Both the position numbers and the translations under genes were made by a program. The notes below the pieces were generated by a model. It made no database searches, had not been told where the DNA came from, and worked only from the letters and a program-made list of their open reading frames with translations. Below, one piece after another: positions 1 to 64,000 of a stretch of DNA of 64,000 nt. The stretch comes from an uncultured Parvularculaceae bacterium (lineage in GTDB: Bacteria; Pseudomonadota; Alphaproteobacteria; Caulobacterales; Parvularculaceae), in NCBI GenBank assembly GCA_913055785.1, contig CAJXLJ010000008.1:1-64000 (forward strand). The letters run 5' to 3'. Numbering within the stretch: the stretch's first letter is position 1; every line of letters starts with the position of its first letter.

Positions 1-2
1 CC

Positions 3-1103
3 GAAGGGCGGGCGACCATCGCCGCGCTCGGCGACGAGGCCGCCGCGGTTCCGGAACGCGGCGGGCTCGCCGAGCGCCTGATCGAGGGCAAGAACAACCG
101 CGATACCGTCCGGGCCTTCTCAGTGCGCATCCTGTCGCTGGCCAAGTCGGAATTCGTCGCCAACGTGCTGGCGGCGGTCGCGGTCGCCAGCATCGGCGTC
201 TATCTCGGCGACAAGGCGATCAACGGCGAAATGCCGCTGGCGCTCGTCGTCGCCTTCTTCGTGCTGCTCCGGCTGGCGGTCAACGGCCTGACCAGCGTCG
301 CCGTCTCGCTGACGACCTACGCGCGCTTCTACGAAGTGGTGCGCAACGGTTACGAGTATCTGACAAGCCCGGTGCCGCGGCCCGACAAGGTCAACGGACG
401 GCCGGCGCTGCATGTCCCCGCCGGGGCGGACCCGGTGCCGGGCGCGCTCGACGACGACGTGCCCGTCGCGCGCGGGGTGCCGGTCGCGGTGATCTCGCCG
501 GCGACGCTGAACCGCTACACCCAGTACTTCCATGTGCTGGCGCTGACCCAGAAGCTGCGGCAGGCCGCACGGTCGCGGCTGAACGCCGCCGCCCTGCGTT
601 GTACCGCTGCGCTTACAGAGCCGGAGAACCTGAAACAGCAGGGACTTCTGGCGCTCGACCAGGCCGAACTCACGAAGCGAATCGCCGGCACGCCGATTGC
701 GGAACTCGCGCCCGATGCCGGGACGATCCAGGCAGCGGCAAAGGACCCGTCCGCGGTTTCGGGCGCGGACCGGGCCCGCATCGCACTGCTTGCCGCGGTG
801 CTGTCGCCGGCCGAACTGATCATCATGGACCCCGACCTGCTGGCAACGCTTCCGGAGAAGGCCCGCGGGGCCTGGCTCGAGAGCCTTTCGGGCCGGTTCC
901 TGGCGGTCGCCTACCGGCTCGATGCGTTCCACGGCTGCCGGCTGGGCGAGATCCACGCCGTCTTCATGGACTACGAGCGCGCCGTCGCCGTGGTGAAGGC
1001 GGAAGATGCCGTTAAAGCGGCGCCCGTCGTCGCCGCAGGGCTCAAGGCGGCGAAGGACGAGGAGCCCGACGAGGACGATCTGGAAGAAGAGGGCCAGGTG
1101 TGA
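3..1103 (+). CDS. ABC exporter-like protein with degenerate ATPase domain (5' partial)
   Basis: The frame is open to the left edge, so the N-terminus is missing; the GTG at 123 is probably internal. The first ~140 visible residues contain hydrophobic helices like the last part of a type-I ABC exporter membrane domain. The rest has the layout of an ABC ATPase, but the catalytic residues are gone. There is no GxxGxGKS/T (ISPATLNRYT sits in that place), the signature is reduced to VSGADRAR, Walker B is LIIMDP with Pro instead of the catalytic Glu, and the H-loop His is replaced (AYRL). An acidic tail ends the protein. By family knowledge an intact version would couple ATP hydrolysis to export; this one probably cannot. 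A structural or regulatory role, or decay, are both possible. Confidence 0.6.
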   Translation, partial: EGRATIAALGDEAAAVPERGGLAERLIEGKNNRDTVRAFSVRILSLAKSEFVANVLAAVAVASIGVYLGDKAINGEMPLALVVAFFVLLRLAVNGLTSVAVSLTTYARFYEVVRNGYEYLTSPVPRPDKVNGRPALHVPAGADPVPGALDDDVPVARGVPVAVISPATLNRYTQYFHVLALTQKLRQAARSRLNAAALRCTAALTEPENLKQQGLLALDQAELTKRIAGTPIAELAPDAGTIQAAAKDPSAVSGADRARIALLAAVLSPAELIIMDPDLLATLPEKARGAWLESLSGRFLAVAYRLDAFHGCRLGEIHAVFMDYERAVAVVKAEDAVKAAPVVAAGLKAAKDEEPDEDDLEEEGQV

Positions 1104-1110
1104 TTTCTAA

Positions 1111-1299
1111 TCAGGTTGTTCCAGCGAAGGCCAAATCTGGGATTGTGCGGTTCGGGCTAGCGTGAGGCCTGTCGTGGTTGTATCGAGGGAGTTCTCTTGA
1201 CAGGTTGGCGTCTCTGCTGCCGGAGAAGAAAGAGGGAATCGCGTAGACCCATTTCCGAAGCGTTGTCTGGAAGGACCGCTCTGCCTTGCCGCCGGTCAT
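1111..1299 (-). pseudogene. IS481-family transposase C-terminal remnant
   Basis: The minus-strand frame contains GGKAERSFQTTLRKW and, further on, PRYNHDRPHASPNRT. These match the conserved end of IS481-type DDE transposases (NGKAERFIQTTLREW... and YNWHRPHGSL...), from just around the catalytic Glu to the C-terminus. Only about 60 residues remain and the upstream catalytic core is absent, so this is a scrap of an insertion sequence. It lies between the ABC-like gene and the GntR regulator, which fits past rearrangement on this side of the window. I saw no terminal inverted repeats. Confidence 0.6.
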
Positions 1300-1406
1300 C
1301 CGTCATCGAACCTGCCGCTCGTCTCGCAATTGGAGTTTGAAATGTCCCGCGGACCCAACTGCTCGCGGCGTTGACCGCCTCAAACATCATATGTTTACCT
1401 CGCCTC

Positions 1407-2150
1407 ATGAGCGAGATAATCTACTACGATCTCAAACAGGCGACCGGACCGGTCCCCAGCATGGCGACGCAGGTCGCCGGCGAGATCGGACGCCTGATCG
1501 TCTCGTCGGCCTATGCGCCCGGTCAGCTCGTCGAGGACGAAGTCTCGCTCGCGGAGCGGTATCAGGTCAGCCGCTCCGTCATTCGCGATGCCGTCAAGAT
1601 CCTCGTCGGGAAGGGGCTTCTGGAGGTGCGCCGGGGAATCGGCACCCGCGTCAGGTCGCGGCAAAGCTGGGGGCTGCTCGACGACGACGTCCTTGCATGG
1701 GCGCTGTCCGCGCCGCCGGATGCCGACATGCTTCGGAAGCTGATGGATGTCCGCCGGATCTTCGAGCCGAAGGCCGCGCGCTGGGCGGCCGAGAACGCGT
1801 CCACGGAGGCGCGGGGCGATATCGAGGCGGCCATGTGCGCAATGGAAGCCGAACAGGGATCGGTCGAGAGCTTCGTCGGCGCAGATGCCCGATTTCACCG
1901 TTCGATCCTGCGGGCGACCGGAAACGAATTCCTGATGGCGCTCGAAGGCGTCATATATTCCACGCTGCTGAGCAGCATCAGACTGACGAACGCAGACCCG
2001 CGTGACAATAGTACTTCGGTTCCATTCCATAGAGAGGTCTGCGATGCAATTATCGCTGCTGACGGCCGCCAGGCAGAATACTTGATGGAGCAACTATTGC
2101 TGGATGCCGGAAAGCGTTTGGACGAACGTGTTTCGTTGAATAAGAATTGA
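1407..2150 (+). CDS. GntR family regulator, FadR subfamily (FCD domain)
   Basis: This encodes a transcription factor of about 247 residues. The N-terminal winged helix is recognisable by SLAERYQVSRSVIRDAVKIL followed by the wing RRGIGTRV. The helical C-terminal FCD domain has the usual metal/ligand positions (D-x-R-F-H near VGADARFHRSIL and a later HREVCDAI). It lies directly upstream of the TRAP receptor gene in the same direction and probably controls that transporter in response to a sugar acid or carboxylate, as DgoR/UxuR-type regulators do; this is inference. I chose the ATG giving MSEIIYYDL; a TTG 36 bases upstream is also in frame. No strong ribosome binding site is visible. Confidence 0.8.
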   Translation: MSEIIYYDLKQATGPVPSMATQVAGEIGRLIVSSAYAPGQLVEDEVSLAERYQVSRSVIRDAVKILVGKGLLEVRRGIGTRVRSRQSWGLLDDDVLAWALSAPPDADMLRKLMDVRRIFEPKAARWAAENASTEARGDIEAAMCAMEAEQGSVESFVGADARFHRSILRATGNEFLMALEGVIYSTLLSSIRLTNADPRDNSTSVPFHREVCDAIIAADGRQAEYLMEQLLLDAGKRLDERVSLNKN

Positions 2151-2272
2151 GGGAACACAAACCCGGACTCAACCGGGCCTACTGACTTCGGTTCGAGCGT
2201 TCCGCTCTGCCGCCAAGACCGCCTCGCCGTCTCACGGCGCGGCAAACGAAGAGAAACCTTTGGGAGGACTTA

Positions 2273-3304
2273 ATGCTCAGAACACTGTCGAAGGCACTGC
2301 TGATCGGTGCTGCAAGCCTGTCCGTGGCCGCGCTGTCGGTCACAGCCGTCTCTGCCGCCCAGACAAAGCTGCGTATCCAGACGCACTACGCGCCGGAAAC
2401 GCCGTCGGGCAAACTGCTCGCCGAATATGTCGACAACATCCAGGTCATGTCGAACGGCGAGATCGAAGTGGAGATGTTCTACTCCTCGTCCGTCGTGAAA
2501 TCGGTCGAGACCTTCGATGCGGCGGCAACCGGAATTCTGGATTGCGACGCGACCGGCGGCGCCTATCAGACCGGTAAGAACCCGGCATTCCAGTTCGTCG
2601 GCGACATCATGGGCGGCTACGGAACGCCGGTTCAGCAGCTTTCCTGGCTGTATTACGGCGGTGGCATGGAAGCCGCGCAGGAGCTGTACAACAAGTACGA
2701 CATGCAGCTTGTCGGCTGGATCGTCTACGGCCAGGAATCGCTTGCGTCCACCAAGCCGATCGCCGGCATCGAGGACCTGAAGGACTGGAAGTTCCGCTCG
2801 CCGCCCGGCATGGAAACGAAGATCTTCGAGAAGCTCGGCGCCAAGCCGATCGTGATGGACTTCACCGAAATCTTCACCGCGCTTGAGTCGGGCATCATCG
2901 ACGGTGCGGACGCCTCGGGCATCGCCAACAATGTCGGTCTGGGTCTCTATGACATCGCCGACTATGCGAACTTCCCCGGCTTCCACTCCATGCCGTCCGA
3001 CCACATCGCCTGCAACAAGGCGGTCTGGGACGCCATGCCCGAGCACCATCGCCGCATCATGTCGACGGCCATCGGCGATCTGGCGCTGAAGAGCGCCCTG
3101 ACCTTCGAAAAGAAGAACGCCGAAGCCGTTGCCGATCTGAAGGCGAAGGGCATCACCGTGTCGGCATGGTCGGAAGAGGATATGCAGACGTTCCGCGATG
3201 CGGCCCAGGCAACCTGGCCGGAATTCGCCACGACGCCTGAAGCCAAGGCCCTCGTCGACGCGCATATCGCCTATCTCACCCAGCTCGGCCTGGTGAAGAA
3301 GTAA
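2273..3304 (+). CDS. dctP: TRAP transporter solute-binding protein (DctP family)
   Basis: This is a periplasmic receptor of 343 residues with a Sec signal peptide (hydrophobic segment after MLRTLSK, cleavage near VSAAQTK). The family is recognised by the hinge region KDWKFRSPPGMETKIF, which contains the carboxylate-binding Arg, followed by GAKPIVMDFTEIFTALESG and GADAS. Such receptors deliver organic acids to the DctQM membrane pair. The start is well supported by GGGAGG seven bases upstream of ATG. A strong stem-loop follows the gene, before dctQ. The sequence does not reveal the substrate; aromatic-like contacts near the hinge resemble the DctP7/TakP group that binds 2-oxo acids. Confidence 0.88.
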   Translation: MLRTLSKALLIGAASLSVAALSVTAVSAAQTKLRIQTHYAPETPSGKLLAEYVDNIQVMSNGEIEVEMFYSSSVVKSVETFDAAATGILDCDATGGAYQTGKNPAFQFVGDIMGGYGTPVQQLSWLYYGGGMEAAQELYNKYDMQLVGWIVYGQESLASTKPIAGIEDLKDWKFRSPPGMETKIFEKLGAKPIVMDFTEIFTALESGIIDGADASGIANNVGLGLYDIADYANFPGFHSMPSDHIACNKAVWDAMPEHHRRIMSTAIGDLALKSALTFEKKNAEAVADLKAKGITVSAWSEEDMQTFRDAAQATWPEFATTPEAKALVDAHIAYLTQLGLVKK

Positions 3305-3317
3305 GCCGAAACCCTGT

Positions 3318-3341
3318 TCCGGCCGGCCAAGGCCGGCCGGA
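3318..3341 (+). terminator. Stem-loop between dctP and dctQ
   Basis: There is a near-perfect 11-bp GC-only inverted repeat (TCCGGCCGGCC, AA, then its complement) just downstream of dctP, without a T-run. Such hairpins between receptor and membrane-subunit genes commonly stabilise the receptor mRNA or partly terminate transcription, so that receptor exceeds permease. The role here is inferred. Confidence 0.55.
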
Positions 3342-3474
3342 CAACTACGAAAGCCCGTGCGGTCGTTGCCGCGCGGGCAGACGGATTGCTGACGCCACCG
3401 ATCGCGGGCTTTTGCGGATCGCGGACACCGGCGGGCCGATGCGATGACGGCGCTTCGCGACCAGGGAGGGGGAT

Positions 3475-4140
3475 ATGGTTGAGAACGAACGCTCGGGGCC
3501 GGTCGACTGGGTAACCTGGACCTTCAGCCGTGTTGCGATGTGGGCCCCGGCGGCCGTCGTCGCCATCATCTTCTACGAAGTCTTCATGCGTTACGTGCTG
3601 TTCAAGCCGACGCTGTGGGCCAACGAGATGTCGCTGTGGATCGGCGGGGCGATCTACGTGACCTCGGGGCTGTACGCGATGCAGCAGCGCAGCCACATCC
3701 GTATCTACATCATCTATGACATCATGCCCCGCTGGGCGCAGAAACTGTCCGACTGCATCTCGGTCGCGTTGATCTGGCTTTTTACCATCGCCTTGTTCTG
3801 GGGCGGGTACAACGAAGCCCGCGACAAGCTTTTGCGGATGGAGACTTTCGGGACTGCGTGGGATCCACCCATTCCGGCCACGGTTAAGGTCGGCATTCTC
3901 GTCATCATCGCCATGGTCGTTATGTCGTGGCTGATCGGCTTTAACGTCATCAACCGCCACAACCAGGTGGTCGACATGATCTGGCGCACGCTTCTGGCGC
4001 TCACCGAGCCGGTGCTGCGTCCGATCCGCAATATGCTGCCGGCGATGGGCGGGCTCGATCTTTCGCCGCTCATTCTCCTGCTCGCGATCTTCTTCCTGCA
4101 GGGTATGAACTTCTGGCTGCGCGCGAAAATCGGGGCCTAG
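3475..4140 (+). CDS. DctQ small TRAP permease fused in frame to the C-terminal half of YggT
   Basis: Residues 1 to about 138 are a typical DctQ: four hydrophobic helices, RYVLFKPTLWANEMS after helix 1, and METFGTAWDPPIPATVK near the end. From about residue 139 the protein switches to the YggT family: VVMSWLIGFNVINRHNQVV, then LTEPVLRPIRNMLPAMGG and LDLSPLILLL. YggT and DUF167/YggU are habitual neighbours, and a DUF167 gene follows at once. No dctM follows, although TRAP transporters need one. The frame is therefore a chimera of two unrelated genes, made by recombination or by sequence assembly. Start: ATG preceded by AGGGAGGGGGAT. As a functional DctQ it would be orphaned here. Confidence 0.75.
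   Translation: MVENERSGPVDWVTWTFSRVAMWAPAAVVAIIFYEVFMRYVLFKPTLWANEMSLWIGGAIYVTSGLYAMQQRSHIRIYIIYDIMPRWAQKLSDCISVALIWLFTIALFWGGYNEARDKLLRMETFGTAWDPPIPATVKVGILVIIAMVVMSWLIGFNVINRHNQVVDMIWRTLLALTEPVLRPIRNMLPAMGGLDLSPLILLLAIFFLQGMNFWLRAKIGA
3889..4140 (+). other. YggT-derived segment (5'-truncated yggT)
   Basis: This marks the part of the preceding frame that belongs to YggT, a small membrane protein implicated in osmotic shock tolerance and cell-division/septum integrity in some bacteria. The YggT second half is intact to its stop codon: the LTEPVLRPIR motif, LDLSP and a final hydrophobic helix. Its own start and first helix are missing. The boundary was placed by protein family similarity, not by a visible base signature, and could shift by some 15 bases either way. 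Confidence 0.6.
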
Positions 4141-4142
4141 CG

Positions 4143-4460
4143 ACGGCCGCCTCATTTTTCAGACCATCATCCAAAGGCGCCGACCTATCGCTGCGCGTCA
4201 CGCCCGGCGCGGCGAAAAACGAGATTGCAGGACTGTGGGAAGGCGCCGATGGCGAGCAGCGCCTCGCGGTGAAAGTGACGGCGCCGCCGGACAAGGGCAA
4301 GGCCAACGCCGCTGTCGTGAAGCTTCTTTCAAAAGCGTTGAAGCTGCCGAAGTCGGCGTTCGAAATCACCGCCGGCGAAACCGCGCGATTGAAGACGCTT
4401 CGCATTGACGGCGATGAAAGCGAGCTTGCCTCAAAGCTCCTCGCGCTTATCGAAGCGTGA
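4143..4460 (+). CDS. DUF167 (YggU) family protein
   Basis: This is a small cytosolic protein of the YggU family. The hallmark sequence is the strand LSLRVTPGAAKNEIAG, then VTAPPDKGKANAAV and SGETARLK-like AGETARLKTL. The function is not established in any organism; it is normally encoded next to yggT, as here. The start is a puzzle: no ATG, GTG or TTG lies in frame ahead of the conserved N-terminal strand. An ACG at 4143, two bases after the preceding stop, would give a protein beginning (M)AASFFRPSS of usual length (105 residues). The GTG at 4269 would cut off the first third of the fold. ACG may be a true rare start or a mutated ATG. Confidence 0.6.
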   Translation, partial: TAASFFRPSSKGADLSLRVTPGAAKNEIAGLWEGADGEQRLAVKVTAPPDKGKANAAVVKLLSKALKLPKSAFEITAGETARLKTLRIDGDESELASKLLALIEA

Positions 4461-4503
4461 ATGCGGCGCGGCTTTCGCGCATGAAAGCCGCGCCCTTGCT
4501 CAA

Positions 4504-5543
4504 CTGAGATCGAACCAGGCGTTGGGGTTCGCCGCCTGCGGCGCCGCGCCGATCCCGGCGCCGCGAAAAGCGGCGAGGATCGCGGCGCGGTCCGCGCCCT
4601 TGATGCGCTCGTTTTCCGGTCCGAGCGCTTCGTGAACGACCCACCCGACAACCGGCGCGCGGCGCAGCTCGACAATCGCGACGCCTTTCCCGCCCGCCTC
4701 GGGCGCGTAGCGGTAAAAATACGAGTCGCCGCGCAGTACCCGCCAGAGATAATCGCGGATGCAGTTATCGAACTCCCGCGCCGCCCGGGCGAGGTCCTCG
4801 TAGGAGGCGAGCGGGTGCAAAGCGTCGACTCCGCCGAGAACGAGTTCGCCGGTCGGCGCCGCCGGAAAAGGGACGCGCTCATAGTGCCGCATCACCCATT
4901 CGCGGATGTAATCGGACTCCGCTTTTTCAAGCGAAGCGATGATCTGCCGGTCGGTGAGGTCCGTGCGAATGCGGCGGACAAGTTCGATCGCGAACACCAC
5001 TTCGCTGACATCGCGCCGGCGGCGGATCATTTTCAGAACGCCGCTTGTGCGATAACCGGCGGGCAGACGCGCCAGCACAATCACTTTCCCGCGCGTAATA
5101 GCGGAGAGATGCGCGAGCGTTTTGCGCGCCTGGGCGTCGTTCATCAGCGCCGCAAGGCGTAGATATGTCGCCGGCCGCCAGACGCCGCCCGCAAACTTCG
5201 GCGCGGCTTTCGCCAGCGCGGGGCAAGCCTCGGCGCCGCCAAGCTCGGCGGCGATCGCAAGCTGCACGCGGCGCGAGATGACGCCGTAACTGCGCGCGAA
5301 CGCAGCGAAATGATCGGCGTCGTCGCGCTTCGCGCCCATCAGCGAAACGCAAAGCGCAATGAAGTGCAGCTCCGCGCGGGGGATCGCCAGCACGCGGGCG
5401 CGAATGGCCTCGTTATGGGCGGCGAGCGACGCGATGTAAGGCGTCAGCCAGCCATAGGGGCCGCCCGTTTCGCGCGCGGCGAAGCGGGACGCGTCCGCAA
5501 GATTGCGCACGGCGCGGGACCCCGAAATGTCTTGAAAAGTCAT
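4504..5543 (-). CDS. PcfJ-like / uncharacterised protein
   Basis: This encodes about 346 residues, mostly helical and Arg/Ala-rich, with no signal peptide or membrane segment. Near the C-terminus is an element like the PcfJ-like family of plasmid and phage proteins: DNCIRDYLWRVLRG followed by SYFYRY and VAIVELRR. PcfJ-like proteins have no settled biochemical role, so I assign no function. The gene is transcribed alone, toward yggU, with the stop 40 bases from the end of yggU. Base composition matches the surroundings. Confidence 0.6.
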
Positions 5544-5770
5544 CGGATTTCTCTCTTCGGGTGTTGTGTCAGAAGGCGGCGGGTCGTTCCTGCCGCGCCT
5601 ATCCCGAAGAGAGGCGCGCAGTTCAGACGGGCGATCGCCGGTCGTAAATGCGCTTCGTCATCCATTGCTCCTTGTGCGGCTCATCCGCACGAATTGAGGC
5701 GCGCGGGATAATCGATATGAAATGGGAATGCAAGTGCAAATAAGGCACAGTGAAATTTCAATGCCGTTTA

Positions 5771-5842
5771 TTCCGGCGAAAGCCGGAATCTCTTTCCACG
5801 AGCGAAACCCATTATGAACGAGACCCCGGCCTGCGCCGGGGT
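5771..5842. repeat. REP-like pair of palindromes
   Basis: There are two perfect hairpins 34 bases apart: TTCCGGC-GAAA-GCCGGAA and ACCCCGGC-CTGC-GCCGGGGT. The motif pair resembles the repetitive extragenic palindromes scattered between genes in many alphaproteobacteria. Copy number cannot be judged from one window. Confidence 0.6.
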
Positions 5843-5862
5843 GATCGGAAGAGAGCTTGTGC

Positions 5863-5913
5863 ATCCAGCTCGCTCGTCACGAACGTCGCGTTTTTTTGAA
5901 CGAACAGGAAGCG
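5863..5913 (-). pseudogene. Relic of the 3' end of parE
   Basis: Read on the minus strand, 17 codons align without gaps to the last codons of parE at 8403-8453. I count 39 of 51 bases identical, and the peptide keeps F-x-Q-x-N-A-x-F-V...E-L-D. The parE stop codon is not kept; the frame runs on to a stop at 5812. The relic has the same orientation as parE and lies about 2.5 kb away, beyond rtcB. It is too short to be a gene. Confidence 0.6.
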
Positions 5914-6044
5914 AGTGTCTTGCCTAATAGCCATGTAACTATTGCCGCCCGCTCTTCCTGTTTTCTTTTCTAAATCATGGGACCGGCGGCCTCCCGCAAT
6001 CGCCGCCGGCCCCCGTAAGGGGAGGCGGCGAATTCCGCCTCACC

Positions 6045-7280
6045 CTATCCTTTGACGCACACGACCTGTTTCAGCGTGTGCACGACCTCGACGAGGTCGG
6101 TTTGCGCGGCCATCACGGCGTCGATGTCCTTATAGGCGCCCGGCGTCTCGTCGATGACGCCGCGGTCCTTCCGGCATTCAACGCCTTCTGTCGCAGCGCG
6201 GTGGTCGGCGAGCGTGAAGCTTTGCTTCGCCGCCGTCCGGCTCATCTTCCGGCCCGCGCCGTGCGAACAGGAGCAGAAAGACTGCTCATTGCCGCGCCCG
6301 CGCACGATGTAGGACTTCGCCCCCATCGAGCCCGGAATGATGCCGAGTTCGCCTGCGCCGGCGCGTACCGCACCTTTACGGGTCACCCAGACATCCGCGC
6401 CGAAGTGCCGTTCGCGCGCCACGTAATTGTGGTGGCAATTGACGGCTTCCTTCTCGATGCGGAACTTCGCGACCGATTTCGGCAGGCGGTAACGCAGCGA
6501 CGCAAGTATGCGTTCCATCATCGCCTCGCGGTTTTCACGCGCGAAGTCCTGCGCCCAGTGGACGGCTTCGACATAGTCGGCGAACAGCTCTTCGCCTTCC
6601 TCGAACCAGGCGAGGTCCTTATCCGGCACGCCGTAGCCGCGCTTTAAAAGCGCTTCACGGGCTTCCGAGATGAAGTACGTCCCGATCCGGTTGCCGACGC
6701 CGCGCGAGCCTGAGTGCAGCATCACCCAGACGCGGTTTTCTTCGTCGAGACAAAGCTCGATGAAGTGGTTGCCGGTCCCGAGCGAGCCGAGATGGATCAC
6801 ATGGTTCGCGCCACGGATTTTCGGGTGCTTCTCTTCGATCGCGGTGAGGCGATCGGCGAGACCCGACTCCGTGAAACGCGTTGCAATCGCGTTCGGCACG
6901 CCCTTCATCCAGCCGCCTTTCGCGCCGATTCCGCCATGCGGCACGGAGCGTTCGATGTCCGAGCGGATCGTCGAAAGATCGTCCGGGAGCTGATCGGCGG
7001 TGAGCGACGTGCGCAAGGCCATCATCCCGCAGCCGATGTCGACGCCGACCGCGGCCGGGATGATCGCGCCTTTCGTGGCGATCACCGAACCGACCGTTGC
7101 GCCGCGCCCGAAGTGAACGTCCGGCATCGCGGCGACGTGGCTGTGGATGAAGGGCAGGCGCGCGACATTGGCGAGCTGCATCCGCGCGCTATCCTCCACG
7201 GGCACGCCCTTCACCCAGGCTTTCACCGGCGCGCCGCCGGTTTCCATCGTTTCAAAGTTATCGTTTTCAAGTTCCGCCAT
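6045..7280 (-). CDS. rtcB: RNA-splicing ligase RtcB
   Basis: RtcB seals RNA 2',3'-cyclic phosphate or 3'-phosphate ends to 5'-OH ends, using GTP and Mn2+, in RNA repair. The protein has 411 residues. Visible hallmarks are MPDVHFGRGATVGSV, GVDIGCGM (metal-binding Cys), a HSGSRGVGN segment, NCHHNYV, and the C-terminal CSCSHGAGRKMSR that holds the guanylylated-His loop. The start at 7280 has a textbook ribosome site (AAGGAGGACGTC-ATG). A longer open frame upstream to 7436 only overlaps a small ORF and a terminator and is not used. Upstream on the same strand are that 42-codon ORF and a hairpin terminator, so expression may be controlled by attenuation. I see no RtcA or RtcR nearby. Confidence 0.93.
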   Translation of the reverse strand: MAELENDNFETMETGGAPVKAWVKGVPVEDSARMQLANVARLPFIHSHVAAMPDVHFGRGATVGSVIATKGAIIPAAVGVDIGCGMMALRTSLTADQLPDDLSTIRSDIERSVPHGGIGAKGGWMKGVPNAIATRFTESGLADRLTAIEEKHPKIRGANHVIHLGSLGTGNHFIELCLDEENRVWVMLHSGSRGVGNRIGTYFISEAREALLKRGYGVPDKDLAWFEEGEELFADYVEAVHWAQDFARENREAMMERILASLRYRLPKSVAKFRIEKEAVNCHHNYVARERHFGADVWVTRKGAVRAGAGELGIIPGSMGAKSYIVRGRGNEQSFCSCSHGAGRKMSRTAAKQSFTLADHRAATEGVECRKDRGVIDETPGAYKDIDAVMAAQTDLVEVVHTLKQVVCVKG

Positions 7281-7327
7281 GACGTCCTCCTTTTGGTTGG
7301 CGGGATTAAGCAATTGAATTTGCGCAA

Positions 7328-7364
7328 CAAAAAACCCTCCGGGGCGGGGCCGCGGGAGGGTTCG
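7328..7364 (-). terminator. Intrinsic terminator / attenuator upstream of rtcB
   Basis: On the minus strand AACCCTCC pairs with GGAGGGTT and is followed by six T residues, a classic rho-independent terminator. It lies between the small ORF at 7396-7524 and the rtcB ribosome site, so transcription started upstream must read through it to reach rtcB. Confidence 0.75.
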
Positions 7365-7395
7365 AACGTCCGTCTCCGGATGATGCGGGATTTGT

Positions 7396-7524
7396 TTACC
7401 GCATAAGGACGAACCCCTCCTGACCTGCCGCCTCATAAGCGAACGCGCGCGCGCGTTCGGGCTGCATCTCGTGCAGCTCGGCGCTTGGCTCGTTCCTGAG
7501 GCCTGATGTCGAAGTCGGTTTCAT
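7396..7524 (-). CDS. Small ORF (42 aa) upstream of rtcB
   Basis: This is an ATG-started 42-codon frame with AAAGGATAAGTGAG before the start. The product begins MKPTSTSGLRNEPSAE and includes ELHEMQPERARAFAYEA; it is hydrophilic, without signal peptide, cysteines or metal motif. It ends 31 bases before a strong terminator that precedes rtcB. It could be a small stand-alone protein or a leader peptide for attenuation of rtcB; there is no run of a single amino acid typical of amino-acid attenuators. I do not recognise a family. Confidence 0.45.
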   Translation of the reverse strand: MKPTSTSGLRNEPSAELHEMQPERARAFAYEAAGQEGFVLMR

Positions 7525-7621
7525 CTCACTTATCCTTTTCGCGTGACCATCACGCGTGGGGAGGGGTGAATAAAGAGATTGGCGGGGAAGTCAAGTCAAT
7601 ACGAAAGCAATTCAGCCAACC

Positions 7622-8341
7622 CTAAGATTTATGCCAAACATAAATACCTTCAAACATAATAGAGTCCCATAGTAACACCTGGATTAAAGCACCGCTTCCT
7701 GTTGTGTCGGAAGTGATGGCATTACCAATGGCAACGCCGGGGCCAAGCCTCGCCCAATTAAGATGCTCCCCTCTTTCTGTCCACGCATGTGCAAATTGTT
7801 CAAGCCCTACGATGTTGAACCGATAATCATAAACCCCTGTCGGAGGCGAGCCTGTTAAGTAGTAATATGCACAATCTGTAATTTTCGTAATTACACGACC
7901 AAGCCGTTCTGCATCCAATAATAACAGTTCCGGCGCGGGAGAATCATTCGTTATGGATTTGAAGCCATGTCTTATCATTTCGCTTGTAATTTCATCTGTC
8001 GGAACAAACGAATTGAGAATTCGAGTACGTGCTCGTCTACGAGCATTCGAACTTTTCTCATTCTTACCAGCAGCGGGATTCAGTCCTCGGTATACGCGAT
8101 CCCAGATTCCTTTAGCGGCATTTAAATCTGGTGGGACTGTCGTCGCTAGCTTTTCGAATACGTATTGTTCATCTAGTGAATAACTTGCGTTGCATTTCTT
8201 GTGAGAGGGTACAGTCCATCGCTGTACATTTGTGGGAGTTGAGTCCGGATACCAACTAAAAGGAATTACATGTTCTCGTGTTTCACCATTTTCTGTATCA
8301 GTAACATCGATCTCCTTTCGACAAACTGTACAAATAGGCAT
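7622..8341 (-). CDS. HNH-endonuclease-like protein
   Basis: This encodes 239 residues. The N-terminus has C4-x2-C7, then REHVIP (His24) and SHKKCN (His47, Cys50, Asn51), the arrangement of a zinc-stabilised HNH nuclease core. The C-terminal ~180 residues match nothing I can name. The gene is conspicuously AT-rich compared with rtcB and parE on either side, and it lies alone between them, which suggests recent acquisition. Isolated HNH genes of this kind are often selfish or defence elements; which applies here cannot be told. It is bounded on one side by parE and, beyond rtcB, by a parE 3'-end relic. Confidence 0.65.
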   Translation of the reverse strand: MPICTVCRKEIDVTDTENGETREHVIPFSWYPDSTPTNVQRWTVPSHKKCNASYSLDEQYVFEKLATTVPPDLNAAKGIWDRVYRGLNPAAGKNEKSSNARRRARTRILNSFVPTDEITSEMIRHGFKSITNDSPAPELLLLDAERLGRVITKITDCAYYYLTGSPPTGVYDYRFNIVGLEQFAHAWTERGEHLNWARLGPGVAIGNAITSDTTGSGALIQVLLWDSIMFEGIYVWHKS

Positions 8342-8396
8342 CGGTAGTACGACTCTTTAATAATGATCAGGCTAACGGCAATCCGAGCAAGAGGCT

Positions 8397-10388
8397 TTAT
8401 ATATCCAGCTCATCCCTCACAAACGCCGCGTTTTCCTGAATGAACTGAAACCGGGCTTCCGGCTTCTTGCCCATCAGGCGGTTGACGAGATCGGCGCTCA
8501 TCTCTTCCTTGTCCTCGGCGATGACGACGCGCGCGAGAACCCTTGTTTCCGGGTTCATGGTGGTTTCTTTGAGTTGCGCCGGCATCATTTCGCCGAGACC
8601 TTTGAAGCGCCCGATCTCGACTTTCTGGTTCGCCTTGAATTCGCTCTTTAACAGCCTGTCGCGCTCTTCCTCGTTCATGGCGTAGACGGACTTGCCGCCG
8701 GCGGTGAGGCGGAAGAGCGGCGGCTGCGCCATGTAGAGCCGGCCCTCGCGGATCAGTTCCGGCATTTCCTGATAGAAGAACGTGATGAGCAGCGCCGCGA
8801 TATGCGCGCCGTCCACATCGGCGTCGGTCATGATGATGATTTTTTCATAACGCAGCTTGTCGAGATCGAATTTCGAGCCGATCCCGGCGCCGAGGGCCTG
8901 CACGATGTCGGCGATTTCCTGGTTCGCCATGATCTTGTCGCGCGCCGCGGAGGCGACGTTGAGGATCTTGCCGCGCAAGGGCAGGATCGCCTGCGTCGCG
9001 CGATTGCGCGCCTGTTTCGCTGAGCCGCCGGCCGAGTCGCCCTCGACAAGAAAGATTTCGGAGCCGACGCGGTCGGCGCTTGAACAGTCAGCGAGCTTGC
9101 CGGGCAGGCGGAGCTTGCGCGTCGCCTGCTGGCGCGAGACTTCCTTTTCCTTGCGGCGGCGCTGGCGTTCTTCCGCGCGCTCGACCACCCAGTCGACCAG
9201 CGCGCCCGCCTGTTTCGGGTTGGAGGCGAGCCAGTGATCGAAAGCCGGGCGCACGGCGTTCTCGACGATGCGCTGGGCTTCAGCGGTCGCGAGTTTGTCT
9301 TTGGTCTGGCCCTGAAATTCCGGATTGCGCACGAACACCGAGAGGAGGGCGCCCGCCGTGCCGAGGACGTCCTCGGCGGTGACGCTCGCGGCGCGCTTGA
9401 CGCCCGCCAGTTCGGCGTAGGCTTTAAGCCCCTTGGTGAGCGCGGCGCGGAGGCCCGCTTCGTGGGTGCCGCCTTCCGGCGTCGGCACGGTGTTGCAGTA
9501 GGAATGAACGAAACCGTCGGCGTCTCCGAAACCCGCCGCGCCCCAGAGCACCGCCCATTCAAGATTGCCGTGGCCGCCTTCGTCTTTCTTCTCGACCTTG
9601 CCCGCGAAAATGTCTTCGGTCACCGTCGGCTTTGATCCGGCGAGGCTCTGGAGATAATCCGTAAGCCCCCTTTCGAAATGGAAGACGGCTTGCGCGGGCG
9701 TATCGTCCTTGATGAGCTCGGGCGCGCATTTCCAGCGGATTTCAACGCCGCCGAAGAGATAGGCTTTCGAGCGCGCCATTTTGAACAACCGCGCCGGTTT
9801 GAACTTCGCCGAGCTCCCGAAGATTTTCGGGTCCGGGTGGAACATCACCATGGTGCCGCGCTTGTTCGGCGCCGGGCCGACTTTCTCGAGCTTCGAGCGG
9901 GGATGACCTTCCGCGTAAGACTGGCGATACATGGTGCGTGCGCGGCAGACCTCGACGATCAGGTCGTCCGACAGCGCGTTTACGACCGAGACGCCGACGC
10001 CGTGAAGGCCGCCCGAGGTCACATAGGCCTTGCCCTCGAACTTGCCGCCCGAGTGCAGCGTCGTCATGATGACTTCAAGCGCCGACTTGTTCTTGAATTT
10101 CGGGTGCGGGTCGACGGGGATGCCCCGGCCGTTGTCGTAAACCGACAGATAGCCGTCGTCGAACAGCTCGACCTCGATGCGGCTCGCATGGCCCGCGACC
10201 GCCTCGTCCATGGCGTTGTCGAGCACTTCCGCGAAGAGATGGTGCAGCGCCTTTTCGTCGGTGCCGCCGATATACATGCCCGGGCGCTTGCGCACCGGTT
10301 CGAGGCCCTCGAGAACCTCGATGTCCTTGGCGGAATAATCGCCGAAGAGGTCGGCGTCGTCTTTCTTGTTTGCAGCGCGTTTGGCCAT
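8397..10388 (-). CDS. parE: DNA topoisomerase IV subunit B
   Basis: This is the ATPase subunit of topoisomerase IV, which with ParC decatenates daughter chromosomes. The 663 residues show the full GyrB/ParE layout: GLEPVRKRPGMYIGG, the GHKL ATP site (EVLDNAMDEAVAGHA, DNGRGIPVDPHP, TSGGLHGVGVSVVNAL), the transducer domain, and the TOPRIM region (EIFLVEGDSAGGSAKQ, then IIIMTDADVDGAHIA with the DxDxD metal site). It ends RFQFIQENAAFVRDELDI. Length and C-terminus fit ParE rather than GyrB. It lies just after a secreted-protein gene in the same direction. Confidence 0.95.
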   Translation of the reverse strand: MAKRAANKKDDADLFGDYSAKDIEVLEGLEPVRKRPGMYIGGTDEKALHHLFAEVLDNAMDEAVAGHASRIEVELFDDGYLSVYDNGRGIPVDPHPKFKNKSALEVIMTTLHSGGKFEGKAYVTSGGLHGVGVSVVNALSDDLIVEVCRARTMYRQSYAEGHPRSKLEKVGPAPNKRGTMVMFHPDPKIFGSSAKFKPARLFKMARSKAYLFGGVEIRWKCAPELIKDDTPAQAVFHFERGLTDYLQSLAGSKPTVTEDIFAGKVEKKDEGGHGNLEWAVLWGAAGFGDADGFVHSYCNTVPTPEGGTHEAGLRAALTKGLKAYAELAGVKRAASVTAEDVLGTAGALLSVFVRNPEFQGQTKDKLATAEAQRIVENAVRPAFDHWLASNPKQAGALVDWVVERAEERQRRRKEKEVSRQQATRKLRLPGKLADCSSADRVGSEIFLVEGDSAGGSAKQARNRATQAILPLRGKILNVASAARDKIMANQEIADIVQALGAGIGSKFDLDKLRYEKIIIMTDADVDGAHIAALLITFFYQEMPELIREGRLYMAQPPLFRLTAGGKSVYAMNEEERDRLLKSEFKANQKVEIGRFKGLGEMMPAQLKETTMNPETRVLARVVIAEDKEEMSADLVNRLMGKKPEARFQFIQENAAFVRDELDI

Positions 10389-10437
10389 AAAACTACTGTT
10401 TGTCTTTCTTCTTATACAATGTTCGCGTGGGCGCGTC

Positions 10438-10989
10438 TTATTCCGGCAAGGGCAGGCCGGTGCAAGAGGCGTTTGTTTCCTTGAGATAGCGCAGATAGTC
10501 GAGCGGCGGCAGGGTCTTGCGGTGATGCGCCTTGTCCTCGCGCCAGTGATTGAAGCGATAGAGGAGGGGCGTTTTCTCCACCGGGAAGGCCGACGCCGTG
10601 GAAAAGACTTTCATGCGCACGGCGCGTTCCGGCGTGACGGAGAAATCGTCCGCACCGACCTTCACGTCGCCGCTGATGAGCTTGTACATGACGCCGCCGA
10701 ACTCGAAAAAGTCGACGTCTTCGATACCGACCCGGGGCGCGGCGCCCTTCCGGCAGAGGACCCTCACGCATCCGGTTTCCCCGTCGGCGACATAGTCGAC
10801 GACCGTCCAGCCGATCACCGCGCTTTCTGCATAAACAACGGCGCCGTGGCCGCGCTGACCGGGCGGTACGTAATTGCCGGCGCAGGTCTGGAGGGATTGA
10901 TTGTCGTCTTGAGCGCGTGAAACGGCGAACGGCGCCGCGCTCATCAACAGCGCGCCGGCGATCAGTCCGTTAGCCATGCGTCCCGCCAT
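10438..10989 (-). CDS. Secreted hypothetical protein
   Basis: This encodes 183 residues with an N-terminal signal peptide (ANGLIAGALLMSAAPFAVSRA). The mature part contains several Cys (QTCAGNYVPPGQRGHG, GCVRVLCRKGA, a C-terminal NASCTGLP) that may form disulfides. No family was recognised. It begins 3 bases after the enoyl-CoA hydratase stop and ends 49 bases before parE, all on the minus strand, so the three may share a transcript. A second ATG four codons in is an alternative start. Confidence 0.65.
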   Translation of the reverse strand: MAGRMANGLIAGALLMSAAPFAVSRAQDDNQSLQTCAGNYVPPGQRGHGAVVYAESAVIGWTVVDYVADGETGCVRVLCRKGAAPRVGIEDVDFFEFGGVMYKLISGDVKVGADDFSVTPERAVRMKVFSTASAFPVEKTPLLYRFNHWREDKAHHRKTLPPLDYLRYLKETNASCTGLPLPE

Positions 10990-10992
10990 CGG

Positions 10993-11790
10993 CTAGTTGC
11001 TCTCATTGTCATTCAGTTTGGCGCCGCTTCTGCCTTCGCCTTTTGTAAAGCGCGTCGCGCCCGCCAGCGTTTCGCCTGATTCGAGGGTTTGAAGGCCCAG
11101 CGAAAATTCCGCGGCGATAGCTTCCGCTTCAGACAGCGACCATTGCGCGAGCGCCGAGGCGCGGTCGCCCCGCATGCAGGTCTGCGGAAGCGCGGCGAGA
11201 TCTTTCGCCAGCGCGACGGCGTCTGCGAGCGCGCCGTCGGGTGCAGCGAGGCGGTTGGCGAGTCCCCAGTGATGCGCTTCTTCGGCGCCGACTGCGCGGC
11301 CGGTGAGGATCATGTCCATGGCGCGCGACGCCCCGATCAATCGCGGCAGGCGCACCGTGCCGCCGTCGATCAGCGGCACGCCGAAGCGGCGGCAGTAAAC
11401 GCCGAACGTCGCGCTGCGCGCCGCGACGCGCAGATCGCACCACAGCGCAAGTTCGAGCCCGCCGGCGACCGCGTGGCCTTCAACTGCGGCGATCACCGGT
11501 TTCGACAGCGTCATCCGGCTCGGGCCCATCGGCCCGTCGCCGTCCTTTTCGATGCGGTTGTCTCTGCCTTCGGCGACGGCTTTCAAATCGGCGCCGGCGC
11601 AAAACTCGCCGCCCGCGCCCGTCAGCACCGCGACGGAAAGATCGCCGTCCCTGTCGAACGCGCGGAAAGCCTCCGCCAGCGCGCTGGCGGTTTCCCGGTC
11701 GACGGCGTTGCGCCGGGCGGGCCGGTTGATCGTGACAATATAGACCGGGCCGTCGACGACAGTGAGAATGGGGGCGCTTGAGGCGGACAT
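10993..11790 (-). CDS. Enoyl-CoA hydratase/isomerase family protein
   Basis: This is a crotonase-fold enzyme of 265 residues. The oxyanion-hole motifs are visible (GAGGEFCAGADLKA and VIAAVEGHAVAGGLELAL), followed by CDLRVAARSATFGV and RLIGASRAMDMILTGR. The family hydrates enoyl-CoA or acts on related acyl-CoA thioesters. At the second catalytic position the sequence reads CRRFGVPLIDGGTVRLPRL, where classic hydratases have EVxLGxxPxxGG, so the true reaction may differ. Start MSASSAPIL was chosen because similarity begins at once; an ATG at 11850 is an alternative. It diverges from the oxidoreductase gene at 11890. Confidence 0.85.
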   Translation of the reverse strand: MSASSAPILTVVDGPVYIVTINRPARRNAVDRETASALAEAFRAFDRDGDLSVAVLTGAGGEFCAGADLKAVAEGRDNRIEKDGDGPMGPSRMTLSKPVIAAVEGHAVAGGLELALWCDLRVAARSATFGVYCRRFGVPLIDGGTVRLPRLIGASRAMDMILTGRAVGAEEAHHWGLANRLAAPDGALADAVALAKDLAALPQTCMRGDRASALAQWSLSEAEAIAAEFSLGLQTLESGETLAGATRFTKGEGRSGAKLNDNESN

Positions 11791-11889
11791 CGCCGCTTTC
11801 TCGCCGATGCGGGCGGCTGGCGCAAGCGATTGCTCAACGCGGGCAATCATGGGAGTCTGGCGCGGTTCGTCTTGTGGAAAACCGACCTC

Positions 11890-13182
11890 ATGACCGGGAT
11901 TCTCGACAGGCCGCTTGCGCTGCCGAACGGCGTCGCCCTCAAGAACCGGATCGCCAAGGCGGCGATGACCGAAGGGCTCGCCGACGAGTACAATCGCGCG
12001 ACCGGCCGGCATGAAACGCTCTACCGGCGCTGGGCCGAGGGCGGGGCGGGGCTGTTGCTGACCGGCAATGTCATGATCGACAAGCGCTATCTCGAGCGGC
12101 CGGGCAATGTCGTCATTGACGGTCCGCAGACGGAGGAACAGCTTCAGGGCCTGCGCCGATGGGCGCGCGCCGCAAGGGACGCGGACGCGCATATCTGGAT
12201 GCAGCTGTCTCATGCGGGGCGGCAGTCGCCGATCTATGTGGCGACGGAGCCGGTGGCGCCGTCGGCGGTGAAGTTGTCGCTGCCCGGCGGCCAGTTCGGC
12301 AAGCCTCGCGCCTTGCGCCCGCATGAAATCGAGGATGTCATCGCGCGGTTCGCGCATGCGGCGTCGGTCGCCAAGCAGACAGGCTTTACCGGCGTGCAAA
12401 TCCATGCGGCGCATGGCTATCTCATTTCCGAATTTTTAAGCCCGCGCGCCAATCAGCGCGATGACGACTGGGGCGGGAGCCTCGAAAACCGCGCGCGGCT
12501 TTTGATGCAGACCATCAAGGCGGTGCGCGCGCAGGTCGGCTCCGGCTATCCGGTTTCGGTGAAGCTCAACTCGTCCGACTTTCAAAAGGGCGGCTTCGGC
12601 CCGGAAGACAGCATACAGGTGGCGAAATGGCTGAGCGACGCCGGCGTCGACCTGCTTGAAATCTCCGGCGGTTCCTACGAACAGCCGGCGATGATGGACA
12701 TGGACGGCATGGAAGCGCGTTACGAGGAAGCGAAACGGGAGACGACGCGCGCGCGCGAGGCCTATTTTCTGACCTATGCGGAGGAAATTCGCAAAGCCGC
12801 CTCAACGCCGCTGATGGTGACCGGCGGGTTCCGCTCCGCGGCCGGGATGGAGGCGGCGGTGACGTCAGGCGCCTGCGATGTTTGCGGGCTCGGGCGCCCC
12901 TTATGCGTCGACCCGAATTTTCCGAAGAAGCTGATGAGCGGCGAAGTCGAGCGCATGCCGTCTTACGAAAAGATGATGGCGATCGGGCCCGGTTTTTTCG
13001 GGCCGAATTCGTCGAGCACGCTCATGAAAGCCATGAACGGTTTCGCGGTCATGGGTTTTTTCTATGATAACATTTACCGCCTCGCCGATGGTCTTGAGAC
13101 GAAAGAAAAAATGGCGATGCTGCCGGCGCTCATCCGGTTTCAGATGCACGAACGAAAAGTCGCAAAGGCGCTAAGGCGCTGA
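11890..13182 (+). CDS. NADH:flavin oxidoreductase (Old Yellow Enzyme family)
   Basis: This is an FMN-dependent TIM-barrel ene-reductase or dehydrogenase of 430 residues. Motifs: LKNRIAKAAMTEG, WMQLSHAGRQ, the HAAHGYLISEFLSPRANQRDD core with its flanking GVQI, LENRARLL, and the FMN phosphate site VTGGFRS...CGLGRPL. It lacks the C-terminal 4Fe-4S/FAD half of 2,4-dienoyl-CoA reductases, so it is a single-domain enzyme. Next to a divergent enoyl-CoA hydratase, a role in unusual unsaturated acyl or terpenoid substrates is plausible but only inferred. The C-terminal ~70 residues contain a conserved-looking MKAMNGFAVMGFFYDNIYRL segment. Confidence 0.9.
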   Translation: MTGILDRPLALPNGVALKNRIAKAAMTEGLADEYNRATGRHETLYRRWAEGGAGLLLTGNVMIDKRYLERPGNVVIDGPQTEEQLQGLRRWARAARDADAHIWMQLSHAGRQSPIYVATEPVAPSAVKLSLPGGQFGKPRALRPHEIEDVIARFAHAASVAKQTGFTGVQIHAAHGYLISEFLSPRANQRDDDWGGSLENRARLLMQTIKAVRAQVGSGYPVSVKLNSSDFQKGGFGPEDSIQVAKWLSDAGVDLLEISGGSYEQPAMMDMDGMEARYEEAKRETTRAREAYFLTYAEEIRKAASTPLMVTGGFRSAAGMEAAVTSGACDVCGLGRPLCVDPNFPKKLMSGEVERMPSYEKMMAIGPGFFGPNSSSTLMKAMNGFAVMGFFYDNIYRLADGLETKEKMAMLPALIRFQMHERKVAKALRR

Positions 13183-13282
13183 TACAGCAGCCAATATGTT
13201 GCATTGTATTTCCACATCGGTTGCGCCACACTTGAAAGATACGAAAGGGGCGGCTTGCGCCGAACGAGAGGGAGAGCTCGGT

Positions 13283-13666
13283 ATGAACATTTTTTCGAAA
13301 TTCGCGATCGGCGCCATGGCGGCGGCGCTCAGCTTGGGCGGCTGCGGCGGCGGTGCGGACGAGGCGAAAGGCGCGGATGAGGCTAAAGCCCCATCCGATG
13401 CGCTGGTGATTCAACTTGGCAATAACGCCTGGGACGCGCTGATCAAGGTCGAGTACTCGCCCGCATCGGCGGAGACCTATCAGGATGTATCGCTGCCTGA
13501 CGGCAGGCTTGAAGCCGGTGCGTTCTATGAGTGGACGATTGAAGGCGGCGCCGAGCAGTGCCGCTATGACTTGCGCTTCACGCTCGAGACCAGCGCGGTG
13601 ACCGATCGCAAAGGCGTCGACCTCTGCGCGGAGACTTTCTATCACTTCGAGCCTGACCCGTCGTAA
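13283..13666 (+). CDS. Putative lipoprotein
   Basis: This encodes 127 residues. The N-terminus MNIFSKFAIGAMAAALSLGGCGGG has a lipobox (LGGC), so the mature protein should be lipid-anchored at Cys. A short acidic/Ala linker follows, then a probable small beta-domain with two Cys (EQCRYDLRF and VDLCAETFYHF) that could pair. The start was chosen for GAGAGGGAGAGCTCGGT before the ATG and because the signal peptide begins there. No family recognised; monocistronic. Confidence 0.7.
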   Translation: MNIFSKFAIGAMAAALSLGGCGGGADEAKGADEAKAPSDALVIQLGNNAWDALIKVEYSPASAETYQDVSLPDGRLEAGAFYEWTIEGGAEQCRYDLRFTLETSAVTDRKGVDLCAETFYHFEPDPS

Positions 13667-13777
13667 CGCGAAGCGGGGGAGGCGGGTTTTAAAACTCGTC
13701 GCGGCGTCCTGACTGCGAATGTCCGCTTTCGGATCAATGCGGACATTTGCAATTGGTTGAGCGTTGCGTGAGGGTGG

Positions 13778-14215
13778 CTAACCCAGCCATCCCTTGCTTT
13801 TGCTGTTCATGGAAAACCACAGGAAGAACCCGGCGGCGATGATGACAAGCGCCGGCATGAAGATGACGCCCGTTCCGTAGACCGCTACGGCGCCGGAAAA
13901 GCCGAGCCACCATGTCATCTGTAAAAGAACTGCGGCGAGAGACACGCCGAAGACGGGCACGGTCATGGTTTTGCGCAACAACAAAAGGAGAGAGCCCGCG
14001 ACGCCGGCGAAGACGGCGACGGCGAACACGCCTTTCACCCAAGCCGGGTAACTCGTGAGGAGCGCCTGTTGCGCTTCCGGCAGCGCAGCGAGCGCTTCAT
14101 CGCTCATCGTCACGAACCCGAGATAGGAAAGGACGCCAAAGAGATTCCACACAACTGCGATGGCGCCAACGATCCAGAACCAGACGGGCAGTTTCATTGA
14201 TGTTGAATTTGACAT
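13778..14215 (-). CDS. Small integral membrane protein
   Basis: This encodes 145 residues with four hydrophobic helices (first WFWIVGAIAVVWNLFGVLSYL, last VIFMPALVIIAAGFFLWF) and a short Ala/Glu-rich loop after helix 1. It resembles the uncharacterised 'sugar transporter'-like four-helix proteins found near SRPBCC/ArsR genes. It is the last gene of a probable operon ArsR, SRPBCC, DUF4287 and this protein (minus strand, 43-base gap upstream). Function unknown. Confidence 0.7.
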   Translation of the reverse strand: MSNSTSMKLPVWFWIVGAIAVVWNLFGVLSYLGFVTMSDEALAALPEAQQALLTSYPAWVKGVFAVAVFAGVAGSLLLLLRKTMTVPVFGVSLAAVLLQMTWWLGFSGAVAVYGTGVIFMPALVIIAAGFFLWFSMNSKSKGWLG

Positions 14216-14258
14216 TGGTTCGTCTCCCTATTGTCTTTGGCCGGAATAATAGCGCGCC

Positions 14259-14822
14259 TTACGACGCTTGGTAAGCTTTTTTGAGCCAGGCTTTGACGTC
14301 CTTGTCGACGTCGCCGGGGCTTTCGAGCCGAACGCGATGGCTGACCATGGCGTTGAAGCTGCCGGAGGCTTCGAGTTTTCCCTTGGCCGGTTCATCTTTC
14401 ATGTTGATGCCGAGATCGACGCGGGTCTTTGTTGACGGCTGGATGATCGCGAACTGTTTTTTACGCCTCAGGCTCACATAGGTTTTCTTCGGCGCTATCT
14501 CGACATCCTTGCCGCAGGCGGAGGCGGCTTTGACAAGCGCGTCGTAGATCGGCTTCAGAGCCGCCTTGGGGCCGGCGTATTGCGCTGCGACGAGATCGCC
14601 TTCATTGGCGCTGCCGGCGTCGCTTTTCAAATGTTTGTGCGCGACGAGATTGGCGAAGCCGTGGGTGAGGCCGTGTTCGGCCTTCAGATGCTTGACGATC
14701 TGTCCGTGCTTATCTTCGCCGGATTTTTTGGCGACCGCGAGCCATTGCTCCAGGGTCTTGCCGGTCTTCTCCTTCATGTTGGCGATCATCGAATTCGCCA
14801 TGTCTTCGGGCGACTGCGCCAT
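14259..14822 (-). CDS. DUF4287 + DUF5655 domain protein
   Basis: This encodes 187 residues of cytosolic protein. Residues ~1-70 form the helical DUF4287 domain (KTGKTLEQWLAVAKK, KHLKAEHGLTHGFANLVAH) and residues ~85-187 DUF5655 (IYDALVKAASACGKDVEIAPKKTYVSLRRKKQFAIIQ). The two domains commonly occur together; the fold is unsolved functionally, though DUF5655 resembles YdhG/MmcQ-type small-molecule binders. It starts 16 bases after the SRPBCC stop with GGAGGAAAAG before ATG, so it is co-transcribed with the ArsR/SRPBCC pair. Confidence 0.85.
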   Translation of the reverse strand: MAQSPEDMANSMIANMKEKTGKTLEQWLAVAKKSGEDKHGQIVKHLKAEHGLTHGFANLVAHKHLKSDAGSANEGDLVAAQYAGPKAALKPIYDALVKAASACGKDVEIAPKKTYVSLRRKKQFAIIQPSTKTRVDLGINMKDEPAKGKLEASGSFNAMVSHRVRLESPGDVDKDVKAWLKKAYQAS

Positions 14823-14838
14823 CTTTTCCTCCTTGCGG

Positions 14839-15375
14839 TCAGCTCTGTTCGTATTTGCCGAGCGGCCATTTCTCGATGCTGGCTGATTTCGGCGTCAGCG
14901 GCGCGATGAGTCCCATCACGCCGAGCATCAGCTGCGCGCCGAAACTGACTTTTCCGGTCTCAATGTAAGCCTTGAGGTTCTCGGAAATCCATTTGCTGCC
15001 TTCCGCCATGGACTTCTCCGTTTTGGTGCCGACCGGCGCGTTTTCGGTGATGAGCGAGAACTCGACGCCGCCGTCAACTTCGCGCAACGCATAAGTCACT
15101 GTGCAGGGCGGATCGTCATTCGTCGTGAACTTGAAGGTTTGCGTGTAAAGGTAGGGCGGCTCGAACGCGACCACTTCGCCGACGACGAATGCGAACTTCC
15201 GGTCCTTGGAAACCATTCTGTAGGGCGCGCCGGGCTCAAGGCCCGGCGTGTCGCACAGGGCGTCGTAGAAAAACGGACGCGGCGACGTCGTGTTGACGAT
15301 TTCGGACCAGACGCGCTCGATCGGCGCATTGATGATCACGCGATAGATCTGCTTGTTCTCGTTCTTCTCGTTCAT
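14839..15375 (-). CDS. SRPBCC (AHSA1-like) family protein
   Basis: This encodes 178 residues with the helix-grip START-like fold: the opening IYRVIINAPIERVWSEIVN, FEPPYLYTQTFKF and the long C-terminal helix EGSKWISENLKAYIETG. Such proteins bind hydrophobic ligands; ArsR-SRPBCC pairs are very common and usually respond to small molecules of unknown identity. I chose the ATG at 15375, which has GAGGGG seven bases upstream; an ATG at 15387 overlaps the ArsR stop (ATGA) and is possible. A short hydrophobic segment near the C-terminus (LMLGVMGLIAPL) is unusual for the family. Confidence 0.85.
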   Translation of the reverse strand: MNEKNENKQIYRVIINAPIERVWSEIVNTTSPRPFFYDALCDTPGLEPGAPYRMVSKDRKFAFVVGEVVAFEPPYLYTQTFKFTTNDDPPCTVTYALREVDGGVEFSLITENAPVGTKTEKSMAEGSKWISENLKAYIETGKVSFGAQLMLGVMGLIAPLTPKSASIEKWPLGKYEQS

Positions 15376-15383
15376 TGCGCCCC

Positions 15384-15749
15384 TCATTTTCGGCGTTGCG
15401 GATGTTTGTGTGCGGCATCGTCGGCTTTTGCTTCGGCGAGATACTTGATGCGCGTCATCTCGCCGGCCCAGTAGGCGCTGTATTCGGTGGTCCAGCGGTC
15501 GTGGATCATCTGGATCGGGGCGGCGTTGAAATAGAGCCGGCGCGTGCGCCCGTCCTTTTCGGAAATGAGGAGGCCCGCATCTTCGAGCACCGCGAGATGT
15601 TTCATCACGGCGATGCGGCTGACGTCGAACGTCGAGGCGAGCGCCCCGACCCCGATCCCCGGCTCCTCTTTCACGATGTCGAGCATGCGGCGGCGGCTTT
15701 CGTTGCTGAGCGCCTGAAAAACGGCGTCCATGTCGCGGTTGTCGATCAT
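15384..15749 (-). CDS. ArsR family transcriptional regulator
   Basis: This encodes 121 residues forming a winged helix: VFQALSNESRRRMLDIV, GVGALASTFDVSRIAVMKHLAVLEDAGLL, and the wing EKDGRTRRLYFNAAPIQMI. It has no metal-binding Cys/His cluster, so it belongs to the metal-independent group paired with SRPBCC proteins. The ATG at 15749 abuts a perfect operator-like palindrome (15750-15769), which leaves no room for a ribosome site; the mRNA may be leaderless. It is transcribed with the SRPBCC, DUF4287/5655 and membrane-protein genes and diverges from an AraC-type regulator. Confidence 0.88.
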   Translation of the reverse strand: MIDNRDMDAVFQALSNESRRRMLDIVKEEPGIGVGALASTFDVSRIAVMKHLAVLEDAGLLISEKDGRTRRLYFNAAPIQMIHDRWTTEYSAYWAGEMTRIKYLAEAKADDAAHKHPQRRK

Positions 15750-15769
15750 ATGTAACGCATAGGTTACAT
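15750..15769. promoter_or_regulatory. Probable ArsR operator
   Basis: There is a perfect 7-bp inverted repeat, ATGTAAC-N6-GTTACAT, immediately upstream of the arsR start codon and within the 112-base gap shared with the divergent AraC-type gene. Size and placement match autoregulatory ArsR operators. Binding by the neighbouring ArsR is inferred. Confidence 0.7.
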
Positions 15770-15861
15770 AAAATCGCCCGCCCGTCAAGCGATCCGGCCC
15801 GGTGTCCGGTTCGCCGATGCAAGCGTTGACAGACTCCGGGGCGCGGCTCAGGTCTTGCGCG

Positions 15862-16944
15862 ATGACGGAAGCCGTTGCGGACATGGAAACGCTATTGCGG
15901 GGCGGCGCGGCAGGGATATCTCTGCTGCTCGCGCTTGCGCTCGGGTTTCATGGCCGCAAGTCGCAAACGAGTTTGCTCGCCGCGCTTTTCTGTCTATCGA
16001 CCGGCATCTACGTCCTGATCTCCGGACGAACCCTGCCGCCTGCGCCAATACCCGTGATCGTCCCGCTTGCGGTCGTCGCGATCTGGGGAACGGTCTTTTT
16101 CTGGTGGTTTGGGGCGGCGATCTTTGACGACGACTTTCGATGGCGCTGGTGGCGGTTTCTGCCTCTGGTATTGATGCCGCCATTCTTCCTTGGGCGCGTG
16201 TTCGGGCTTTTCGAAGGCGCGCTCGCCAATACGCTTCTTTTTATCCATTTGCTGCTGAATGCGCTGATGTTCGCCGACGTCCTGCGCCTCGCCATCGTCA
16301 ACGCCGCCGGTGATCTTGTTGATCCGCGACGAAGATTTCGCATTATCATCTCGGTCGTCGTCGCGGTTTTCGGCATTGGCATCGCCGTCGCCGAGATGAC
16401 GGAAACCTCGACCGCCATTCCCGACTGGGTCGTCCGGTTTCAGGCGGCGGCGATTTTTGCGCTTAATCTCCTGTTCGGCGCCTGGCTTTTATCGCCGCGC
16501 ACCTCGTTATTTGCGCCGGAAACGGGGGCCGCGCCCTCCCGTCTTGTCACGGACGAGGCCAGCTGGGAGGCGCAGGCCGATACGGTCTCGCCCGCTGACC
16601 GTCCGGCCTATGACCGCCTGATCGCGCTCATGGACGAAGGCGTATACCGGGAAGAAGGGCTGAGCGTCGCTGTTCTGGCGGAAAAGGTTGGCTTACCCGA
16701 GCATCAGTTACGCAAACTCATCAATGGCGCGCTCGGCTTCCGCAATTTCTCGGCGTTTTTAAACGCGCGCCGGATCGAGGACGCAAAAGCGATGCTCGCC
16801 GACCCTGAACACGCCCGTAAACAGATTCTCCAGATCGCGCTCGATCTCGGCTATGGCTCGATCGCGCCGTTCAATCGCGCTTTTAAACAGGCGACCGGCA
16901 AAACGCCGAGCGAGTATCGCAAGGATGCCATCGGCCGCGACTGA
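15862..16944 (+). CDS. Membrane-bound AraC-type regulator
   Basis: This encodes 360 residues in two parts. Residues ~8-215 contain six or seven hydrophobic helices, and the last ~100 residues are an AraC DNA-binding domain (LSVAVLAEKVGLPEHQLRKLIN, then ILQIALDLGYGSIAPFNRAFKQATGKTPSEYR). Membrane-anchored AraC proteins presumably sense signals at the envelope; the ligand is unknown. I chose MTEAVADME because the earlier ATG gives only a non-conserved extension. It diverges from the ArsR operon and is followed by a sterol-desaturase-like gene in the same direction, a possible target. Confidence 0.85.
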   Translation: MTEAVADMETLLRGGAAGISLLLALALGFHGRKSQTSLLAALFCLSTGIYVLISGRTLPPAPIPVIVPLAVVAIWGTVFFWWFGAAIFDDDFRWRWWRFLPLVLMPPFFLGRVFGLFEGALANTLLFIHLLLNALMFADVLRLAIVNAAGDLVDPRRRFRIIISVVVAVFGIGIAVAEMTETSTAIPDWVVRFQAAAIFALNLLFGAWLLSPRTSLFAPETGAAPSRLVTDEASWEAQADTVSPADRPAYDRLIALMDEGVYREEGLSVAVLAEKVGLPEHQLRKLINGALGFRNFSAFLNARRIEDAKAMLADPEHARKQILQIALDLGYGSIAPFNRAFKQATGKTPSEYRKDAIGRD

Positions 16945-17062
16945 TCGCTTCTGAAAAACCCTGCTCATTTTTGAATTTGCTGCGTGATTTTCCGGAAATG
17001 CCGAGAAATTCCCGCGCGTTCCGCTCATCTGAAAACAGTTATCCGATGAAAGGAGCGTTTAC

Positions 17063-17893
17063 ATGGACCATTCATATCTCGCCGACAGCGGGCTCGCCGC
17101 CGGATCAATCCGCGCCTTTTTGTACATCTTCCCGCATGATCTTGGCCGCTATCTCGTCGGCGCCGGCGGCGTATTCCTGATCGTAAACACCCTTCTCGCC
17201 GGGCGGCTGAAAGACCGCAAGATCAGACCCCGCGCGCCGGACGGCAGGCAAATGCGCCGGGAGCTTGCGTTTTCGCTGCGCACGGTGGTCATTTTCACGC
17301 TTGTCGGCGTTTTCTCCGTGCTGGGCGCAGAACTCGGCTTCTTCCCCACCTATTTTCATATTGAGGAGCGCGGCTGGGCTTATTTCGCGTTCAATCTGAC
17401 TGCGCTGATTGTCCTCCATGACGCGTGGTTTTACTGGACTCACCGGCTCATCCATCACCCGCGGCTGTTCCGGCGCGCGCACCGCACCCATCACAAGTCG
17501 CACAATCCGAGCCCCTGGACGGCCTATTCGTTCGATACCGCCGAGGCGGTCATCAATGCGGTTTTCCTGCCTATTGCGCTCTTTTTCATGCCGACATCGA
17601 TTCTCGCCATCGTCCTGTTCCTCGCGCATATGATCCTGCGCAACGCCGTCGGTCATTGCGGTTACGAACTCTTTCCCGCGCGCCGCGACGGCCGGCCCAT
17701 GTTTGACTGGTTGACGACGGTGACCCATCACGACCTGCATCATGCGCAGGCCGGCTGGAACTATGGGCTTTATTTCACGTGGTGGGATCGCCTGATGAAG
17801 ACGGAACACCCGCTATATCACGAAAAGTTTTCGCAAGCCGTGCGCAAACCTCTCGACGGCTCTGCGGTGGCGGCGATCAATCGCGCCATGTGA
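17063..17893 (+). CDS. Sterol desaturase / fatty acid hydroxylase family protein
   Basis: This is an integral membrane di-iron hydroxylase of 276 residues. The eight-His signature is visible: HDAWFYWTHRLIHH, HRTHHKSH and THHDLHHAQ, between hydrophobic helices. The family introduces hydroxyl groups or double bonds into sterols, fatty acids or carotenoids at the inner membrane. The bacterial substrate cannot be predicted. Ribosome site AAAGGAGCGTTTAC before ATG. It follows the membrane AraC regulator at 118 bases and ends before a bidirectional terminator shared with glnA. Confidence 0.9.
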   Translation: MDHSYLADSGLAAGSIRAFLYIFPHDLGRYLVGAGGVFLIVNTLLAGRLKDRKIRPRAPDGRQMRRELAFSLRTVVIFTLVGVFSVLGAELGFFPTYFHIEERGWAYFAFNLTALIVLHDAWFYWTHRLIHHPRLFRRAHRTHHKSHNPSPWTAYSFDTAEAVINAVFLPIALFFMPTSILAIVLFLAHMILRNAVGHCGYELFPARRDGRPMFDWLTTVTHHDLHHAQAGWNYGLYFTWWDRLMKTEHPLYHEKFSQAVRKPLDGSAVAAINRAM

Positions 17894-17954
17894 ATTTGCG
17901 CCGGAACACCCAAATTCTCGTGACGAAACACATCGGGGCGGCGCAGGCGCTCAA

Positions 17955-17985
17955 TAAAAAACCGGGCCCTCAAGGCCCGGTTTTT
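17955..17985. terminator. Bidirectional intrinsic terminator
   Basis: The hairpin ACCGGGCC-CTCAA-GGCCCGGT is flanked by A-runs on the left and T-runs on the right, so it can end both glnA (minus strand) and the hydroxylase gene (plus strand). It lies in the gap between the two convergent genes. Confidence 0.85.
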
Positions 17986-18011
17986 CACGGTGTTGGCGAA
18001 CGCCAGTCCGG

Positions 18012-19418
<1,407 letters not shown>

Positions 19419-19730
19419 GAAGAATATGCTCCCTTGAATAAGGTTCGACCCTGCGTTCTACCCGTATGGGCGTGCTCTTGACGGCCCCGGCGCGGCGCGA
19501 CAGTCGGGCCTTAGCATGCGCAAAGATTCGCGAAGCTGACAAGGAAAATATTGCAGTGCAGCAAAATTAATCTGAGCTTTATGTGAAGATTCCAAGACAG
19601 CGCAATAATCTTCTAAAAGCTTGAATTTCCAGCCGGGATGGCTTCTGGAAGACGCAAATGGCGATATGGCGGCGGCGAAACGGACGATAGAGGTTTCCGC
19701 GATGCGGCCGCTGCAGGAAAGGATGCCGGC
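19419..19730. promoter_or_regulatory. glnA upstream region
   Basis: This is the divergent gap between glnA and the ELM1-family gene. It includes an AT-rich block at about 19540-19620 likely to hold promoters. I could not assign a specific sigma-54 or NtrC site by eye. Confidence 0.35.
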
Positions 19731-20714
19731 GTGAGCCCGGAGAACGGCGAAATGGGTCTGCCCGCCATGTGCGTCTGGGTGCTGACCGACGGCAAGATCG
19801 GCGACGACGTCCAGTGTCTGGCGGTGGCCGGCGCGCTCAATCCCGCCTTCGAGAAGAAAGTCATTGCGCCGCGCCCGCCCTGGGAGTGGCTGGCGCCCTG
19901 GGGGCCTGTCGATCCGCGGGACGTGCCGGGAAAGCCGGGCGGGCTGATTGCGGCGCCGTTCCCGGATGTGCTCATCGCGTCAGGGCGGCGCGCGGTTCCC
20001 TATGCAAGAGCCGTTAAACAGGCGAGCGGCGGACGGACATTCACGGTCTTTTTGAAAGACCCGCGGATCGATACCACCGTATTCGATCTCGTCTGGGCGC
20101 CGAGCCATGACCGGCTGGAAGGCGCCAACGTCTTTTCGACCCTGACCTCGCCGCATGGTCTCAAGCCCCGCCTCAAGGAAGCGGCGCTCAACCCGGCGAC
20201 CGGTGTGGGCGGACTGCCGAAGCCGATGCTCGGGGTGATCCTCGGCGGTCCCAGCGGCGGCGCGCGTTTCGACAAGGATGTCGCCGAAGACCTGGCGGAG
20301 AACATCAACCAGGCGCGCGGGGCCTATGCGTCGCTCGCCGTCGTGCCGTCGAGACGCACGCCGGCGCGGTTCATGCGCGCGTTGAGCGCAAAACTCGGCG
20401 GCGAAAATCTGTTCATCTGGAACGGCGAGGGCGCCAATCCTTATGCGGATGTTCTCGCCCATGCGGACTGCCTGATCGTCACCGCGGATTCCCACAACAT
20501 GATGAGCGAAGCGGTTTCGACCGGAACCGGCGTTTACGCGTATCGCCCGCCCGGACTGGCCGCAAAGCTCGACTGGACTTCCCGTGAACTAGACAGGCTC
20601 GGTGTCTTGCGCCCGTTTTTGGATCGCGCGGAGCCGTTCTCGCCTGAACCCATTGATGCGACGGATGAGATTGTGGCGGAGGTCAGGAAGCGGCTTTCGT
20701 CAAGAACGATCTAA
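19731..20714 (+). CDS. ELM1/GtrOC1-family (DUF1022) protein
   Basis: This encodes 327 residues related to plant mitochondrial fission factor ELM1 and a large family of alphaproteobacterial proteins with a GT-B glycosyltransferase-like fold. Landmarks: VWVLTDGKIGDDVQCLAVA, LIASGRRAVPYARAVK, GVILGGPSGGARF, and SADSHNMMSEAVSTG-like TADSHNMMSEAVSTGTG. The biochemical role in bacteria is unproven. I chose the GTG at 19731, which has AGGAAAGGA at good spacing; ATGs at 19752 and 19767 are alternatives close to where conservation begins. Confidence 0.8.
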   Translation: MSPENGEMGLPAMCVWVLTDGKIGDDVQCLAVAGALNPAFEKKVIAPRPPWEWLAPWGPVDPRDVPGKPGGLIAAPFPDVLIASGRRAVPYARAVKQASGGRTFTVFLKDPRIDTTVFDLVWAPSHDRLEGANVFSTLTSPHGLKPRLKEAALNPATGVGGLPKPMLGVILGGPSGGARFDKDVAEDLAENINQARGAYASLAVVPSRRTPARFMRALSAKLGGENLFIWNGEGANPYADVLAHADCLIVTADSHNMMSEAVSTGTGVYAYRPPGLAAKLDWTSRELDRLGVLRPFLDRAEPFSPEPIDATDEIVAEVRKRLSSRTI

Positions 20715-20734
20715 GCGAAGGGGCTCGCGCCTTC

Positions 20735-20806
20735 ATCCTGAGGAGCCAAAATTTCTTCGCCCTTCGAGACGGCCTGACGGCCTCCTCAGGATGAAGAAAT
20801 TTTGGC
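20735..20806. repeat. Long imperfect palindrome (REP-like)
   Basis: TTCATCCTGAGGAG and CCAAAATTTCTTC on the left are mirrored by CCTCAGGATGAAG and AAATTTTGG on the right around a central GAGACGG-CC-TGACGG region. Such CTCAGGATGA palindromes are scattered intergenic repeats in many alphaproteobacteria. It lies between two convergent genes and may also act as a terminator. Confidence 0.65.
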
Positions 20807-20866
20807 GTCACGAAGAATTAAAGGCGCAAAAATAACAGAGATATGCTGAACTGCATTTAGTGCGGA

Positions 20867-22291
20867 TCAGGATTTTAAGGGCTTCAGTCCCCAGCCGGCC
20901 GTAACATACAGCGCTGCTAGGATGAGCGAAAACACCGGCCCCAGATAACAGAACACCGCCCAGGGCAGATACTCGACCGTCGCGACGCCGAGGACGCCGG
21001 CCATGAACAGCGCCGACACGGTCCACGGCATTAAAGGCTCCGTCACGGTGACGGAATCTTCTATCGCGCGCGAAAGGTTCTCCGGCGCGAGGCCGCGCTC
21101 TGCATATGAGTCCCTGAAGAGTCCGCCGACAATCAGCGAGGTGACGCCGCCATGACTGGTCATGGCGATCATCATCAGGCCCGCCGTAATCGTTGCGCCG
21201 ATAAGGCCGAAGGCTGACCGAACCGTGGACAGCAGCGCCTTGAGGATTGCGTCGAGCGCGCCCGATATCTCCATCGAGGCGGCGAGCAGAAACGCTGTGA
21301 TGATGAACATCAGCGTCGTCGCCATGGACATCACGCCGCCGCGGTTAAGAAGGTTCCTGAGGCTGTCGCTGACCGCGCCCGCATAAACTCTTTCAATGTC
21401 GAAGCCGCTGACGAATGTTGCAATCGCCGCGCCCACGGGAAATCCCTGCACGAAAACGCCGATCAAAAGCGCAATCACCGATGAGGCGATGATGACGAGC
21501 GCCGCGGGCAGGCGAAACGCAATGCCGGCGATGGCGGCGATCAGCGGAACCGCGGCGAGGACGTTCAGATGATAGATCGTTCCGAGCGTTGCTTTTAAGG
21601 AAGCCGCCTCGGCGAGCGCGGCGCTGTCGGCGCCAGGGCCGGCGAGGCCCGCAACAGCGAATACGACAGCGGCGATCAACGCTGGCGGCAGGCTCGTATA
21701 AAGCATGTGGCGAATATGCGCGTAGAGTTCCGCGCCGGCGCCGATGGCCGCGATATTGGTCATGTCCGACAGGGGCGAAAGCTTGTCGCCGAAATAGGCG
21801 CCGGAAACGACCGCGCCGGCGACCGGCGCCAGGGGAAGCCCCATCGCTTCGGCGGCGCCCATGAACGCGACGCCGATGGTGCCCGCCGAGCCCCAGGACG
21901 TGCCGGAGATCACCGACATCAGCGCCGTTGCGATGAACGCCGTCAGCGCGATGAAACCGGGATTGATGAGATCGAGCCCGAGAGTCACCATCAACGGGAT
22001 CGATCCTGAAAACATCCAGCTTCCCAACAGCGCGCCGATGCTGAGGAGGATCAGGATGGCGGGCAGCGCATCGGCGATCCGCCGTCCGGCCGCCGCTTGA
22101 ATATCGCTCCAGGTCTTGCCCTGCCGAACCGCGAGGGCGCCCGCCGCTGCTGCGGCGAGCAGGATCGAAGCGAGAAGGAGATCGCTCGAAAAGCCGAGCG
22201 TCAGGACGCCTGTAAGGATCGCGCCGAACAGGACGGCGATCGGCGTCATGGCGAGCGCCAGCGGCAGGCGCGGCTTTTGGGATGCGCTCAC
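20867..22291 (-). CDS. NhaC-type Na+/H+ antiporter
   Basis: This is a polytopic inner-membrane protein of 474 residues with about 11-12 helices. The NhaC family is recognised by SVISGTSWGSAGTIGVAFMGAA and GAYFGDKLSPLSDMTNIAA, and by a later TSHGGVTSLIVGGL-like segment. Such antiporters exchange Na+ for protons, though some members exchange malate/lactate. The start is GTG, overlapping the stop of the upstream PLP-enzyme gene (GTGA), so the two are translationally coupled. Confidence 0.88.
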   Translation of the reverse strand: MSASQKPRLPLALAMTPIAVLFGAILTGVLTLGFSSDLLLASILLAAAAAGALAVRQGKTWSDIQAAAGRRIADALPAILILLSIGALLGSWMFSGSIPLMVTLGLDLINPGFIALTAFIATALMSVISGTSWGSAGTIGVAFMGAAEAMGLPLAPVAGAVVSGAYFGDKLSPLSDMTNIAAIGAGAELYAHIRHMLYTSLPPALIAAVVFAVAGLAGPGADSAALAEAASLKATLGTIYHLNVLAAVPLIAAIAGIAFRLPAALVIIASSVIALLIGVFVQGFPVGAAIATFVSGFDIERVYAGAVSDSLRNLLNRGGVMSMATTLMFIITAFLLAASMEISGALDAILKALLSTVRSAFGLIGATITAGLMMIAMTSHGGVTSLIVGGLFRDSYAERGLAPENLSRAIEDSVTVTEPLMPWTVSALFMAGVLGVATVEYLPWAVFCYLGPVFSLILAALYVTAGWGLKPLKS

Positions 22292-23448
22292 GACAGGGCC
22301 TGCTCAAGGTCGCCGATAAGATTGTCTGCGCCTTCGAGCCCGATCGACAGGCGCAGCAGCGTTCCCGGGACGCGCAGGTTTTTGTCCGCGCCGGGGTCCG
22401 CCTTGTGTCCGGTCATGACGAGGCTTTCAGCGCCGCCCCAGCTCACGGCCTTGCCGAACAGGCGCAGCCGGTCCGCGACGGCGAGGGTTTCGGCGAACCC
22501 GGCGGCGTCGAGGGCGAAGGAGAAAAGACCGGAATGACCGAGCATCTGTTTTTCGAAAAGTGCGGCGTCCTCTTCGCAAAAAGCCGGATGATAGATCTTT
22601 CGCACTTTCGGATGGGCTTTGAGAAACGTCGCAACCGCTAGGGCGTCTTCGTGATGCCGCGACAGGCGGTCCGGCAGGGTCATCAAGCCTCGGAGCAGCA
22701 GCCACGCATCGAATGGCGCCATCGCCGCGCCGAGCAGCATGTAGCCTTTGTAAAAAATCTCTTCGACCAGCGCCGCCGGTCCCATGACGGCGCCGCCGAC
22801 GACGTCGCTGTGCCCGCCGATATATTTCGAGCAGGAATGGATTGAGAGATCGGCGCCGAGTTGAAGCGGCTTTTGGAGGAGCGGCGTTGCGACCGTGTTG
22901 TCGATGATGGTGAGAACGCCGCGCAGTCTGGCGAGGGCGCAAACCTTCTTTATCGGCAGCAGCCGGAACAGCGTTGAGCCGGGGCTTTCCATGTAAATGA
23001 GGCGCGTCTCATTGCGGATTTCCGCGCCGATGCTTTCAATATCCTGCGCGAAGGCGCGTGACCACGTCACGCCGAACTCTTCAAGGCGTGCGGCGAGTTC
23101 CAGCGTCGGTCCGTAAATGTCGTTGATGAACAGAACGTGGTCGCCGGCTTTCAATAGCCCGAACAGGACGGCGCTGACGGCGCCCATGCCGGAAGCGAAA
23201 CACTTGCAGGCCTCGGCGCGTTCGAGCTTCGCAAGCGTATCTTCGAGCACCTTGACGGTGGGGTTCGTCCCGCGGGCGTATACGAACGCCGCATGTTCGC
23301 GCGACAATCCCTGAAGCAGTTCGGCCATCGACTGTTTGCGATGGAGCGAGGCTTGCGAAATCGGCGGCAGCGCCGCGCCGTGGTGATCGGCGGAGACCTC
23401 GCGGGCGCGCAGACAAATCAGTCGGTCTTCCGGGTCGATGGTGATCAT
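22288..23448 (-). CDS. Cys/Met metabolism PLP-dependent enzyme (cystathionine gamma-synthase/lyase-like)
   Basis: This fold-type I PLP enzyme of 386 residues has YARGTNPTVKVLEDTLAKLE, the cofactor-stacking FASGMGAVSAVLF, DNTVATPLLQKPLQLGADLSIHSCSKYIGGHSD-type region with the PLP Lys in SCSKYIGGH, and the C-terminal LLRLSIGLE. It transfers or eliminates sulfur (or other gamma/beta groups) from homoserine or cysteine derivatives; which reaction is not clear. It lies between a 2OG oxygenase gene (26-base gap) and nhaC (4-base overlap), an operon. Start MITIDPEDRL chosen by similarity. Confidence 0.88.
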   Translation of the reverse strand: MITIDPEDRLICLRAREVSADHHGAALPPISQASLHRKQSMAELLQGLSREHAAFVYARGTNPTVKVLEDTLAKLERAEACKCFASGMGAVSAVLFGLLKAGDHVLFINDIYGPTLELAARLEEFGVTWSRAFAQDIESIGAEIRNETRLIYMESPGSTLFRLLPIKKVCALARLRGVLTIIDNTVATPLLQKPLQLGADLSIHSCSKYIGGHSDVVGGAVMGPAALVEEIFYKGYMLLGAAMAPFDAWLLLRGLMTLPDRLSRHHEDALAVATFLKAHPKVRKIYHPAFCEEDAALFEKQMLGHSGLFSFALDAAGFAETLAVADRLRLFGKAVSWGGAESLVMTGHKADPGADKNLRVPGTLLRLSIGLEGADNLIGDLEQALS

Positions 23449-23474
23449 CGGTTCACGTTCGTCTCTGGCGACAG

Positions 23475-24146
23475 CTAGGCGGCGCTCACGGTTTGCTCCG
23501 GAAACGCCAGCTGTTCGCGGTCGCGCCACGCATCGGTGACATAATTCAGGATCACCGATTTCCGGACGCCGTTGATCGGGCGTTTCTGAAAGCCGTGATA
23601 GGTGTTGTCGCCCGGTACGAACGCCATGGCGAGATTGGGCGAGAACGGGGAGCGTTTCGCCGGTTGCTTGTCCGCGCTGAAAATATCGGTGCCGAGATCT
23701 TCGTGACCGGCCTCGTCGGAGAGGTAGATCAGAACGGTGATGCGTTTGACGCCGAGATCGGTATGCGGCTCCAGCCAGAAGCCTTCAACATCCTGCGCAT
23801 ATTCGAGCCGCAAGTAAGTGCCTCCAAGGTCGATGCCGAAGAACGTTTCGATAAGCCTCACCATGCGCGGCGACTGGAAAGCGCCGGCGATATCAGAGAC
23901 AACCTGATGACGCTCGATATTCATACGGTCGAAATAATGACGCTGGTCGTTATGAAACTCGCGCTTGCCGGACACGCCGCCGAGATCGCCGACGGGAAAT
24001 TCGAGCGACTGCAGTCGGGCGAGCGCGTCGGTTGGGAAGATATCGCTCATGAACCAGTGCCGGTAAGGCGTTTCATGCCGCTCGGCGCCGGCGAGGGCGC
24101 TGGCGAAACTGTCGAAAATGCGATCTTCAGCGGACTGGGTCATCAA
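23475..24146 (-). CDS. 2OG-Fe(II) oxygenase family protein
   Basis: This is a probable 2-oxoglutarate/iron-dependent hydroxylase of 223 residues. The facial triad is visible as HTDLG (His, Asp) and NTYHGFQ (second His), followed by the 2OG-binding Arg in GVRKSVILNYV. It resembles the prolyl-4-hydroxylase-like bacterial group. It is the first gene of the 2OG oxygenase / PLP enzyme / NhaC operon. The substrate is unknown; co-transcription with a sulfur-amino-acid enzyme suggests a free or tailored amino acid, by inference only. Confidence 0.82.
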   Translation of the reverse strand: MMTQSAEDRIFDSFASALAGAERHETPYRHWFMSDIFPTDALARLQSLEFPVGDLGGVSGKREFHNDQRHYFDRMNIERHQVVSDIAGAFQSPRMVRLIETFFGIDLGGTYLRLEYAQDVEGFWLEPHTDLGVKRITVLIYLSDEAGHEDLGTDIFSADKQPAKRSPFSPNLAMAFVPGDNTYHGFQKRPINGVRKSVILNYVTDAWRDREQLAFPEQTVSAA

Positions 24147-24183
24147 ACCTGCAACTCAACGCTATGAACGATGCGACGGGCGG

Positions 24184-24465
24184 CTATTTCGCCGTGCTGG
24201 GGTCGATCATCGTTCTGATTTCGGTAATCTTCGTCGCCGGAAAACCGCTCAGCTCCGCATGCTTGCGGATGGCGTCTTCATCCCTGGCGAGATAAACGCA
24301 GAAGGTCTTGTCGTCGGCTACATAGCTTTCGACCCATTGAATGTCCGCCGCGCCGATTTTGCATAACGCGTCGTTTGACGTGGCGGCGGCGCCGGAAAGC
24401 TCTCCGGCGTTCATGGCGCCGACCTTCGGGATGTCCCGTTCGATAATATATTTCTTCAACGCCAT
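24184..24465 (-). CDS. DUF4242 (nickel-binding-like) protein
   Basis: This encodes 93 residues with the ferredoxin-like DUF4242 layout: KKYIIERDIPKVGAMNA, IQWVESYVADDKTFCVYLARDEDAIRKHAELSGFP. Family members in Streptomyces bind nickel; the role in proteobacteria is unknown. It lies between glnB and the 2OG oxygenase gene on the minus strand with short gaps, ribosome site GGAGACTGAGCG before ATG. Confidence 0.8.
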   Translation of the reverse strand: MALKKYIIERDIPKVGAMNAGELSGAAATSNDALCKIGAADIQWVESYVADDKTFCVYLARDEDAIRKHAELSGFPATKITEIRTMIDPSTAK

Positions 24466-24492
24466 CGCTCAGTCTCCTTCTGTCAGACCGTG

Positions 24493-24864
<372 letters not shown>

Positions 24865-24919
24865 TCAATGGCTGGCGGCTACCGTTAAGACAGAGCGCGG
24901 GCTGGAACGGGTGTCAAGC

Positions 24920-26428
24920 GTGGCTGACTTTATTCTCTTGTCTTCATCCCAGATGCGCGACGCCGAGGCGCGGGCGATAGCGGCCGGCGTTTCCTCGAAG
25001 GCGCTGATGGAAGCGGCGGGCGCCAAGGTCGCCGAGGTCGCCATGCGCGCCTGGACCAGGCGGCCGGTCGCGGTGGTTTGCGGACCGGGCAATAATGGCG
25101 GGGACGGTTTCGTTGCCGCGCGGCGCTTCGCCGAGGCCGGGTGGCCGGTGAAGGCGTTGCTGGTCGGCGACCGTGACAAGCTCCGGGGCGACGCCAAACT
25201 GATGGCTGACATCCATGAAGGAGAGATCGCCGCCTTCTCGCCGGGCGGTCTCGAAAGCGCCGGGCTCATCGTCGACGCCCTTTTCGGCACAGGGCTCGAT
25301 CGCGATGTCGAGGGGCGGGCGCGCATCGCTATCGAAGCCGCGAACGACCATCCGGCGCCGGTGCTGGCGGTCGACCTGCCGTCCGGGATCAACGCCGACA
25401 CCGGGGCGGTGATGGGCGTCGCGATCAAGGCGGCGCGGACGGTGACGTTCTTCAAAAAGAAGCCGGGTCACGCGCTGTTCCCGGGCCGGGCGTATGGCGG
25501 CGCGGTCGACATCGTCGATATCGGCGTCACCGCGGAAGCGGTCGCGGAAATGCGTCCGGATACGTTTGAAAATCACCCGGCGCTCTGGGGGCGGGCTTTC
25601 CGCCGGCCGGCCTGGAACGCGCATAAATACGCCCGCGGCCATGTTTTCGCCGTTTCGGGCGGTCCGGCGAACACCGGCGCCGCGCGCCTTGCGGCCATGG
25701 GCGCGCTTCGCATCGGGGCGGGGCTGGTGACGGTGTTGTCGCCGGAAGACGCGCTCGCCGCAAACGCCGCGCATCTGACCGCCATCATGCTACGCAAGGC
25801 CGACAGCGCAGGCGAAATCGCTGAAAGCCTTCAGGGTGCGGATAAATATGTCAGAATCGCGCTGATCGGGCCGGCCGCGGGCGTCGGCGAGGCGACCCGC
25901 GATAAAACGCTGGCGATCCTCAACACCGATGCGCGTGCGGTGATCGACGCGGATGCGCTGACGAGTTTCAAGAGCGAGCCCCAGTTCCTGTTCAGGGCGT
26001 TGCGCGCCAATGACGTCTTAACGCCTCATACGGGCGAGTTTGAGCGTCTCTTTGGCGAAATCGGCGCCGAAGGCAAACTCGCCGCCGCTCGCGCCGCCGC
26101 CACGAAAGCCGGTTCGATTATCGTGCTCAAAGGCGCTGATACGGTGATCGCCTCGCCGGACGGCCGCGCCGTCATCAACGTCAACGCCCCGCCGGAACTC
26201 GCCACAGCCGGCGCCGGAGACGTGCTCGCCGGCTTCATCGCGGGTTTGAGCGCGCAAGGCATGCCGGGCTTTGAGGCCGCCTGCGCAGGGGTGTGGATGC
26301 ATGGCGCCGCCGCGCAGATCGCCGGGCCGGGGCTGATTGCGGAAGACCTCCCGGCCGCCGCGCCGGCCGTCTTCCGTTCGCTGCTTTCCCCGCCCAAGCC
26401 GCAGGAGGCCGATCAGGCCGATGGATGA
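24920..26428 (+). CDS. nnr: Bifunctional NAD(P)HX epimerase/dehydratase
   Basis: This repairs hydrated NAD(P)H. The N-terminal ~210 residues are the epimerase (MEAAGAKVAEVAM, CGPGNNGGDGFVAARRF, DALFGTGLDRD), and the C-terminal ~280 residues are the ADP-dependent dehydratase (KYARGHVFAVSGG, LTPHTGEFERLFG, KGADTVIASPDG, TAGAGDVLAGFIAGL). No ATG lies near the start of similarity; GTG codons at 24911 and 24920 both follow GGAACGGG, and 24920 gives a better spacing (MADFILLSSS). It overlaps the next gene by 8 bases. Confidence 0.92.
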   Translation: MADFILLSSSQMRDAEARAIAAGVSSKALMEAAGAKVAEVAMRAWTRRPVAVVCGPGNNGGDGFVAARRFAEAGWPVKALLVGDRDKLRGDAKLMADIHEGEIAAFSPGGLESAGLIVDALFGTGLDRDVEGRARIAIEAANDHPAPVLAVDLPSGINADTGAVMGVAIKAARTVTFFKKKPGHALFPGRAYGGAVDIVDIGVTAEAVAEMRPDTFENHPALWGRAFRRPAWNAHKYARGHVFAVSGGPANTGAARLAAMGALRIGAGLVTVLSPEDALAANAAHLTAIMLRKADSAGEIAESLQGADKYVRIALIGPAAGVGEATRDKTLAILNTDARAVIDADALTSFKSEPQFLFRALRANDVLTPHTGEFERLFGEIGAEGKLAAARAAATKAGSIIVLKGADTVIASPDGRAVINVNAPPELATAGAGDVLAGFIAGLSAQGMPGFEAACAGVWMHGAAAQIAGPGLIAEDLPAAAPAVFRSLLSPPKPQEADQADG

Positions 26429-26924
26429 GATTGTGGTTCGCCACGCGCAGGATCGCGACCTCGATGCGATCACGGCGCTCTACAATCATTTTGTGGAGGA
26501 AACCGCCGTCACCTTCGATATCGGATCGTTCGCCGTTGAGGCGCGCCGCCCGTGGTTTGAGCAGTTTAAGACTTCCGGCCCCCATCAGCTTTTCGTCGCC
26601 GAGATCGCCGGGCGGCTCGCCGGTTACGCCGGGACCATGTCTCACCGCAAGAAAGCCGCTTACGCGACAACGGTTGAAACGACGATTTACGTCGATCCCG
26701 CTTTCCCCCGCGCCGGGGCCGGGCGGGCGCTTTATGAGCGGCTGTTCGAGGCCATGGCGAGCGAGGACGTCCACAGCGTTCTTGCCGGGACGACCCTGCC
26801 GAATCCGGCGTCGGTCGCCTTCCACATGGCCCTCGGGTTCACGGTGATCGGGACGTTTCACGCAGTGGGCCGGAAATTCGGGCGGTTTCACGATGTCCTC
26901 TGGCTCGAAAAACACCTTCCCTAG
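26421..26924 (+). CDS. GNAT N-acetyltransferase, phosphinothricin-acetyltransferase-like
   Basis: This encodes 167 residues of the PAT/YncA group: VRHAQDRDLDAITALYNHFVEETAVTFD, the acetyl-CoA loop region AGAGRALYERLFE, and LPNPASVAFHMALGFTVIGTFHAVGRKFGRFHDV. Close relatives acetylate methionine sulfoximine/sulfone or phosphinothricin, but many have unknown amine substrates. The ATG overlaps the end of nnr, so the two are coupled. It is followed by two stem-loops and tRNA-Leu. Confidence 0.88.
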   Translation: MDEIVVRHAQDRDLDAITALYNHFVEETAVTFDIGSFAVEARRPWFEQFKTSGPHQLFVAEIAGRLAGYAGTMSHRKKAAYATTVETTIYVDPAFPRAGAGRALYERLFEAMASEDVHSVLAGTTLPNPASVAFHMALGFTVIGTFHAVGRKFGRFHDVLWLEKHLP

Positions 26925-26987
26925 CGTTTTCCGGGAGTTCGATGCGGTAAGCATCGAACGGAAGGCCGGTTTCCCGAAAGAAAACGC
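26924..26987. repeat. Nested hairpin after the acetyltransferase gene
   Basis: The inner arms GTTCGATGC/GCATCGAAC with a 5-base loop sit inside outer arms GCGTTTTCCGGGA and a bulged TCCCGAAAGAAAACGC. It may be a REP-type element or a structured 3' end of the nnr operon. Confidence 0.55.
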
Positions 26988-26997
26988 GGGGTTAAAA

Positions 26998-27028
26998 CTG
27001 AGGCGGATATGTTCGAAATCCGCCTCAG
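26998..27028. terminator. Stem-loop ahead of tRNA-Leu
   Basis: An 11-bp perfect inverted repeat CTGAGGCGGAT / ATCCGCCTCAG with a 9-base loop lies about 100 bases before the tRNA. No T-run follows, so termination is possible but not certain. Confidence 0.45.
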
Positions 27029-27125
27029 ACTGCTGGACGAGGGGGAATTCTCTGTTATAGAAGCGCGGCTTTGAGGGTCGCGCCGTCAGGCTGCGGCCCC
27101 TTATTGTTTGCGCCGGCTGGCGGTT

Positions 27126-27210
27126 GCGGATGTGGCGGAACTGGTAGACGCACCAGATTTAGGTTCTGGCGCCGCGAGGCGTGGGGGTTCGAGTCCCTCC
27201 ATCCGCACCA
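27126..27210 (+). tRNA. tRNA-Leu (anticodon TAG)
   Basis: This is an 85-base type-II tRNA. The acceptor GCGGATG pairs with CATCCGC, ending in the encoded ACCA. The anticodon stem CCAGA/TCTGG encloses TTTAGGT with anticodon TAG. A variable arm and the T-loop GGTTCGAGTCC follow. It sits 31 bases before tig, an arrangement seen in many alphaproteobacteria. Confidence 0.95.
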
Positions 27211-27241
27211 CATTAGAATTTGATACGAGGCCTGAGAGAAG

Positions 27242-28582
27242 ATGGAAGTAACGGAAAAAAGCGCTGAAGGATTGGACCGCAAGTTCCTGGTGAAGGTGCC
27301 GGCGAAGGAGCTCGACGAAAAGCTCGTCACGCGCCTCAACGAGATCAAGGGCCAGGTTCATTTGAAAGGCTTCCGCAAGGGCAAGGCGCCGGTTTCCTTT
27401 CTGAAGAAGATGTACGGCAAGGGCGTGATGTCCGAAATCGTACAGGAGATCGTCTCCGAGACGACCCAGAAGGCTTTCGCGGATCGCGACCTCAAGCCCG
27501 CGTCCTCGCCGCATCCGCATTTCCATTCCAACATGGACGACGTCATCGCCGGCAAGGCCGACCTTGAATACGACGTTCACGCCGAAATTCTTCCCGAGTT
27601 TGAGCCCGCCGAATATAAAGGCCTCAAGCTGACGAAGCCCGTCGCCGACATACCCGACGCCGACATCACCGAAGCGCTTGAGAAAATCGCCGAGCAGCAG
27701 GTGAGCTACAAGGCCCGCGGCAAGACCGCCAAGGCGAAGGACAAGGACCAGGTCCTGATCGATTTCGTCGGCCGCATCGACGGCGAGGAATTCGAAGGCG
27801 GCAAGGGTGAAGCGCACGAGCTGGTGCTTGGATCGGGCAGCTTCATCCCGGGTTTTGAAGACCAGCTTGTCGACGCCAAGACCGGCGACGATGTCGAGGT
27901 CAAGATCACCTTCCCGGAAAACTATCCGGCGGCCAATCTCGCCGGCAAGGATGCGGTGTTCAGCGTAACGGTGAACGAGGTGCGCGCGCCGGAAAAAGTC
28001 GAGATCGACGACGAGCTGGCCAAGAAAGTCGGTTTTGAAAGCCTTGAGGAGCTGAAGTCGCGCATCACCGAGCGCATCGAAGCGGATTACAAGCAGCTTT
28101 CACGGGCTCATGTGAAACGGGCGCTTCTCGACAAGCTTGACGCCGCCCATTCGTTCGAACTGCCGAAGGGGATGGTCGATGCGGAATTCGACCAGATCTG
28201 GCAGCAGGTGGAAGCGTCGGAACGCGATGAAGAAGATAAGGACAAGTCCGAAGACGACCTCAAGAAAGAGTATCGCGAGATCGCCGAGCGCCGCGTGCGC
28301 TTAGGTCTCGTCCTGGCGGAGATCGGCAAGCGCGCCGGCGTGCAGGTGCCGAGCGACGAGCTGCAGCGGGCGATGATCGACACCGCAAGGTCCTATCCGG
28401 GCCAGGAACGTCAGGTGCTCGAGTTCTATCAGCAGAATCCGGCGGCGCTGGAGCAGCTCCGCGCGCCGTTGTTCGAGGAGAAGGTCGTCGATCACATCCT
28501 TGAGACCGCCGAAATCAAGGAAAAGAAGGTCTCCAAGGAAAAGCTCATGGAAGACCCTGAAGGCGATAGCGGCGACGCCTGA
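27242..28582 (+). CDS. tig: Trigger factor
   Basis: This is a ribosome-associated chaperone and peptidyl-prolyl isomerase that folds nascent chains. In 446 residues: the N-terminal ribosome-binding domain with the signature GFRKGKAP (normally GFRxGKxP), the FKBP-like PPIase domain (DQVLIDFVGRIDGEEFEGGKGE, LGSGSFIPGFEDQL), and the helical C-terminal chaperone arms. It is the first gene of the conserved tig-clpP-clpX-lon order and ends at an intrinsic terminator. Confidence 0.96.
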   Translation: MEVTEKSAEGLDRKFLVKVPAKELDEKLVTRLNEIKGQVHLKGFRKGKAPVSFLKKMYGKGVMSEIVQEIVSETTQKAFADRDLKPASSPHPHFHSNMDDVIAGKADLEYDVHAEILPEFEPAEYKGLKLTKPVADIPDADITEALEKIAEQQVSYKARGKTAKAKDKDQVLIDFVGRIDGEEFEGGKGEAHELVLGSGSFIPGFEDQLVDAKTGDDVEVKITFPENYPAANLAGKDAVFSVTVNEVRAPEKVEIDDELAKKVGFESLEELKSRITERIEADYKQLSRAHVKRALLDKLDAAHSFELPKGMVDAEFDQIWQQVEASERDEEDKDKSEDDLKKEYREIAERRVRLGLVLAEIGKRAGVQVPSDELQRAMIDTARSYPGQERQVLEFYQQNPAALEQLRAPLFEEKVVDHILETAEIKEKKVSKEKLMEDPEGDSGDA

Positions 28583-28605
28583 TCCTTTTGGGCTTGAGAA
28601 TTGTC

Positions 28606-28642
28606 GAAACGGGTCGCCGGGTTTGGCGGCCCGTTTCCTTTT
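28606..28642 (+). terminator. Intrinsic terminator after tig
   Basis: GAAACGGG-T-CGCC and GGCG-G-CCCGTTTC form a strong stem around GGGTTT, followed by CCTTTT. It separates tig from clpP, which therefore needs its own promoter in the following ~200 bases. Confidence 0.8.
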
Positions 28643-28854
28643 CGAGACATGTTTTTTCCCTGAACGGCGATTTTCCGCCCTGCGGTTAACCCATTACCGA
28701 GGAAAATCTTGCATTTTCAGGTGAATAACCCTCGCTTAAGCAGGGTTGAGTAGGGTGGGAAAATTGGGGCTGGCGCTTGCGCCGCGAATTCCCATCTTAA
28801 GGAATGATATTAACGGATGCGCCCGCCCGCGGCGCCGGGATCAAGAGGACTACG

Positions 28855-29487
28855 ATGAAGGACCCTCAGGACATTTTCATGAATACGCTGGTGCCGATGG
28901 TGGTCGAGCAGTCCAGCCGCGGCGAGCGGGCCTATGACATCTATTCGAGGCTTTTGAAGGAGCGGATCATTTTCCTCTCCGGACCGGTCCATGACGGGGT
29001 CTCGACCCTGATCGTCGCCCAGCTGCTCTTCCTTGAGGCGGAAAACCCCAAGAAAGAGATCGCTTTTTATATCAATTCGCCCGGAGGGTCCGTCTCGGCC
29101 GGCCTCGCGATGTACGACACCATGCGCTACATCCGGCCAGCCGTCTCGACCATGTGCGTCGGGATGGCCGCGTCCATGGGCTCCCTGCTGCTGACGGCTG
29201 GGGAAAAGGACATGCGCTTCTCTCTGCCGAATTCCAGGATCATGGTCCACCAGCCTTCGGGCGGTTTTCAGGGCCAGGCTTCCGATATTGAGCGCCACGC
29301 CCAGGACATCATCAAACTGAAACGCCGGATGAATGAGATTTATGTGGAGCATACGGGTCAACCCTATGAAACCATTGAAAAAACCCTGGACCGGGATCAT
29401 TTCATGACCCCTGAAGAGGCGGTCGATTTCGGTCTGATCGATAAAGTGCTGTCGAGCAGGGCGGCGCCTGAAGAGACAGAGGCCTGA
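28855..29487 (+). CDS. clpP: ATP-dependent Clp protease proteolytic subunit
   Basis: This forms a 14-subunit peptidase chamber fed by ClpX or ClpA. The 210 residues show the serine protease triad: Ser in [13 protein letters not shown], His in [12 protein letters not shown], and Asp in the TLDRDHFM segment. Residues [23 protein letters not shown] are the standard N-terminal axial region. The ATG at 28855 follows AAGAGGA; an upstream ATG lacks similarity. It is encoded before clpX with a 200-base gap. Confidence 0.96.
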
Positions 29488-29690
29488 AATTCACCCTAAT
29501 CATTAACGACAAGCGGAAATGGTTTCTTGATTGATATGGGCGGAATATGGTCGAATAAAATCAAGTCGCTGGGGTATGGCGCCCTTCGTGCACCATTACC
29601 CGGTGGTTTGGCTGACCCGTCCCGGCCGGATCGACCGACGGCGCGCAGAGCGCCAAAGCTGCGGCGGCGCTGACAAGGAGTTTTGTGGTA

Positions 29691-30977
<1,287 letters not shown>

Positions 30978-31049
30978 GTCCTTGGATTCCGGGGAAAGCG
31001 TTTTCCGCCTTGAATCTGAAAGAGTAAACGCCACATTATGAAGGCGTCC

Positions 31050-31072
31050 GCCGCCGCTTTTTTAGCGGCGGC
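31050..31072. terminator. Hairpin between clpX and lon
   Basis: Nine-base GC-rich arms GCCGCCGCT / AGCGGCGGC enclose five T residues. There is no T-run after the stem. It may stabilise the clpX transcript or terminate weakly. The remaining ~160 bases to lon should contain its promoter. Confidence 0.5.
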
Positions 31073-31237
31073 TCGCGCGTCTTAAGGCCATGTTCGCTGT
31101 CATGGCTTATCTTCAGCCTCAATGAGCATGAGGTGAATCATTGCGCCGATGCGCGAACCGCCGCCCTATGGGGCGGAGCGAATTTATATTCCGGCTTGGC
31201 GCCGCACAGGCGGGCCGGGCCCTGTAAGGAGCCGCTG

Positions 31238-33622
31238 ATGAGCGACAACATTATTTATCCCGTTCTGCCGCTGCGCGATATTGTCGTGTTTCCGGGCATG
31301 ATCGTGCCGCTGTTCGTGGGGCGCGAAAAATCCGTAAACGCCCTTGAGAACGTCATGCAGAACGACAAGAAAATTCTGCTGGTGGCGCAAAAGGACGCCG
31401 GCGACGACGACCCCTCGGTAGAAGATATTTACGAGGTTGGCGTTGTCGCTTCGGTGCTGCAGCTTTTGAAGCTTCCCGACGGCACGGTGAAAGTGCTGGT
31501 CGAGGGCGAAACGCGCGCGACCGTCAAGGAATATACGCGTACGGACGAGTATTTTGAGGCTGAGGCCGCATTCATTGAAGAAGCCGAAGCTGACGACGCC
31601 GAAGTCGAAGCGCTCGCGCGGTCGGTTGTCGGGCAGTTCGAATCCTATGTGAAGCTCAACAAGCGCGTGCCGCCGGAAGTGATCGTCTCGGTCAACCAGA
31701 TCGAGGACTACGCCAAGCTTGCCGACACCGTCGCTTCGCATCTCAATATCAAGCTGTCTGAAAAACAGGAGCTTCTGGAAATCATCGGCGTCTCCGACCG
31801 GCTCGAGCGCGTCTATGCGTTGATGGAAGGCGAGATGAGCGTCCTTCAGGTGGAGAAGAAAATCCGCAACCGCGTCAAACGCCAGATGGAGAAGACGCAG
31901 CGCGAATATTACCTCAACGAGCAGATGAAGGCGATCCAGAAGGAGCTCGGCGAAGGCGACGACGGCAAGGACGAGCTTTCTGAAATCGAGGAGAAAATCG
32001 CCAAGACGAAACTCTCCAAGGAAGCGCGCGTCAAAGCCGAGGCGGAGCTGAAAAAACTGCGCCAGATGTCGCCGATGTCGGCCGAATCCACGGTCGTGCG
32101 AAACTATCTCGATTGGCTGACGGCCATTCCCTGGAACAGCCGCTCCAAGGTCAAGACCGACCTTGCGAAAGCCGAAGACGTTCTCGATGCGGACCATTAC
32201 GGCCTTGAAAAGGTCAAGGAGCGCATTGTCGAATATCTCGCGGTCCAGAAGCGCATGAACAAGCTGAAAGGGCCGATCCTTTGTCTCGTCGGTCCGCCGG
32301 GCGTCGGCAAAACCTCGCTCGGCAAGTCCATCGCCGGCGCCACGGGGCGCGAATTCGTGCGCGTTTCGCTTGGCGGCGTGCGCGACGAAGCGGAAATTCG
32401 CGGCCACCGGCGCACCTATATCGGCTCGATGCCGGGCAAGATCATTCAGTCGATGAAGAAGGCCAAGAAATCGAACCCGCTGTTCCTGCTCGACGAGATC
32501 GACAAGATGGGTCAGGACTTCCGGGGGGATCCGGCCTCGGCGCTGCTCGAAGTGCTCGATCCGGAGCAGAACGGGACCTTTCAGGATCACTATCTCGAAG
32601 TCGATTACGACCTTTCCGACGTCATGTTCATCACGACGGCGAACAGCCTCAACATGCCGCAGCCGCTTCTCGACCGGATGGAGATCATCCGCATCCCCGG
32701 CTACACCGAGGATGAAAAGGTCGAGATCGCGCGCCGTCACCTGATCCCGAAGCTCATGGAAAACCACGGGCTGTCGGAGAAGGAATGGAAGGTCGCTGAG
32801 GACGGTCTTTTGAAGCTGATCCGGCGTTACACCCGCGAAGCCGGCGTCCGCAATCTCGAGCGCGAACTCGCCAAGCTCGCCCGCAAGGCGGTGCGCAAGC
32901 TCGAAACCGGCGAAGCGAAAAGCGTCAAGGTCACGGCCGACAATCTCGACGACTTCGCCGGCGTGCCGAAATACCGTTATGGCGAGATCGATCGCGAAGA
33001 TCAGGTCGGCATCGTCACCGGTCTTGCGTGGACGTCGGTCGGCGGCGACATTCTGACGATCGAAGCGGTGAGGATGCCCGGCAAGGGGCGCATGACCCCG
33101 ACCGGCAACCTCAAGGACGTGATGAAGGAATCCGTCTCGGCCGCTTCATCCTACGTTCGCAGCCGCGCCACCGAATTCGGCGTCGAGCCGCCGGTCTTTG
33201 AAAAGACCGACATCCACATCCACGTGCCGGAAGGCGCGACCCCCAAGGACGGTCCTTCCGCCGGCGTCGCCATGGCGACGGCGATCGTCTCCGTGCTGAC
33301 GGGCGTGCCCGTTCACAAGGATATCGCCATGACCGGTGAGATTTCCCTGCGCGGCCGCGTGCTCGCCATCGGCGGTCTCAAGGAGAAACTCCTCGCGGCG
33401 CTCCGGGCCGGCGTCAAAACCGTGTTGATCCCGGAAGAAAACGAGAAGGATCTCGCGGAGATTCCGGACAACGTGAAGGACGGCCTCAAGATCATCCCGG
33501 TCTCGACGGTCGACGAGGTTCTGGGGCACGCGCTCACCAAGAAGCTGACCCCCATCGAGTGGACGGAGCCGGTGTCGCCGCCCCCGGGCGAGGCCGACGG
33601 CGAGGCGGTGGTCACTCACTGA
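31238..33622 (+). CDS. lon: ATP-dependent protease La
   Basis: This single-chain AAA+ protease degrades misfolded and regulatory proteins. In 794 residues: the N-terminal substrate-binding domain ([23 protein letters not shown]), Walker [14 protein letters not shown], Walker [14 protein letters not shown], and the Ser-Lys protease domain ([20 protein letters not shown] with the catalytic Ser, later [19 protein letters not shown] with the Lys ahead of it). In alphaproteobacteria such as Caulobacter, Lon removes CcrM, DnaA and SciP; this is family knowledge. AAGGAG precedes the ATG. Confidence 0.96.
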
Positions 33623-33643
33623 TCCGCCGGATTTCGGAGGTTT

Positions 33644-33682
33644 AAAAGGCGCGACGCCATGGCCGGCGGACGCGCCTTTTTT
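33644..33682 (+). terminator. Intrinsic terminator after lon
   Basis: AAAAGGCGCG and CGCGCCTTTTTT form a stem with inner GCC/GGC pairing and a T-run, between lon and the chorismate mutase gene. Confidence 0.8.
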
Positions 33683-33711
33683 CTCGCCCGCCGATCGCCT
33701 AAGTTCGCCCC

Positions 33712-34047
33712 ATGACATTTCCGAAAGCCAGAACCCCGGCGGAGGCCTGCACGAGCATGGCCGAAGTGCGCGAGGAGATCGACCGGCTCGACCGCATCCT
33801 GGTCGCGCTGATCGCCGAACGGCAGGGCTATATCGAGGCCGCGGGCCGGATTAAACCGCGCGCCGACGAGGTCCGACTTGAATGGCGGATCGAGGATGTG
33901 GTCGCCAAAGTGCTCGCCGAGGCCCGGAAACAGGGGCTTTCAGAACGAATCGCTGAGCCCGTCTGGCGCGAATTAATCGATCGCTGCATCGCACATGAGC
34001 ATGAAATCTGGGCTTTGGCGCATCCGCCGGCTGCAGTGAAGGCCTAG
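33712..34047 (+). CDS. Chorismate mutase (AroQ class)
   Basis: This is an all-helical monofunctional mutase of 111 residues converting chorismate to prephenate for Phe/Tyr synthesis. Active-site positions are visible in order: Arg in MAEVREEIDRLDRILVALIAERQGYI, Lys in AAGRIK, then WRIEDVVAKVLAEARKQGL and EPVWRELIDRCIAHE. There is no signal peptide, so it is cytosolic. It sits between lon and hupB with its own short gaps; this insertion into the lon-hupB order is uncommon but not unique. Confidence 0.85.
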   Translation: MTFPKARTPAEACTSMAEVREEIDRLDRILVALIAERQGYIEAAGRIKPRADEVRLEWRIEDVVAKVLAEARKQGLSERIAEPVWRELIDRCIAHEHEIWALAHPPAAVKA

Positions 34048-34195
34048 CAAAATCAATAGATTAGGGCTCCTGTGGAAAGGAAGCCCTTATTTTAAGCCGT
34101 TTTCGCTTGGCGAAGCGCTCGATTGCGCGCGATAAAGCCATGTTTCCTCAAGGAATCTCACCATTCCCACAAACCAAGACAGAAAGGGCGGAGGA

Positions 34196-34468
34196 ATGAA
34201 CAAGAACGAATTCATCGATAAAGTCGCGGACATGGCCGACATGAGCAAGGCGGACGCGGAGCGCGCCGTCAATGCAGTGTTCGACGCCGTCACCAACGCC
34301 CTCAAGGCTGGCGACGACGTGCGGCTCGTCGGCTTCGGCACCTTCTCCGCCGCCCACCGCAAGGCGCGCGAAGGGCGTAACCCGCGCACTGGCGAGACGA
34401 TCCAGATCCCGGCCTCGATCCAGCCGAAATTCTCCGCCGGCAAAGGCCTTAAGGACGCGCTCAACTAG
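34196..34468 (+). CDS. hupB: DNA-binding protein HU
   Basis: This is a histone-like dimer that bends and compacts DNA. The 90 residues are canonical: MNKNEFIDKVADMADMSKADAERAVNA, GDDVRLVGFGTFSAAHRKAREGRNPRTGE (the DNA-clamping arm with the intercalating Pro in GRNPRTGE) and IPASIQPKFSAGKGLKDALN. Ribosome site AAAGGGCGGAGGA before ATG. It ends at an intrinsic terminator followed by tRNA-Val. Confidence 0.96.
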   Translation: MNKNEFIDKVADMADMSKADAERAVNAVFDAVTNALKAGDDVRLVGFGTFSAAHRKAREGRNPRTGETIQIPASIQPKFSAGKGLKDALN

Positions 34469-34493
34469 GCGCGCCTCATCAGACGGCTTATTC

Positions 34494-34541
34494 GAAAACG
34501 GCCGGTCCCGCGGCGCTCCGCCGGGCCGGTCGTTTTCTTTT
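34494..34541 (+). terminator. Intrinsic terminator after hupB
   Basis: GAAAACGGCCGG pairs with CCGGTCGTTTTC across a GC-rich inner stem (CCCGCGGCG / GCCGGG) and is followed by TTTT. Confidence 0.8.
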
Positions 34542-34625
34542 GGAGTAGCCGGCGCGCCCGGGTTGCCGGGCGAGGTTGGCCGCGCTAAAGACGGCGCCCC
34601 GCGCGAAGGCGCGGCGGCTTTAAAA

Positions 34626-34701
34626 GGGCGGTTAGCTCAGCTGGAAGAGCGGCTGGTTTACACCCAGTAGGTCGGCGGTTCGAACCCGTCACCGCCCACC
34701 A
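34626..34701 (+). tRNA. tRNA-Val (anticodon TAC)
   Basis: This is a 76-base tRNA. The acceptor GGGCGGT pairs with ACCGCCC, ending ACCA. The D-arm is TAGCTCAGCTGGAAGAG; the anticodon loop TTTACAC holds TAC; the T-loop is GGTTCGAACCC with its stem one base imperfect. It marks the right end of the core tig-lon-hupB block. From here on the DNA is AT-richer by eye. Confidence 0.95.
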
Positions 34702-34968
34702 CGCACTCAGTGCGCCTTATAGTTAGTCAGTACAAGTATTAATTACGCCCAAGTTTCCGGCGCTTAGCCCCATAATTTTTTAGAACTTGACGGAAAAACG
34801 TCTCTCTTTTCGGGACTGGACCATGAAAGGTTCGAACTTCTCTGTTCGCGAAATTGCCCGACCTATTGAACGGTTGGCGATGGTGTTCAGTCAGACGCCA
34901 ATCGGGCGTGTGTCGTTTAGTCTGTTCCATATGGCCAGCCACGCAGGTCGAAGAAAAGGAGAGAGCCA

Positions 34969-36351
34969 TCACTCACTATTTATTGGCTCGACTGAAACTA
35001 GGTCAACTGTTTGTGGTTCACGTCCTATCAATGATTGCGTTGCTTGAACGGCCCCGTCTGGTGTGCGGAAGAATCGCGTATTCAAAAGTCTCAAGACAAG
35101 CGCTTCGTCTGCTGTAGGAGACAGGTAATATACCCAGCCCGGCTCTAAAAAAGTCAAATATATGCCGTCTTCTTGCTCTGATATCTGTATGGGGCCGAAC
35201 CCAGGGTGCTCGTACACGCCAATAAGGGCGCGATGGGCATCCGAGAGCTCAGCTGTTTCGCTGCGCAATGGCGCCGGATCGGGTTTTTCACCATACACCA
35301 AAGCGAGCAATGTTGGTTCCGCGCCGAATAGCGGATAGGCTTCAATGTTCGCCGCAATCACAACGTAAATATCATCCTCTGGAATCGCTAACACACTGGC
35401 GCCGTAACCACGCGTAGCCCCCTGTAAGCGATAAACTTGGCGACCGTCATACTCAGAAGTTTTGACCAATCCCAACTCCGAACCTTCTTCATCAAGTAAA
35501 TTTACATCTTCATTCTTAACGATCGCGCGCATCCATCCGGTAAGATCGGCTGCTGTCGCAACCAGACCCTCCGCGCCTGTTGCAATTGGGACGACCGGCG
35601 CTGGGCGCAAATCATCCGGCGCTGGGCCAGCAGTATAACCAACCACGATGTTTTCTGCGTCAGCATAACGGGTTGTTTCAACTGCACTCTCGTTTAGTCC
35701 GAGCGGATTCAAAACATGCGCAGTGACCAACTGAGGATAAGGCGTGTTTGCAACCCGCTCACAGATTACGGCGAGAAGCTCATAGCCCGTGTTTGAATAA
35801 GCGTAGTCCGCACCTGGCTCGCCAATCAATATTTGGCGATTTAGCCAACCGACAAGACCGTCTTCATCAAAAGTATCCCGATCACCCACAGGCACGTCGC
35901 GAGGTAACCCAGCCGTATGACGCAAGACTTGGTCGACGGTCATGCGTGCTCCGTCGGTATACTCGGGAATGTATGTAGACACGGATGATGTGAGGTCGAG
36001 AAGGTTTTCAGATTCGAGTGACAATAGCAGTGCTGCCGTCATGCTCTTTGTTATCGAGCCGGCCGCGAAGCGCGTATGATCTGAATGCAGTATTTGATCT
36101 TCAAAATCGGCAAATCCAAACCGCGTTTCAACGATAAGCTCATCACCGCGCTGCACACGAATGACCCCGGAAAAGTCCTTCATCGCCTCAATTGGTTCAA
36201 AATAAGCGCGCAGCGTTGTTTCCATCGCTTGCACCTCTTCAAAGGAGGCAGATACGGATGCATTTTCGACAAGACTTTCGTTTGAACATGAGGCCAAAGC
36301 AAAAACCGCGAACCCCAAAAGTGCATACTGATGTTTCATCTTGAATTGCAT
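34969..36351 (-). CDS. Serine hydrolase of the beta-lactamase / PBP4* family (lipoprotein)
   Basis: This is a 460-residue envelope enzyme. A signal peptide ends in a lipobox (ALASC), so it is probably lipid-anchored. The catalytic motifs of class C beta-lactamase-like hydrolases are present: S-x-x-K in AAGSITKSMTAALLL and Y-x-N in YAYSNTGYELL; a late H/K-x-G-like element is uncertain. A C-terminal domain (ALIGVYEHPGFGPIQI...) resembles the lipocalin-like add-on found in many such esterases/peptidases. It is unlikely to be an antibiotic-resistance enzyme; D-amino-acid peptide or ester hydrolysis is more usual. AGGGAT precedes the start. Confidence 0.85.
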   Translation of the reverse strand: MQFKMKHQYALLGFAVFALASCSNESLVENASVSASFEEVQAMETTLRAYFEPIEAMKDFSGVIRVQRGDELIVETRFGFADFEDQILHSDHTRFAAGSITKSMTAALLLSLESENLLDLTSSVSTYIPEYTDGARMTVDQVLRHTAGLPRDVPVGDRDTFDEDGLVGWLNRQILIGEPGADYAYSNTGYELLAVICERVANTPYPQLVTAHVLNPLGLNESAVETTRYADAENIVVGYTAGPAPDDLRPAPVVPIATGAEGLVATAADLTGWMRAIVKNEDVNLLDEEGSELGLVKTSEYDGRQVYRLQGATRGYGASVLAIPEDDIYVVIAANIEAYPLFGAEPTLLALVYGEKPDPAPLRSETAELSDAHRALIGVYEHPGFGPIQISEQEDGIYLTFLEPGWVYYLSPTADEALVLRLLNTRFFRTPDGAVQATQSLIGREPQTVDLVSVEPINSE

Positions 36352-36636
36352 AATTTATATCCCTGCCGCTCTAGCTCTTATTTTTTGACCGTACCATTAT
36401 GAACGCAGACTTATGCGCCTGCCAAGGCTAAGTTCCGGTCATTCGGATATTTATTTGTACGGTCCGCTTTCGCCGATCTATTGCCAATCATCTTTGGACG
36501 GAGTTTCTTTGCTGTCAATATACGTTTAGAGGATATTCAAGAAGTCCGCCTGTCGCGCAGAAGCGGTCATAAGAAGTTGCGTCCTCGATCGTCATCAACT
36601 AACAGCGGAAGCGCCAGAAGGATCGACTTGAAACGA

Positions 36637-38625
36637 TCAAACAAGCTCGGCATCAGTCATAATCTCAATAATGACAGGGCCGTTATATTCGATGCCTCGC
36701 TGTAATTCGGTTTCAAGCGCCGCCGCATCCGTAACACGAATACCTAAGCCGCCGCAGGACTGCGCGAACTCGGCAAAGTTCGGATTGCGCAATGACGTTT
36801 GCCAAACCGGCCACTCTCCGCCGCGTTGCTCCTTTGAAATTTTACCGAGTTCATCGTTGTTCAGGAGTATGTGGGTGATATCCATGTTGTATTTCACGGC
36901 GGTCGTGAATTCCATGGCGTACTGACCAAAGCCGCCGTCTCCAGATATGGATATAATCTTGCGGCCGCGAAATTCTTCGAAGTCTTGCTTCGCCGCCCAT
37001 GCGCCCATGGCTGCCGGAAATCCGAATCCGATTGAGCCAAGATATCCTGACATCAAAATGCGTTGACCGCAGGGTTCAAAATACCGCCCAAAAGAATATG
37101 TGTTATTGCCCACATCCACGGGCATGACAGCGTCGCCCGGCGCTACTTTCGTAAGAGCCGCGAATACCGACGCGGCGTTTATGCCCTTGCCGCGATTGTC
37201 AGCGAGACGGCGTTCCTTTTCTCGCCGCCAGATCGCCCAGCGGTCTGAAATCTCTTTTCTCTGGTCGACAGCAGACCTTTTGGCCGGCGTTTTCTTTTCT
37301 ATCCCTTTCAGAGTTTCACCGATTTCCCCCCAGACGGGCAACGCAACCGCATGCCCTTTGCCAAGATGCATACGGTCAAAGTCGATCTGCACAATCGGCT
37401 TTGAGGGCTCAATGCCGGTGTGATGTGAAAAAGACGCGCCTATGGCGATGATCAAATCGCATTCATTCATGAACCACGAAGCGATAGGCGTGCCGGAACG
37501 GCCAAGGACGCCGCCGGCCAAGGGGTGTGTATCCGGAATTTGCCCTTTGGCTTTGAATGTCGTCAGCACGGGACAATTCAAGTCTTCCGCGAGGTCAATG
37601 ACTGCCTTCATCGATTCCCGTGCGCCATAACCGACAACGATAAGCGGGCGTTTGGCGCTATGAATTCTTTCTACCGCCGCCTCTATAACATCATCGGTCG
37701 GCGCCATGAGCGCAGGAACGAGCCGTCCAGTTGGGCTTCCCGCTTTAACGTCCGTTGCTGGAAGTGTCTGCGCATCGTCTGGAAAGATCATGACAGAGAC
37801 GTCGCGTTCGACGATGGCGGTTTTCATGGCCAAAGATGTAGTCTCGCCGTAATTCGATGCATGCAGGACAAGACCGTTGAATTTTGCAAGCGGTGCAAAA
37901 GCGCTATGAAGGTCGATGTCCTGAAAGGCGAAGGGTGAAAATACCTGCACCTGCACCTGTCCGGCGCAAGCGATAACGGGCGCGCGGTCAACCTTGGCGT
38001 CCCATAACCCTGTCATTAAATTTGTGGCGCCGGGGCCTGCGATGGACAAACAGGCGGCAGGTTTTCCGGACAGCTTGGCGTAACCGGAGCAGGCAAAGGA
38101 CGCGGCGCCTTCGTGACGAATGCCGATATAAGAGATATTGCCTGCTTCTTCCTGTCTTCGGAATGCATCAGCGAGTCCGAGGTTTGAGTGCCCGACCATT
38201 CCAAACACTCGCTTCAACCCCCAATTCACCATCGTTTCCGCAACGACATCTGTCGAAGTGCGAACATGCTCAGTCTCAGGTGGCACGCCCACGTAAACGC
38301 CATCATCGCGCAACTCGACCGGAAAAGTTTCCTGCCCTGAATCTTCATGACCGCCGGGTGGTTTGCCGGTTAACGGATCAAAATCCCATCCGTGCCAGGG
38401 GCATCGAATCCAGCATTTGCCGCCTTCGCCCTTTTCAATAGACCCTTCTCCCAAAGGACCGCCCTGATGCGGACAACGGTTATCCATTGCTACGTATTGC
38501 CCGTCAAAATGCACGAGAGCGAGCGTCTTCACGCCGGCGGTCACGCTCATCACCCGACCTTCCGGTAACTGAGATTTGGCTGCTACGCGATGCCAGCGGA
38601 GTGTTTTTGAAGACGCTTCAGTCAT
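36637..38625 (-). CDS. Rieske [2Fe-2S] domain fused to a ThDP-dependent enzyme (pyruvate oxidase/ALS-like)
   Basis: This encodes 662 residues. Residues 1-115 form a Rieske ferredoxin domain with the complete cluster motif C51-P-H53-Q-G-G and C75-P-W-H78-G-W. After a short linker, residues ~122-662 are a full three-domain ThDP enzyme: pyrimidine-site Glu172 in RHEGAAS, AGPGATNLMTGL, the central nucleotide-fold domain, and the diphosphate motif ISGDGGFGQ ending in ILLNND. By family it should decarboxylate a 2-oxo acid and could pass electrons from the ThDP adduct straight to its own Fe-S cluster. The substrate is unknown. It diverges, with 223 bases between, from the Rieske/glutamate-synthase operon. 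This architecture is unfamiliar to me. Confidence 0.85.
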   Translation of the reverse strand: MTEASSKTLRWHRVAAKSQLPEGRVMSVTAGVKTLALVHFDGQYVAMDNRCPHQGGPLGEGSIEKGEGGKCWIRCPWHGWDFDPLTGKPPGGHEDSGQETFPVELRDDGVYVGVPPETEHVRTSTDVVAETMVNWGLKRVFGMVGHSNLGLADAFRRQEEAGNISYIGIRHEGAASFACSGYAKLSGKPAACLSIAGPGATNLMTGLWDAKVDRAPVIACAGQVQVQVFSPFAFQDIDLHSAFAPLAKFNGLVLHASNYGETTSLAMKTAIVERDVSVMIFPDDAQTLPATDVKAGSPTGRLVPALMAPTDDVIEAAVERIHSAKRPLIVVGYGARESMKAVIDLAEDLNCPVLTTFKAKGQIPDTHPLAGGVLGRSGTPIASWFMNECDLIIAIGASFSHHTGIEPSKPIVQIDFDRMHLGKGHAVALPVWGEIGETLKGIEKKTPAKRSAVDQRKEISDRWAIWRREKERRLADNRGKGINAASVFAALTKVAPGDAVMPVDVGNNTYSFGRYFEPCGQRILMSGYLGSIGFGFPAAMGAWAAKQDFEEFRGRKIISISGDGGFGQYAMEFTTAVKYNMDITHILLNNDELGKISKEQRGGEWPVWQTSLRNPNFAEFAQSCGGLGIRVTDAAALETELQRGIEYNGPVIIEIMTDAELV

Positions 38626-38656
38626 GATGAAAGTTTCCTTTGGGGAATCGTACTCA

Positions 38657-38669
38657 CATGAATTTCATG
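38657..38669. promoter_or_regulatory. Palindrome in the divergent promoter of the Rieske locus
   Basis: CATGAA-T-TTCATG is a perfect 13-base palindrome 31 bases ahead of the ThDP gene start, in the only divergent gap of the locus. Its A/T-centred symmetric form fits a LysR or similar regulator; a lysR gene lies at 46259. A second symmetric pair, AAAATGCA at 38673 and TGCATTTT at 38752, lies in the same gap. The role is inferred. Confidence 0.4.
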
Positions 38670-38848
38670 CCGAAAATGCATTTGCCAAAATCCATCTCAG
38701 CAATAACCCTGAAATGGGTGTGGGGCGATGATTCGTGCGCCCTCAGACATTTGCATTTTAGAGCGCGTTTACTAGGATGGCGCAAATCAAAATATGGCGA
38801 TGGCCCTAGCTCGCTTGAGCCCGCCGTACCAAGCATGAGAAATAAAAA

Positions 38849-40471
38849 ATGGGCCAAAAGTGGATTCCTGTCGCCAAGTGGTCTGAGTTGGAAGATCGTA
38901 AGCCTGCCTATGGACTGGTTGGTGAAGTCGATCTTGTCATAGTTCGTCATGACGAAAAGGTATCAGTCCTATACGGGCGGTGTTTACATCGTGGAGCGTT
39001 GCTTGCGGATGGCCATGTCGATGGCGAAAACCTGATCTGCGGGCTGCATAATTGGGACTACCGCCTCGATACGGGCGTCAGTGAATATAATAACCATGAG
39101 GTTTTGCAGAAATTCTCTACGAGAATAAAAGGCGGAAAAGTATTCGTCGATGAAGATGAGATTAATTCGTGGGCGAAGGACCATCCGCAACCCTTTCGTC
39201 GCGATCAATATCTCGGACTATACGCTGACACGCATCCGGAACCTGAAGAACCGCATGTCGGTCTTATCCAGGGGTATGCGCGTGACGGGCTGTCCAAAAC
39301 TGGTCATCACGGCGTTGCGGCGGCTATGGGCGTTCCCAGAGACGACGTTCCAAGTTGGGATGACATCCAGTTTATTACTGCGCAACTCCATCGCGTCCCA
39401 TTGCTTGACGATGAGCCTATCGAAACGACAGCGGTCATTGGACCCGGCGCCAAAAAGCCTTTAAAATTGGACATTCCTCTCTTCGTATCTGACATGAGTT
39501 TTGGCGCATTGTCGCGAGAAGCGAAAATAGCGCTGGCCAAGGGTGCGGAAAAAGCCGGGACGGGCATTTGCGCAGGCGAGGGCGGCTCTCTTGATGAGGA
39601 GCGGCGCGCGAATAGCCGTTATTTTTATGAACTCGCTTCGGCGCGGTTCGGATTTTCATGGGACAAGGTTTGCGAATCCGCGGCGTTTCATTTCAAGGGC
39701 GGTCAGGGCGCAAAAACGGGCACCGGCGGACATCTGCCCGGCGCGAAAGTCACCGATGAGATTGCAAAAGTCCGCGGCCTTAAACCTGGCGAGGATGCAA
39801 TATCACCCTCTCGTTTTCCTGAATGGACAGAGCCGGCTCAGTTTCGAGATTTTGCAGAAGAGGTTCGCGAAACGACCGGGGGGATTCCCATCGGATTTAA
39901 GTTGTCGGCGCAGCATATTGAAAAAGACATTGATGCAGCGCTGGAAATCGGCGTTGACTATATCATTCTAGATGGTCGCGGCGGCGGCACTGGGGCGGCC
40001 CCGGTGATTTTTCGCGATAATATTTCTGTGCCGACAATTCCGGCTTTGGCGCGGGCGCGTCGGCATCTTGATAGATCCGGCGCCAGTCAAGTTTCACTCA
40101 TTGCAACGGGCGGTCTGCGTAAGCCTGCGGACTTCGCCAAAGCAATGGCGCTGGGGGCAGATGCGGTCGCACTTTCCAATGCGCCTATGCAAGCCATTGG
40201 CTGTCTTGGCATGCGCGCCTGCCATACAAATAATTGTCCGGTAGGGATCGCTACGCAGAAGGAAAATTTGCGCGCGCGGTTGGAGATTGAAATATCCGCA
40301 ACCCGTCTGGCGTACTTCTTTGAGGCAGCGACCGAACTGATGACGCTGCTTGCGCGTGCATGCGGGCATCGCAGCCTTTCGGACTTTTCTCCCGACGATC
40401 TGACGACATTCAAACGCGATATGGCGGAACTATCCGGCGTCGCTTTTGGCGGCGTAGGAGAGTGCTCATGA
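38849..40471 (+). CDS. Rieske domain fused to a glutamate-synthase (FMN, 3Fe-4S) domain
   Basis: This encodes 540 residues. Residues 1-105 are a Rieske-type domain with C45-L-H47 and C64-G-L-H67; after a ~50-residue linker, residues ~160-540 are the FMN-binding TIM barrel of glutamate synthase (SDMSFGALSREAKIALAKGAE, GEGGSLDEERR, FKGGQGAKTGTGGHLPG, DGRGGGTGAAP, and the 3Fe-4S cysteines in CLGMRACHTNNCPVG). There is no N-terminal glutaminase domain and no pyridine-nucleotide subunit. By analogy with ferredoxin-dependent GltS, the Rieske domain could supply electrons to the FMN; the amino donor and acceptor are unknown. First gene of a tight five-gene run. Confidence 0.87.
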   Translation: MGQKWIPVAKWSELEDRKPAYGLVGEVDLVIVRHDEKVSVLYGRCLHRGALLADGHVDGENLICGLHNWDYRLDTGVSEYNNHEVLQKFSTRIKGGKVFVDEDEINSWAKDHPQPFRRDQYLGLYADTHPEPEEPHVGLIQGYARDGLSKTGHHGVAAAMGVPRDDVPSWDDIQFITAQLHRVPLLDDEPIETTAVIGPGAKKPLKLDIPLFVSDMSFGALSREAKIALAKGAEKAGTGICAGEGGSLDEERRANSRYFYELASARFGFSWDKVCESAAFHFKGGQGAKTGTGGHLPGAKVTDEIAKVRGLKPGEDAISPSRFPEWTEPAQFRDFAEEVRETTGGIPIGFKLSAQHIEKDIDAALEIGVDYIILDGRGGGTGAAPVIFRDNISVPTIPALARARRHLDRSGASQVSLIATGGLRKPADFAKAMALGADAVALSNAPMQAIGCLGMRACHTNNCPVGIATQKENLRARLEIEISATRLAYFFEAATELMTLLARACGHRSLSDFSPDDLTTFKRDMAELSGVAFGGVGECS

Positions 40472-40698
40472 TAGTTGGGGAGATGATTGTCATCGGCCTT
40501 GGCGTCTGGTTTGGTCTTGGCGGTTTGGTTGCTTTGATTTTTCTTGACTTCGGCGTTTCGCGGATTGATGAAGCAGCAAAAGGCGCTAGCTTTCTCTTTC
40601 GACCAATGATTTTTCTCGGCTGTACTATTTTGTGGCCGGCGGTTCTCTTTCGTTGGTTTTCCGGTGATAAAATTAACGAGCAGAATGAGGAATCATAA
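40468..40698 (+). CDS. Small membrane protein (76 aa) of the Rieske locus
   Basis: Its ATG overlaps the preceding stop (ATGA), so it is translationally coupled. Two hydrophobic helices (EMIVIGLGVWFGLGGLVALIFL and FRPMIFLGCTILWPAVLF) flank a short polar loop, and the tail is charged. No family recognised. Size and place suggest an accessory subunit for the membrane cytochrome encoded two genes downstream; this is inferred from context only. Confidence 0.7.
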   Translation: MIVGEMIVIGLGVWFGLGGLVALIFLDFGVSRIDEAAKGASFLFRPMIFLGCTILWPAVLFRWFSGDKINEQNEES

Positions 40699-40854
40699 AT
40701 GAAGAGACCTCATCGGGGCATGCACCTTCTTACTTGGTTAATTCTCGGCCCGGCGATTCTGGCTGTGGGGATTGTTGCGTGGTTGCAGCGTCCCGAAACC
40801 CCGTATGCCGACATTCCGGACATAATAGAAGCCGATAAATCGAGCTTGGATTAG
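40699..40854 (+). CDS. Single-span small membrane protein (51 aa) of the Rieske locus
   Basis: A 51-codon ATG frame begins directly at the end of the preceding gene (no gap) and ends two bases before the next start. The peptide is MKRPHRGMHLLTWLILG..., one hydrophobic helix (LLTWLILGPAILAVGIVAW) followed by an acidic periplasmic or cytoplasmic tail (YADIPDIIEADKSSLD). The N-terminal Lys/Arg cluster predicts the N-terminus inside. It is packed between two membrane-protein genes, which supports a real gene. Confidence 0.65.
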   Translation: MKRPHRGMHLLTWLILGPAILAVGIVAWLQRPETPYADIPDIIEADKSSLD

Positions 40855-40856
40855 TT

Positions 40857-41921
40857 ATGGGCCATCAATACAAGGCAGTGCAATGGAACGGCAACAAAGT
40901 CGTTTATGACATTTATGTCCTCGGGTTTATCGCGCTATTTGTCGGCGTTTTCATGTTTGTCGGATTGCAAACACATGAAAGCGGCCACCGGGCTGACCCG
41001 GTCGTTCTAGCTATCAGGGCGTTGGGTACGACAGCCTTCATGCTGCTTACGATAATCCTCGCTATCGGACCGCTCGCACGTCTGAACAAGAGGTTTTTGC
41101 CGTTGCTTTATAACCGGCGTCACTTTGGCGTTTTGACATTCCTTGTGGCGTCTGCCCATTTCGGTCTGGCGCTCCTTTGGTATCATGGCGGCGGGCCATT
41201 GAATCCGCTTGTGTCGTTGTTTTCTTCAAACCCGCTTTACGATTCCATTCCGGGCTTTCCGTTCGAAGTTCTAGGCTTCGTCGCATTCCTCATAATGATG
41301 ACGATGGCGGCGACAAGCCATGATTTCTGGCTAAACAACTTGGCTGCGCCGGTCTGGAAGGCGCTGCATATGCTCGTCTATCCGGCCTATGCGCTTTTGG
41401 TGATGCATGTTGTGCTTGGCGCTCTAATGACGGAAAAATCCATGGTTTATCCGGCCATGACGGCGGCGGCCTTTATCGGTGTCACACTGCTTCACTTAAT
41501 TGCTGGCGTGCGTGAGTGGCGCGCCGATAACGGCATGAAATCTTTGAAATCCAAAGGTTGGGTTGATATTTGCGCACCAGACGACATTGCCGATAATCGT
41601 GCTGTGATTGCGCCTTTGCCAAAGGGTGATCGCATCGCTGTCTTTCGTTACGACAGAAAGATATCTGCAGTAACCAACGCGTGCCGACATCAAAACGGCC
41701 CTCTCGGAGAAGGTCGTGTTATCGACGGCTGCATCACATGTCCGTGGCATGGCTGGCAATACCGGCCAAACGACGGCGTATCGCCGCCGCCTTTTACGGA
41801 AAAGATTTCAACTTACAATGTCAAGATTGAAAACGGGCGCGTGCTTGTCGATCCAAAACCGAATCCGCCCGGAACGCATGTTGAACCTGCGGTTATTCCT
41901 GCAGGCGGAGGCGAGGCATGA
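40857..41921 (+). CDS. Ferric-reductase/MsrQ-like membrane cytochrome fused to a Rieske domain
   Basis: This encodes 354 residues. Residues ~15-215 hold six helices with paired His typical of heme-b ligands in the ferric reductase-like superfamily: RRHFGVLTFLVASAHFGLAL, then WKALHMLVYPAYALLVMHVV. Residues ~232-335 form a Rieske domain with C276-R-H278-Q-N-G and C295-P-W-H298-G-W. Electron flow between quinone or heme b and the soluble Fe-S cluster is the expected activity. It is the third Rieske fusion in one locus, overlapping the next gene by 4 bases, so subunits of one complex are likely. Confidence 0.85.
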   Translation: MGHQYKAVQWNGNKVVYDIYVLGFIALFVGVFMFVGLQTHESGHRADPVVLAIRALGTTAFMLLTIILAIGPLARLNKRFLPLLYNRRHFGVLTFLVASAHFGLALLWYHGGGPLNPLVSLFSSNPLYDSIPGFPFEVLGFVAFLIMMTMAATSHDFWLNNLAAPVWKALHMLVYPAYALLVMHVVLGALMTEKSMVYPAMTAAAFIGVTLLHLIAGVREWRADNGMKSLKSKGWVDICAPDDIADNRAVIAPLPKGDRIAVFRYDRKISAVTNACRHQNGPLGEGRVIDGCITCPWHGWQYRPNDGVSPPPFTEKISTYNVKIENGRVLVDPKPNPPGTHVEPAVIPAGGGEA

Positions 41922-42715
41922 GTAAAACGAAAGGCGTTATTGATCCTGCTGCAGTCGATAAGGAAGAGATGTTTATCGGCTGGGCGCCGGCGCCGGCGGT
42001 AGACAGGCGATTTCTGCTGGCCGCTTTGCCGTTTGGTCTTTTGGGCGCCGGCGGCGCAAGCTGGCTGGTTGCAAGCGAGCTTGGCGACCCGGGCGCGGGC
42101 GAATGGCTGACAAACGCGACGCATGAGGTTACCGGTCTTTTGACGGCGGCGCCTTATCCCATGATCAGAGTTGCCGACCCCTCGGGGCCTTACGGCATGC
42201 GAACAGTCCTTCTTGTCGCGCAAGGAAAGTGTACAGCGGCTTTAAAATTCGGCGTCCATGAAGCATCGCTCGTTACGGCCTCAGGTGTCCTTATTCAGCG
42301 TAAAAATCGTCAAATGCTGGAGGTTCCCCCGTTTCTCGAAAAATGGCTGGAGCCGGCGGAAATCTCGTTGAGCAGCGACGTTGCCGATCCAACCCCAGTA
42401 AATCTTGGAAGCGCGCGTCTTTCCGGCACAATCATGGATTCTAAATGTTTCTTCGGCGTCATGCGTCCAGGTCACGGCAAGACGCACAAGGCTTGCGCCA
42501 GTCTTTGCATTCGCGGCGGCATTCCGCCGAGCTTTTGGGCGCGTACGAGAGACGGGCGAGAATCCATTATGCTCATGACGGACTCAAATGGCGGGCCGAT
42601 GTCGATGGATATTTTACCGTATGTGGCTGATCCCGTAGAGGCGGAGGGGGAAGTCGTTCAGGTCGGTGACTTAATTCAGTTCCGCGCTGACGCAAGCGCC
42701 TATCGCCGCATATAG
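41918..42715 (+). CDS. Membrane-anchored protein with C-x15-C-x3-C motif
   Basis: This encodes 265 residues. An N-terminal hydrophobic helix at about 29-50 (FLLAALPFGLLGAGGASWLV) follows a stretch with Arg-Arg, so the bulk is probably periplasmic. A central beta-rich region is followed by the striking element DSKCFFGVMRPG (C177), HKACASLCIRGG (C193, C197) with two nearby His. I have seen similar C...GxMxPGxGxxHxxCAxxCIxGGxPP elements in uncharacterised redox-linked proteins, but know no function. A metal or heme site, or redox-active thiols, are possible. The start overlaps the cytochrome-Rieske stop. Confidence 0.75.
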   Translation: MSKTKGVIDPAAVDKEEMFIGWAPAPAVDRRFLLAALPFGLLGAGGASWLVASELGDPGAGEWLTNATHEVTGLLTAAPYPMIRVADPSGPYGMRTVLLVAQGKCTAALKFGVHEASLVTASGVLIQRKNRQMLEVPPFLEKWLEPAEISLSSDVADPTPVNLGSARLSGTIMDSKCFFGVMRPGHGKTHKACASLCIRGGIPPSFWARTRDGRESIMLMTDSNGGPMSMDILPYVADPVEAEGEVVQVGDLIQFRADASAYRRI

Positions 42716-42785
42716 AGTGTAATTGTAGGGCCGCCCATGTAGGAAGCGCCTTACAGGCTCTGGACCAAGATGGGATGCGCCGTAA

Positions 42786-43190
42786 ATGACGAAAACACTG
42801 AAATCAATAACGTCGCCAAACGTCATGAAACCGATTGGCCCTTATAGCCATGTTGTAACATTTGGCGACTGGATCACAATTAGCGCAATCGCTGGCGTCA
42901 ATCCAACGACCGGCGAGTTGGCCGGCCCTGATGTCAAGTCGCAGACAGAGCAAATATTAAATGCATTCGAAATATTATTGGAGGCTGCGGATTCCAATCT
43001 CGAACATATTGCCCACGTCAACGTTTTTCTAAAATCAATGGATGATTTTTCGGAAATGAACGAGGTTTACGAAAAACGGATGGGCGATTGGCGACCTGCG
43101 CGGACTTGCATAGCGGTGTCGGACTTGCCCAAGCCGGGAGCCCGGCTCACCATGAACCTTACTGCAGTCACGGCCGTAAAAAATACCTAA
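42786..43190 (+). CDS. RidA family protein (enamine/imine deaminase)
   Basis: This encodes 134 residues with the YjgF/RidA signature: PIGPYSHVVTFGDWITIS, then ARTCIAVSDLPKPGARLTMNL with the catalytic Arg and the loop typical of the group. RidA hydrolyses reactive 2-aminoacrylate and other enamines/imines released by PLP or oxidative enzymes, giving a 2-oxo acid and ammonia. Its place after the Rieske operon (70-base gap) hints that an imine is formed by the locus. It tail-overlaps the antiporter gene by 4 bases. Confidence 0.88.
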   Translation: MTKTLKSITSPNVMKPIGPYSHVVTFGDWITISAIAGVNPTTGELAGPDVKSQTEQILNAFEILLEAADSNLEHIAHVNVFLKSMDDFSEMNEVYEKRMGDWRPARTCIAVSDLPKPGARLTMNLTAVTAVKNT

Positions 43191-44443
43191 GGATTCGCGC
43201 CAGTATCTGTTGCAACGACATCGACATCAGCATGTTTTTTTGCGGCGGCGGTTCCGCCGTAGAGTTTCGAAAACGGAGCGGCAGTGGCACCATGTAAAAT
43301 GACGCTTAGAAACACGGTCACATAAACAATTGCTTCGATTTCAGAAAACCGTCCCATTTCTTCATGTTCAACGGCAATCAGCAAGAAAAGAATTGAAGCC
43401 AATCCACGCGGGCCAAACCAACCTATAAACAACGTTGACGGCAGTTTGAGTTTGAGGCCAACCAAGGAAAGTGCTGTTGGGGCCATACGAATTACTGTTA
43501 GGCTCAAGACCGCATAAAGTACGCAAACAGTCGTAAAATGAGAAAAAGCGCTAGGAAGCAAAACCGCGCCGAAGAAAAAGAAAATGATCAAGCTGAAAAG
43601 TTGACCTTCCTCTTCGACGAAATTGGTGAGCGAGCCTGCCCGCTTTGAGCAAAAGCTGCCAAAAACCAGTCCGCCGACAAACGCAGCAATAAACCCGTTG
43701 CCGCCTGCAATGTGAGCGCAAAATAATGTAAGAACGGCAACGCCAATACATGTCAAATTACGAAAGGCGTGCGCAATCCACTCTCGTTCGTCAGCAAAGT
43801 GAATGAATTTGCCCAAGAGTCCGCCGGCGATTGCGCCGACAATTACACCGACGATTATTTGCCGCGCCGCAAAGCCTATCCAATACCCGACGCCATGCCC
43901 TTCAATTCCCATCATCGAAAATGCAAGCGCAGCGAAAAGCAAAACGGCAGGCAGCGCAAGGCCGTCATTGAGGCCGGATTCTACCAATATCGCCTGACGA
44001 ATTCTCTCCGGCACATATCTGCTGGTTACCACAGCCAGACCAAGGGCTGCATCAGTCGGCGCCAGGATCGCGGCAATGAGAGCAGCTTCCTGCCAGCCTA
44101 AGTTTGGAAAGAGAATCATCGCTGTCGCTGCGCCAAGCAGAATCGTTAATGGCAGCGCGACCAGCAAAAGCCGTTTCGGAATGAGCGCCTCACGAACAAG
44201 ATTGCGGCTGTTGGTCGATGCGGCGTCAGCAAACAAGATAAAGCCGAGGGTTAGTTCGCCGAACCCCTCAAGGACTGCGTTGTCGATTTCAATAGATACG
44301 ATCCCAAGCCCGGCCTGTCCGAACGCCAGTCCAACCAGCATAAAGGCCATTGGCGCCGATAATAACGTCGAAGAAAGTCGGGCGGAGAAAGCGCCGTAAA
44401 AAACGATGCACACCGCAATGACGATAAGAGGTTCGGTGATCAC
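43187..44443 (-). CDS. CPA1-type Na+/H+ antiporter
   Basis: This encodes 418 residues with about 12 hydrophobic helices. NhaP-type motifs are visible: FILFADAASTNSRNL in helix 3, ILAPTDAALGLAVV (the conserved T-D), and LVESGLNDGLALPAVL (the N-D ion-binding pair). It exchanges Na+ or K+ for protons at the inner membrane. It ends against ridA in convergent orientation and follows the peptidase gene in the same direction (45 bases). A role in balancing the ion gradient of the nearby redox locus is only a guess. Confidence 0.87.
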   Translation of the reverse strand: MITEPLIVIAVCIVFYGAFSARLSSTLLSAPMAFMLVGLAFGQAGLGIVSIEIDNAVLEGFGELTLGFILFADAASTNSRNLVREALIPKRLLLVALPLTILLGAATAMILFPNLGWQEAALIAAILAPTDAALGLAVVTSRYVPERIRQAILVESGLNDGLALPAVLLFAALAFSMMGIEGHGVGYWIGFAARQIIVGVIVGAIAGGLLGKFIHFADEREWIAHAFRNLTCIGVAVLTLFCAHIAGGNGFIAAFVGGLVFGSFCSKRAGSLTNFVEEEGQLFSLIIFFFFGAVLLPSAFSHFTTVCVLYAVLSLTVIRMAPTALSLVGLKLKLPSTLFIGWFGPRGLASILFLLIAVEHEEMGRFSEIEAIVYVTVFLSVILHGATAAPFSKLYGGTAAAKKHADVDVVATDTGANP

Positions 44444-44488
44444 TAGCCTATATGCACCAATTGCTTGACAGTTGGGAAGTTGATGAAA

Positions 44489-45958
44489 TCAACGGGAGTT
44501 TTCTTTGTTACGTAAAAAAGCAGGCACGCATGTTGGATTTTTTCTTGCGCAGCCCGCTTCACCGAACGTGATATAAACTTCTTCCATAAACGATGCGAGG
44601 CGCACATCATGCGGAGACAGGTTAGAGGCAATATCGCTTGCCCGCATGCCGTGTTCAAGGCCTTCTAATATTTCTCCAGCGTGGCCATCGCTAATGGTAT
44701 TCATACGTTCAAGGATGTCTGCATAAGAATAATGAGTATCTCGCCCGGCATAAAGTTCGGACAAAAATCCCTCAAACGCTCCTGGGCCTTTTTGCGATGA
44801 AAGCTCCGCGTCTAGAAGTAGAGAGAACACTGCGCCGCCGCCATATATCATCATTCTGTTTCGCGCTTTTTCTTTACCTGCCTCTGCAAATGACATTGGC
44901 CCGCCGAAACGCAATGCAAGCAGATAACGGCGGATTGAGTTTTCTAGTTTCTTTTCAAGTTCGACTTCATCAATAGCGCCCGTTGCAAACAGACCTTTTA
45001 TGGTCAAGTAGTCTGTTACGCCTTCCTGAAACCATTCAAGGTCGGTTTCATTTTCAAATCGAATGCCATGCCCGAGCCAACGATGAATAAATTCATGGGC
45101 GAAACCGTGAAGCCACACTACCTTCTCTTCCGGGCGAACGGGCGTTACAAAGCGTTGCCCAAAGCTATCGGCGAATGCGCCCCCGCCGGGCTTGTCGTCA
45201 GCGGCCAAAAAGATAAAATAGTCGCTCTCCGGAGCACCGCCAAACAAATCAACAAAATGCGCCGACAAACCGGATGCGGCGGTTTGCGCTTCCACCGCTG
45301 TAGTTTTAAGCGCTTCCTCGTATACAAATGTGAATGAGCGCTCGCCGATTTTGACCGTTTGGGATCCGATATTTGGTCCTACGGTAAAACCGTTTCTCTG
45401 TAAGCGCTCGAGCGATGCCGTTTCAAATCGCATCGGCGTCATTTGAGTCCACGGCGCGTGCACGCCCCAACCAGATGGGAGATCGAAATCAACGACTGCG
45501 TCGCAGGACTCATTTGCTTCGTCTGCGAGAAAGATCGAATACCCGACGAAATAAAACCCTTCGTCAAAATGGTGTCCCACTTCTTCTTGCCCAAAAGGCC
45601 ACGATGCTTCGTCTTGCTTTGCGGTGACGCGATAGCGGAGCACCACTTCTTTGCCGACGAATTGTTCCGGCATGCGCCAATTTCCAAGGTCAACATTTGA
45701 CAATGGCGATCCTGGTCCGTCACTCATGGAGACCGTCACGTCGCTGAAATAATCGTCAAGAGTAAGTTGGCCGCTTACGTCTTCATACGAAAACGTGGTC
45801 ACATTTTGAGAGCTTGGCGTGAAATGCACGGCCACTTCAAAATTATCATCCCCTTTGTACGAAACCTCGTAGCGGGTCGTTGCGCATTCGTCTGCTCTCG
45901 CCATCGAGAACGGAATAAGTGAGATCGCCAGTGCGGTGGTCGCTATCCGTGTATGCAT
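44489..45958 (-). CDS. Secreted M1/M61-like metallopeptidase
   Basis: This encodes 489 residues with a signal peptide (TALAISLIPFSMARA). The gluzincin zinc site is complete: FAHEFIHRWLGHG gives H-E-x-x-H and EWFQEGVTDYLTI gives the third ligand Glu and the following conserved region. An N-terminal beta-rich domain of about 220 residues is present, as in M61 (glycyl aminopeptidase) and M1 enzymes. AGAGGA precedes the start at 45958; the longer frame upstream is not supported. The substrate is unknown. Confidence 0.82.
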   Translation of the reverse strand: MHTRIATTALAISLIPFSMARADECATTRYEVSYKGDDNFEVAVHFTPSSQNVTTFSYEDVSGQLTLDDYFSDVTVSMSDGPGSPLSNVDLGNWRMPEQFVGKEVVLRYRVTAKQDEASWPFGQEEVGHHFDEGFYFVGYSIFLADEANESCDAVVDFDLPSGWGVHAPWTQMTPMRFETASLERLQRNGFTVGPNIGSQTVKIGERSFTFVYEEALKTTAVEAQTAASGLSAHFVDLFGGAPESDYFIFLAADDKPGGGAFADSFGQRFVTPVRPEEKVVWLHGFAHEFIHRWLGHGIRFENETDLEWFQEGVTDYLTIKGLFATGAIDEVELEKKLENSIRRYLLALRFGGPMSFAEAGKEKARNRMMIYGGGAVFSLLLDAELSSQKGPGAFEGFLSELYAGRDTHYSYADILERMNTISDGHAGEILEGLEHGMRASDIASNLSPHDVRLASFMEEVYITFGEAGCARKNPTCVPAFLRNKENSR

Positions 45959-46258
45959 GTCTTTTATTCCTCTCAACCAGAAAAAAGTGCAATCCGTTCC
46001 TCTACAATTGAGATCATCCCACTGTCTCGGAAAATTGTCGAATAGCTTTCGTGCATAGTTGCGATGCAGGGCCAAAATGCAGCTTTGAGTAGGGTTCGCG
46101 CCGGTTATGCGCCAAATAGGCGGGATTAGGCGTCGGCGGCGTGAAATATGTTGTAGCCACAAGTGGTTATGGGTACTAAAATCAATCAGTCGCTTAGCCG
46201 ACAGCCGGATTAAGCTTATCGGCTCGGCGACGGGGCTTCATAATGGGCGGTGTTTTCC

Positions 46259-47146
46259 ATGGAAATGCAACAAATCAGGTATTTCCTATCGCTTTCCACG
46301 ACGCTGAATTTTACGCGGGCGGCGGAAGAGTGCAATGTCTCGCAGCCGGCGCTGACCCGCGCCATTCAAGCGCTTGAAGGCGAACTGGGCGGGGAGTTGA
46401 TACGCCGTGAAGGTCGTCTCTCACATCTGACAGAACTTGGCCAGCGCATGCTGCCGCTGATGGAGCGCTGCTATGATAGCGCTGTGACGGCGAAGGATGT
46501 CGCCCGAGCCGTCACCAAAAACGAAGTCGCGCCCTTGTCGCTTGCGGTCTCGCATAGCGTCAATATCGAAATGTTCATGCCGCCGATTGCTGAACTCTTT
46601 CATGGGTTTCCCGGCATCCAGATGCGCATAACTCATGGCTCCGGTGAGGAGGTCTTGAACCGCCTCAAGGAAGGAGGAGCCGAGCTGGCTTTGGCTGGTC
46701 CGGTAGATATGTCTTGGGAGCGTCTCGACCAGTGGCCGTTAAAAACCGAAGGCTTTGAACTCGCAATGCATGCCAATCACCCGTTGGCGAAAGAAAATAG
46801 CGTCGATGGTGATAAACTTCACGGACACCCTATTTTTGCACAAGTCGGATGTGAATGCCGCAAAATCCTCACGGACTGGTTCGACGATCAAAACATCGCT
46901 TTTGTTGTATCCCACGAAGTCGATACACACCACGACATGAACGCTCTCTTAACGGCAAGCTCGGGGATAGCGCTGGTGCCTAAAAGCGCGCCACACGCCA
47001 GTCAGCTAAAGCGCGCCGTATTGAATGGGCTTGAATTAACTCGAACAATCTCAGCCTACGCAGTAGCGGGCAGGGCCCGTTCGCCTTCAGCTTCGGCGTT
47101 TCTCAATCTTCTAAGATCGGCTGACTTTTCGGCCGCCGCCGCTTGA
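46259..47146 (+). CDS. LysR family transcriptional regulator
   Basis: This encodes 295 residues. The N-terminal winged helix is typical (MEMQQIRYFLSLSTTLNFTRAAEECNVSQPALTRAIQALEGELG, displayed in the first 44 residues), and the co-inducer domain follows (PLSLAVSHSVNIEMFMPPIAEL ...). Two Cys in VGCECRKIL and the adjacent peroxiredoxin gene hint at redox sensing, but OxyR-like spacing is not evident. It diverges from the peptidase gene, tail-overlaps the peroxiredoxin gene, and is the only regulator near the Rieske locus. Confidence 0.88.
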   Translation: MEMQQIRYFLSLSTTLNFTRAAEECNVSQPALTRAIQALEGELGGELIRREGRLSHLTELGQRMLPLMERCYDSAVTAKDVARAVTKNEVAPLSLAVSHSVNIEMFMPPIAELFHGFPGIQMRITHGSGEEVLNRLKEGGAELALAGPVDMSWERLDQWPLKTEGFELAMHANHPLAKENSVDGDKLHGHPIFAQVGCECRKILTDWFDDQNIAFVVSHEVDTHHDMNALLTASSGIALVPKSAPHASQLKRAVLNGLELTRTISAYAVAGRARSPSASAFLNLLRSADFSAAAA

Positions 47147-47851
47147 GACGGCGTCGAGCGCAGAAAGAATATCACTCACTTCCATCCGTGTACGATAATC
47201 AGCGTTGACGTATCGTGCTGCAATGACTCCTTTGCGATCGAGCACGAACGTCGCCGGGATCGGCAGCAACCAACTTGGGCTTGTCTGATAAGAAGGTACA
47301 TCCCAGCCTGCGGACGAAATTAGCGTCGCCATATCGTCGTCTACCCAGATGGCGAGATTAAGCGCCAGCGCGTAGCCGTTGTCGACATCTGTCAGAATTG
47401 GAAAACGATCATCGGAGTCGCTGGCGAGCCGTTGCGTGTACTTTCTGTTCTCAGGCGTGATGGCAAGGATTTGTGCACCATGTTTTGACGCTGCTTCGGC
47501 GATCTCGCCAAGCGCGGCTGCCGTTGTCTGGCAGTACGGACACCAGTGACCTCTTAGAAACGCAACGACGACAGGGCCATCTTTCAGCATCTCTTGAAGC
47601 CCGACGAGATGGCCATTTTGATCCGGCAATACAAAGTCCGGCAGCGGATCTCCGACATTTGGCGCCAATTTGCCGGCTTCAGCCTCCTGCAGCCGCCCGA
47701 CAAAAACATCAACCGCTTCAGCGAAAACAGTGCTGAGATTTCGCACCTCATCCGCGATGATCTGGAGACGCTCCTTAAGCGGTGCATTCGTCTCTATGGC
47801 GCGGCGGGTTGCAACTTCGAGGGCGGCGACAAGTTCATTCGTTCCAGACAT
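47111..47851 (-). CDS. Peroxiredoxin / AhpC-TSA family protein
   Basis: This encodes 246 residues. An N-terminal helical region of about 65 residues precedes a thioredoxin-fold domain: LPDFVLPDQNGHLVGLQEML, then VVVAFLRGHWCPYCQTTAAALGEI, with C-P-Y-C as the active site. Such PrxQ-like proteins reduce peroxides or act as thiol-disulfide enzymes; the C-x-x-C suggests intramolecular disulfide turnover. No signal peptide. Its 3' end overlaps the lysR 3' end by 36 bases in convergent orientation. Confidence 0.85.
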   Translation of the reverse strand: MSGTNELVAALEVATRRAIETNAPLKERLQIIADEVRNLSTVFAEAVDVFVGRLQEAEAGKLAPNVGDPLPDFVLPDQNGHLVGLQEMLKDGPVVVAFLRGHWCPYCQTTAAALGEIAEAASKHGAQILAITPENRKYTQRLASDSDDRFPILTDVDNGYALALNLAIWVDDDMATLISSAGWDVPSYQTSPSWLLPIPATFVLDRKGVIAARYVNADYRTRMEVSDILSALDAVSSGGGRKVSRS

Positions 47852-48452
47852 CTTTGGCCTTTATTGGGGGCGTAATCGCCGCGTTACTTTTATCACCCCT
47901 TACGCCCTCGGCGAGCGTGCGGAAAGCACTTAAAGCGTATCAGGTTTATGCCTCGTACGCATAGCCATTGGGCTATGCGCGATCCGCATCGAACCCATGC
48001 TTTTATTCAAATTCTATCAGGCCCGGACAGGGGGTAATTGGGGACGACCAACGCAATCTCAAGGTAACCTAAAAGGTGGCTGCGCCATCTGAAGGCGCAC
48101 TACGAAAACTGCGAGTGATGAGACTTTCCAGGTAGTACTAAAAATGCAGACGCTACGGTTTCTTGTATTTCTGCGCAGAGTATAAGAACTGCGATGTGTA
48201 TCAATGGGCATAAAGAATTCGACTATCTTATGACGCTCTCATATTTCTATTGGCCACGTCAGACGTAAATAAGAGCAGGGCGATAAAAGCATGGTTGCTC
48301 ATGCTGAGCTTGTTCGTGTAAATCGGGATTTCCTGTTTTCAGAATTTATCCTGTAATACAGAAATTGGATTACACGAGTCAGGCTTGAGAGTTTGGCTTT
48401 CGTTACTATGTGGAAAATCTATGTTCTGCACTTTGCACCGAAGCGAAATTCT
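47852..48452. other. 600-base gap, no gene seen
   Basis: I found no supported coding frame, RNA gene or long repeat. It contains one perfect short hairpin, CGCATAGCC-ATTG-GGCTATGCG, at 47958-47979. It separates the redox locus from the recombinase cassette and may hold an element boundary. Confidence 0.4.
47958..47979. repeat. Short perfect hairpin
   Basis: Nine-base arms CGCATAGCC / GGCTATGCG with loop ATTG lie about 105 bases upstream of the peroxiredoxin start. It could be an operator or an element end; there is no direct evidence for either. Confidence 0.4.
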
Positions 48453-50096
48453 CTACGCCTTAGAACGTGCGGATAGCATTTCTCGTTGCTCAACCCAGCA
48501 TGTCGGCATCTCGCTGAGCCGGCGCAGATCTTCAGCGCTGACTGCATAACTGCCGTCGCCCCTTATCAATGCGTCAACGATATCAGGCGCCAGAAACGCC
48601 AGCGTCAGAACGCGATGGGTGGTGGTTGCATCGCCGCCGTCTTCTTTAATGATCGATTTCAGCTCACGGTTCGGATTCTCGAACCAGGCTTTTTTCCATC
48701 GATGCGCCCTGGCGAGGAGGGTGCTAATCGACTCGTCTGGCGTTTCCGGTCGCTCGCAGCCGCCAAGGATGAGGCGGGCGCCGAGCTTGCAGTTCCTGAA
48801 CTCAACCGCTTTCCTGATCGTGAATTCCTCAAGCAGCGCATCGTCGGCGTCCGCATCCTTGAGCATCGCATTGACGTCGAGAGTCAGCGCAAGCACTTCT
48901 TCATTGAGCGAAACGGTTTTGATGAAGGGGCGCAATTCCTGGCAGCGCTGACTGGGCGGTGAGGATTCGGTAATGGCCAGCCATGCCACCGCTTTCTTCA
49001 CTCTGGCGCTAACTTGCGCTGATGCGCCCGGTTTCAGGATGTCATTGGCGGCGGCGTCCGCATCAGCAGTCCATTTATCAATGGCCCGGGCGACGGCGGC
49101 TTCAACATCATCCGCTTTCAGGCGGATCGATTTTGATTTCTCGAATTCATTCTTACCGGTGACGTAGTAGCGGTAGCGCCGTCCTGCCTTTTTTGCGTGT
49201 TCGGGCGTCAGCCGCTGATTTTTCCACGAGAGTATGCCGGCGAGGGGGCTTTTCTTGTTTTTGGGAGGTCCGCGCCATTGCGTGCGGCCGCTGATCTTCT
49301 CCTGAACGCGTTCCCATTGCTCGCGCTCGATAATGGCCTCATGCTGGCCCTCATAGAGTTGATTGCCGCTTCTCATGAGGCCCGCGTAAACAGGGTTTTT
49401 GAGGATGTGATAGATCGGCCCCCGGCTTAAGGGCAGGCCGCCCGATCCGTTCGCCCGGCGCTTGGTCAACCAGCCCACTCTTCTCGCATGAGCGATGATC
49501 TCCTGAACGGCGCCATGTCGATCATATTGAGTATAGAGCTCCCGGACGATCGCCGCCTCGCTTTCAACGACGATGAGCTTCTTGTCGATATTGTGATAGC
49601 CGAGCGGCGGGTTGCCGCCGGTCCACATTCCTTTCTTGCGCGAAGCAGCGATCTTGTCCCTGACGCGCTCGGCCCCAACCTCCCGTTCGAACTGAGCAAA
49701 GGAAAGAAGTACGTTGAGCGTGAGCCTCCCCATGGAGTTCGAGGTGTTGAAGGCCTGGGTCACGGAGACGAAGGAGACCTCATGCTTGTCGAACCGCTCA
49801 ACGAGCTTGGCGAAGTCGGCGAGGGAACGGGTAAGCCGGTCGACCTTGTAGACGACGACTATGTCGATCTTACCGTCATCAATATCGGCGAGCAGCGCCT
49901 TGAGACCGGGGCGCTCCATATGGCCTCCCGAGATCCCGCCGTCGTCATAGCGGGCCTTGACGGCGCGCCAGCCTTCGCCGCGCTGGGAGGCGATGAACGC
50001 CTCACAGGACTCTCGCTGGGCGTCGAGGGAGTTGAACGCCTGATCGAGCCCTTCCTCGGTCGACTTCCGCGTATAGATGGCGCAGCGCCTTATCAT
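48453..50096 (-). CDS. Serine recombinase (large resolvase family)
   Basis: This encodes 547 residues of the large serine recombinase type. The catalytic resolvase domain spans ~1-150 (AIYTRKSTEEGLDQAFNSLDAQRESC with the nucleophilic Ser in YTRKS, VYKVDRLTRSLADF). A recombinase domain follows (NPPLGYHNIDKKLIV, PIYHILKNPVYAGLMRSG), then a helical region. It lacks a clear four-Cys zinc-ribbon, so it is a cassette recombinase of the alphaproteobacterial kind rather than a standard phage integrase. It overlaps the DUF2924 gene by 4 bases (ATGA); together with DUF3489 they form a recurrent mobile cassette. Confidence 0.92.
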   Translation of the reverse strand: MIRRCAIYTRKSTEEGLDQAFNSLDAQRESCEAFIASQRGEGWRAVKARYDDGGISGGHMERPGLKALLADIDDGKIDIVVVYKVDRLTRSLADFAKLVERFDKHEVSFVSVTQAFNTSNSMGRLTLNVLLSFAQFEREVGAERVRDKIAASRKKGMWTGGNPPLGYHNIDKKLIVVESEAAIVRELYTQYDRHGAVQEIIAHARRVGWLTKRRANGSGGLPLSRGPIYHILKNPVYAGLMRSGNQLYEGQHEAIIEREQWERVQEKISGRTQWRGPPKNKKSPLAGILSWKNQRLTPEHAKKAGRRYRYYVTGKNEFEKSKSIRLKADDVEAAVARAIDKWTADADAAANDILKPGASAQVSARVKKAVAWLAITESSPPSQRCQELRPFIKTVSLNEEVLALTLDVNAMLKDADADDALLEEFTIRKAVEFRNCKLGARLILGGCERPETPDESISTLLARAHRWKKAWFENPNRELKSIIKEDGGDATTTHRVLTLAFLAPDIVDALIRGDGSYAVSAEDLRRLSEMPTCWVEQREMLSARSKA

Positions 50097-50563
50097 GAGC
50101 TCACGCCATTCGGCTCAGTGCGCGGGGAGCGCAGCCCGAAGAACTTCGGTCCGTTCCATTTGGCCCCAGTGATGGCGAAAGCCGCGGCCGAAAGAGATCG
50201 GAACTTCTTCCCGTCCATATAGACGCCGTCTTCGGCCATATAGACTTCATAGGTCTTGCCCCGCCATTCGCGGATCAGCCGCCCGCCGGCCTTGAGGCTG
50301 CGGGCGTGCTTCGCCCCTTTCGGCTTAATGCTCTTCTTATTCTCGAACCGCTCCAGTCTGGCGGCGACGCGGGCGATGAGCCCGCGATGGCCGCTCGCCT
50401 GAATCTCGTAGGCGACCGCGAGGGTGAGGAGCTTCCGGCCGATGCGCTTCGGCGCCGGGCCGCCGGCAAGTTCACGGTAGCGCTCTTTAAGTTCAGCGTA
50501 GGAAAGCGACCTGAGCGCCTCGATCTCGGCCGCGAGATGCTCAGGCGAGGGAAGGCGGCCCAT
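50093..50563 (-). CDS. DUF2924 protein
   Basis: This encodes 156 residues, the middle gene of a DUF3489 / DUF2924 / serine-recombinase cassette found widely in alphaproteobacterial genomes. Typical elements are LSYAELKERYRELAGG near the N-terminus, RRIGRKLLTLAVAY-like KRIGRKLLTLAVAYEIQ, and the C-terminal KTYEVYMAEDGVYMDGKKFRSLSAAAFAITGAKWNGPKFFGL, whose parts resemble a RAMA/DUF4357-like DNA-associated domain. Its role is unknown, probably accessory to recombination. Confidence 0.9.
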   Translation of the reverse strand: MGRLPSPEHLAAEIEALRSLSYAELKERYRELAGGPAPKRIGRKLLTLAVAYEIQASGHRGLIARVAARLERFENKKSIKPKGAKHARSLKAGGRLIREWRGKTYEVYMAEDGVYMDGKKFRSLSAAAFAITGAKWNGPKFFGLRSPRTEPNGVSS

Positions 50564-50880
50564 CAGGCCGCCTTCAGGAAGTAACGCCGCCCGCCCTTGG
50601 CGTCCGTTTTAGTCTCCAGTTCAAGACCGAGCTTCTTCTTGACCGTGCCCGCGAGAAACCCGCGCACCGAATGCGCTTGCCAGCCGGTCGCCTTCGTCAT
50701 CTCCTCGATCGATGCGCCGGTCTTTCGCCTGAGCAGCGCCAGCACTGTTTCCTTTTTTGATTTTCCGACGGCGGGTGAAGAGCCCTTGCCGGTTGCAGCA
50801 GATTTCGTCGCTACGGACTTTTTAGTTGCAGTTTTCTTGACCGGTGTTCGGGCTATTTTTACAGATGTCTTGCGCGCCAT
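50563..50880 (-). CDS. DUF3489 protein
   Basis: This encodes 105 residues, the first gene of the recombinase cassette. A Lys/Thr/Ser-rich disordered N-terminus precedes a small winged-helix-like domain: KKETVLALLRRKTGASIEEMTKATGWQAHSVRGFLAG, then KKKLGLELETKTDAKGGRRYF. Likely DNA-binding, possibly a regulator or partner of the recombinase. The end and the start of the next gene overlap by one base. Confidence 0.9.
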   Translation of the reverse strand: MARKTSVKIARTPVKKTATKKSVATKSAATGKGSSPAVGKSKKETVLALLRRKTGASIEEMTKATGWQAHSVRGFLAGTVKKKLGLELETKTDAKGGRRYFLKAA

Positions 50881-51307
50881 ATGCGCCTCCTTGCCTGTTG
50901 CACTGCGACAAGCCCGGCGTCTTCAAACGGTCGGGCGGCAAGGGGCGCGGGCCAGCTCCGCGGCGGCGCTTGGAACAGCAATGCTCGGAATGAAAGGGAA
51001 GTCCAGTCGGAAATCCGAAATAAAAAAGCCAGATGCATAAGTGAGGAACAATACAGCTTCGAAGCTGATGGCAATATTTTACCGCTTCGTCCGTCACATT
51101 CTGAAGGGTCTACGGCTTAAATACTTCAAAATTGAGCAACTGCGATCCGGTGTCGATATAATTACTGCTAATAGATACACGAACCATGTTCTCCGCCGAT
51201 TGACGCGCTTCAATGTCATATGCGACTTTCTTGCTGAGTTTAATTTCAACTCCTTGCGAATGAGATCGGTTGCAATAGTTGGAAAGGCGCAGTCAGGGCG
51301 GTGATTG
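50881..51307. other. Gap upstream of the recombinase cassette
   Basis: This 427-base stretch is AT-rich in its right half. No coding frame has supporting similarity. It should contain promoters for the DUF3489 cassette (minus) and the AraC-type gene (plus). No tRNA or obvious att-like repeat was seen. Confidence 0.35.
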
Positions 51308-52114
51308 ATGAGATCAAATCCCAACCGGTTCGCAGTGCAAAAAACACTGCTCCGCGACGTCATTGTCAATGACGCTCAATTACTGGATTTTGGTTTTCCC
51401 GCACACTGCCACGAGCATGTTGTTATCGGCGCGCTGAGTTTCGGTGAAAAAACATCAAAGTACGGGTTTCGCCGTCACGAAGTACGTCAAGGCGACGTAA
51501 TGCTCGTCAATCCGGGCCAGACGCACGATGGCGTTCCTGCGGGCCGGCAAGGCCGACGGCACACAATGTTGGAGATTGATATTGCCGCCTTTGAAAGAAT
51601 GTGCGCATTCGCTTGCGGAAGGGCGGATGTCGAGTTTGAGCGGCCGATCGTTCGTTCGCCGGAGATTTATCGCGCTTTCCGAATGTGGCGACGCGCACTT
51701 CTCGCGGATGATGCAGCGATGGAACAAGAGGCTCAGATCCACTTTTTCGGCGTTCTACAGGAAGCCGGCGCCTTCGGACCCCGGGGCGTAAAGCGCGTTC
51801 CGGAATTAGCGAACAGGGCGCGCCTTCGTATCCTGGAGTCCTTAGACGCTCCAGATCATTTTACGGATATGGCTTGCCAATTCGGGGTCAGCAGGTATCA
51901 GGTCTTGCGTGCGTTCCGCGCCGCCTACGGTATGACGCCTGAGGAATTCAGGCGCCAACAGCGTGTCCAGCGTGCGCGGGATGCTCTTGGAAACGGAGAA
52001 TCTCTTTCGGAAGTCGCTGCATCCGCCGGATTTTCCGATCAAAGTCACATGACGCGAGAGTTCCGGCGCTTGGTTGGCGTCACGCCGGGCGAATACCGGT
52101 ATGCGCTGCAATAG
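51308..52114 (+). CDS. AraC family transcriptional regulator
   Basis: This encodes 268 residues. The N-terminal cupin-type AraC_binding domain is evident (HCHEHVVIGALSFGE, VRQGDVMLVNPGQTHDG). The C-terminal helix-turn-helix pair is FTDMACQFGVSRYQVLRAFRAAYGMTPEEFRRQQRVQ and LSEVAASAGFSDQSHMTREFRRLVGVTPGEYR. It heads, in the same direction, the AhpD-like, ICL-like and GNAT genes and is their probable regulator. A TTG one codon upstream is an alternative start. Confidence 0.88.
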   Translation: MRSNPNRFAVQKTLLRDVIVNDAQLLDFGFPAHCHEHVVIGALSFGEKTSKYGFRRHEVRQGDVMLVNPGQTHDGVPAGRQGRRHTMLEIDIAAFERMCAFACGRADVEFERPIVRSPEIYRAFRMWRRALLADDAAMEQEAQIHFFGVLQEAGAFGPRGVKRVPELANRARLRILESLDAPDHFTDMACQFGVSRYQVLRAFRAAYGMTPEEFRRQQRVQRARDALGNGESLSEVAASAGFSDQSHMTREFRRLVGVTPGEYRYALQ

Positions 52115-52212
52115 CATTACGCGCCCGAACCGCCGCACGTGAGTTCAATACAGCGCGTACTATCGATGATAGCCGTTCGATGTCCCGCTGCGGGCGCCGA
52201 ACGGAGAAATAG

Positions 52213-52668
52213 ATGAGTTATCTTAATGGGGATTTTCCCGAAATTGATCTTAAGACCGATGCGAGCAAAGTGATTGCGGTGCTCTCGGCGCTGGATGGCG
52301 TTGTCAGCGACCTCTCCGCGTCCGCCGGACTTAGTGAAGGATTTTGCCATCTTCTGCGCCTTCGGGCCTCGCTGATAAATGGCTGCGCTTATTGTATCGT
52401 GCTGCACACGGAAAAGGCTGAATCGACAGGTGAAAGCCGAAAACGGATTGCGCTTGTTGCAGCGCCTAACCGTGCTGATTGTTTTAGTAAATTTGAGTTG
52501 TCGGCGTTGCAGCTAATAGAAGCGGCGACCTGCCTCAAGTCTCCGTTGGAGCCGATCAACAGTTCGTTGCCTAATGATGTGCGTGCAGCAGTCACGTGGA
52601 CCGCAATACTAATCAACGCATGGAATAGGTACTCAATATTCAGTGCCAAGAAATTAAACCATGATTAA
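52213..52668 (+). CDS. Carboxymuconolactone decarboxylase / AhpD-like protein
   Basis: This encodes 151 residues, all-helical. The AhpD core is visible as LLRLRASLINGCAYCIVLHTEKA, with the redox C-x-x-C and the following His. AhpD-like proteins use these cysteines to relay reducing power to peroxidases or act on lactone-like substrates; this member's reaction is unknown. The C-terminus (VTWTAILINAWNRYSIFS) matches family style. It overlaps the next gene by 8 bases, so the two are co-translated. Confidence 0.85.
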   Translation: MSYLNGDFPEIDLKTDASKVIAVLSALDGVVSDLSASAGLSEGFCHLLRLRASLINGCAYCIVLHTEKAESTGESRKRIALVAAPNRADCFSKFELSALQLIEAATCLKSPLEPINSSLPNDVRAAVTWTAILINAWNRYSIFSAKKLNHD

Positions 52669-53506
52669 TACTCCCCGAGAGGCCGCCGCCCGGGTCAGCG
52701 CTTATCTTGCTTTGCAAGAGGAGGGCAGGCCTTCGCTTATCGCGTGCCCTTATGACGCCGGCAGCGCCGTACTGCTTGAATCGGCCGGATTCAAATCGCT
52801 ATGGACGTCTAGCGCCGGAGCGGCTTTCGCACTCGGCAGGCCTGACAATTCCCTTACGCGCGCCGAGGCGCTGGCGCACGGTGCGCAAATCGCCCTGGCC
52901 GTGCGCGCGCCGGTATTCGCTGATTTTGAGAATGGCTTCGGCGTTGCGCCCCAAGACGTCGTCGAAACCATATCTGCGGCGGCGCTAACGGAGTTGGTGG
53001 GTTGTTCGATCGAGGACTATTTTCCAGGCGAAAGCGATCCTTTGGGGCCGATTTCACTTTGCCGGGAACGGATTGCAGCAGCTTGTGAAGCCGCGAAGGG
53101 CGCCGGGCGCGAATTCCTCATCTGCGCGCGAGCCGAAAACTTTCTCGTCGGACAGCCAGATACCGCCGCCACAATTACCCGGTTGCAGGCCTACCAGGAG
53201 GCCGGAGCAGACTCGCTGTTCGCGCCAGGGATCACGCGGATCGGCGATCTGCGCGCGATTGTCAGTGCGGTTGACCGCCCGGTTGAGGTGCTCTTCACAC
53301 CTCGATGTGAATTCGACCTGTATGCGCTGTATGAAATTGGCGTGCGCCGTTGCATTCTGGGCAGTTATTTTTCTGCCGTTGCGTTCAGTGCGATACGCGA
53401 CGTCGCGTGCGCTCTGCTCAACGAAGGAAAATTTCCCGACACGCCACTCAGCGTTGACTTCAGTACCCTGAACGGTTTATTCACAACGACCTGCAGCCCG
53501 AAATGA
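52661..53506 (+). CDS. Isocitrate lyase/PEP mutase family protein
   Basis: This encodes 281 residues in a TIM-barrel of the ICL/PEPM superfamily: CPYDAGSAVLLESAGFKSLWTSSAG, VFADFENGFG (metal-binding D-x-x-x-G region), CSIEDYFPGESD and ICARAENFL. The loop motif K-x-C-G of true isocitrate and methylisocitrate lyases is missing, so this is one of the short paralogs, which may cleave C-C or P-C bonds of other oxo acids. It overlaps both neighbouring genes by a few bases. Confidence 0.85.
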   Translation: MINTPREAAARVSAYLALQEEGRPSLIACPYDAGSAVLLESAGFKSLWTSSAGAAFALGRPDNSLTRAEALAHGAQIALAVRAPVFADFENGFGVAPQDVVETISAAALTELVGCSIEDYFPGESDPLGPISLCRERIAAACEAAKGAGREFLICARAENFLVGQPDTAATITRLQAYQEAGADSLFAPGITRIGDLRAIVSAVDRPVEVLFTPRCEFDLYALYEIGVRRCILGSYFSAVAFSAIRDVACALLNEGKFPDTPLSVDFSTLNGLFTTTCSPK

Positions 53507-54036
53507 ACCGTCAAAGGGCGCATGTGCGGCGCGCTGGCCCTGATGATGCGCAAGAGCTGAGTCGTATCGGACGCACGACCTATATCGCTCACTTCGCCAA
53601 TATCTGGTCACGCGACTTGCTATGCCAAAGAGTAGATGCGCACTTTTCCGAAGCGCGCATGCTCGACAAGATAGCGGATCCGCATTGTCGCGCGTTCCTG
53701 GCCGGTATTGATGATGAAATTGTCGGCTACGCAATGCTCCATCTGGGTGAAAGATGTTCGGCGCGCCCAGAAACGTACGCAAGCGAAATCAGCAAGCTCT
53801 ATCTCCTGCCGGCGGGCATTCGGATAGGGCTGGGCGCACGCATGCTGCGTGAGGCGTGTGCGGCGGCGTGCGAATACGGCCCCCCCAATCTTTGGCTCCG
53901 GATGGTGCGCCGCAAAGATAATGCATTCCGATTTTACCAATCAAACGGTTTCGCCGTCATTGGCGAGCAAGTGTTTGAAACAGATATTATGGATGTGGGG
54001 TATTGGATCATGTTTAGGTCGGAAGCCGAAAGATGA
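53503..54036 (+). CDS. GNAT family N-acetyltransferase
   Basis: This encodes 177 residues with a GNAT fold: HVRRAGPDDAQELSRIGRTTYIAHF at the start, ASEISKLYLLPAGIRIGLGARMLREACAAACEYG (acetyl-CoA-binding motif A), and DNAFRFYQSNGFAVIGEQVF (motif B). The substrate is unknown. The ATG overlaps the ICL-like stop by 4 bases, so it is the last gene of the AraC-headed group. Confidence 0.87.
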   Translation: MNRQRAHVRRAGPDDAQELSRIGRTTYIAHFANIWSRDLLCQRVDAHFSEARMLDKIADPHCRAFLAGIDDEIVGYAMLHLGERCSARPETYASEISKLYLLPAGIRIGLGARMLREACAAACEYGPPNLWLRMVRRKDNAFRFYQSNGFAVIGEQVFETDIMDVGYWIMFRSEAER

Positions 54037-54123
54037 TCTTAGACCTGCCGGCGTGAAAATCGGCTGATTCTCAAAGGTTGATTTTGACTGTTGCCAGAAT
54101 GTGCAAATCAGAACGGGAGAAAA

Positions 54124-54831
54124 TTACTCCGGCGCATCAGGGCTCTTGTCAGAAACAGACGGAATGCCATGTTCTACAGCGCGCGTAACCATTGAGAGGT
54201 GGACACGCATCGCGCGCCCAGCGAACTCGGGATCACCCGTTTTGATCGCATCGACAATTCGCTGATGTTCTTTTAGCGTTGCATAGGGGCGGCCCGATTC
54301 CCAAAGGGTTTTGAAGCGCGGCCGGTCCATAAGAGCGCGACATGTATCAAGGAGGCGGTGTACTCTCGGCGCTGAAAGCACGGAGTGAAGCGTCGCATGG
54401 AAGTCCTCGTCAAGATTGTCGAGCCAGGCGACGTCATTGCGCTCAAGCGCGGCTGCTTGCTCGGCAAGATTGGCGTCGAGCGCCTTCAGTAGTTCTTCTT
54501 TATCTTGAAGAATTGCGATTCTTCGGGCTGCCTCGACCTCCAACCCGGTTCTGATAAACATGCTTTCGCGAATGTCTTCGGGGCGAATGGGCGAAACAAA
54601 ACTGCCGCTTTGAGGGACAACATCAACAAGTCCTTCTTCTGAGAGTCTCGCAATGGCGTCACTTACCGGCGCGCGCGACACGCCCAGTTCATCAGCGATT
54701 TCGACTTTCGGAAGGCGGGAGCCCGGCGGAAGCTCCATTTCGCGAATGCGTTTTCGCAGGATCTGATAGACCCGTTCCGTTTTTGACTGCTCGTTTGTGG
54801 AGCCAAGTTGTTTTGTGGCTGTTATCTGCAT
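54124..54831 (-). CDS. GntR family regulator, FadR subfamily
   Basis: This encodes 235 residues. The N-terminal winged helix is KVEIADELGVSRAPVSDAIARLSEEGLVDVVPQSGSFVSPI. The FCD ligand domain has DEDFHATLHSVLSAPRV, then LKEHQRIVDAIKTGD with the His used for metal/ligand. FCD regulators bind organic acids. It faces away from the MFS gene; four near-identical palindromes in its own promoter region and before the alcohol dehydrogenase gene are its likely targets. ATG at 54831 was preferred to 54855 because the extension is not conserved-looking. Confidence 0.87.
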   Translation of the reverse strand: MQITATKQLGSTNEQSKTERVYQILRKRIREMELPPGSRLPKVEIADELGVSRAPVSDAIARLSEEGLVDVVPQSGSFVSPIRPEDIRESMFIRTGLEVEAARRIAILQDKEELLKALDANLAEQAAALERNDVAWLDNLDEDFHATLHSVLSAPRVHRLLDTCRALMDRPRFKTLWESGRPYATLKEHQRIVDAIKTGDPEFAGRAMRVHLSMVTRAVEHGIPSVSDKSPDAPE

Positions 54832-54943
54832 TGTCCCGCCGGCTGGCTTATGCACCGATTTCGCCCTGCCGCGAATTGCGGTCTGCGACTAACCGTTTGC
54901 ATTTTCGTGTTTGTCAGCAATAGGTTGTTTTCATTAAGTAAAA

Positions 54944-54955
54944 CTAACATGACAG
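54944..54955. promoter_or_regulatory. GntR operator-like palindrome 1
   Basis: CTAACATGACAG matches the perfect form CTAACATGTTAG (58154) in 10 of 12 positions. It lies about 113 bases upstream of the gntR start, suited to autoregulation. Confidence 0.55.
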
Positions 54956-55113
54956 CAGAACCGTCCGCAACGACCAAAACCTCCGGGCTTGGTGTTTTGT
55001 GCGGAGGTTAAGGGCTGGTTAGAATGTTACGTAGCGTCGAAGCGGCTCTGGTTGCTCAGTCTGGTGGCTGTTTTGCGCGTTATATGGCCGTGCGCCGGCT
55101 TGTTTGGTCACGA

Positions 55114-55125
55114 GTAACATGTTAG
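55114..55125. promoter_or_regulatory. GntR operator-like palindrome 2
   Basis: GTAACATGTTAG matches the perfect CTAACATGTTAG in 11 of 12 positions. It lies about 212 bases upstream of the MFS transporter start. Confidence 0.6.
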
Positions 55126-55337
55126 TTGTGGCTGGTAAAAGACGTTCATAAAGAAAAAGGCATTCATTCTGCTCACAGGCGATTGGCGCCAGCGCGCAAA
55201 TAGGCCTTGGCCTAGCGGCGCTGTCAGCTGGTTTTTCATCTGCGATTGATATGGCGGATTGTCGCCGAAAGGTTACGCAGATCAGACCAGACTGAACTCA
55301 ATCCAATTTAGAAACGCGGAATGAATGTAGGCGAGGA

Positions 55338-56801
55338 ATGGTTGCAACGGGCGTTGATACTGTTGGCGGCGCGGTTACAGCGGGCTCTGCGCAGCCGTTG
55401 AGTGACCGGCGGAGTCAGCTTTCCTGGGCCATGTTTGAGTTCGCGCGAACCCCTTATGTGGGACTCGTGGCGATGTTCGTGTTTGCGCCGTATTTTGCCG
55501 GCGTTGTTGTGGGCGACCCGGTGCATGGACAAGAAGTCTGGGGGATTTCAAATACAATAGCCGGGCTATGCATAGCGCTACTGGCGCCGTTTTTCGGTGC
55601 GATTGCCGACAGACTGGGACGGCGCAAGCCATGGCTTATTACGATTGTCGCCATAATGGCCCCGTGCTGCTTTCTTCTATGGTTTGCAATGCCATTAGGC
55701 ATGGGCGGCTTGCCTATAGTTTATGTTGCTGCGCTGGTCATTTTGCTTTCAGTGTCATTTGAATTCGGCCAAGTTTTTCACAATTCCATGCTGCCGTATA
55801 TTGCGCCGTCTCAAAACCTCGGATGGCTGTCGGGGGTTGGCGTCGCCATGGGAAATATCGGCAACCTGATCGCGATGCTGTTTGTATTGGCGTTTATTGC
55901 ACTCCCTGCCTCAAACGCTGCTGGCTTTTCATTTCTCCCTGACGCCCCGTTATTCGGTCTCAACGCGGAAGCACATGAGCACGACCGCATTGTCGGACCG
56001 ATTTCGGGTGTATGGCTTGTTCTTTTTACAATTCCGCTAATCTTGTGGACCCGCGACAGGCCTTCAACCAACACGTCCGCATCAACAGCGGTGAGGGAGG
56101 GGTTATTTCAAGTTTGGGTGACTGTTAAACGCGCGCGCGAACTTTCCAATGTCGGGCTCTATTTGCTGGCTCGAATGTTATACAACGATGGAACGACCGC
56201 CATTCTCGCCTATAGCGGCATAATTGCAGCAGGCGTGTTCAAATGGGAACTGGCTGATCTCATTTTATTTTCGATCGTGCTATCGCCTTTTACGATTGCG
56301 GGCGGTTTTGTCGGCGGTTGGCTCGACCGAAGAATTGGCTCGAAGCTCACAATTATTCTCGCCATCCTGAGCTCCTGTGTTTTTCTGATCGGCGCTGTTT
56401 CCATGACGCCTGAGAAAATATTCTTCGTTATGCCCGTCGATACTGCACAGCTGTGGTCATTCCCATATTTCCAAACATGGCCTGAAGTGCTTTTCATCGC
56501 CAATTACATGGCGCTCGGGTTCACGGTTACGATTATTTATGTGGCGAGCCGCGCTATGCTGGCTGGAATAGCGCCGGCATCCATGGTTAGTCAGTTTTTC
56601 GGGTTATACGCGTTGTCAGGAACGGCGACGGTATTTATCGGTCATGCGCTTGTTACTGTTGTTACAAGAATTTCCCATAATCAACAGGTCGGATTTTCTT
56701 CGATCCTCATCCTATTGCTCGCCGGCGCCGCTCTACTTACGCGGGTGCGGCCGGAGCGCGCCAAGGATGTTACGGCCGATACTTCCGCCTCAAATGCTTA
56801 A
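55338..56801 (+). CDS. MFS transporter (UMF1/Atg22-like)
   Basis: This encodes 487 residues with about 12 helices. Between helices 2 and 3 is the MFS A-motif version GAIADRLGRRKPWL, repeated in the second half as GGWLDRRIGSK. The unusual early segment LSWAMFEFARTPYVGLVAMFVFAPYF and the long loop before TRDRPS fit the UMF1 group. The substrate is unknown. GGCGAGGA precedes the ATG. It overlaps the hydrolase gene by 8 bases and should import the compound processed by the following enzymes. Confidence 0.85.
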   Translation: MVATGVDTVGGAVTAGSAQPLSDRRSQLSWAMFEFARTPYVGLVAMFVFAPYFAGVVVGDPVHGQEVWGISNTIAGLCIALLAPFFGAIADRLGRRKPWLITIVAIMAPCCFLLWFAMPLGMGGLPIVYVAALVILLSVSFEFGQVFHNSMLPYIAPSQNLGWLSGVGVAMGNIGNLIAMLFVLAFIALPASNAAGFSFLPDAPLFGLNAEAHEHDRIVGPISGVWLVLFTIPLILWTRDRPSTNTSASTAVREGLFQVWVTVKRARELSNVGLYLLARMLYNDGTTAILAYSGIIAAGVFKWELADLILFSIVLSPFTIAGGFVGGWLDRRIGSKLTIILAILSSCVFLIGAVSMTPEKIFFVMPVDTAQLWSFPYFQTWPEVLFIANYMALGFTVTIIYVASRAMLAGIAPASMVSQFFGLYALSGTATVFIGHALVTVVTRISHNQQVGFSSILILLLAGAALLTRVRPERAKDVTADTSASNA

Positions 56802-57702
56802 CGCCCCTAGCGACGCTTGGCAGAGCAGGCAAGTTGATGATCAAATAATCGATGCTCACGTTCATGTCTGGGAACTTGCCCGCGGCGATTATGAGTGGAT
56901 AACGCCTGAGCTTGGCCCACTCTTTCGAGATTTTAGCCTCGATGATCTTGAGCAAGCGTTAGGGGCGTCCACCGTATCACGAGTTGTACTTATTCAATGT
57001 GCTCCAAGTGAGGCAGAGACCGAATTTCTGCTTGGTATTGCTGAAGCGGCAAAGCAATGGGTCGCGGGTGTTGTCGGCTGGACTGACTTTGAATCGCCAA
57101 ATGCGCCGGAACGGATAGATGCTCTTTCAAAGAGAAAATGTCTCGTTGGTTTAAGGCCAATGGTCCAAAATATTCCTGACACAACCTGGATGTTGCAGCG
57201 AATGCTGTCGCCGGCGTTTGAGGCTGTAAGCCAATCCCAGCTCTGCTTTGACGCCCTTGTCCAGCCGCGTCACTTGCCTGTTTTGCTTGAGTTGCTTGAG
57301 AGGCACTCAGAACTCAAAGTGGTGATTGATCATTGTGCAAAGCCAGATATTCACTCTGGGGAACTTGAGCCCTGGGCCACACAAATTCGGGAAATAGCGT
57401 TGGCAACGAATGTTTTTTGCAAACTCTCAGGACTTGTCACCGAAGCAGGTATGGCGTGGGAAGCGTCTCATCTTCGGCCATACGTCGACGTGCTTTGCGA
57501 TGCATTCGGAGAGGATAGACTCATCTGGGGAAGCGATTGGCCGGTTGTAAATTATAACGCGAATTATAGCGCGTGGTTGTCCGTCGCGGCTGAGCTTACT
57601 GCAGGTATGGGGGCGGTTGCCCGGAAGAAGATATTATCAGCTAACGCTGTGCGTTTTTATGGACTTGATCACATAAAAGAGGGGGTTCGGTCTGATGAAT
57701 GA
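56794..57702 (+). CDS. Amidohydrolase-2 family hydrolase (lactonase-like)
   Basis: This encodes 302 residues in a metal-dependent TIM barrel. H-x-H is in IIDAHVHVWEL, the later His in VVIDHCAKPDI, and the Asp in IWGSDWPVVNY. This subgroup includes L-fucono/L-rhamnono-lactonases and 4-sulfomuconolactone hydrolase; it hydrolyses a C-O (lactone) bond. With the mutarotase-like gene next door (8-base overlap), a sugar-lactone substrate is plausible, though aromatic lactones also fit the dehydrogenase/ligase genes that follow. Confidence 0.85.
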   Translation: MLNAPSDAWQSRQVDDQIIDAHVHVWELARGDYEWITPELGPLFRDFSLDDLEQALGASTVSRVVLIQCAPSEAETEFLLGIAEAAKQWVAGVVGWTDFESPNAPERIDALSKRKCLVGLRPMVQNIPDTTWMLQRMLSPAFEAVSQSQLCFDALVQPRHLPVLLELLERHSELKVVIDHCAKPDIHSGELEPWATQIREIALATNVFCKLSGLVTEAGMAWEASHLRPYVDVLCDAFGEDRLIWGSDWPVVNYNANYSAWLSVAAELTAGMGAVARKKILSANAVRFYGLDHIKEGVRSDE

Positions 57703-58024
57703 ACAACTCAGAATCACTTATTTTATTGGTAAGCTTAGGGCAGGTACTGAGAGTGCTTATAAAGAATGGCATGACAATATGTCGGCTGAGATACTCGCTC
57801 TCTATAAGTCGTTCGGTATCGTCGACATTCATCTTTACAGGGAGGGGTGCGATCTCGTGATGGTTGTGGCGACGGAGCGTCACATTGATCTCGCTGCTGC
57901 GACTGTAGAAGCGCTGAATGACCCTGTGTTGGCGAAATGGGTAGGGCATTCCGCGGCGATGTTTGAAGACGACGGCGCCTGGCGACAAATGGAACGCTTT
58001 TTCGAATTTCCGAAGGCTGGGTAG
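57695..58024 (+). CDS. L-rhamnose mutarotase family protein
   Basis: This encodes 109 residues with the RhaM-type ferredoxin-like fold: SAYKEWHDNMSAEILALYKSFGIVDIHLYREGCDLVMVV, including the catalytic-region His in EWHDN. The family interconverts anomers of L-rhamnose or L-fucose. The substrate cannot be read from sequence, but the adjacent lactonase-like gene points to an L-sugar acid route. The ATG overlaps the preceding stop region by 8 bases. Confidence 0.82.
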   Translation: MNEQLRITYFIGKLRAGTESAYKEWHDNMSAEILALYKSFGIVDIHLYREGCDLVMVVATERHIDLAAATVEALNDPVLAKWVGHSAAMFEDDGAWRQMERFFEFPKAG

Positions 58025-58153
58025 CAACCTGCCGCCCGGCGTCAGTCGGTGTATGGCCTCCTAGCGGGAAGCCTCAAGTTGCTGTCCTCAGCCTCTTTCC
58101 GACCGCCTTTCTTATCGCGTCCCTTCATGGCGGGATGATTGACCTCTCTTAAA

Positions 58154-58165
58154 CTAACATGTTAG
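58154..58165. promoter_or_regulatory. GntR operator-like palindrome 3 (perfect)
   Basis: CTAACATGTTAG is a perfect 12-base palindrome, 164 bases upstream of the alcohol dehydrogenase start. It is the best-formed member of the four-site set and defines the consensus. Confidence 0.65.
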
Positions 58166-58227
58166 AAGTCGCAGCAATGAGAGCTAATGCGCCTTTTATG
58201 GGCTTAGAGGTTGGGTTGGTCGCCAAA

Positions 58228-58239
58228 ATGACATGTTAG
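58228..58239. promoter_or_regulatory. GntR operator-like palindrome 4
   Basis: ATGACATGTTAG matches the perfect palindrome in 9 of 12 positions and is centred 74 bases downstream of site 3, close to the expected promoter of the alcohol dehydrogenase operon. Confidence 0.55.
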
Positions 58240-58328
58240 ACCGAGGGCGCCTTACATAGGCGCTGCACTAAAGTGGCTGCGGTAATCACCAAAAATAGCA
58301 GCGAGCCAAATCGTTGCCGGAGGAACAA

Positions 58329-59435
58329 ATGACTGAAACAAAAGCTGCAGTTGTTAGAGAGCAGCACGGTAAATTCGTGCTGGAAGACGTGTGTCTTGAA
58401 ACGCCGCGTGACAATGAAGTTCTTGTGCGGATCAAGGGTGTAGGCATGTGCCATACGGACCTTGTCGTTCGAGACCAAGTGTTTCCAACGCCTCTTCCGG
58501 CCGTGCTCGGCCATGAAGGCGCGGGCGTCGTTGAAGAGGTCGGCGCTAAAGTTACGAAAGTCGCTCCCGGCGATCATGTGGTTCTTAGCTTTGCAAGTTG
58601 CGGGGAATGTCAAAACTGCAAGCAGGGTCTTTATGGATATTGCCCTGATCTGTTTGGGCGTAACTTTAGCGGAGCAAGACCTGATGGATCAACGCCGTGT
58701 TGCGATAGCAAAGGGGATTCACTTAGCGCCTATTTCTTCGCGCAGAGTTCATTTGCAGGTTATGCGATCGCCAGCGAAAAAAATGTTGTAAAAATACGAA
58801 AAGATGTCCCGGTAGAGCTGATGGGTCCGCTGGGCTGCGGCATTCAGACAGGCGCCGGCGCCGTCATGAACTCGCTAAACCCGCGGGCGGGGGAGACTAT
58901 CGCCATATTCGGCGCTGGATCCGTAGGAATGGCAGCTGTGATGGCCGCCAAAGCCGCCGGATGCGCGCAGATCATAGTCGCAGACATAAACAATAGCCGT
59001 CTTGAGCAGGCAAAAGAATTCGGCGCTACCGGTGTTGTTAACTCCAAGTCTGATGATCCGGTCGCCGCTATTCAAGAAATGACGAATGGCGAAGGCGTTC
59101 AATATTCGCTTGAGTGCACAGGCCTCCCTGAAGTTGTGCGCCAAGCTGTAGACAGTCTCAGATTGACGGGGGTTTGCGGAGTCATCGGCGTCGCGCCGCT
59201 CGGAACAGAAGTCAAACTTGATATGAATGGCATACTTTTCGGGCGCACCATCCGCGGCGTTATTGAAGGCGACAGTATTCCCGACATCTTTATTCCCCGA
59301 TTGATTGAGTTGTGGCGTCAGGGGCGGTTTCCATTCGATAAGCTTGTGAAATTTTACCCGCTTTCTGAAATAAACAAGGCTGCTGAAGACTCAGAAGCCG
59401 GTAAAGTGTTCAAAGCCATCCTTCAGCCGGAATGA
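58329..59435 (+). CDS. Zinc-dependent alcohol dehydrogenase (aryl-alcohol type)
   Basis: This is a medium-chain dehydrogenase of 368 residues. Catalytic zinc: GMCHTDLV and GHEGAGVVEEVG; structural zinc Cys4: FASCGECQNCKQGLYGYC. The Rossmann fold follows at IFGAGSVGMAAVMAAKAAGC with Asp at the end of beta-2 (VADINNSRLE), so NAD+ is preferred. It resembles benzyl/geraniol-type alcohol dehydrogenases. GGAGGAAC precedes the ATG. First gene of the dehydrogenase, CoA ligase and aldehyde dehydrogenase operon. Confidence 0.9.
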   Translation: MTETKAAVVREQHGKFVLEDVCLETPRDNEVLVRIKGVGMCHTDLVVRDQVFPTPLPAVLGHEGAGVVEEVGAKVTKVAPGDHVVLSFASCGECQNCKQGLYGYCPDLFGRNFSGARPDGSTPCCDSKGDSLSAYFFAQSSFAGYAIASEKNVVKIRKDVPVELMGPLGCGIQTGAGAVMNSLNPRAGETIAIFGAGSVGMAAVMAAKAAGCAQIIVADINNSRLEQAKEFGATGVVNSKSDDPVAAIQEMTNGEGVQYSLECTGLPEVVRQAVDSLRLTGVCGVIGVAPLGTEVKLDMNGILFGRTIRGVIEGDSIPDIFIPRLIELWRQGRFPFDKLVKFYPLSEINKAAEDSEAGKVFKAILQPE

Positions 59436-59478
59436 CAACCGAAGTCGTCATAAGCCGCGCCAAGCGGGCATCAACAAT

Positions 59479-60984
59479 ATGATACGGAATAGTGTTGCAG
59501 ATATCGTTGCGCTTGGCGCGGTTGAATACGGCAAGAAAGCGGCGCTGATTATTGGCGAACAGGTAGTATCATATACTGAACTAGATGCGCTTTGTGGGGC
59601 GTTTGCGGCGGGCTTGCATGAAGACGGTTTAACGCCCGGTGATCGTGTAACGCTTTATGGAGCAAATTGCCTTGAGTGGGTGGTGGCTTTCCACGGAACG
59701 ATCCGTGCCGGCGGCGTCATCAATCCCGTCAACATGATGCTGACGGCTGATGAGATTGACTATGTCGTCAGAGATTGCGGTGCGGCGTTTGTCTATGTTG
59801 AAGATGGCAAATACCCTGAAGTTTCCAGGCTTTCATCAATTGAAACATTGAAAGCGGTCAAGAGATTTTCAGATGTGCTGGCAATTGATACGAAAAGCGT
59901 CACCGGGAAGGCGAGGGAGACAGTAAACAGTTCAGCCGACGCACTCTGCATGATCGGCTACACATCCGGTACTACAGGGCATCCGAAAGGCGCGATGCTT
60001 TCAAATCAAAGCGTTCTCATGAACGCTCAATTTACGGCGCTGATGCATGGGCGAAATTCTGACGATATTGTCGTCTCGGCGCTGCCTCTGTCCCATGTCT
60101 ATGGCAACGTTGTCATGAATTCAGTATTACTGACTGGCGGAGCGCTGGTTCTTCATAGCGCATTCGGTGCGGACGCTATTCTCCAATCTATCAGTCATTG
60201 GCGCGCGACAATCTTCGAAGGCGTTCCAACAATGTATTACTATTTGTTGGACTGCCTTGAAGGAGCTCGCGCCGACTTATCGTCATTGCGTTTGTGCACA
60301 GTAGGCGGGCAGACCATGCCGGTTGCAAAAATGCAGCTTGCGGAAGAAGTCTTTGATTGCCCCCTGATCGAACTTTGGGGAATGACGGAAATTGCAGGCC
60401 TCGGGACAACTCATCCCTATATGGGGCCATATCGCCATGGTTCGATTGGCGTCGCGCTTCCATTCTGTGAAACGCGCATTGTGTCAACGGAAAACGCCCA
60501 ACAAGAACTCAAACCCGGAGAGATTGGTGAGCTGCTATTTCGCGGCCCGCTTGTAATGATAGGGTACTACAACAAAGAAGAAGCAACGCGTGAAGCGATT
60601 GATGCTGAAGGCTGGCTTCATACTGGAGATGTCGCGCAGATAGATGAAAGAGGTTTCATCCATATTGTCGACCGTAAAAAAGACATGATCTTAACGGCGG
60701 GTTACAATATTTATCCCGCCGAACTTGAGCGTGTTATCGCTACTCACCCGGCAGTCTCCATGTCCGCGGTCGGTGGGGTGCCGGATTCGCAAAAAGGAGA
60801 GATCCCCAAAGCTTATATTGTTTTGAAGGAAGGCGCATACGTCGGCGAGGATGAGATTATTGCACACTGTCGTAAAAGCCTGGCTGCTTACAAAGTTCCG
60901 CGTGCGGTAAAATTTGTTGATGATCTGCCGAAAACTAGTTCTGGAAAAATCATGCGACGCGCTTTGCGCGAACTTGACGCATGA
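59479..60984 (+). CDS. Acyl-CoA synthetase (AMP-binding)
   Basis: This encodes 501 residues of the ANL superfamily. The phosphate loop is MIGYTSGTTGHPKGAML, followed by LWGMTEIAGLG, the hinge GWLHTGDVAQIDERGFIHIVDRKKDMIL and the C-terminal catalytic Lys in KTSSGKIMRRALR. It activates a carboxylic acid to its CoA thioester with ATP. Located between an alcohol and an aldehyde dehydrogenase, it would accept the acid they produce. Confidence 0.92.
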   Translation: MIRNSVADIVALGAVEYGKKAALIIGEQVVSYTELDALCGAFAAGLHEDGLTPGDRVTLYGANCLEWVVAFHGTIRAGGVINPVNMMLTADEIDYVVRDCGAAFVYVEDGKYPEVSRLSSIETLKAVKRFSDVLAIDTKSVTGKARETVNSSADALCMIGYTSGTTGHPKGAMLSNQSVLMNAQFTALMHGRNSDDIVVSALPLSHVYGNVVMNSVLLTGGALVLHSAFGADAILQSISHWRATIFEGVPTMYYYLLDCLEGARADLSSLRLCTVGGQTMPVAKMQLAEEVFDCPLIELWGMTEIAGLGTTHPYMGPYRHGSIGVALPFCETRIVSTENAQQELKPGEIGELLFRGPLVMIGYYNKEEATREAIDAEGWLHTGDVAQIDERGFIHIVDRKKDMILTAGYNIYPAELERVIATHPAVSMSAVGGVPDSQKGEIPKAYIVLKEGAYVGEDEIIAHCRKSLAAYKVPRAVKFVDDLPKTSSGKIMRRALRELDA

Positions 60985-61011
60985 CATGTGCATGACGAGA
61001 AGGAGAAAATA

Positions 61012-62448
61012 ATGACTCGTTTCTATGAAGATTTTACCATGACAATTGATGGTGAGCCCGCCACGTCCGACAAGACTTTTGATGCGATCAATCCAGCAAA
61101 TGAAAAGCCAATTGCACAAGTTCCGGACGCAAGCCGTGAGCAGTTGGAGTCGGCTGTAGCGGCGGCGAAAGGCGCCTTTCCCGCTTGGAGCGCAACACCG
61201 CTTTCCGAACGACAGAAACTGGTCGCAAAGCTGGGCGATGTCATTGAGGCGAATACGGAAGACTTCATTCGACTTTTGACCATGGAGCAAGGAAAGGCTC
61301 GAGCCGGCGCCGAATGGGAGATTGGCGGTAGCGCCGCCTGGTGCAGAGAAATAGCTAAGCAGGAGCTTAAGACAGAAACTGTTGAAGACGATGGGCATAG
61401 AACTGTTGAAGTACAGCGTACGCCGTTAGGCGTCGTCGGCGGTATTACGCCCTGGAATTTTCCGTTATTACTGGCGATCTGGAAAATTGCGCCGGCGCTT
61501 GTAGCCGGCAATACAATGGTATTGAAGCCGTCGCCTTATACGCCGTTATGCACGCTGAAATTTGGAGAGTTGACGCGGGATATTCTGCCTAAAGGCGTAT
61601 TGAATATTGTCTCCGGCGGAAACGAACTCGGTGCGTGGATCACGCAGCATCCTGAAATCAGAAAGATTAGCTTCACAGGTTCAACGGCGACTGGCCGTAA
61701 GATCATGGAGTCTGCGTCGGGAAGCCTTAAGCGTATAACGCTGGAGCTTGGCGGCAACGATCCGGCGATCGTACTCCCTGATGTTGACGTAAAGGCTATG
61801 GCGAAGGAACTGTTCTGGGCTGCATTTCAAAATAGCGCGCAGTTTTGCGTTGCGGCGAAGCGGATTTATATTCACGAAGATATTTATGATGAAATGGCTG
61901 AGGCGCTTGTCGATTACGCCAAGACGGTGAAAGTCGGCGATGGGTTAGAGCAGGGCACAGACCTCGGGCCCATTCAAAATTCAATGCAATTCGACAAGCT
62001 CAAGAATCTTCTGGCGGACAGTAAAGAGAACAATCACAAATTTCTGCTTGGCGGAGATATTGGCGCTGGGCCGGGATATTTCGTGCCGGTGACGATTATC
62101 GATAATCCGCCCGAAGAAAGCCGTGTCGTAGTGGAAGAGGCTTTTGGCCCTGTGCTTCCGCTTTTAAAATTCAAAAATATCGACGAGGTTATTAATCGCG
62201 CAAACAATACGGAATATGGGCTTGCTGCATCGGTATGGGGGAGAGACGTCAGCGCCGCACGTAAAGTCGCCGATCGCCTTGAGGCGGGAACGATTTGGAT
62301 CAATGAGATCCACACATTCTCGCCCCACGTTGTGTTTGGAGGCCATAAGCAATCGGGCATTGGCGTTGAGAATTCTCTGGAAGGCCTGGCCGAATACACC
62401 AATGTAAGAACTGTCGTCACCAATCGAGCGGCGCCGACAAGCGTTTAA
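61012..62448 (+). CDS. NAD(P)-dependent aldehyde dehydrogenase
   Basis: This encodes 478 residues. The ALDH hallmarks are GGITPWNFPLLLAIWKIAPALVAGN-type cofactor region, SFTGSTATGRKIM, the general-base Glu in ITLELGGNDP, and the catalytic Cys in NSAQFCVAAKRIYI. It oxidises an aldehyde to an acid and completes an alcohol-aldehyde-acid-CoA sequence with its two upstream neighbours. AGAAGGAG precedes the start. It converges on the next gene; the two stop codons nearly meet. Confidence 0.93.
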   Translation: MTRFYEDFTMTIDGEPATSDKTFDAINPANEKPIAQVPDASREQLESAVAAAKGAFPAWSATPLSERQKLVAKLGDVIEANTEDFIRLLTMEQGKARAGAEWEIGGSAAWCREIAKQELKTETVEDDGHRTVEVQRTPLGVVGGITPWNFPLLLAIWKIAPALVAGNTMVLKPSPYTPLCTLKFGELTRDILPKGVLNIVSGGNELGAWITQHPEIRKISFTGSTATGRKIMESASGSLKRITLELGGNDPAIVLPDVDVKAMAKELFWAAFQNSAQFCVAAKRIYIHEDIYDEMAEALVDYAKTVKVGDGLEQGTDLGPIQNSMQFDKLKNLLADSKENNHKFLLGGDIGAGPGYFVPVTIIDNPPEESRVVVEEAFGPVLPLLKFKNIDEVINRANNTEYGLAASVWGRDVSAARKVADRLEAGTIWINEIHTFSPHVVFGGHKQSGIGVENSLEGLAEYTNVRTVVTNRAAPTSV

Positions 62449-64000
62449 CGCAAGACCCATTGGCCATCCACCCGTTTGACGGCTGGCTGGGCGCCGCCGT
62501 CGCGGGTGGCGTCCGGCAGAAGGGAGGAGGGGAAGTCCTGATAGCAGACAGGACGAAGGAAACGGTCAATGGCTGCTGACCCGACTGAGGTGCTGCGGCC
62601 GTCAGATGTGGCCGGAAAAGGTCCGCCATGAACCATTGCATGGCAAACTTCTACGCCTGTCGGCCATCCGTTCGCGATTAAGCGCCCCGCCTTCTCTTCC
62701 AGTATGGGGAGGAGAAAGCGCACAGCATCCTCATCTTTTTCGGTAAAATGCACAGTCGCAGTTAGCTGGCCTTCGAGCTGGTTGAGGGCCAATTTGAGCT
62801 GGTCGAGGCTATCGCATGTCACAATAAGCGAGCTGGCGCCGAACACTTCCTGAGCTAGCTTAGGTGATGCAAGCCATTGGTTTGCGTGTACGGAGAACAA
62901 CGCCGGGCGGCAAGAGCTGGGTGAAGGCGTGTTTTTTCCGCGACCAATTAGTTCAACGCCGGATTCATGTTCTAATTCGCTAACGCCGCTATCATAGTTC
63001 TGCCGGATATTCGGCGTCAGCATTGTCTGCGCCTCTGATCCGGAGATAGCGCCGGCGGCGGCTTTGGTAAAATCGTCAAGCCCTTTTCCGGTAAGTGCGA
63101 AAACAATGCCAGGGTTGGTGCAGAATTGCCCGGCGCCAAGCGTCAATGAAGACACAAAGGCGTGCGCTAAATCATCCGCTTTGTGAGCAAGCGCATCGGG
63201 CATCAGTATCACCGGGTTTACTGCGCTCATTTCCGCATAAACTGGAATAGGCTCCTCCCGCGAGGCTGCGATTTTCGATAGCGCAAGACCGCCTGCCTGA
63301 GAGCCTGTAAAACCAACCGCTTTGATCCGTGGGTCGCCGACTAACGCCGCGCCGAGTTCATGGCTGACGCCGTTCAGAAGGGAAAAGACGCCTTCATGCA
63401 GGCCGCGGCCTTGCACTGCTTCTGCGATCGCTTTCGAGATGAGCTCGCAAACCCCGGGATGCGCCGGATGGCCTTTGACGATTACCGGACAGCCCGCGGC
63501 CAGCGCAGATGCCGTGTCGCCGCCAGCGACGGAAAAGGCGAGGGGAAAATTGCTGGCCCCAAATACGACCACAGGGCCAATTGCGATTTTCTGCGACCGA
63601 AGGTCCGGACGGGGCAAGGGTTCGCGATCAGGTTTCGCAGGGTCGATGCGAACATCCATCCATGCTCCGTCTCTGACTTCAGCGGCGAACATGCGTAGCT
63701 GTCCGACTGTGCGTCCGCGCTCGCCGGAAAGCCGTGCAATAGGCAGGCCGGTTTCCTTATGAGCACGGTCCAATAATGCATCACCAAGCTCGAGAATATT
63801 GTCCGCTATCGCCTCCAGAAAAGAAGCGCGCGTCTCGGGTTCTGTTGTACGATAAGATAGAAACGCAGCCTCGGCCTTGGCGCACGCGTCTGTTATATCT
63901 GTATTATTTGCTTCGTAGAATACAGGACCGAGAATTTCTTCCGTAGCAGGGTTTATAGCTGAAAAAGTTTGTGACGCGGATCGGCGCTCTGCGCCGACGA
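62445..64000 (-). CDS. Alpha-ketoglutaric semialdehyde dehydrogenase-like ALDH (5' partial)
   Basis: The frame is open through the right edge; visible N-terminal sequence (AERRSASQTFSAINPATEE) is only a few residues from a normal start. The family is recognised by IGPVVVFGASNFPLAFSVAGGDTASALAAG, VGFTGSQAGGLALSKIA, PVYAEMSAVNPVILMP (Glu base) and LGAGQFCTNPG (catalytic Cys), with the variant C-terminus WPTGVEVCHAMVHGGPFPATSD. KGSADHs oxidise 2-oxoglutarate semialdehyde at the end of oxidative pentose, uronate or hydroxyproline routes. The stop overlaps the upstream ALDH by 4 bases, convergent. Confidence 0.9.
   Translation of the reverse strand, partial: VGAERRSASQTFSAINPATEEILGPVFYEANNTDITDACAKAEAAFLSYRTTEPETRASFLEAIADNILELGDALLDRAHKETGLPIARLSGERGRTVGQLRMFAAEVRDGAWMDVRIDPAKPDREPLPRPDLRSQKIAIGPVVVFGASNFPLAFSVAGGDTASALAAGCPVIVKGHPAHPGVCELISKAIAEAVQGRGLHEGVFSLLNGVSHELGAALVGDPRIKAVGFTGSQAGGLALSKIAASREEPIPVYAEMSAVNPVILMPDALAHKADDLAHAFVSSLTLGAGQFCTNPGIVFALTGKGLDDFTKAAAGAISGSEAQTMLTPNIRQNYDSGVSELEHESGVELIGRGKNTPSPSSCRPALFSVHANQWLASPKLAQEVFGASSLIVTCDSLDQLKLALNQLEGQLTATVHFTEKDEDAVRFLLPILEEKAGRLIANGWPTGVEVCHAMVHGGPFPATSDGRSTSVGSAAIDRFLRPVCYQDFPSSLLPDATRDGGAQPAVKRVDGQWVLR

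Follow-up and report, generated by a model that had tools for sequence, protein, structure and literature searches.

A membrane core encoded by four consecutive genes, X1-X2-FRD·Rieske-ANC, was found in the window, i.e., the whole 64,000-nucleotide stretch of DNA that was analysed. Its near-invariant gene order and natural gene fusions support the conclusion that it behaves as one machine. Two soluble Rieske-fused enzymes, Rieske·GltS and Rieske·ThDP, are optional and co-occur with this core. The best reading of the locus is a Rieske-based plug-in transmembrane electron-transfer system, a proposal that we consider about evenly balanced between right and wrong.

Results

Gene Organization of the Locus

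According to the ORF list and translation, all seven open reading frames that the first-pass annotation had placed in 36637-43190 were present with the same coordinates (Table 1). The start of X1 was picked from the length of its homologues; the mechanical ORF list has 40360. Rieske·ThDP and Rieske·GltS were divergent, with 223 bp between them. Overlaps of 4 bp were present between Rieske·GltS and X1, between FRD·Rieske and ANC, and between the 3' ends of RidA and the Na+/H+ exchanger, and 70 bp separated ANC from RidA. The claimed Rieske fusions with a ThDP enzyme, a glutamate synthase and the membrane protein FRD do exist, since their Pfam domains and Rieske ligand motifs (C-x-H ... C-x2-H) were complete in all three. 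No Pfam family matched ANC or X2 at E ≤ 0.1, and X1 had a single match below the cut-off. The block had the same order in loci whose titles name several phyla; thus, the arrangement was not due to chance.

Table 1. Genes of the locus and their positions in the window
Feature	Positions	Strand	Length (aa)	Description
Rieske·ThDP	36637..38625	-	662	N-terminal Rieske and pyruvate-oxidase-like thiamine-diphosphate enzyme (Pfam)
Rieske·GltS	38849..40471	+	540	N-terminal Rieske and FMN/[3Fe-4S] glutamate synthase domain (Pfam)
X1	40468..40698	+	76	small membrane protein, two hydrophobic stretches
X2	40699..40854	+	51	small protein, one hydrophobic stretch
FRD·Rieske	40857..41921	+	354	six-helix STEAP/NOX/MsrQ-type predicted heme membrane protein with predicted cytosolic C-terminal Rieske
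ANC	41918..42715	+	265	one membrane helix and two predicted OB-folds outside
RidA	42786..43190	+		Ribonuc_L-PSP (Pfam); neighbour, judged outside the system
Na+/H+ exchanger	43187..44443	-		Pfam; possible associated gene

Predicted Fold, Heme Ligands and Topology of FRD·Rieske

FRD·Rieske matched Pfam Ferric_reduct with 50.2 bits, above the cut-off of 28. An AF2 model of the natural fusion L090 had a pTM of 0.80 and a pLDDT of 82. The membrane part of this model resembled STEAP2, STEAP1, STEAP4 and NOX5 with Z values of 15.2 to 14.6 over 189-203 residues and rmsd values of 3.7-4.9 (STEAP2: Z 15.2, rmsd 3.7, 200 residues), and because, as the tool warns, Z values of 13-14 are also reached by helical models that share no kinship, the FRD assignment is carried by the Pfam Ferric_reduct match. 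The Rieske part matched a dioxygenase ferredoxin (Z 14.9, rmsd 1.8, 105 residues). In the PDB sequence profile search, the matches listed covered the Rieske part only.

The residues R87 and H101 (14 apart) and H171 and H184 (13 apart) were invariant in all 33 FRD·Rieske sequences. Judged by spacing and not by superposition, Arg87/His101/His171/His184 is the YedZ/STEAP1-type heme-ligand pattern. In that type, a conserved Arg replaces the first canonical heme His and the equivalents of His-115, His-209 and His-222 are kept (PMC3591440). His89, His155 and His213 were also invariant. Two canonical NOX-type hemes (His89/His101 and His171/His184) were set aside because the helix 3 spacing was unfit: it is 14 in NOX, and counting 14 residues back from His101 leads to the invariant Arg87. 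FRD·Rieske is predicted to be a heme protein, in which the inner site may hold a second heme or, alternatively, a flavin.

The positive-inside charges of the 33 sequences predicted a cytosolic Rieske domain. In the FRD·Rieske-ANC fusions one helix follows the Rieske domain, which would place the OB domains outside. The C-terminal FAD/NADPH dehydrogenase domain of NOX and FRE was absent, and the Rieske domain was located there instead. The score against the MsrQ equivalog (NCBIfam NF003831) was 45.2 bits, under the cut-off of 130, and no molybdoenzyme (the MsrP partner) was found by Pfam among the seven genes and two flanking genes.

The Membrane Core and ANC

Of the 81 testable loci, 79 carried an X1 homologue upstream of FRD·Rieske, and 75 carried ANC adjoining FRD·Rieske, four of them as fusions; the profiles were partly made from the same loci, and many loci belonged to one family. 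Both X1 and ANC were on the same five Rhizobium plasmids. The four fusion loci (L089, L090, L097 and L098) were MAGs titled Hydrogenedentota, Deltaproteobacteria, Phycisphaerales and Acidobacteria. In Robiginitomaculum, among others, X2 and X1 form one fused protein, as read by eye. Of the six loci in which FRD·Rieske had no ANC next to it, three (L087, L088 and L095) carried ANC elsewhere in the genome. The first-pass annotation had regarded all seven genes as one machine. This view held for X1-X2-FRD·Rieske-ANC but failed for RidA: of the 83 core loci, a single near-identical locus carried it (the flanks differed in length and some were short), and the seven-gene machine was rejected on this count. 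The flanks of the Phycisphaerae locus L056 (AhpC/TSA, DoxX, DinB, TANGO2 and VTT) pointed to no function.

ANC is predicted from modelling to be a membrane-anchored, double OB-fold protein. Its best structural match (Z 7.2, rmsd 2.8, 76 residues) indicates an OB-like arrangement only, and the PDB profile search gave no significant match. Weak Pfam matches to DUF5818 occurred in six of 45 members (best E 8e-4), and the window member had none. The residues C177, H190, C193 and C197 were invariant in 45/45 and formed a C-x12-H-x2-C-x3-C site; the C-x15-C-x3-C pattern reported earlier for an anchored protein was confirmed within it, starting at 177. A Tat signal was rejected because the twin Arg was not kept across the family.

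Soluble Rieske Enzymes and Their Distribution

Rieske·GltS consisted of the Pfam domains Rieske and Glu_synthase (E 1e-90); the synthase domain was present in the 540 residues and the glutaminase domain was absent. C45, H47, C64 and H67, together with C452, C458 and C463, were invariant in 16/16 sequences, and C-x5-C-x4-C was retained at 452. Rieske·ThDP consisted of Rieske and TPP_enzyme N/M/C, with C51, H53, C75, H78, E172, F234, Q235 and E599 invariant in 19/19. Its best NCBIfam match was PRK08611 pyruvate oxidase (NF006377) with 364 bits, under the cut-off of 742. In alignments read by eye, E599 corresponded to Glu in E. coli PoxB, and acetolactate synthase has Gln.

In 240 genomes of the class, the core was found in 13, Rieske·GltS in seven, Rieske·ThDP in 12, and all three in six (four genera). 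The genus-level Fisher p values, with phylogeny ignored, were 2e-5 for core-GltS, 8e-4 for core-ThDP and 1e-5 for GltS-ThDP. The core was present in six of the seven Rieske·GltS genomes, the seventh being 67% complete, and was missing from six of the 12 alphaproteobacterial Rieske·ThDP genomes. The three genes were each on a different long contig in G123, and both enzyme genes were about 18 kb (G009) and 65 kb (G143) from the core. The suggested linkage of the three Rieske-bearing proteins is thus borne out even where the genes are not adjacent. Furthermore, a search across genomes, proposed earlier for the whole gene set, found association among the core, GltS and ThDP. Rieske·GltS also adjoined the core in L022, L090, L094, L099, L136 and Robiginitomaculum, and the genome of the last (G250) had no Rieske·ThDP at E ≤ 1e-100. 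In L114, a class I/II aminotransferase gene was directly 3' of Rieske·GltS.

The soluble enzymes had been proposed as fixed parts of the machine, which is contradicted by their distribution. Only nine of 41 core genomes had Rieske·GltS and six had Rieske·ThDP, and neither was found in any of the 19 planctomycete core genomes. Three haloarchaeal plasmids carried both, about 1.4, 17 and 4 kb apart, and FRD·Rieske had no match on any of these plasmids. Four planctomycete core genomes held 12 other Rieske proteins of ordinary types (ring hydroxylases, bc1-like and small ferredoxin-like) or differently fused, among which the sole Rieske-fused flavoenzyme belonged to the DAO family (G261). The core must therefore have other partners too.

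Possible Additional Partners and Neighbours

Three features went beyond the first-pass annotation, namely the Na+/H+ exchanger, a Rieske·FMN-reductase and a CDGSH swap. Rieske·FMN_red immediately followed FRD·Rieske in two loci, L086 and L123; in L077 it came after ANC. It was found in seven of 41 core genomes (one of the 19 from planctomycetes) and in two of the 240 class genomes, of which G114 had no core match; these counts led to its rejection as a general core partner. It was present in all three core genomes without any ANC versus four of 38 with ANC, an association that is weak because several genomes are Rhizobiales; G216, without an ANC match, also has it. In L124-L126 and L132, CDGSH [2Fe-2S] domains took the place of Rieske on a GltS domain that was 65-68% identical. 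Of the 83 core loci, 13 had the Na+/H+ exchanger nearby. Among loci in which the enzyme gene is not adjacent to the core, it was near Rieske·GltS in three of nine (L112, L113 and L141, two genera) and near Rieske·ThDP in one of 12 (L118); no exchanger was near Rieske·GltS in L140, which shares its genus with L112. The non-adjacent counts were only suggestive, and the antiporter was not accepted as a core member.

Discussion

Electron transfer through Rieske centres, as supposed earlier, is the natural reading of these data. In the plug-in system, the cytosolic Rieske tail of a STEAP/MsrQ-like hemoprotein would exchange electrons with cytosolic enzymes bearing their own Rieske domains, which would act as interchangeable connectors between cytosolic oxidoreductases and the transmembrane heme conduit. 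Here the ThDP enzyme would feed the circuit by oxidatively decarboxylating a 2-oxo acid, and the FMN/[3Fe-4S] glutamate-synthase-type enzyme would aminate or deaminate its substrate; in other loci, the partner would be an FMN reductase. The electrons would cross via one or two b-hemes, with X1 and X2 serving as small subunits of the protein, and would leave to periplasmic ANC, most likely outward by analogy with STEAP, NOX and MsrQ. The C/H/C/C site of ANC may be an electron carrier or a reductase site. What the data show is the order of the genes, their fusions, the invariance of the ligand residues, the charge topology and the co-occurrence; the bound cofactors, Rieske-Rieske contact, direction, substrates and ANC chemistry are proposed. 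A bolder form, a modular "redox bus" in which unrelated enzymes dock on the Rieske-tailed hemoprotein by matching Rieske tags, electrons are exported to periplasmic ANC, and ANC is a new class of double OB-fold carrier with a 3Cys-1His site, is possible but less likely than not.

The planctomycete cores without GltS or ThDP and the soluble pair without a core on haloarchaeal plasmids count against the plug-in system, as do the six alphaproteobacterial Rieske·ThDP genomes without the core, and the fused Rieske domains could serve only inside their own enzymes. The first two observations favour two unrelated systems sharing a locus, i.e., a self-contained core reductase acting on a periplasmic substrate and a soluble ThDP-GltS pair in which decarboxylation powers reductive amination, the earlier idea stripped of its membrane part. 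That explanation is rather unlikely, given the core in six of seven Rieske·GltS genomes (the incomplete seventh aside) and its repeated adjacency to Rieske·GltS, in Robiginitomaculum without ThDP. Less likely still, and in our view improbable, is that the locus is an ordinary collection of metabolic genes, unrelated to one another, that have recruited Rieske domains but share no circuit. In line with this explanation, relatives of each family occur elsewhere, the genome contexts are highly variable, and core genomes hold other Rieske fusions. However, three enzyme chemistries have the same domain add-on beside the same Rieske-tailed membrane protein, the CDGSH swap affects the same enzyme, and the genes co-occur where they are not adjacent.

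A catabolic direction, which is a sub-hypothesis of the plug-in system, was also considered. GltS would deaminate an amino acid, the 2-oxo acid so formed would be oxidatively decarboxylated by ThDP, and four electrons would enter the Rieske hub, to be passed on to a respiratory acceptor or released into the periplasm. The two chemistries complement each other, and the missing glutaminase domain, the PoxB-like E599 and the aminotransferase gene in L114 are in its favour. However, the reaction known from GltS domains is the reductive one, no recurring transporter or catabolic operon was present in the loci read, and direction is not readable from sequence. This version is distinctly unlikely.

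Comparison With Known Systems

If true, the plug-in reading would extend the STEAP/NOX/MsrQ superfamily by a new transmembrane electron-transfer system that occurs in several bacterial phyla. In it, Rieske would take the place of flavin as a new donor side, and the periplasmic partner would be one not described before. Rieske and CDGSH would then be interchangeable iron-sulfur tags that set the circuit into which an enzyme delivers its electrons. In the literature searched, mostly papers outside subscription, Rieske·GltS, the Rieske-ThDP fusion and this operon were nowhere described, and only the FRD and Rieske pairing was previously on record. The accessible part of that source lists the pairing as architecture M4, one modular extension with Rieske as the electron-transfer agent, and describes no operon, partners or function for it (PMC3591440).

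Rieske·ThDP shares the ThDP family, the invariant glutamate of RHE and the Phe-Gln pair with PoxB and acetolactate synthase, but differs in its N-terminal Rieske domain and in its score far below the equivalog cut-off. Rieske·GltS has the FMN domain and [3Fe-4S] cysteines of ferredoxin- and NADPH-dependent glutamate synthases, whereas the glutaminase domain is absent and Rieske is fused. It also resembles the type 5 CISD, in which two CDGSH domains are fused to the glutamate synthase FMN domain (PMC3174974, PMC5859297). Both have an N-terminal [2Fe-2S] module and catalytic domains that are 65-68% identical, but Rieske·GltS carries Rieske (2Cys-2His) in place of the tandem CDGSH and is linked to the FRD core. 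The MsrPQ (YedYZ), STEAP and NOX systems resemble FRD·Rieske in the six-helix heme membrane fold, the cytosolic donor side and, for YedZ/STEAP1, the heme-ligand spacings (14, 13). NOX has a flavin/NAD(P)H tail where FRD·Rieske has a Rieske ferredoxin domain, and the partner MsrP contrasts with the recurrent double OB-fold ANC. Compared with all three systems, the core adds the small subunits X1 and X2 and the invariant His89, His155 and His213.

Gene Organization of the Locus

All of the genes described in the first-pass annotation were present in the window (see table). The membrane set X1–X2–FRD·Rieske–ANC is referred to as the core, and soluble enzymes with a Rieske domain of their own as tagged enzymes.

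Genes of the locus, with coordinates and strands
Gene	Coordinates	Strand	Description
Rieske·ThDP	36637-38625	minus	ThDP enzyme with Rieske domain
Rieske·GltS	38849-40471	plus	glutamate synthase with Rieske domain; divergent from Rieske·ThDP, as are the genes through RidA
X1	40468-40698	plus	small membrane protein
X2	40699-40854	plus	small membrane protein
FRD·Rieske	40857-41921	plus	ferric-reductase-type membrane protein, Rieske domain C-terminal
ANC	41918-42715	plus	anchored protein
RidA	42786-43190	plus	
Na+/H+ exchanger	43187-44443	minus	downstream of the RidA side, opposite strand

The overlap was 4 bp both for Rieske·GltS–X1 and for FRD·Rieske–ANC, and the spacing was 0 bp between X1 and X2 and 2 bp between X2 and FRD·Rieske. 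ANC had no match in Pfam or NCBIfam. FRD·Rieske was a single-copy gene in the window's own genome, where seven Rieske matches were found, three of them within the locus.

Structural Features of FRD·Rieske and ANC

R87, H89, H101, H155, H171, H184, H213 and the four Rieske ligands were invariant in 33 FRD·Rieske sequences. The spacings R87-14-H101 and H171-13-H184 were those of the YedZ/STEAP1 signature, and proteins with this signature are assigned the surface-proximal heme only, according to a survey of the FRD family (PMC3591440). Helix boundaries were assigned manually from the hydropathy profile; on this basis, even loops were net positive and odd loops were not. This alternation in charge places the Rieske domain on the cytosolic side, along with the N-terminus and the loop that follows helix 2. 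An AF2 model of a natural FRD·Rieske–ANC fusion (L090) had a pLDDT of 82.3 and a pTM of 0.80. Its Rieske part aligned with the biphenyl-dioxygenase ferredoxin (Z 14.9, rmsd 1.8, 105 residues). The membrane part aligned with STEAP2 (Z 15.2, rmsd 3.7, 200 residues) and also with STEAP1, STEAP4 and NOX5; helical models may score Z 13-14 without kinship, as the tool warns, and hence the FRD assignment is carried by the Pfam Ferric_reduct match.

ANC modeled alone (pLDDT 88.7) consisted of one helix (27-54) and two beta domains. The top PDB matches in Foldseek were single-strand-binding and other OB-fold proteins, one at E < 0.001; the VIA Z was at most 7.2. Invariant in 45/45 sequences were C177, H190, C193 and C197, together with D174, K176, G180, M182, P184, G187 and G201. 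The three cysteines and the histidine may ligate a [2Fe-2S] cluster or some other metal, or they may act as thiols.

Conservation and Spread of the Core

The FRD·Rieske scan of genome contigs gave 74 loci, in two of which (L102, L103) the match was confined to the Rieske domain. Profiles were applied to 83 loci (L019-L101), class-sample loci included. X1 was upstream in 79 of the 81 loci of sufficient sequence and ANC was adjoining or fused in 75 of the 81, counts drawn from non-independent loci, many of them Parvularculaceae, with profiles built partly from the same loci. One of the two X1 misses (L022) does have X1, fused to X2 as judged by eye. ANC was fused in frame to the FRD·Rieske C-terminus in L089, L090, L097 and L098. 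In the class sample (240 genomes of the window's class), FRD·Rieske occurred in 13 genomes, ANC in 12 and both in 12; ANC was also present in 38 of the 41 core genomes reached through loci. Titles of core loci, mostly MAGs, included Planctomycetota, Acidobacteria, Hydrogenedentota, Bdellovibrionales, Myxococcales and Deltaproteobacteria. Among plasmid records, FRD·Rieske (E ≤ 1e-25) was found in five Rhizobium records and no others, and the same five had ANC; in the two whose gene tables were read, an SDR-small-small-FRD·Rieske–ANC block was seen.

One locus titled as a Nitrosomonas sp. MAG (L041) was 79-82% identical to the window's proteins, and its contig is probably mis-binned. Many Phycisphaerae loci (L053-L083) had a recurrent gene block 3' of ANC; in L056 it comprised AhpC/TSA, DoxX, DinB, TANGO2 and VTT-domain proteins. 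YHS-domain proteins, possibly metal-related partners, were encoded near the core in two unrelated lineages (L020:6816-7286 and L056:9937-10965, the latter match being below the Pfam cut-off).

Distribution of the Tagged Enzymes

Rieske·GltS had no glutaminase domain and kept its Rieske ligands and [3Fe-4S] cysteines in 16/16 sequences. Rieske·ThDP kept its Rieske ligands and E172, F234, Q235 and E599, presumably catalytic positions, in 19/19. By eye, E599 aligned with a Glu of E. coli PoxB and a Gln of acetolactate synthase, a possible sign of a 2-oxo-acid oxidase. In another genome (G074, L114:1649-4458), the gene directly 3' of Rieske·GltS encodes a class I/II aminotransferase and may be a clue to the substrate.

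In the class sample, Rieske·GltS was found in 7 genomes and Rieske·ThDP in 12 (E ≤ 1e-120), and the core in 13 (E ≤ 1e-40); the 7 leave out three GltS matches that begin past the Rieske domain and are CDGSH-type. All three occurred together in 6 genomes of 4 genera; the core was absent in 6 of the 12 Rieske·ThDP genomes. Rieske·GltS adjoined the core in Parvularculaceae, in L022, L090, L094 and L099, and in Robiginitomaculum (L057, L059, L066, L075), and was divergent from it in L136. The core, Rieske·GltS and Rieske·ThDP lay on three different long contigs in G123 and on three contigs of the fragmented G227 assembly. In G009 (a single contig) and G143, the core was about 18-19 kb from Rieske·GltS and about 64-66 kb from Rieske·ThDP, which is a loose neighbourhood and not one operon. 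At E ≤ 1e-100, Rieske·GltS was present in 9 of the 41 core genomes, Rieske·ThDP in 6 and both in 5; neither was found in the 19 core genomes titled planctomycetes.

Both enzymes were encoded on each of three haloarchaeal plasmid records, at 59-60% identity for Rieske·GltS and 58-59% for Rieske·ThDP, and on one of these a Na_H_Exchanger gene lay between them; a fourth (Haloferax) had Rieske·ThDP and no Rieske·GltS match. Since FRD·Rieske matched only Rhizobium among the plasmid records searched, the two enzymes can occupy a core-free replicon. A Mycobacteroides plasmid encoded a 51% identical Rieske·ThDP (L131:9013-10914), with a gene annotated as a cation:proton antiporter about 3 kb away.

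A third tagged enzyme, a Rieske fusion with NADPH-dependent FMN reductase (Rieske·FMN_red), was encoded directly 3' of FRD·Rieske (L086:8800-10146, L123:6257-7381) or after ANC (L077:2650-3885), and in 7/41 core and 2/240 class genomes. It was present in 3/3 core genomes lacking ANC versus 4/38 with ANC, a contrast in which clade effects are possible.

Moreover, GltS relatives (L124-L126 and the Vibrio plasmid L132; catalytic domain 65-68% identical) had two N-terminal CDGSH motifs in place of Rieske, matching type 5 CISD as described in PMC3174974. Four Rieske·ThDP relatives (L119-L122) had CDGSH domains ahead of the Rieske domain, three with an additional Fer4_19 domain. Hence, [2Fe-2S] modules get added and swapped on GltS and ThDP enzymes, which fits a connector role. 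In the CDGSH·Fer4_19·CDGSH·Rieske·ThDP proteins of L120 (region 6491-11060) and L121 (region 3677-8188), a single ThDP enzyme carries four iron-sulfur modules. They adjoined an IlvD/Edd-type dehydratase gene (assigned by Pfam in L120, by eye in L121), and the source genomes were small (1.4 and 1.8 Mb).

Proposed Mechanism and Comparison With Known Systems

On the favoured reading, the Rieske domain of FRD·Rieske would be a cytosolic docking and electron-exchange site into which tagged enzymes plug via their own Rieske domains; the heme(s) would take electrons across the membrane, and ANC would be a periplasmic carrier or reductase. Rieske·GltS may be an electron donor or acceptor. Direct electron flow from Rieske·ThDP to Rieske·GltS, as initially proposed, would be one mode, which the haloarchaeal pair allows.

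Two results count against this reading. One is the lack of the core in half (6 of 12) of the alphaproteobacterial Rieske·ThDP genomes; the other comes from four planctomycete core genomes. Of their 16 Rieske matches, 4 were FRD·Rieske, and none belonged to the three kinds of tagged enzyme described above; therefore, the core there needs other donors, perhaps stand-alone ferredoxins. The other 12 were ring hydroxylases (3), small ferredoxin-like proteins (2), ferredoxin-Rieske proteins (2), single bc1-like and cytochrome-Rieske proteins, one DAO-flavoenzyme with Rieske, and two proteins without a further domain. The DAO-family protein, an FAD oxidoreductase whose Rieske domain is C-terminal (L165:109-1758, G261), was encoded away from the core locus read.

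The literature search found no paper on Rieske·GltS or Rieske–ThDP fusions, the X1–X2–FRD·Rieske–ANC operon or ANC. The FRD–Rieske pairing is already on record as a domain architecture (PMC3591440), and CDGSH with Rieske or Glu_synthase was named earlier (PMC3174974, PMC5859297). By analogy with STEAP, NOX and MsrQ, we infer that electrons would move outward.
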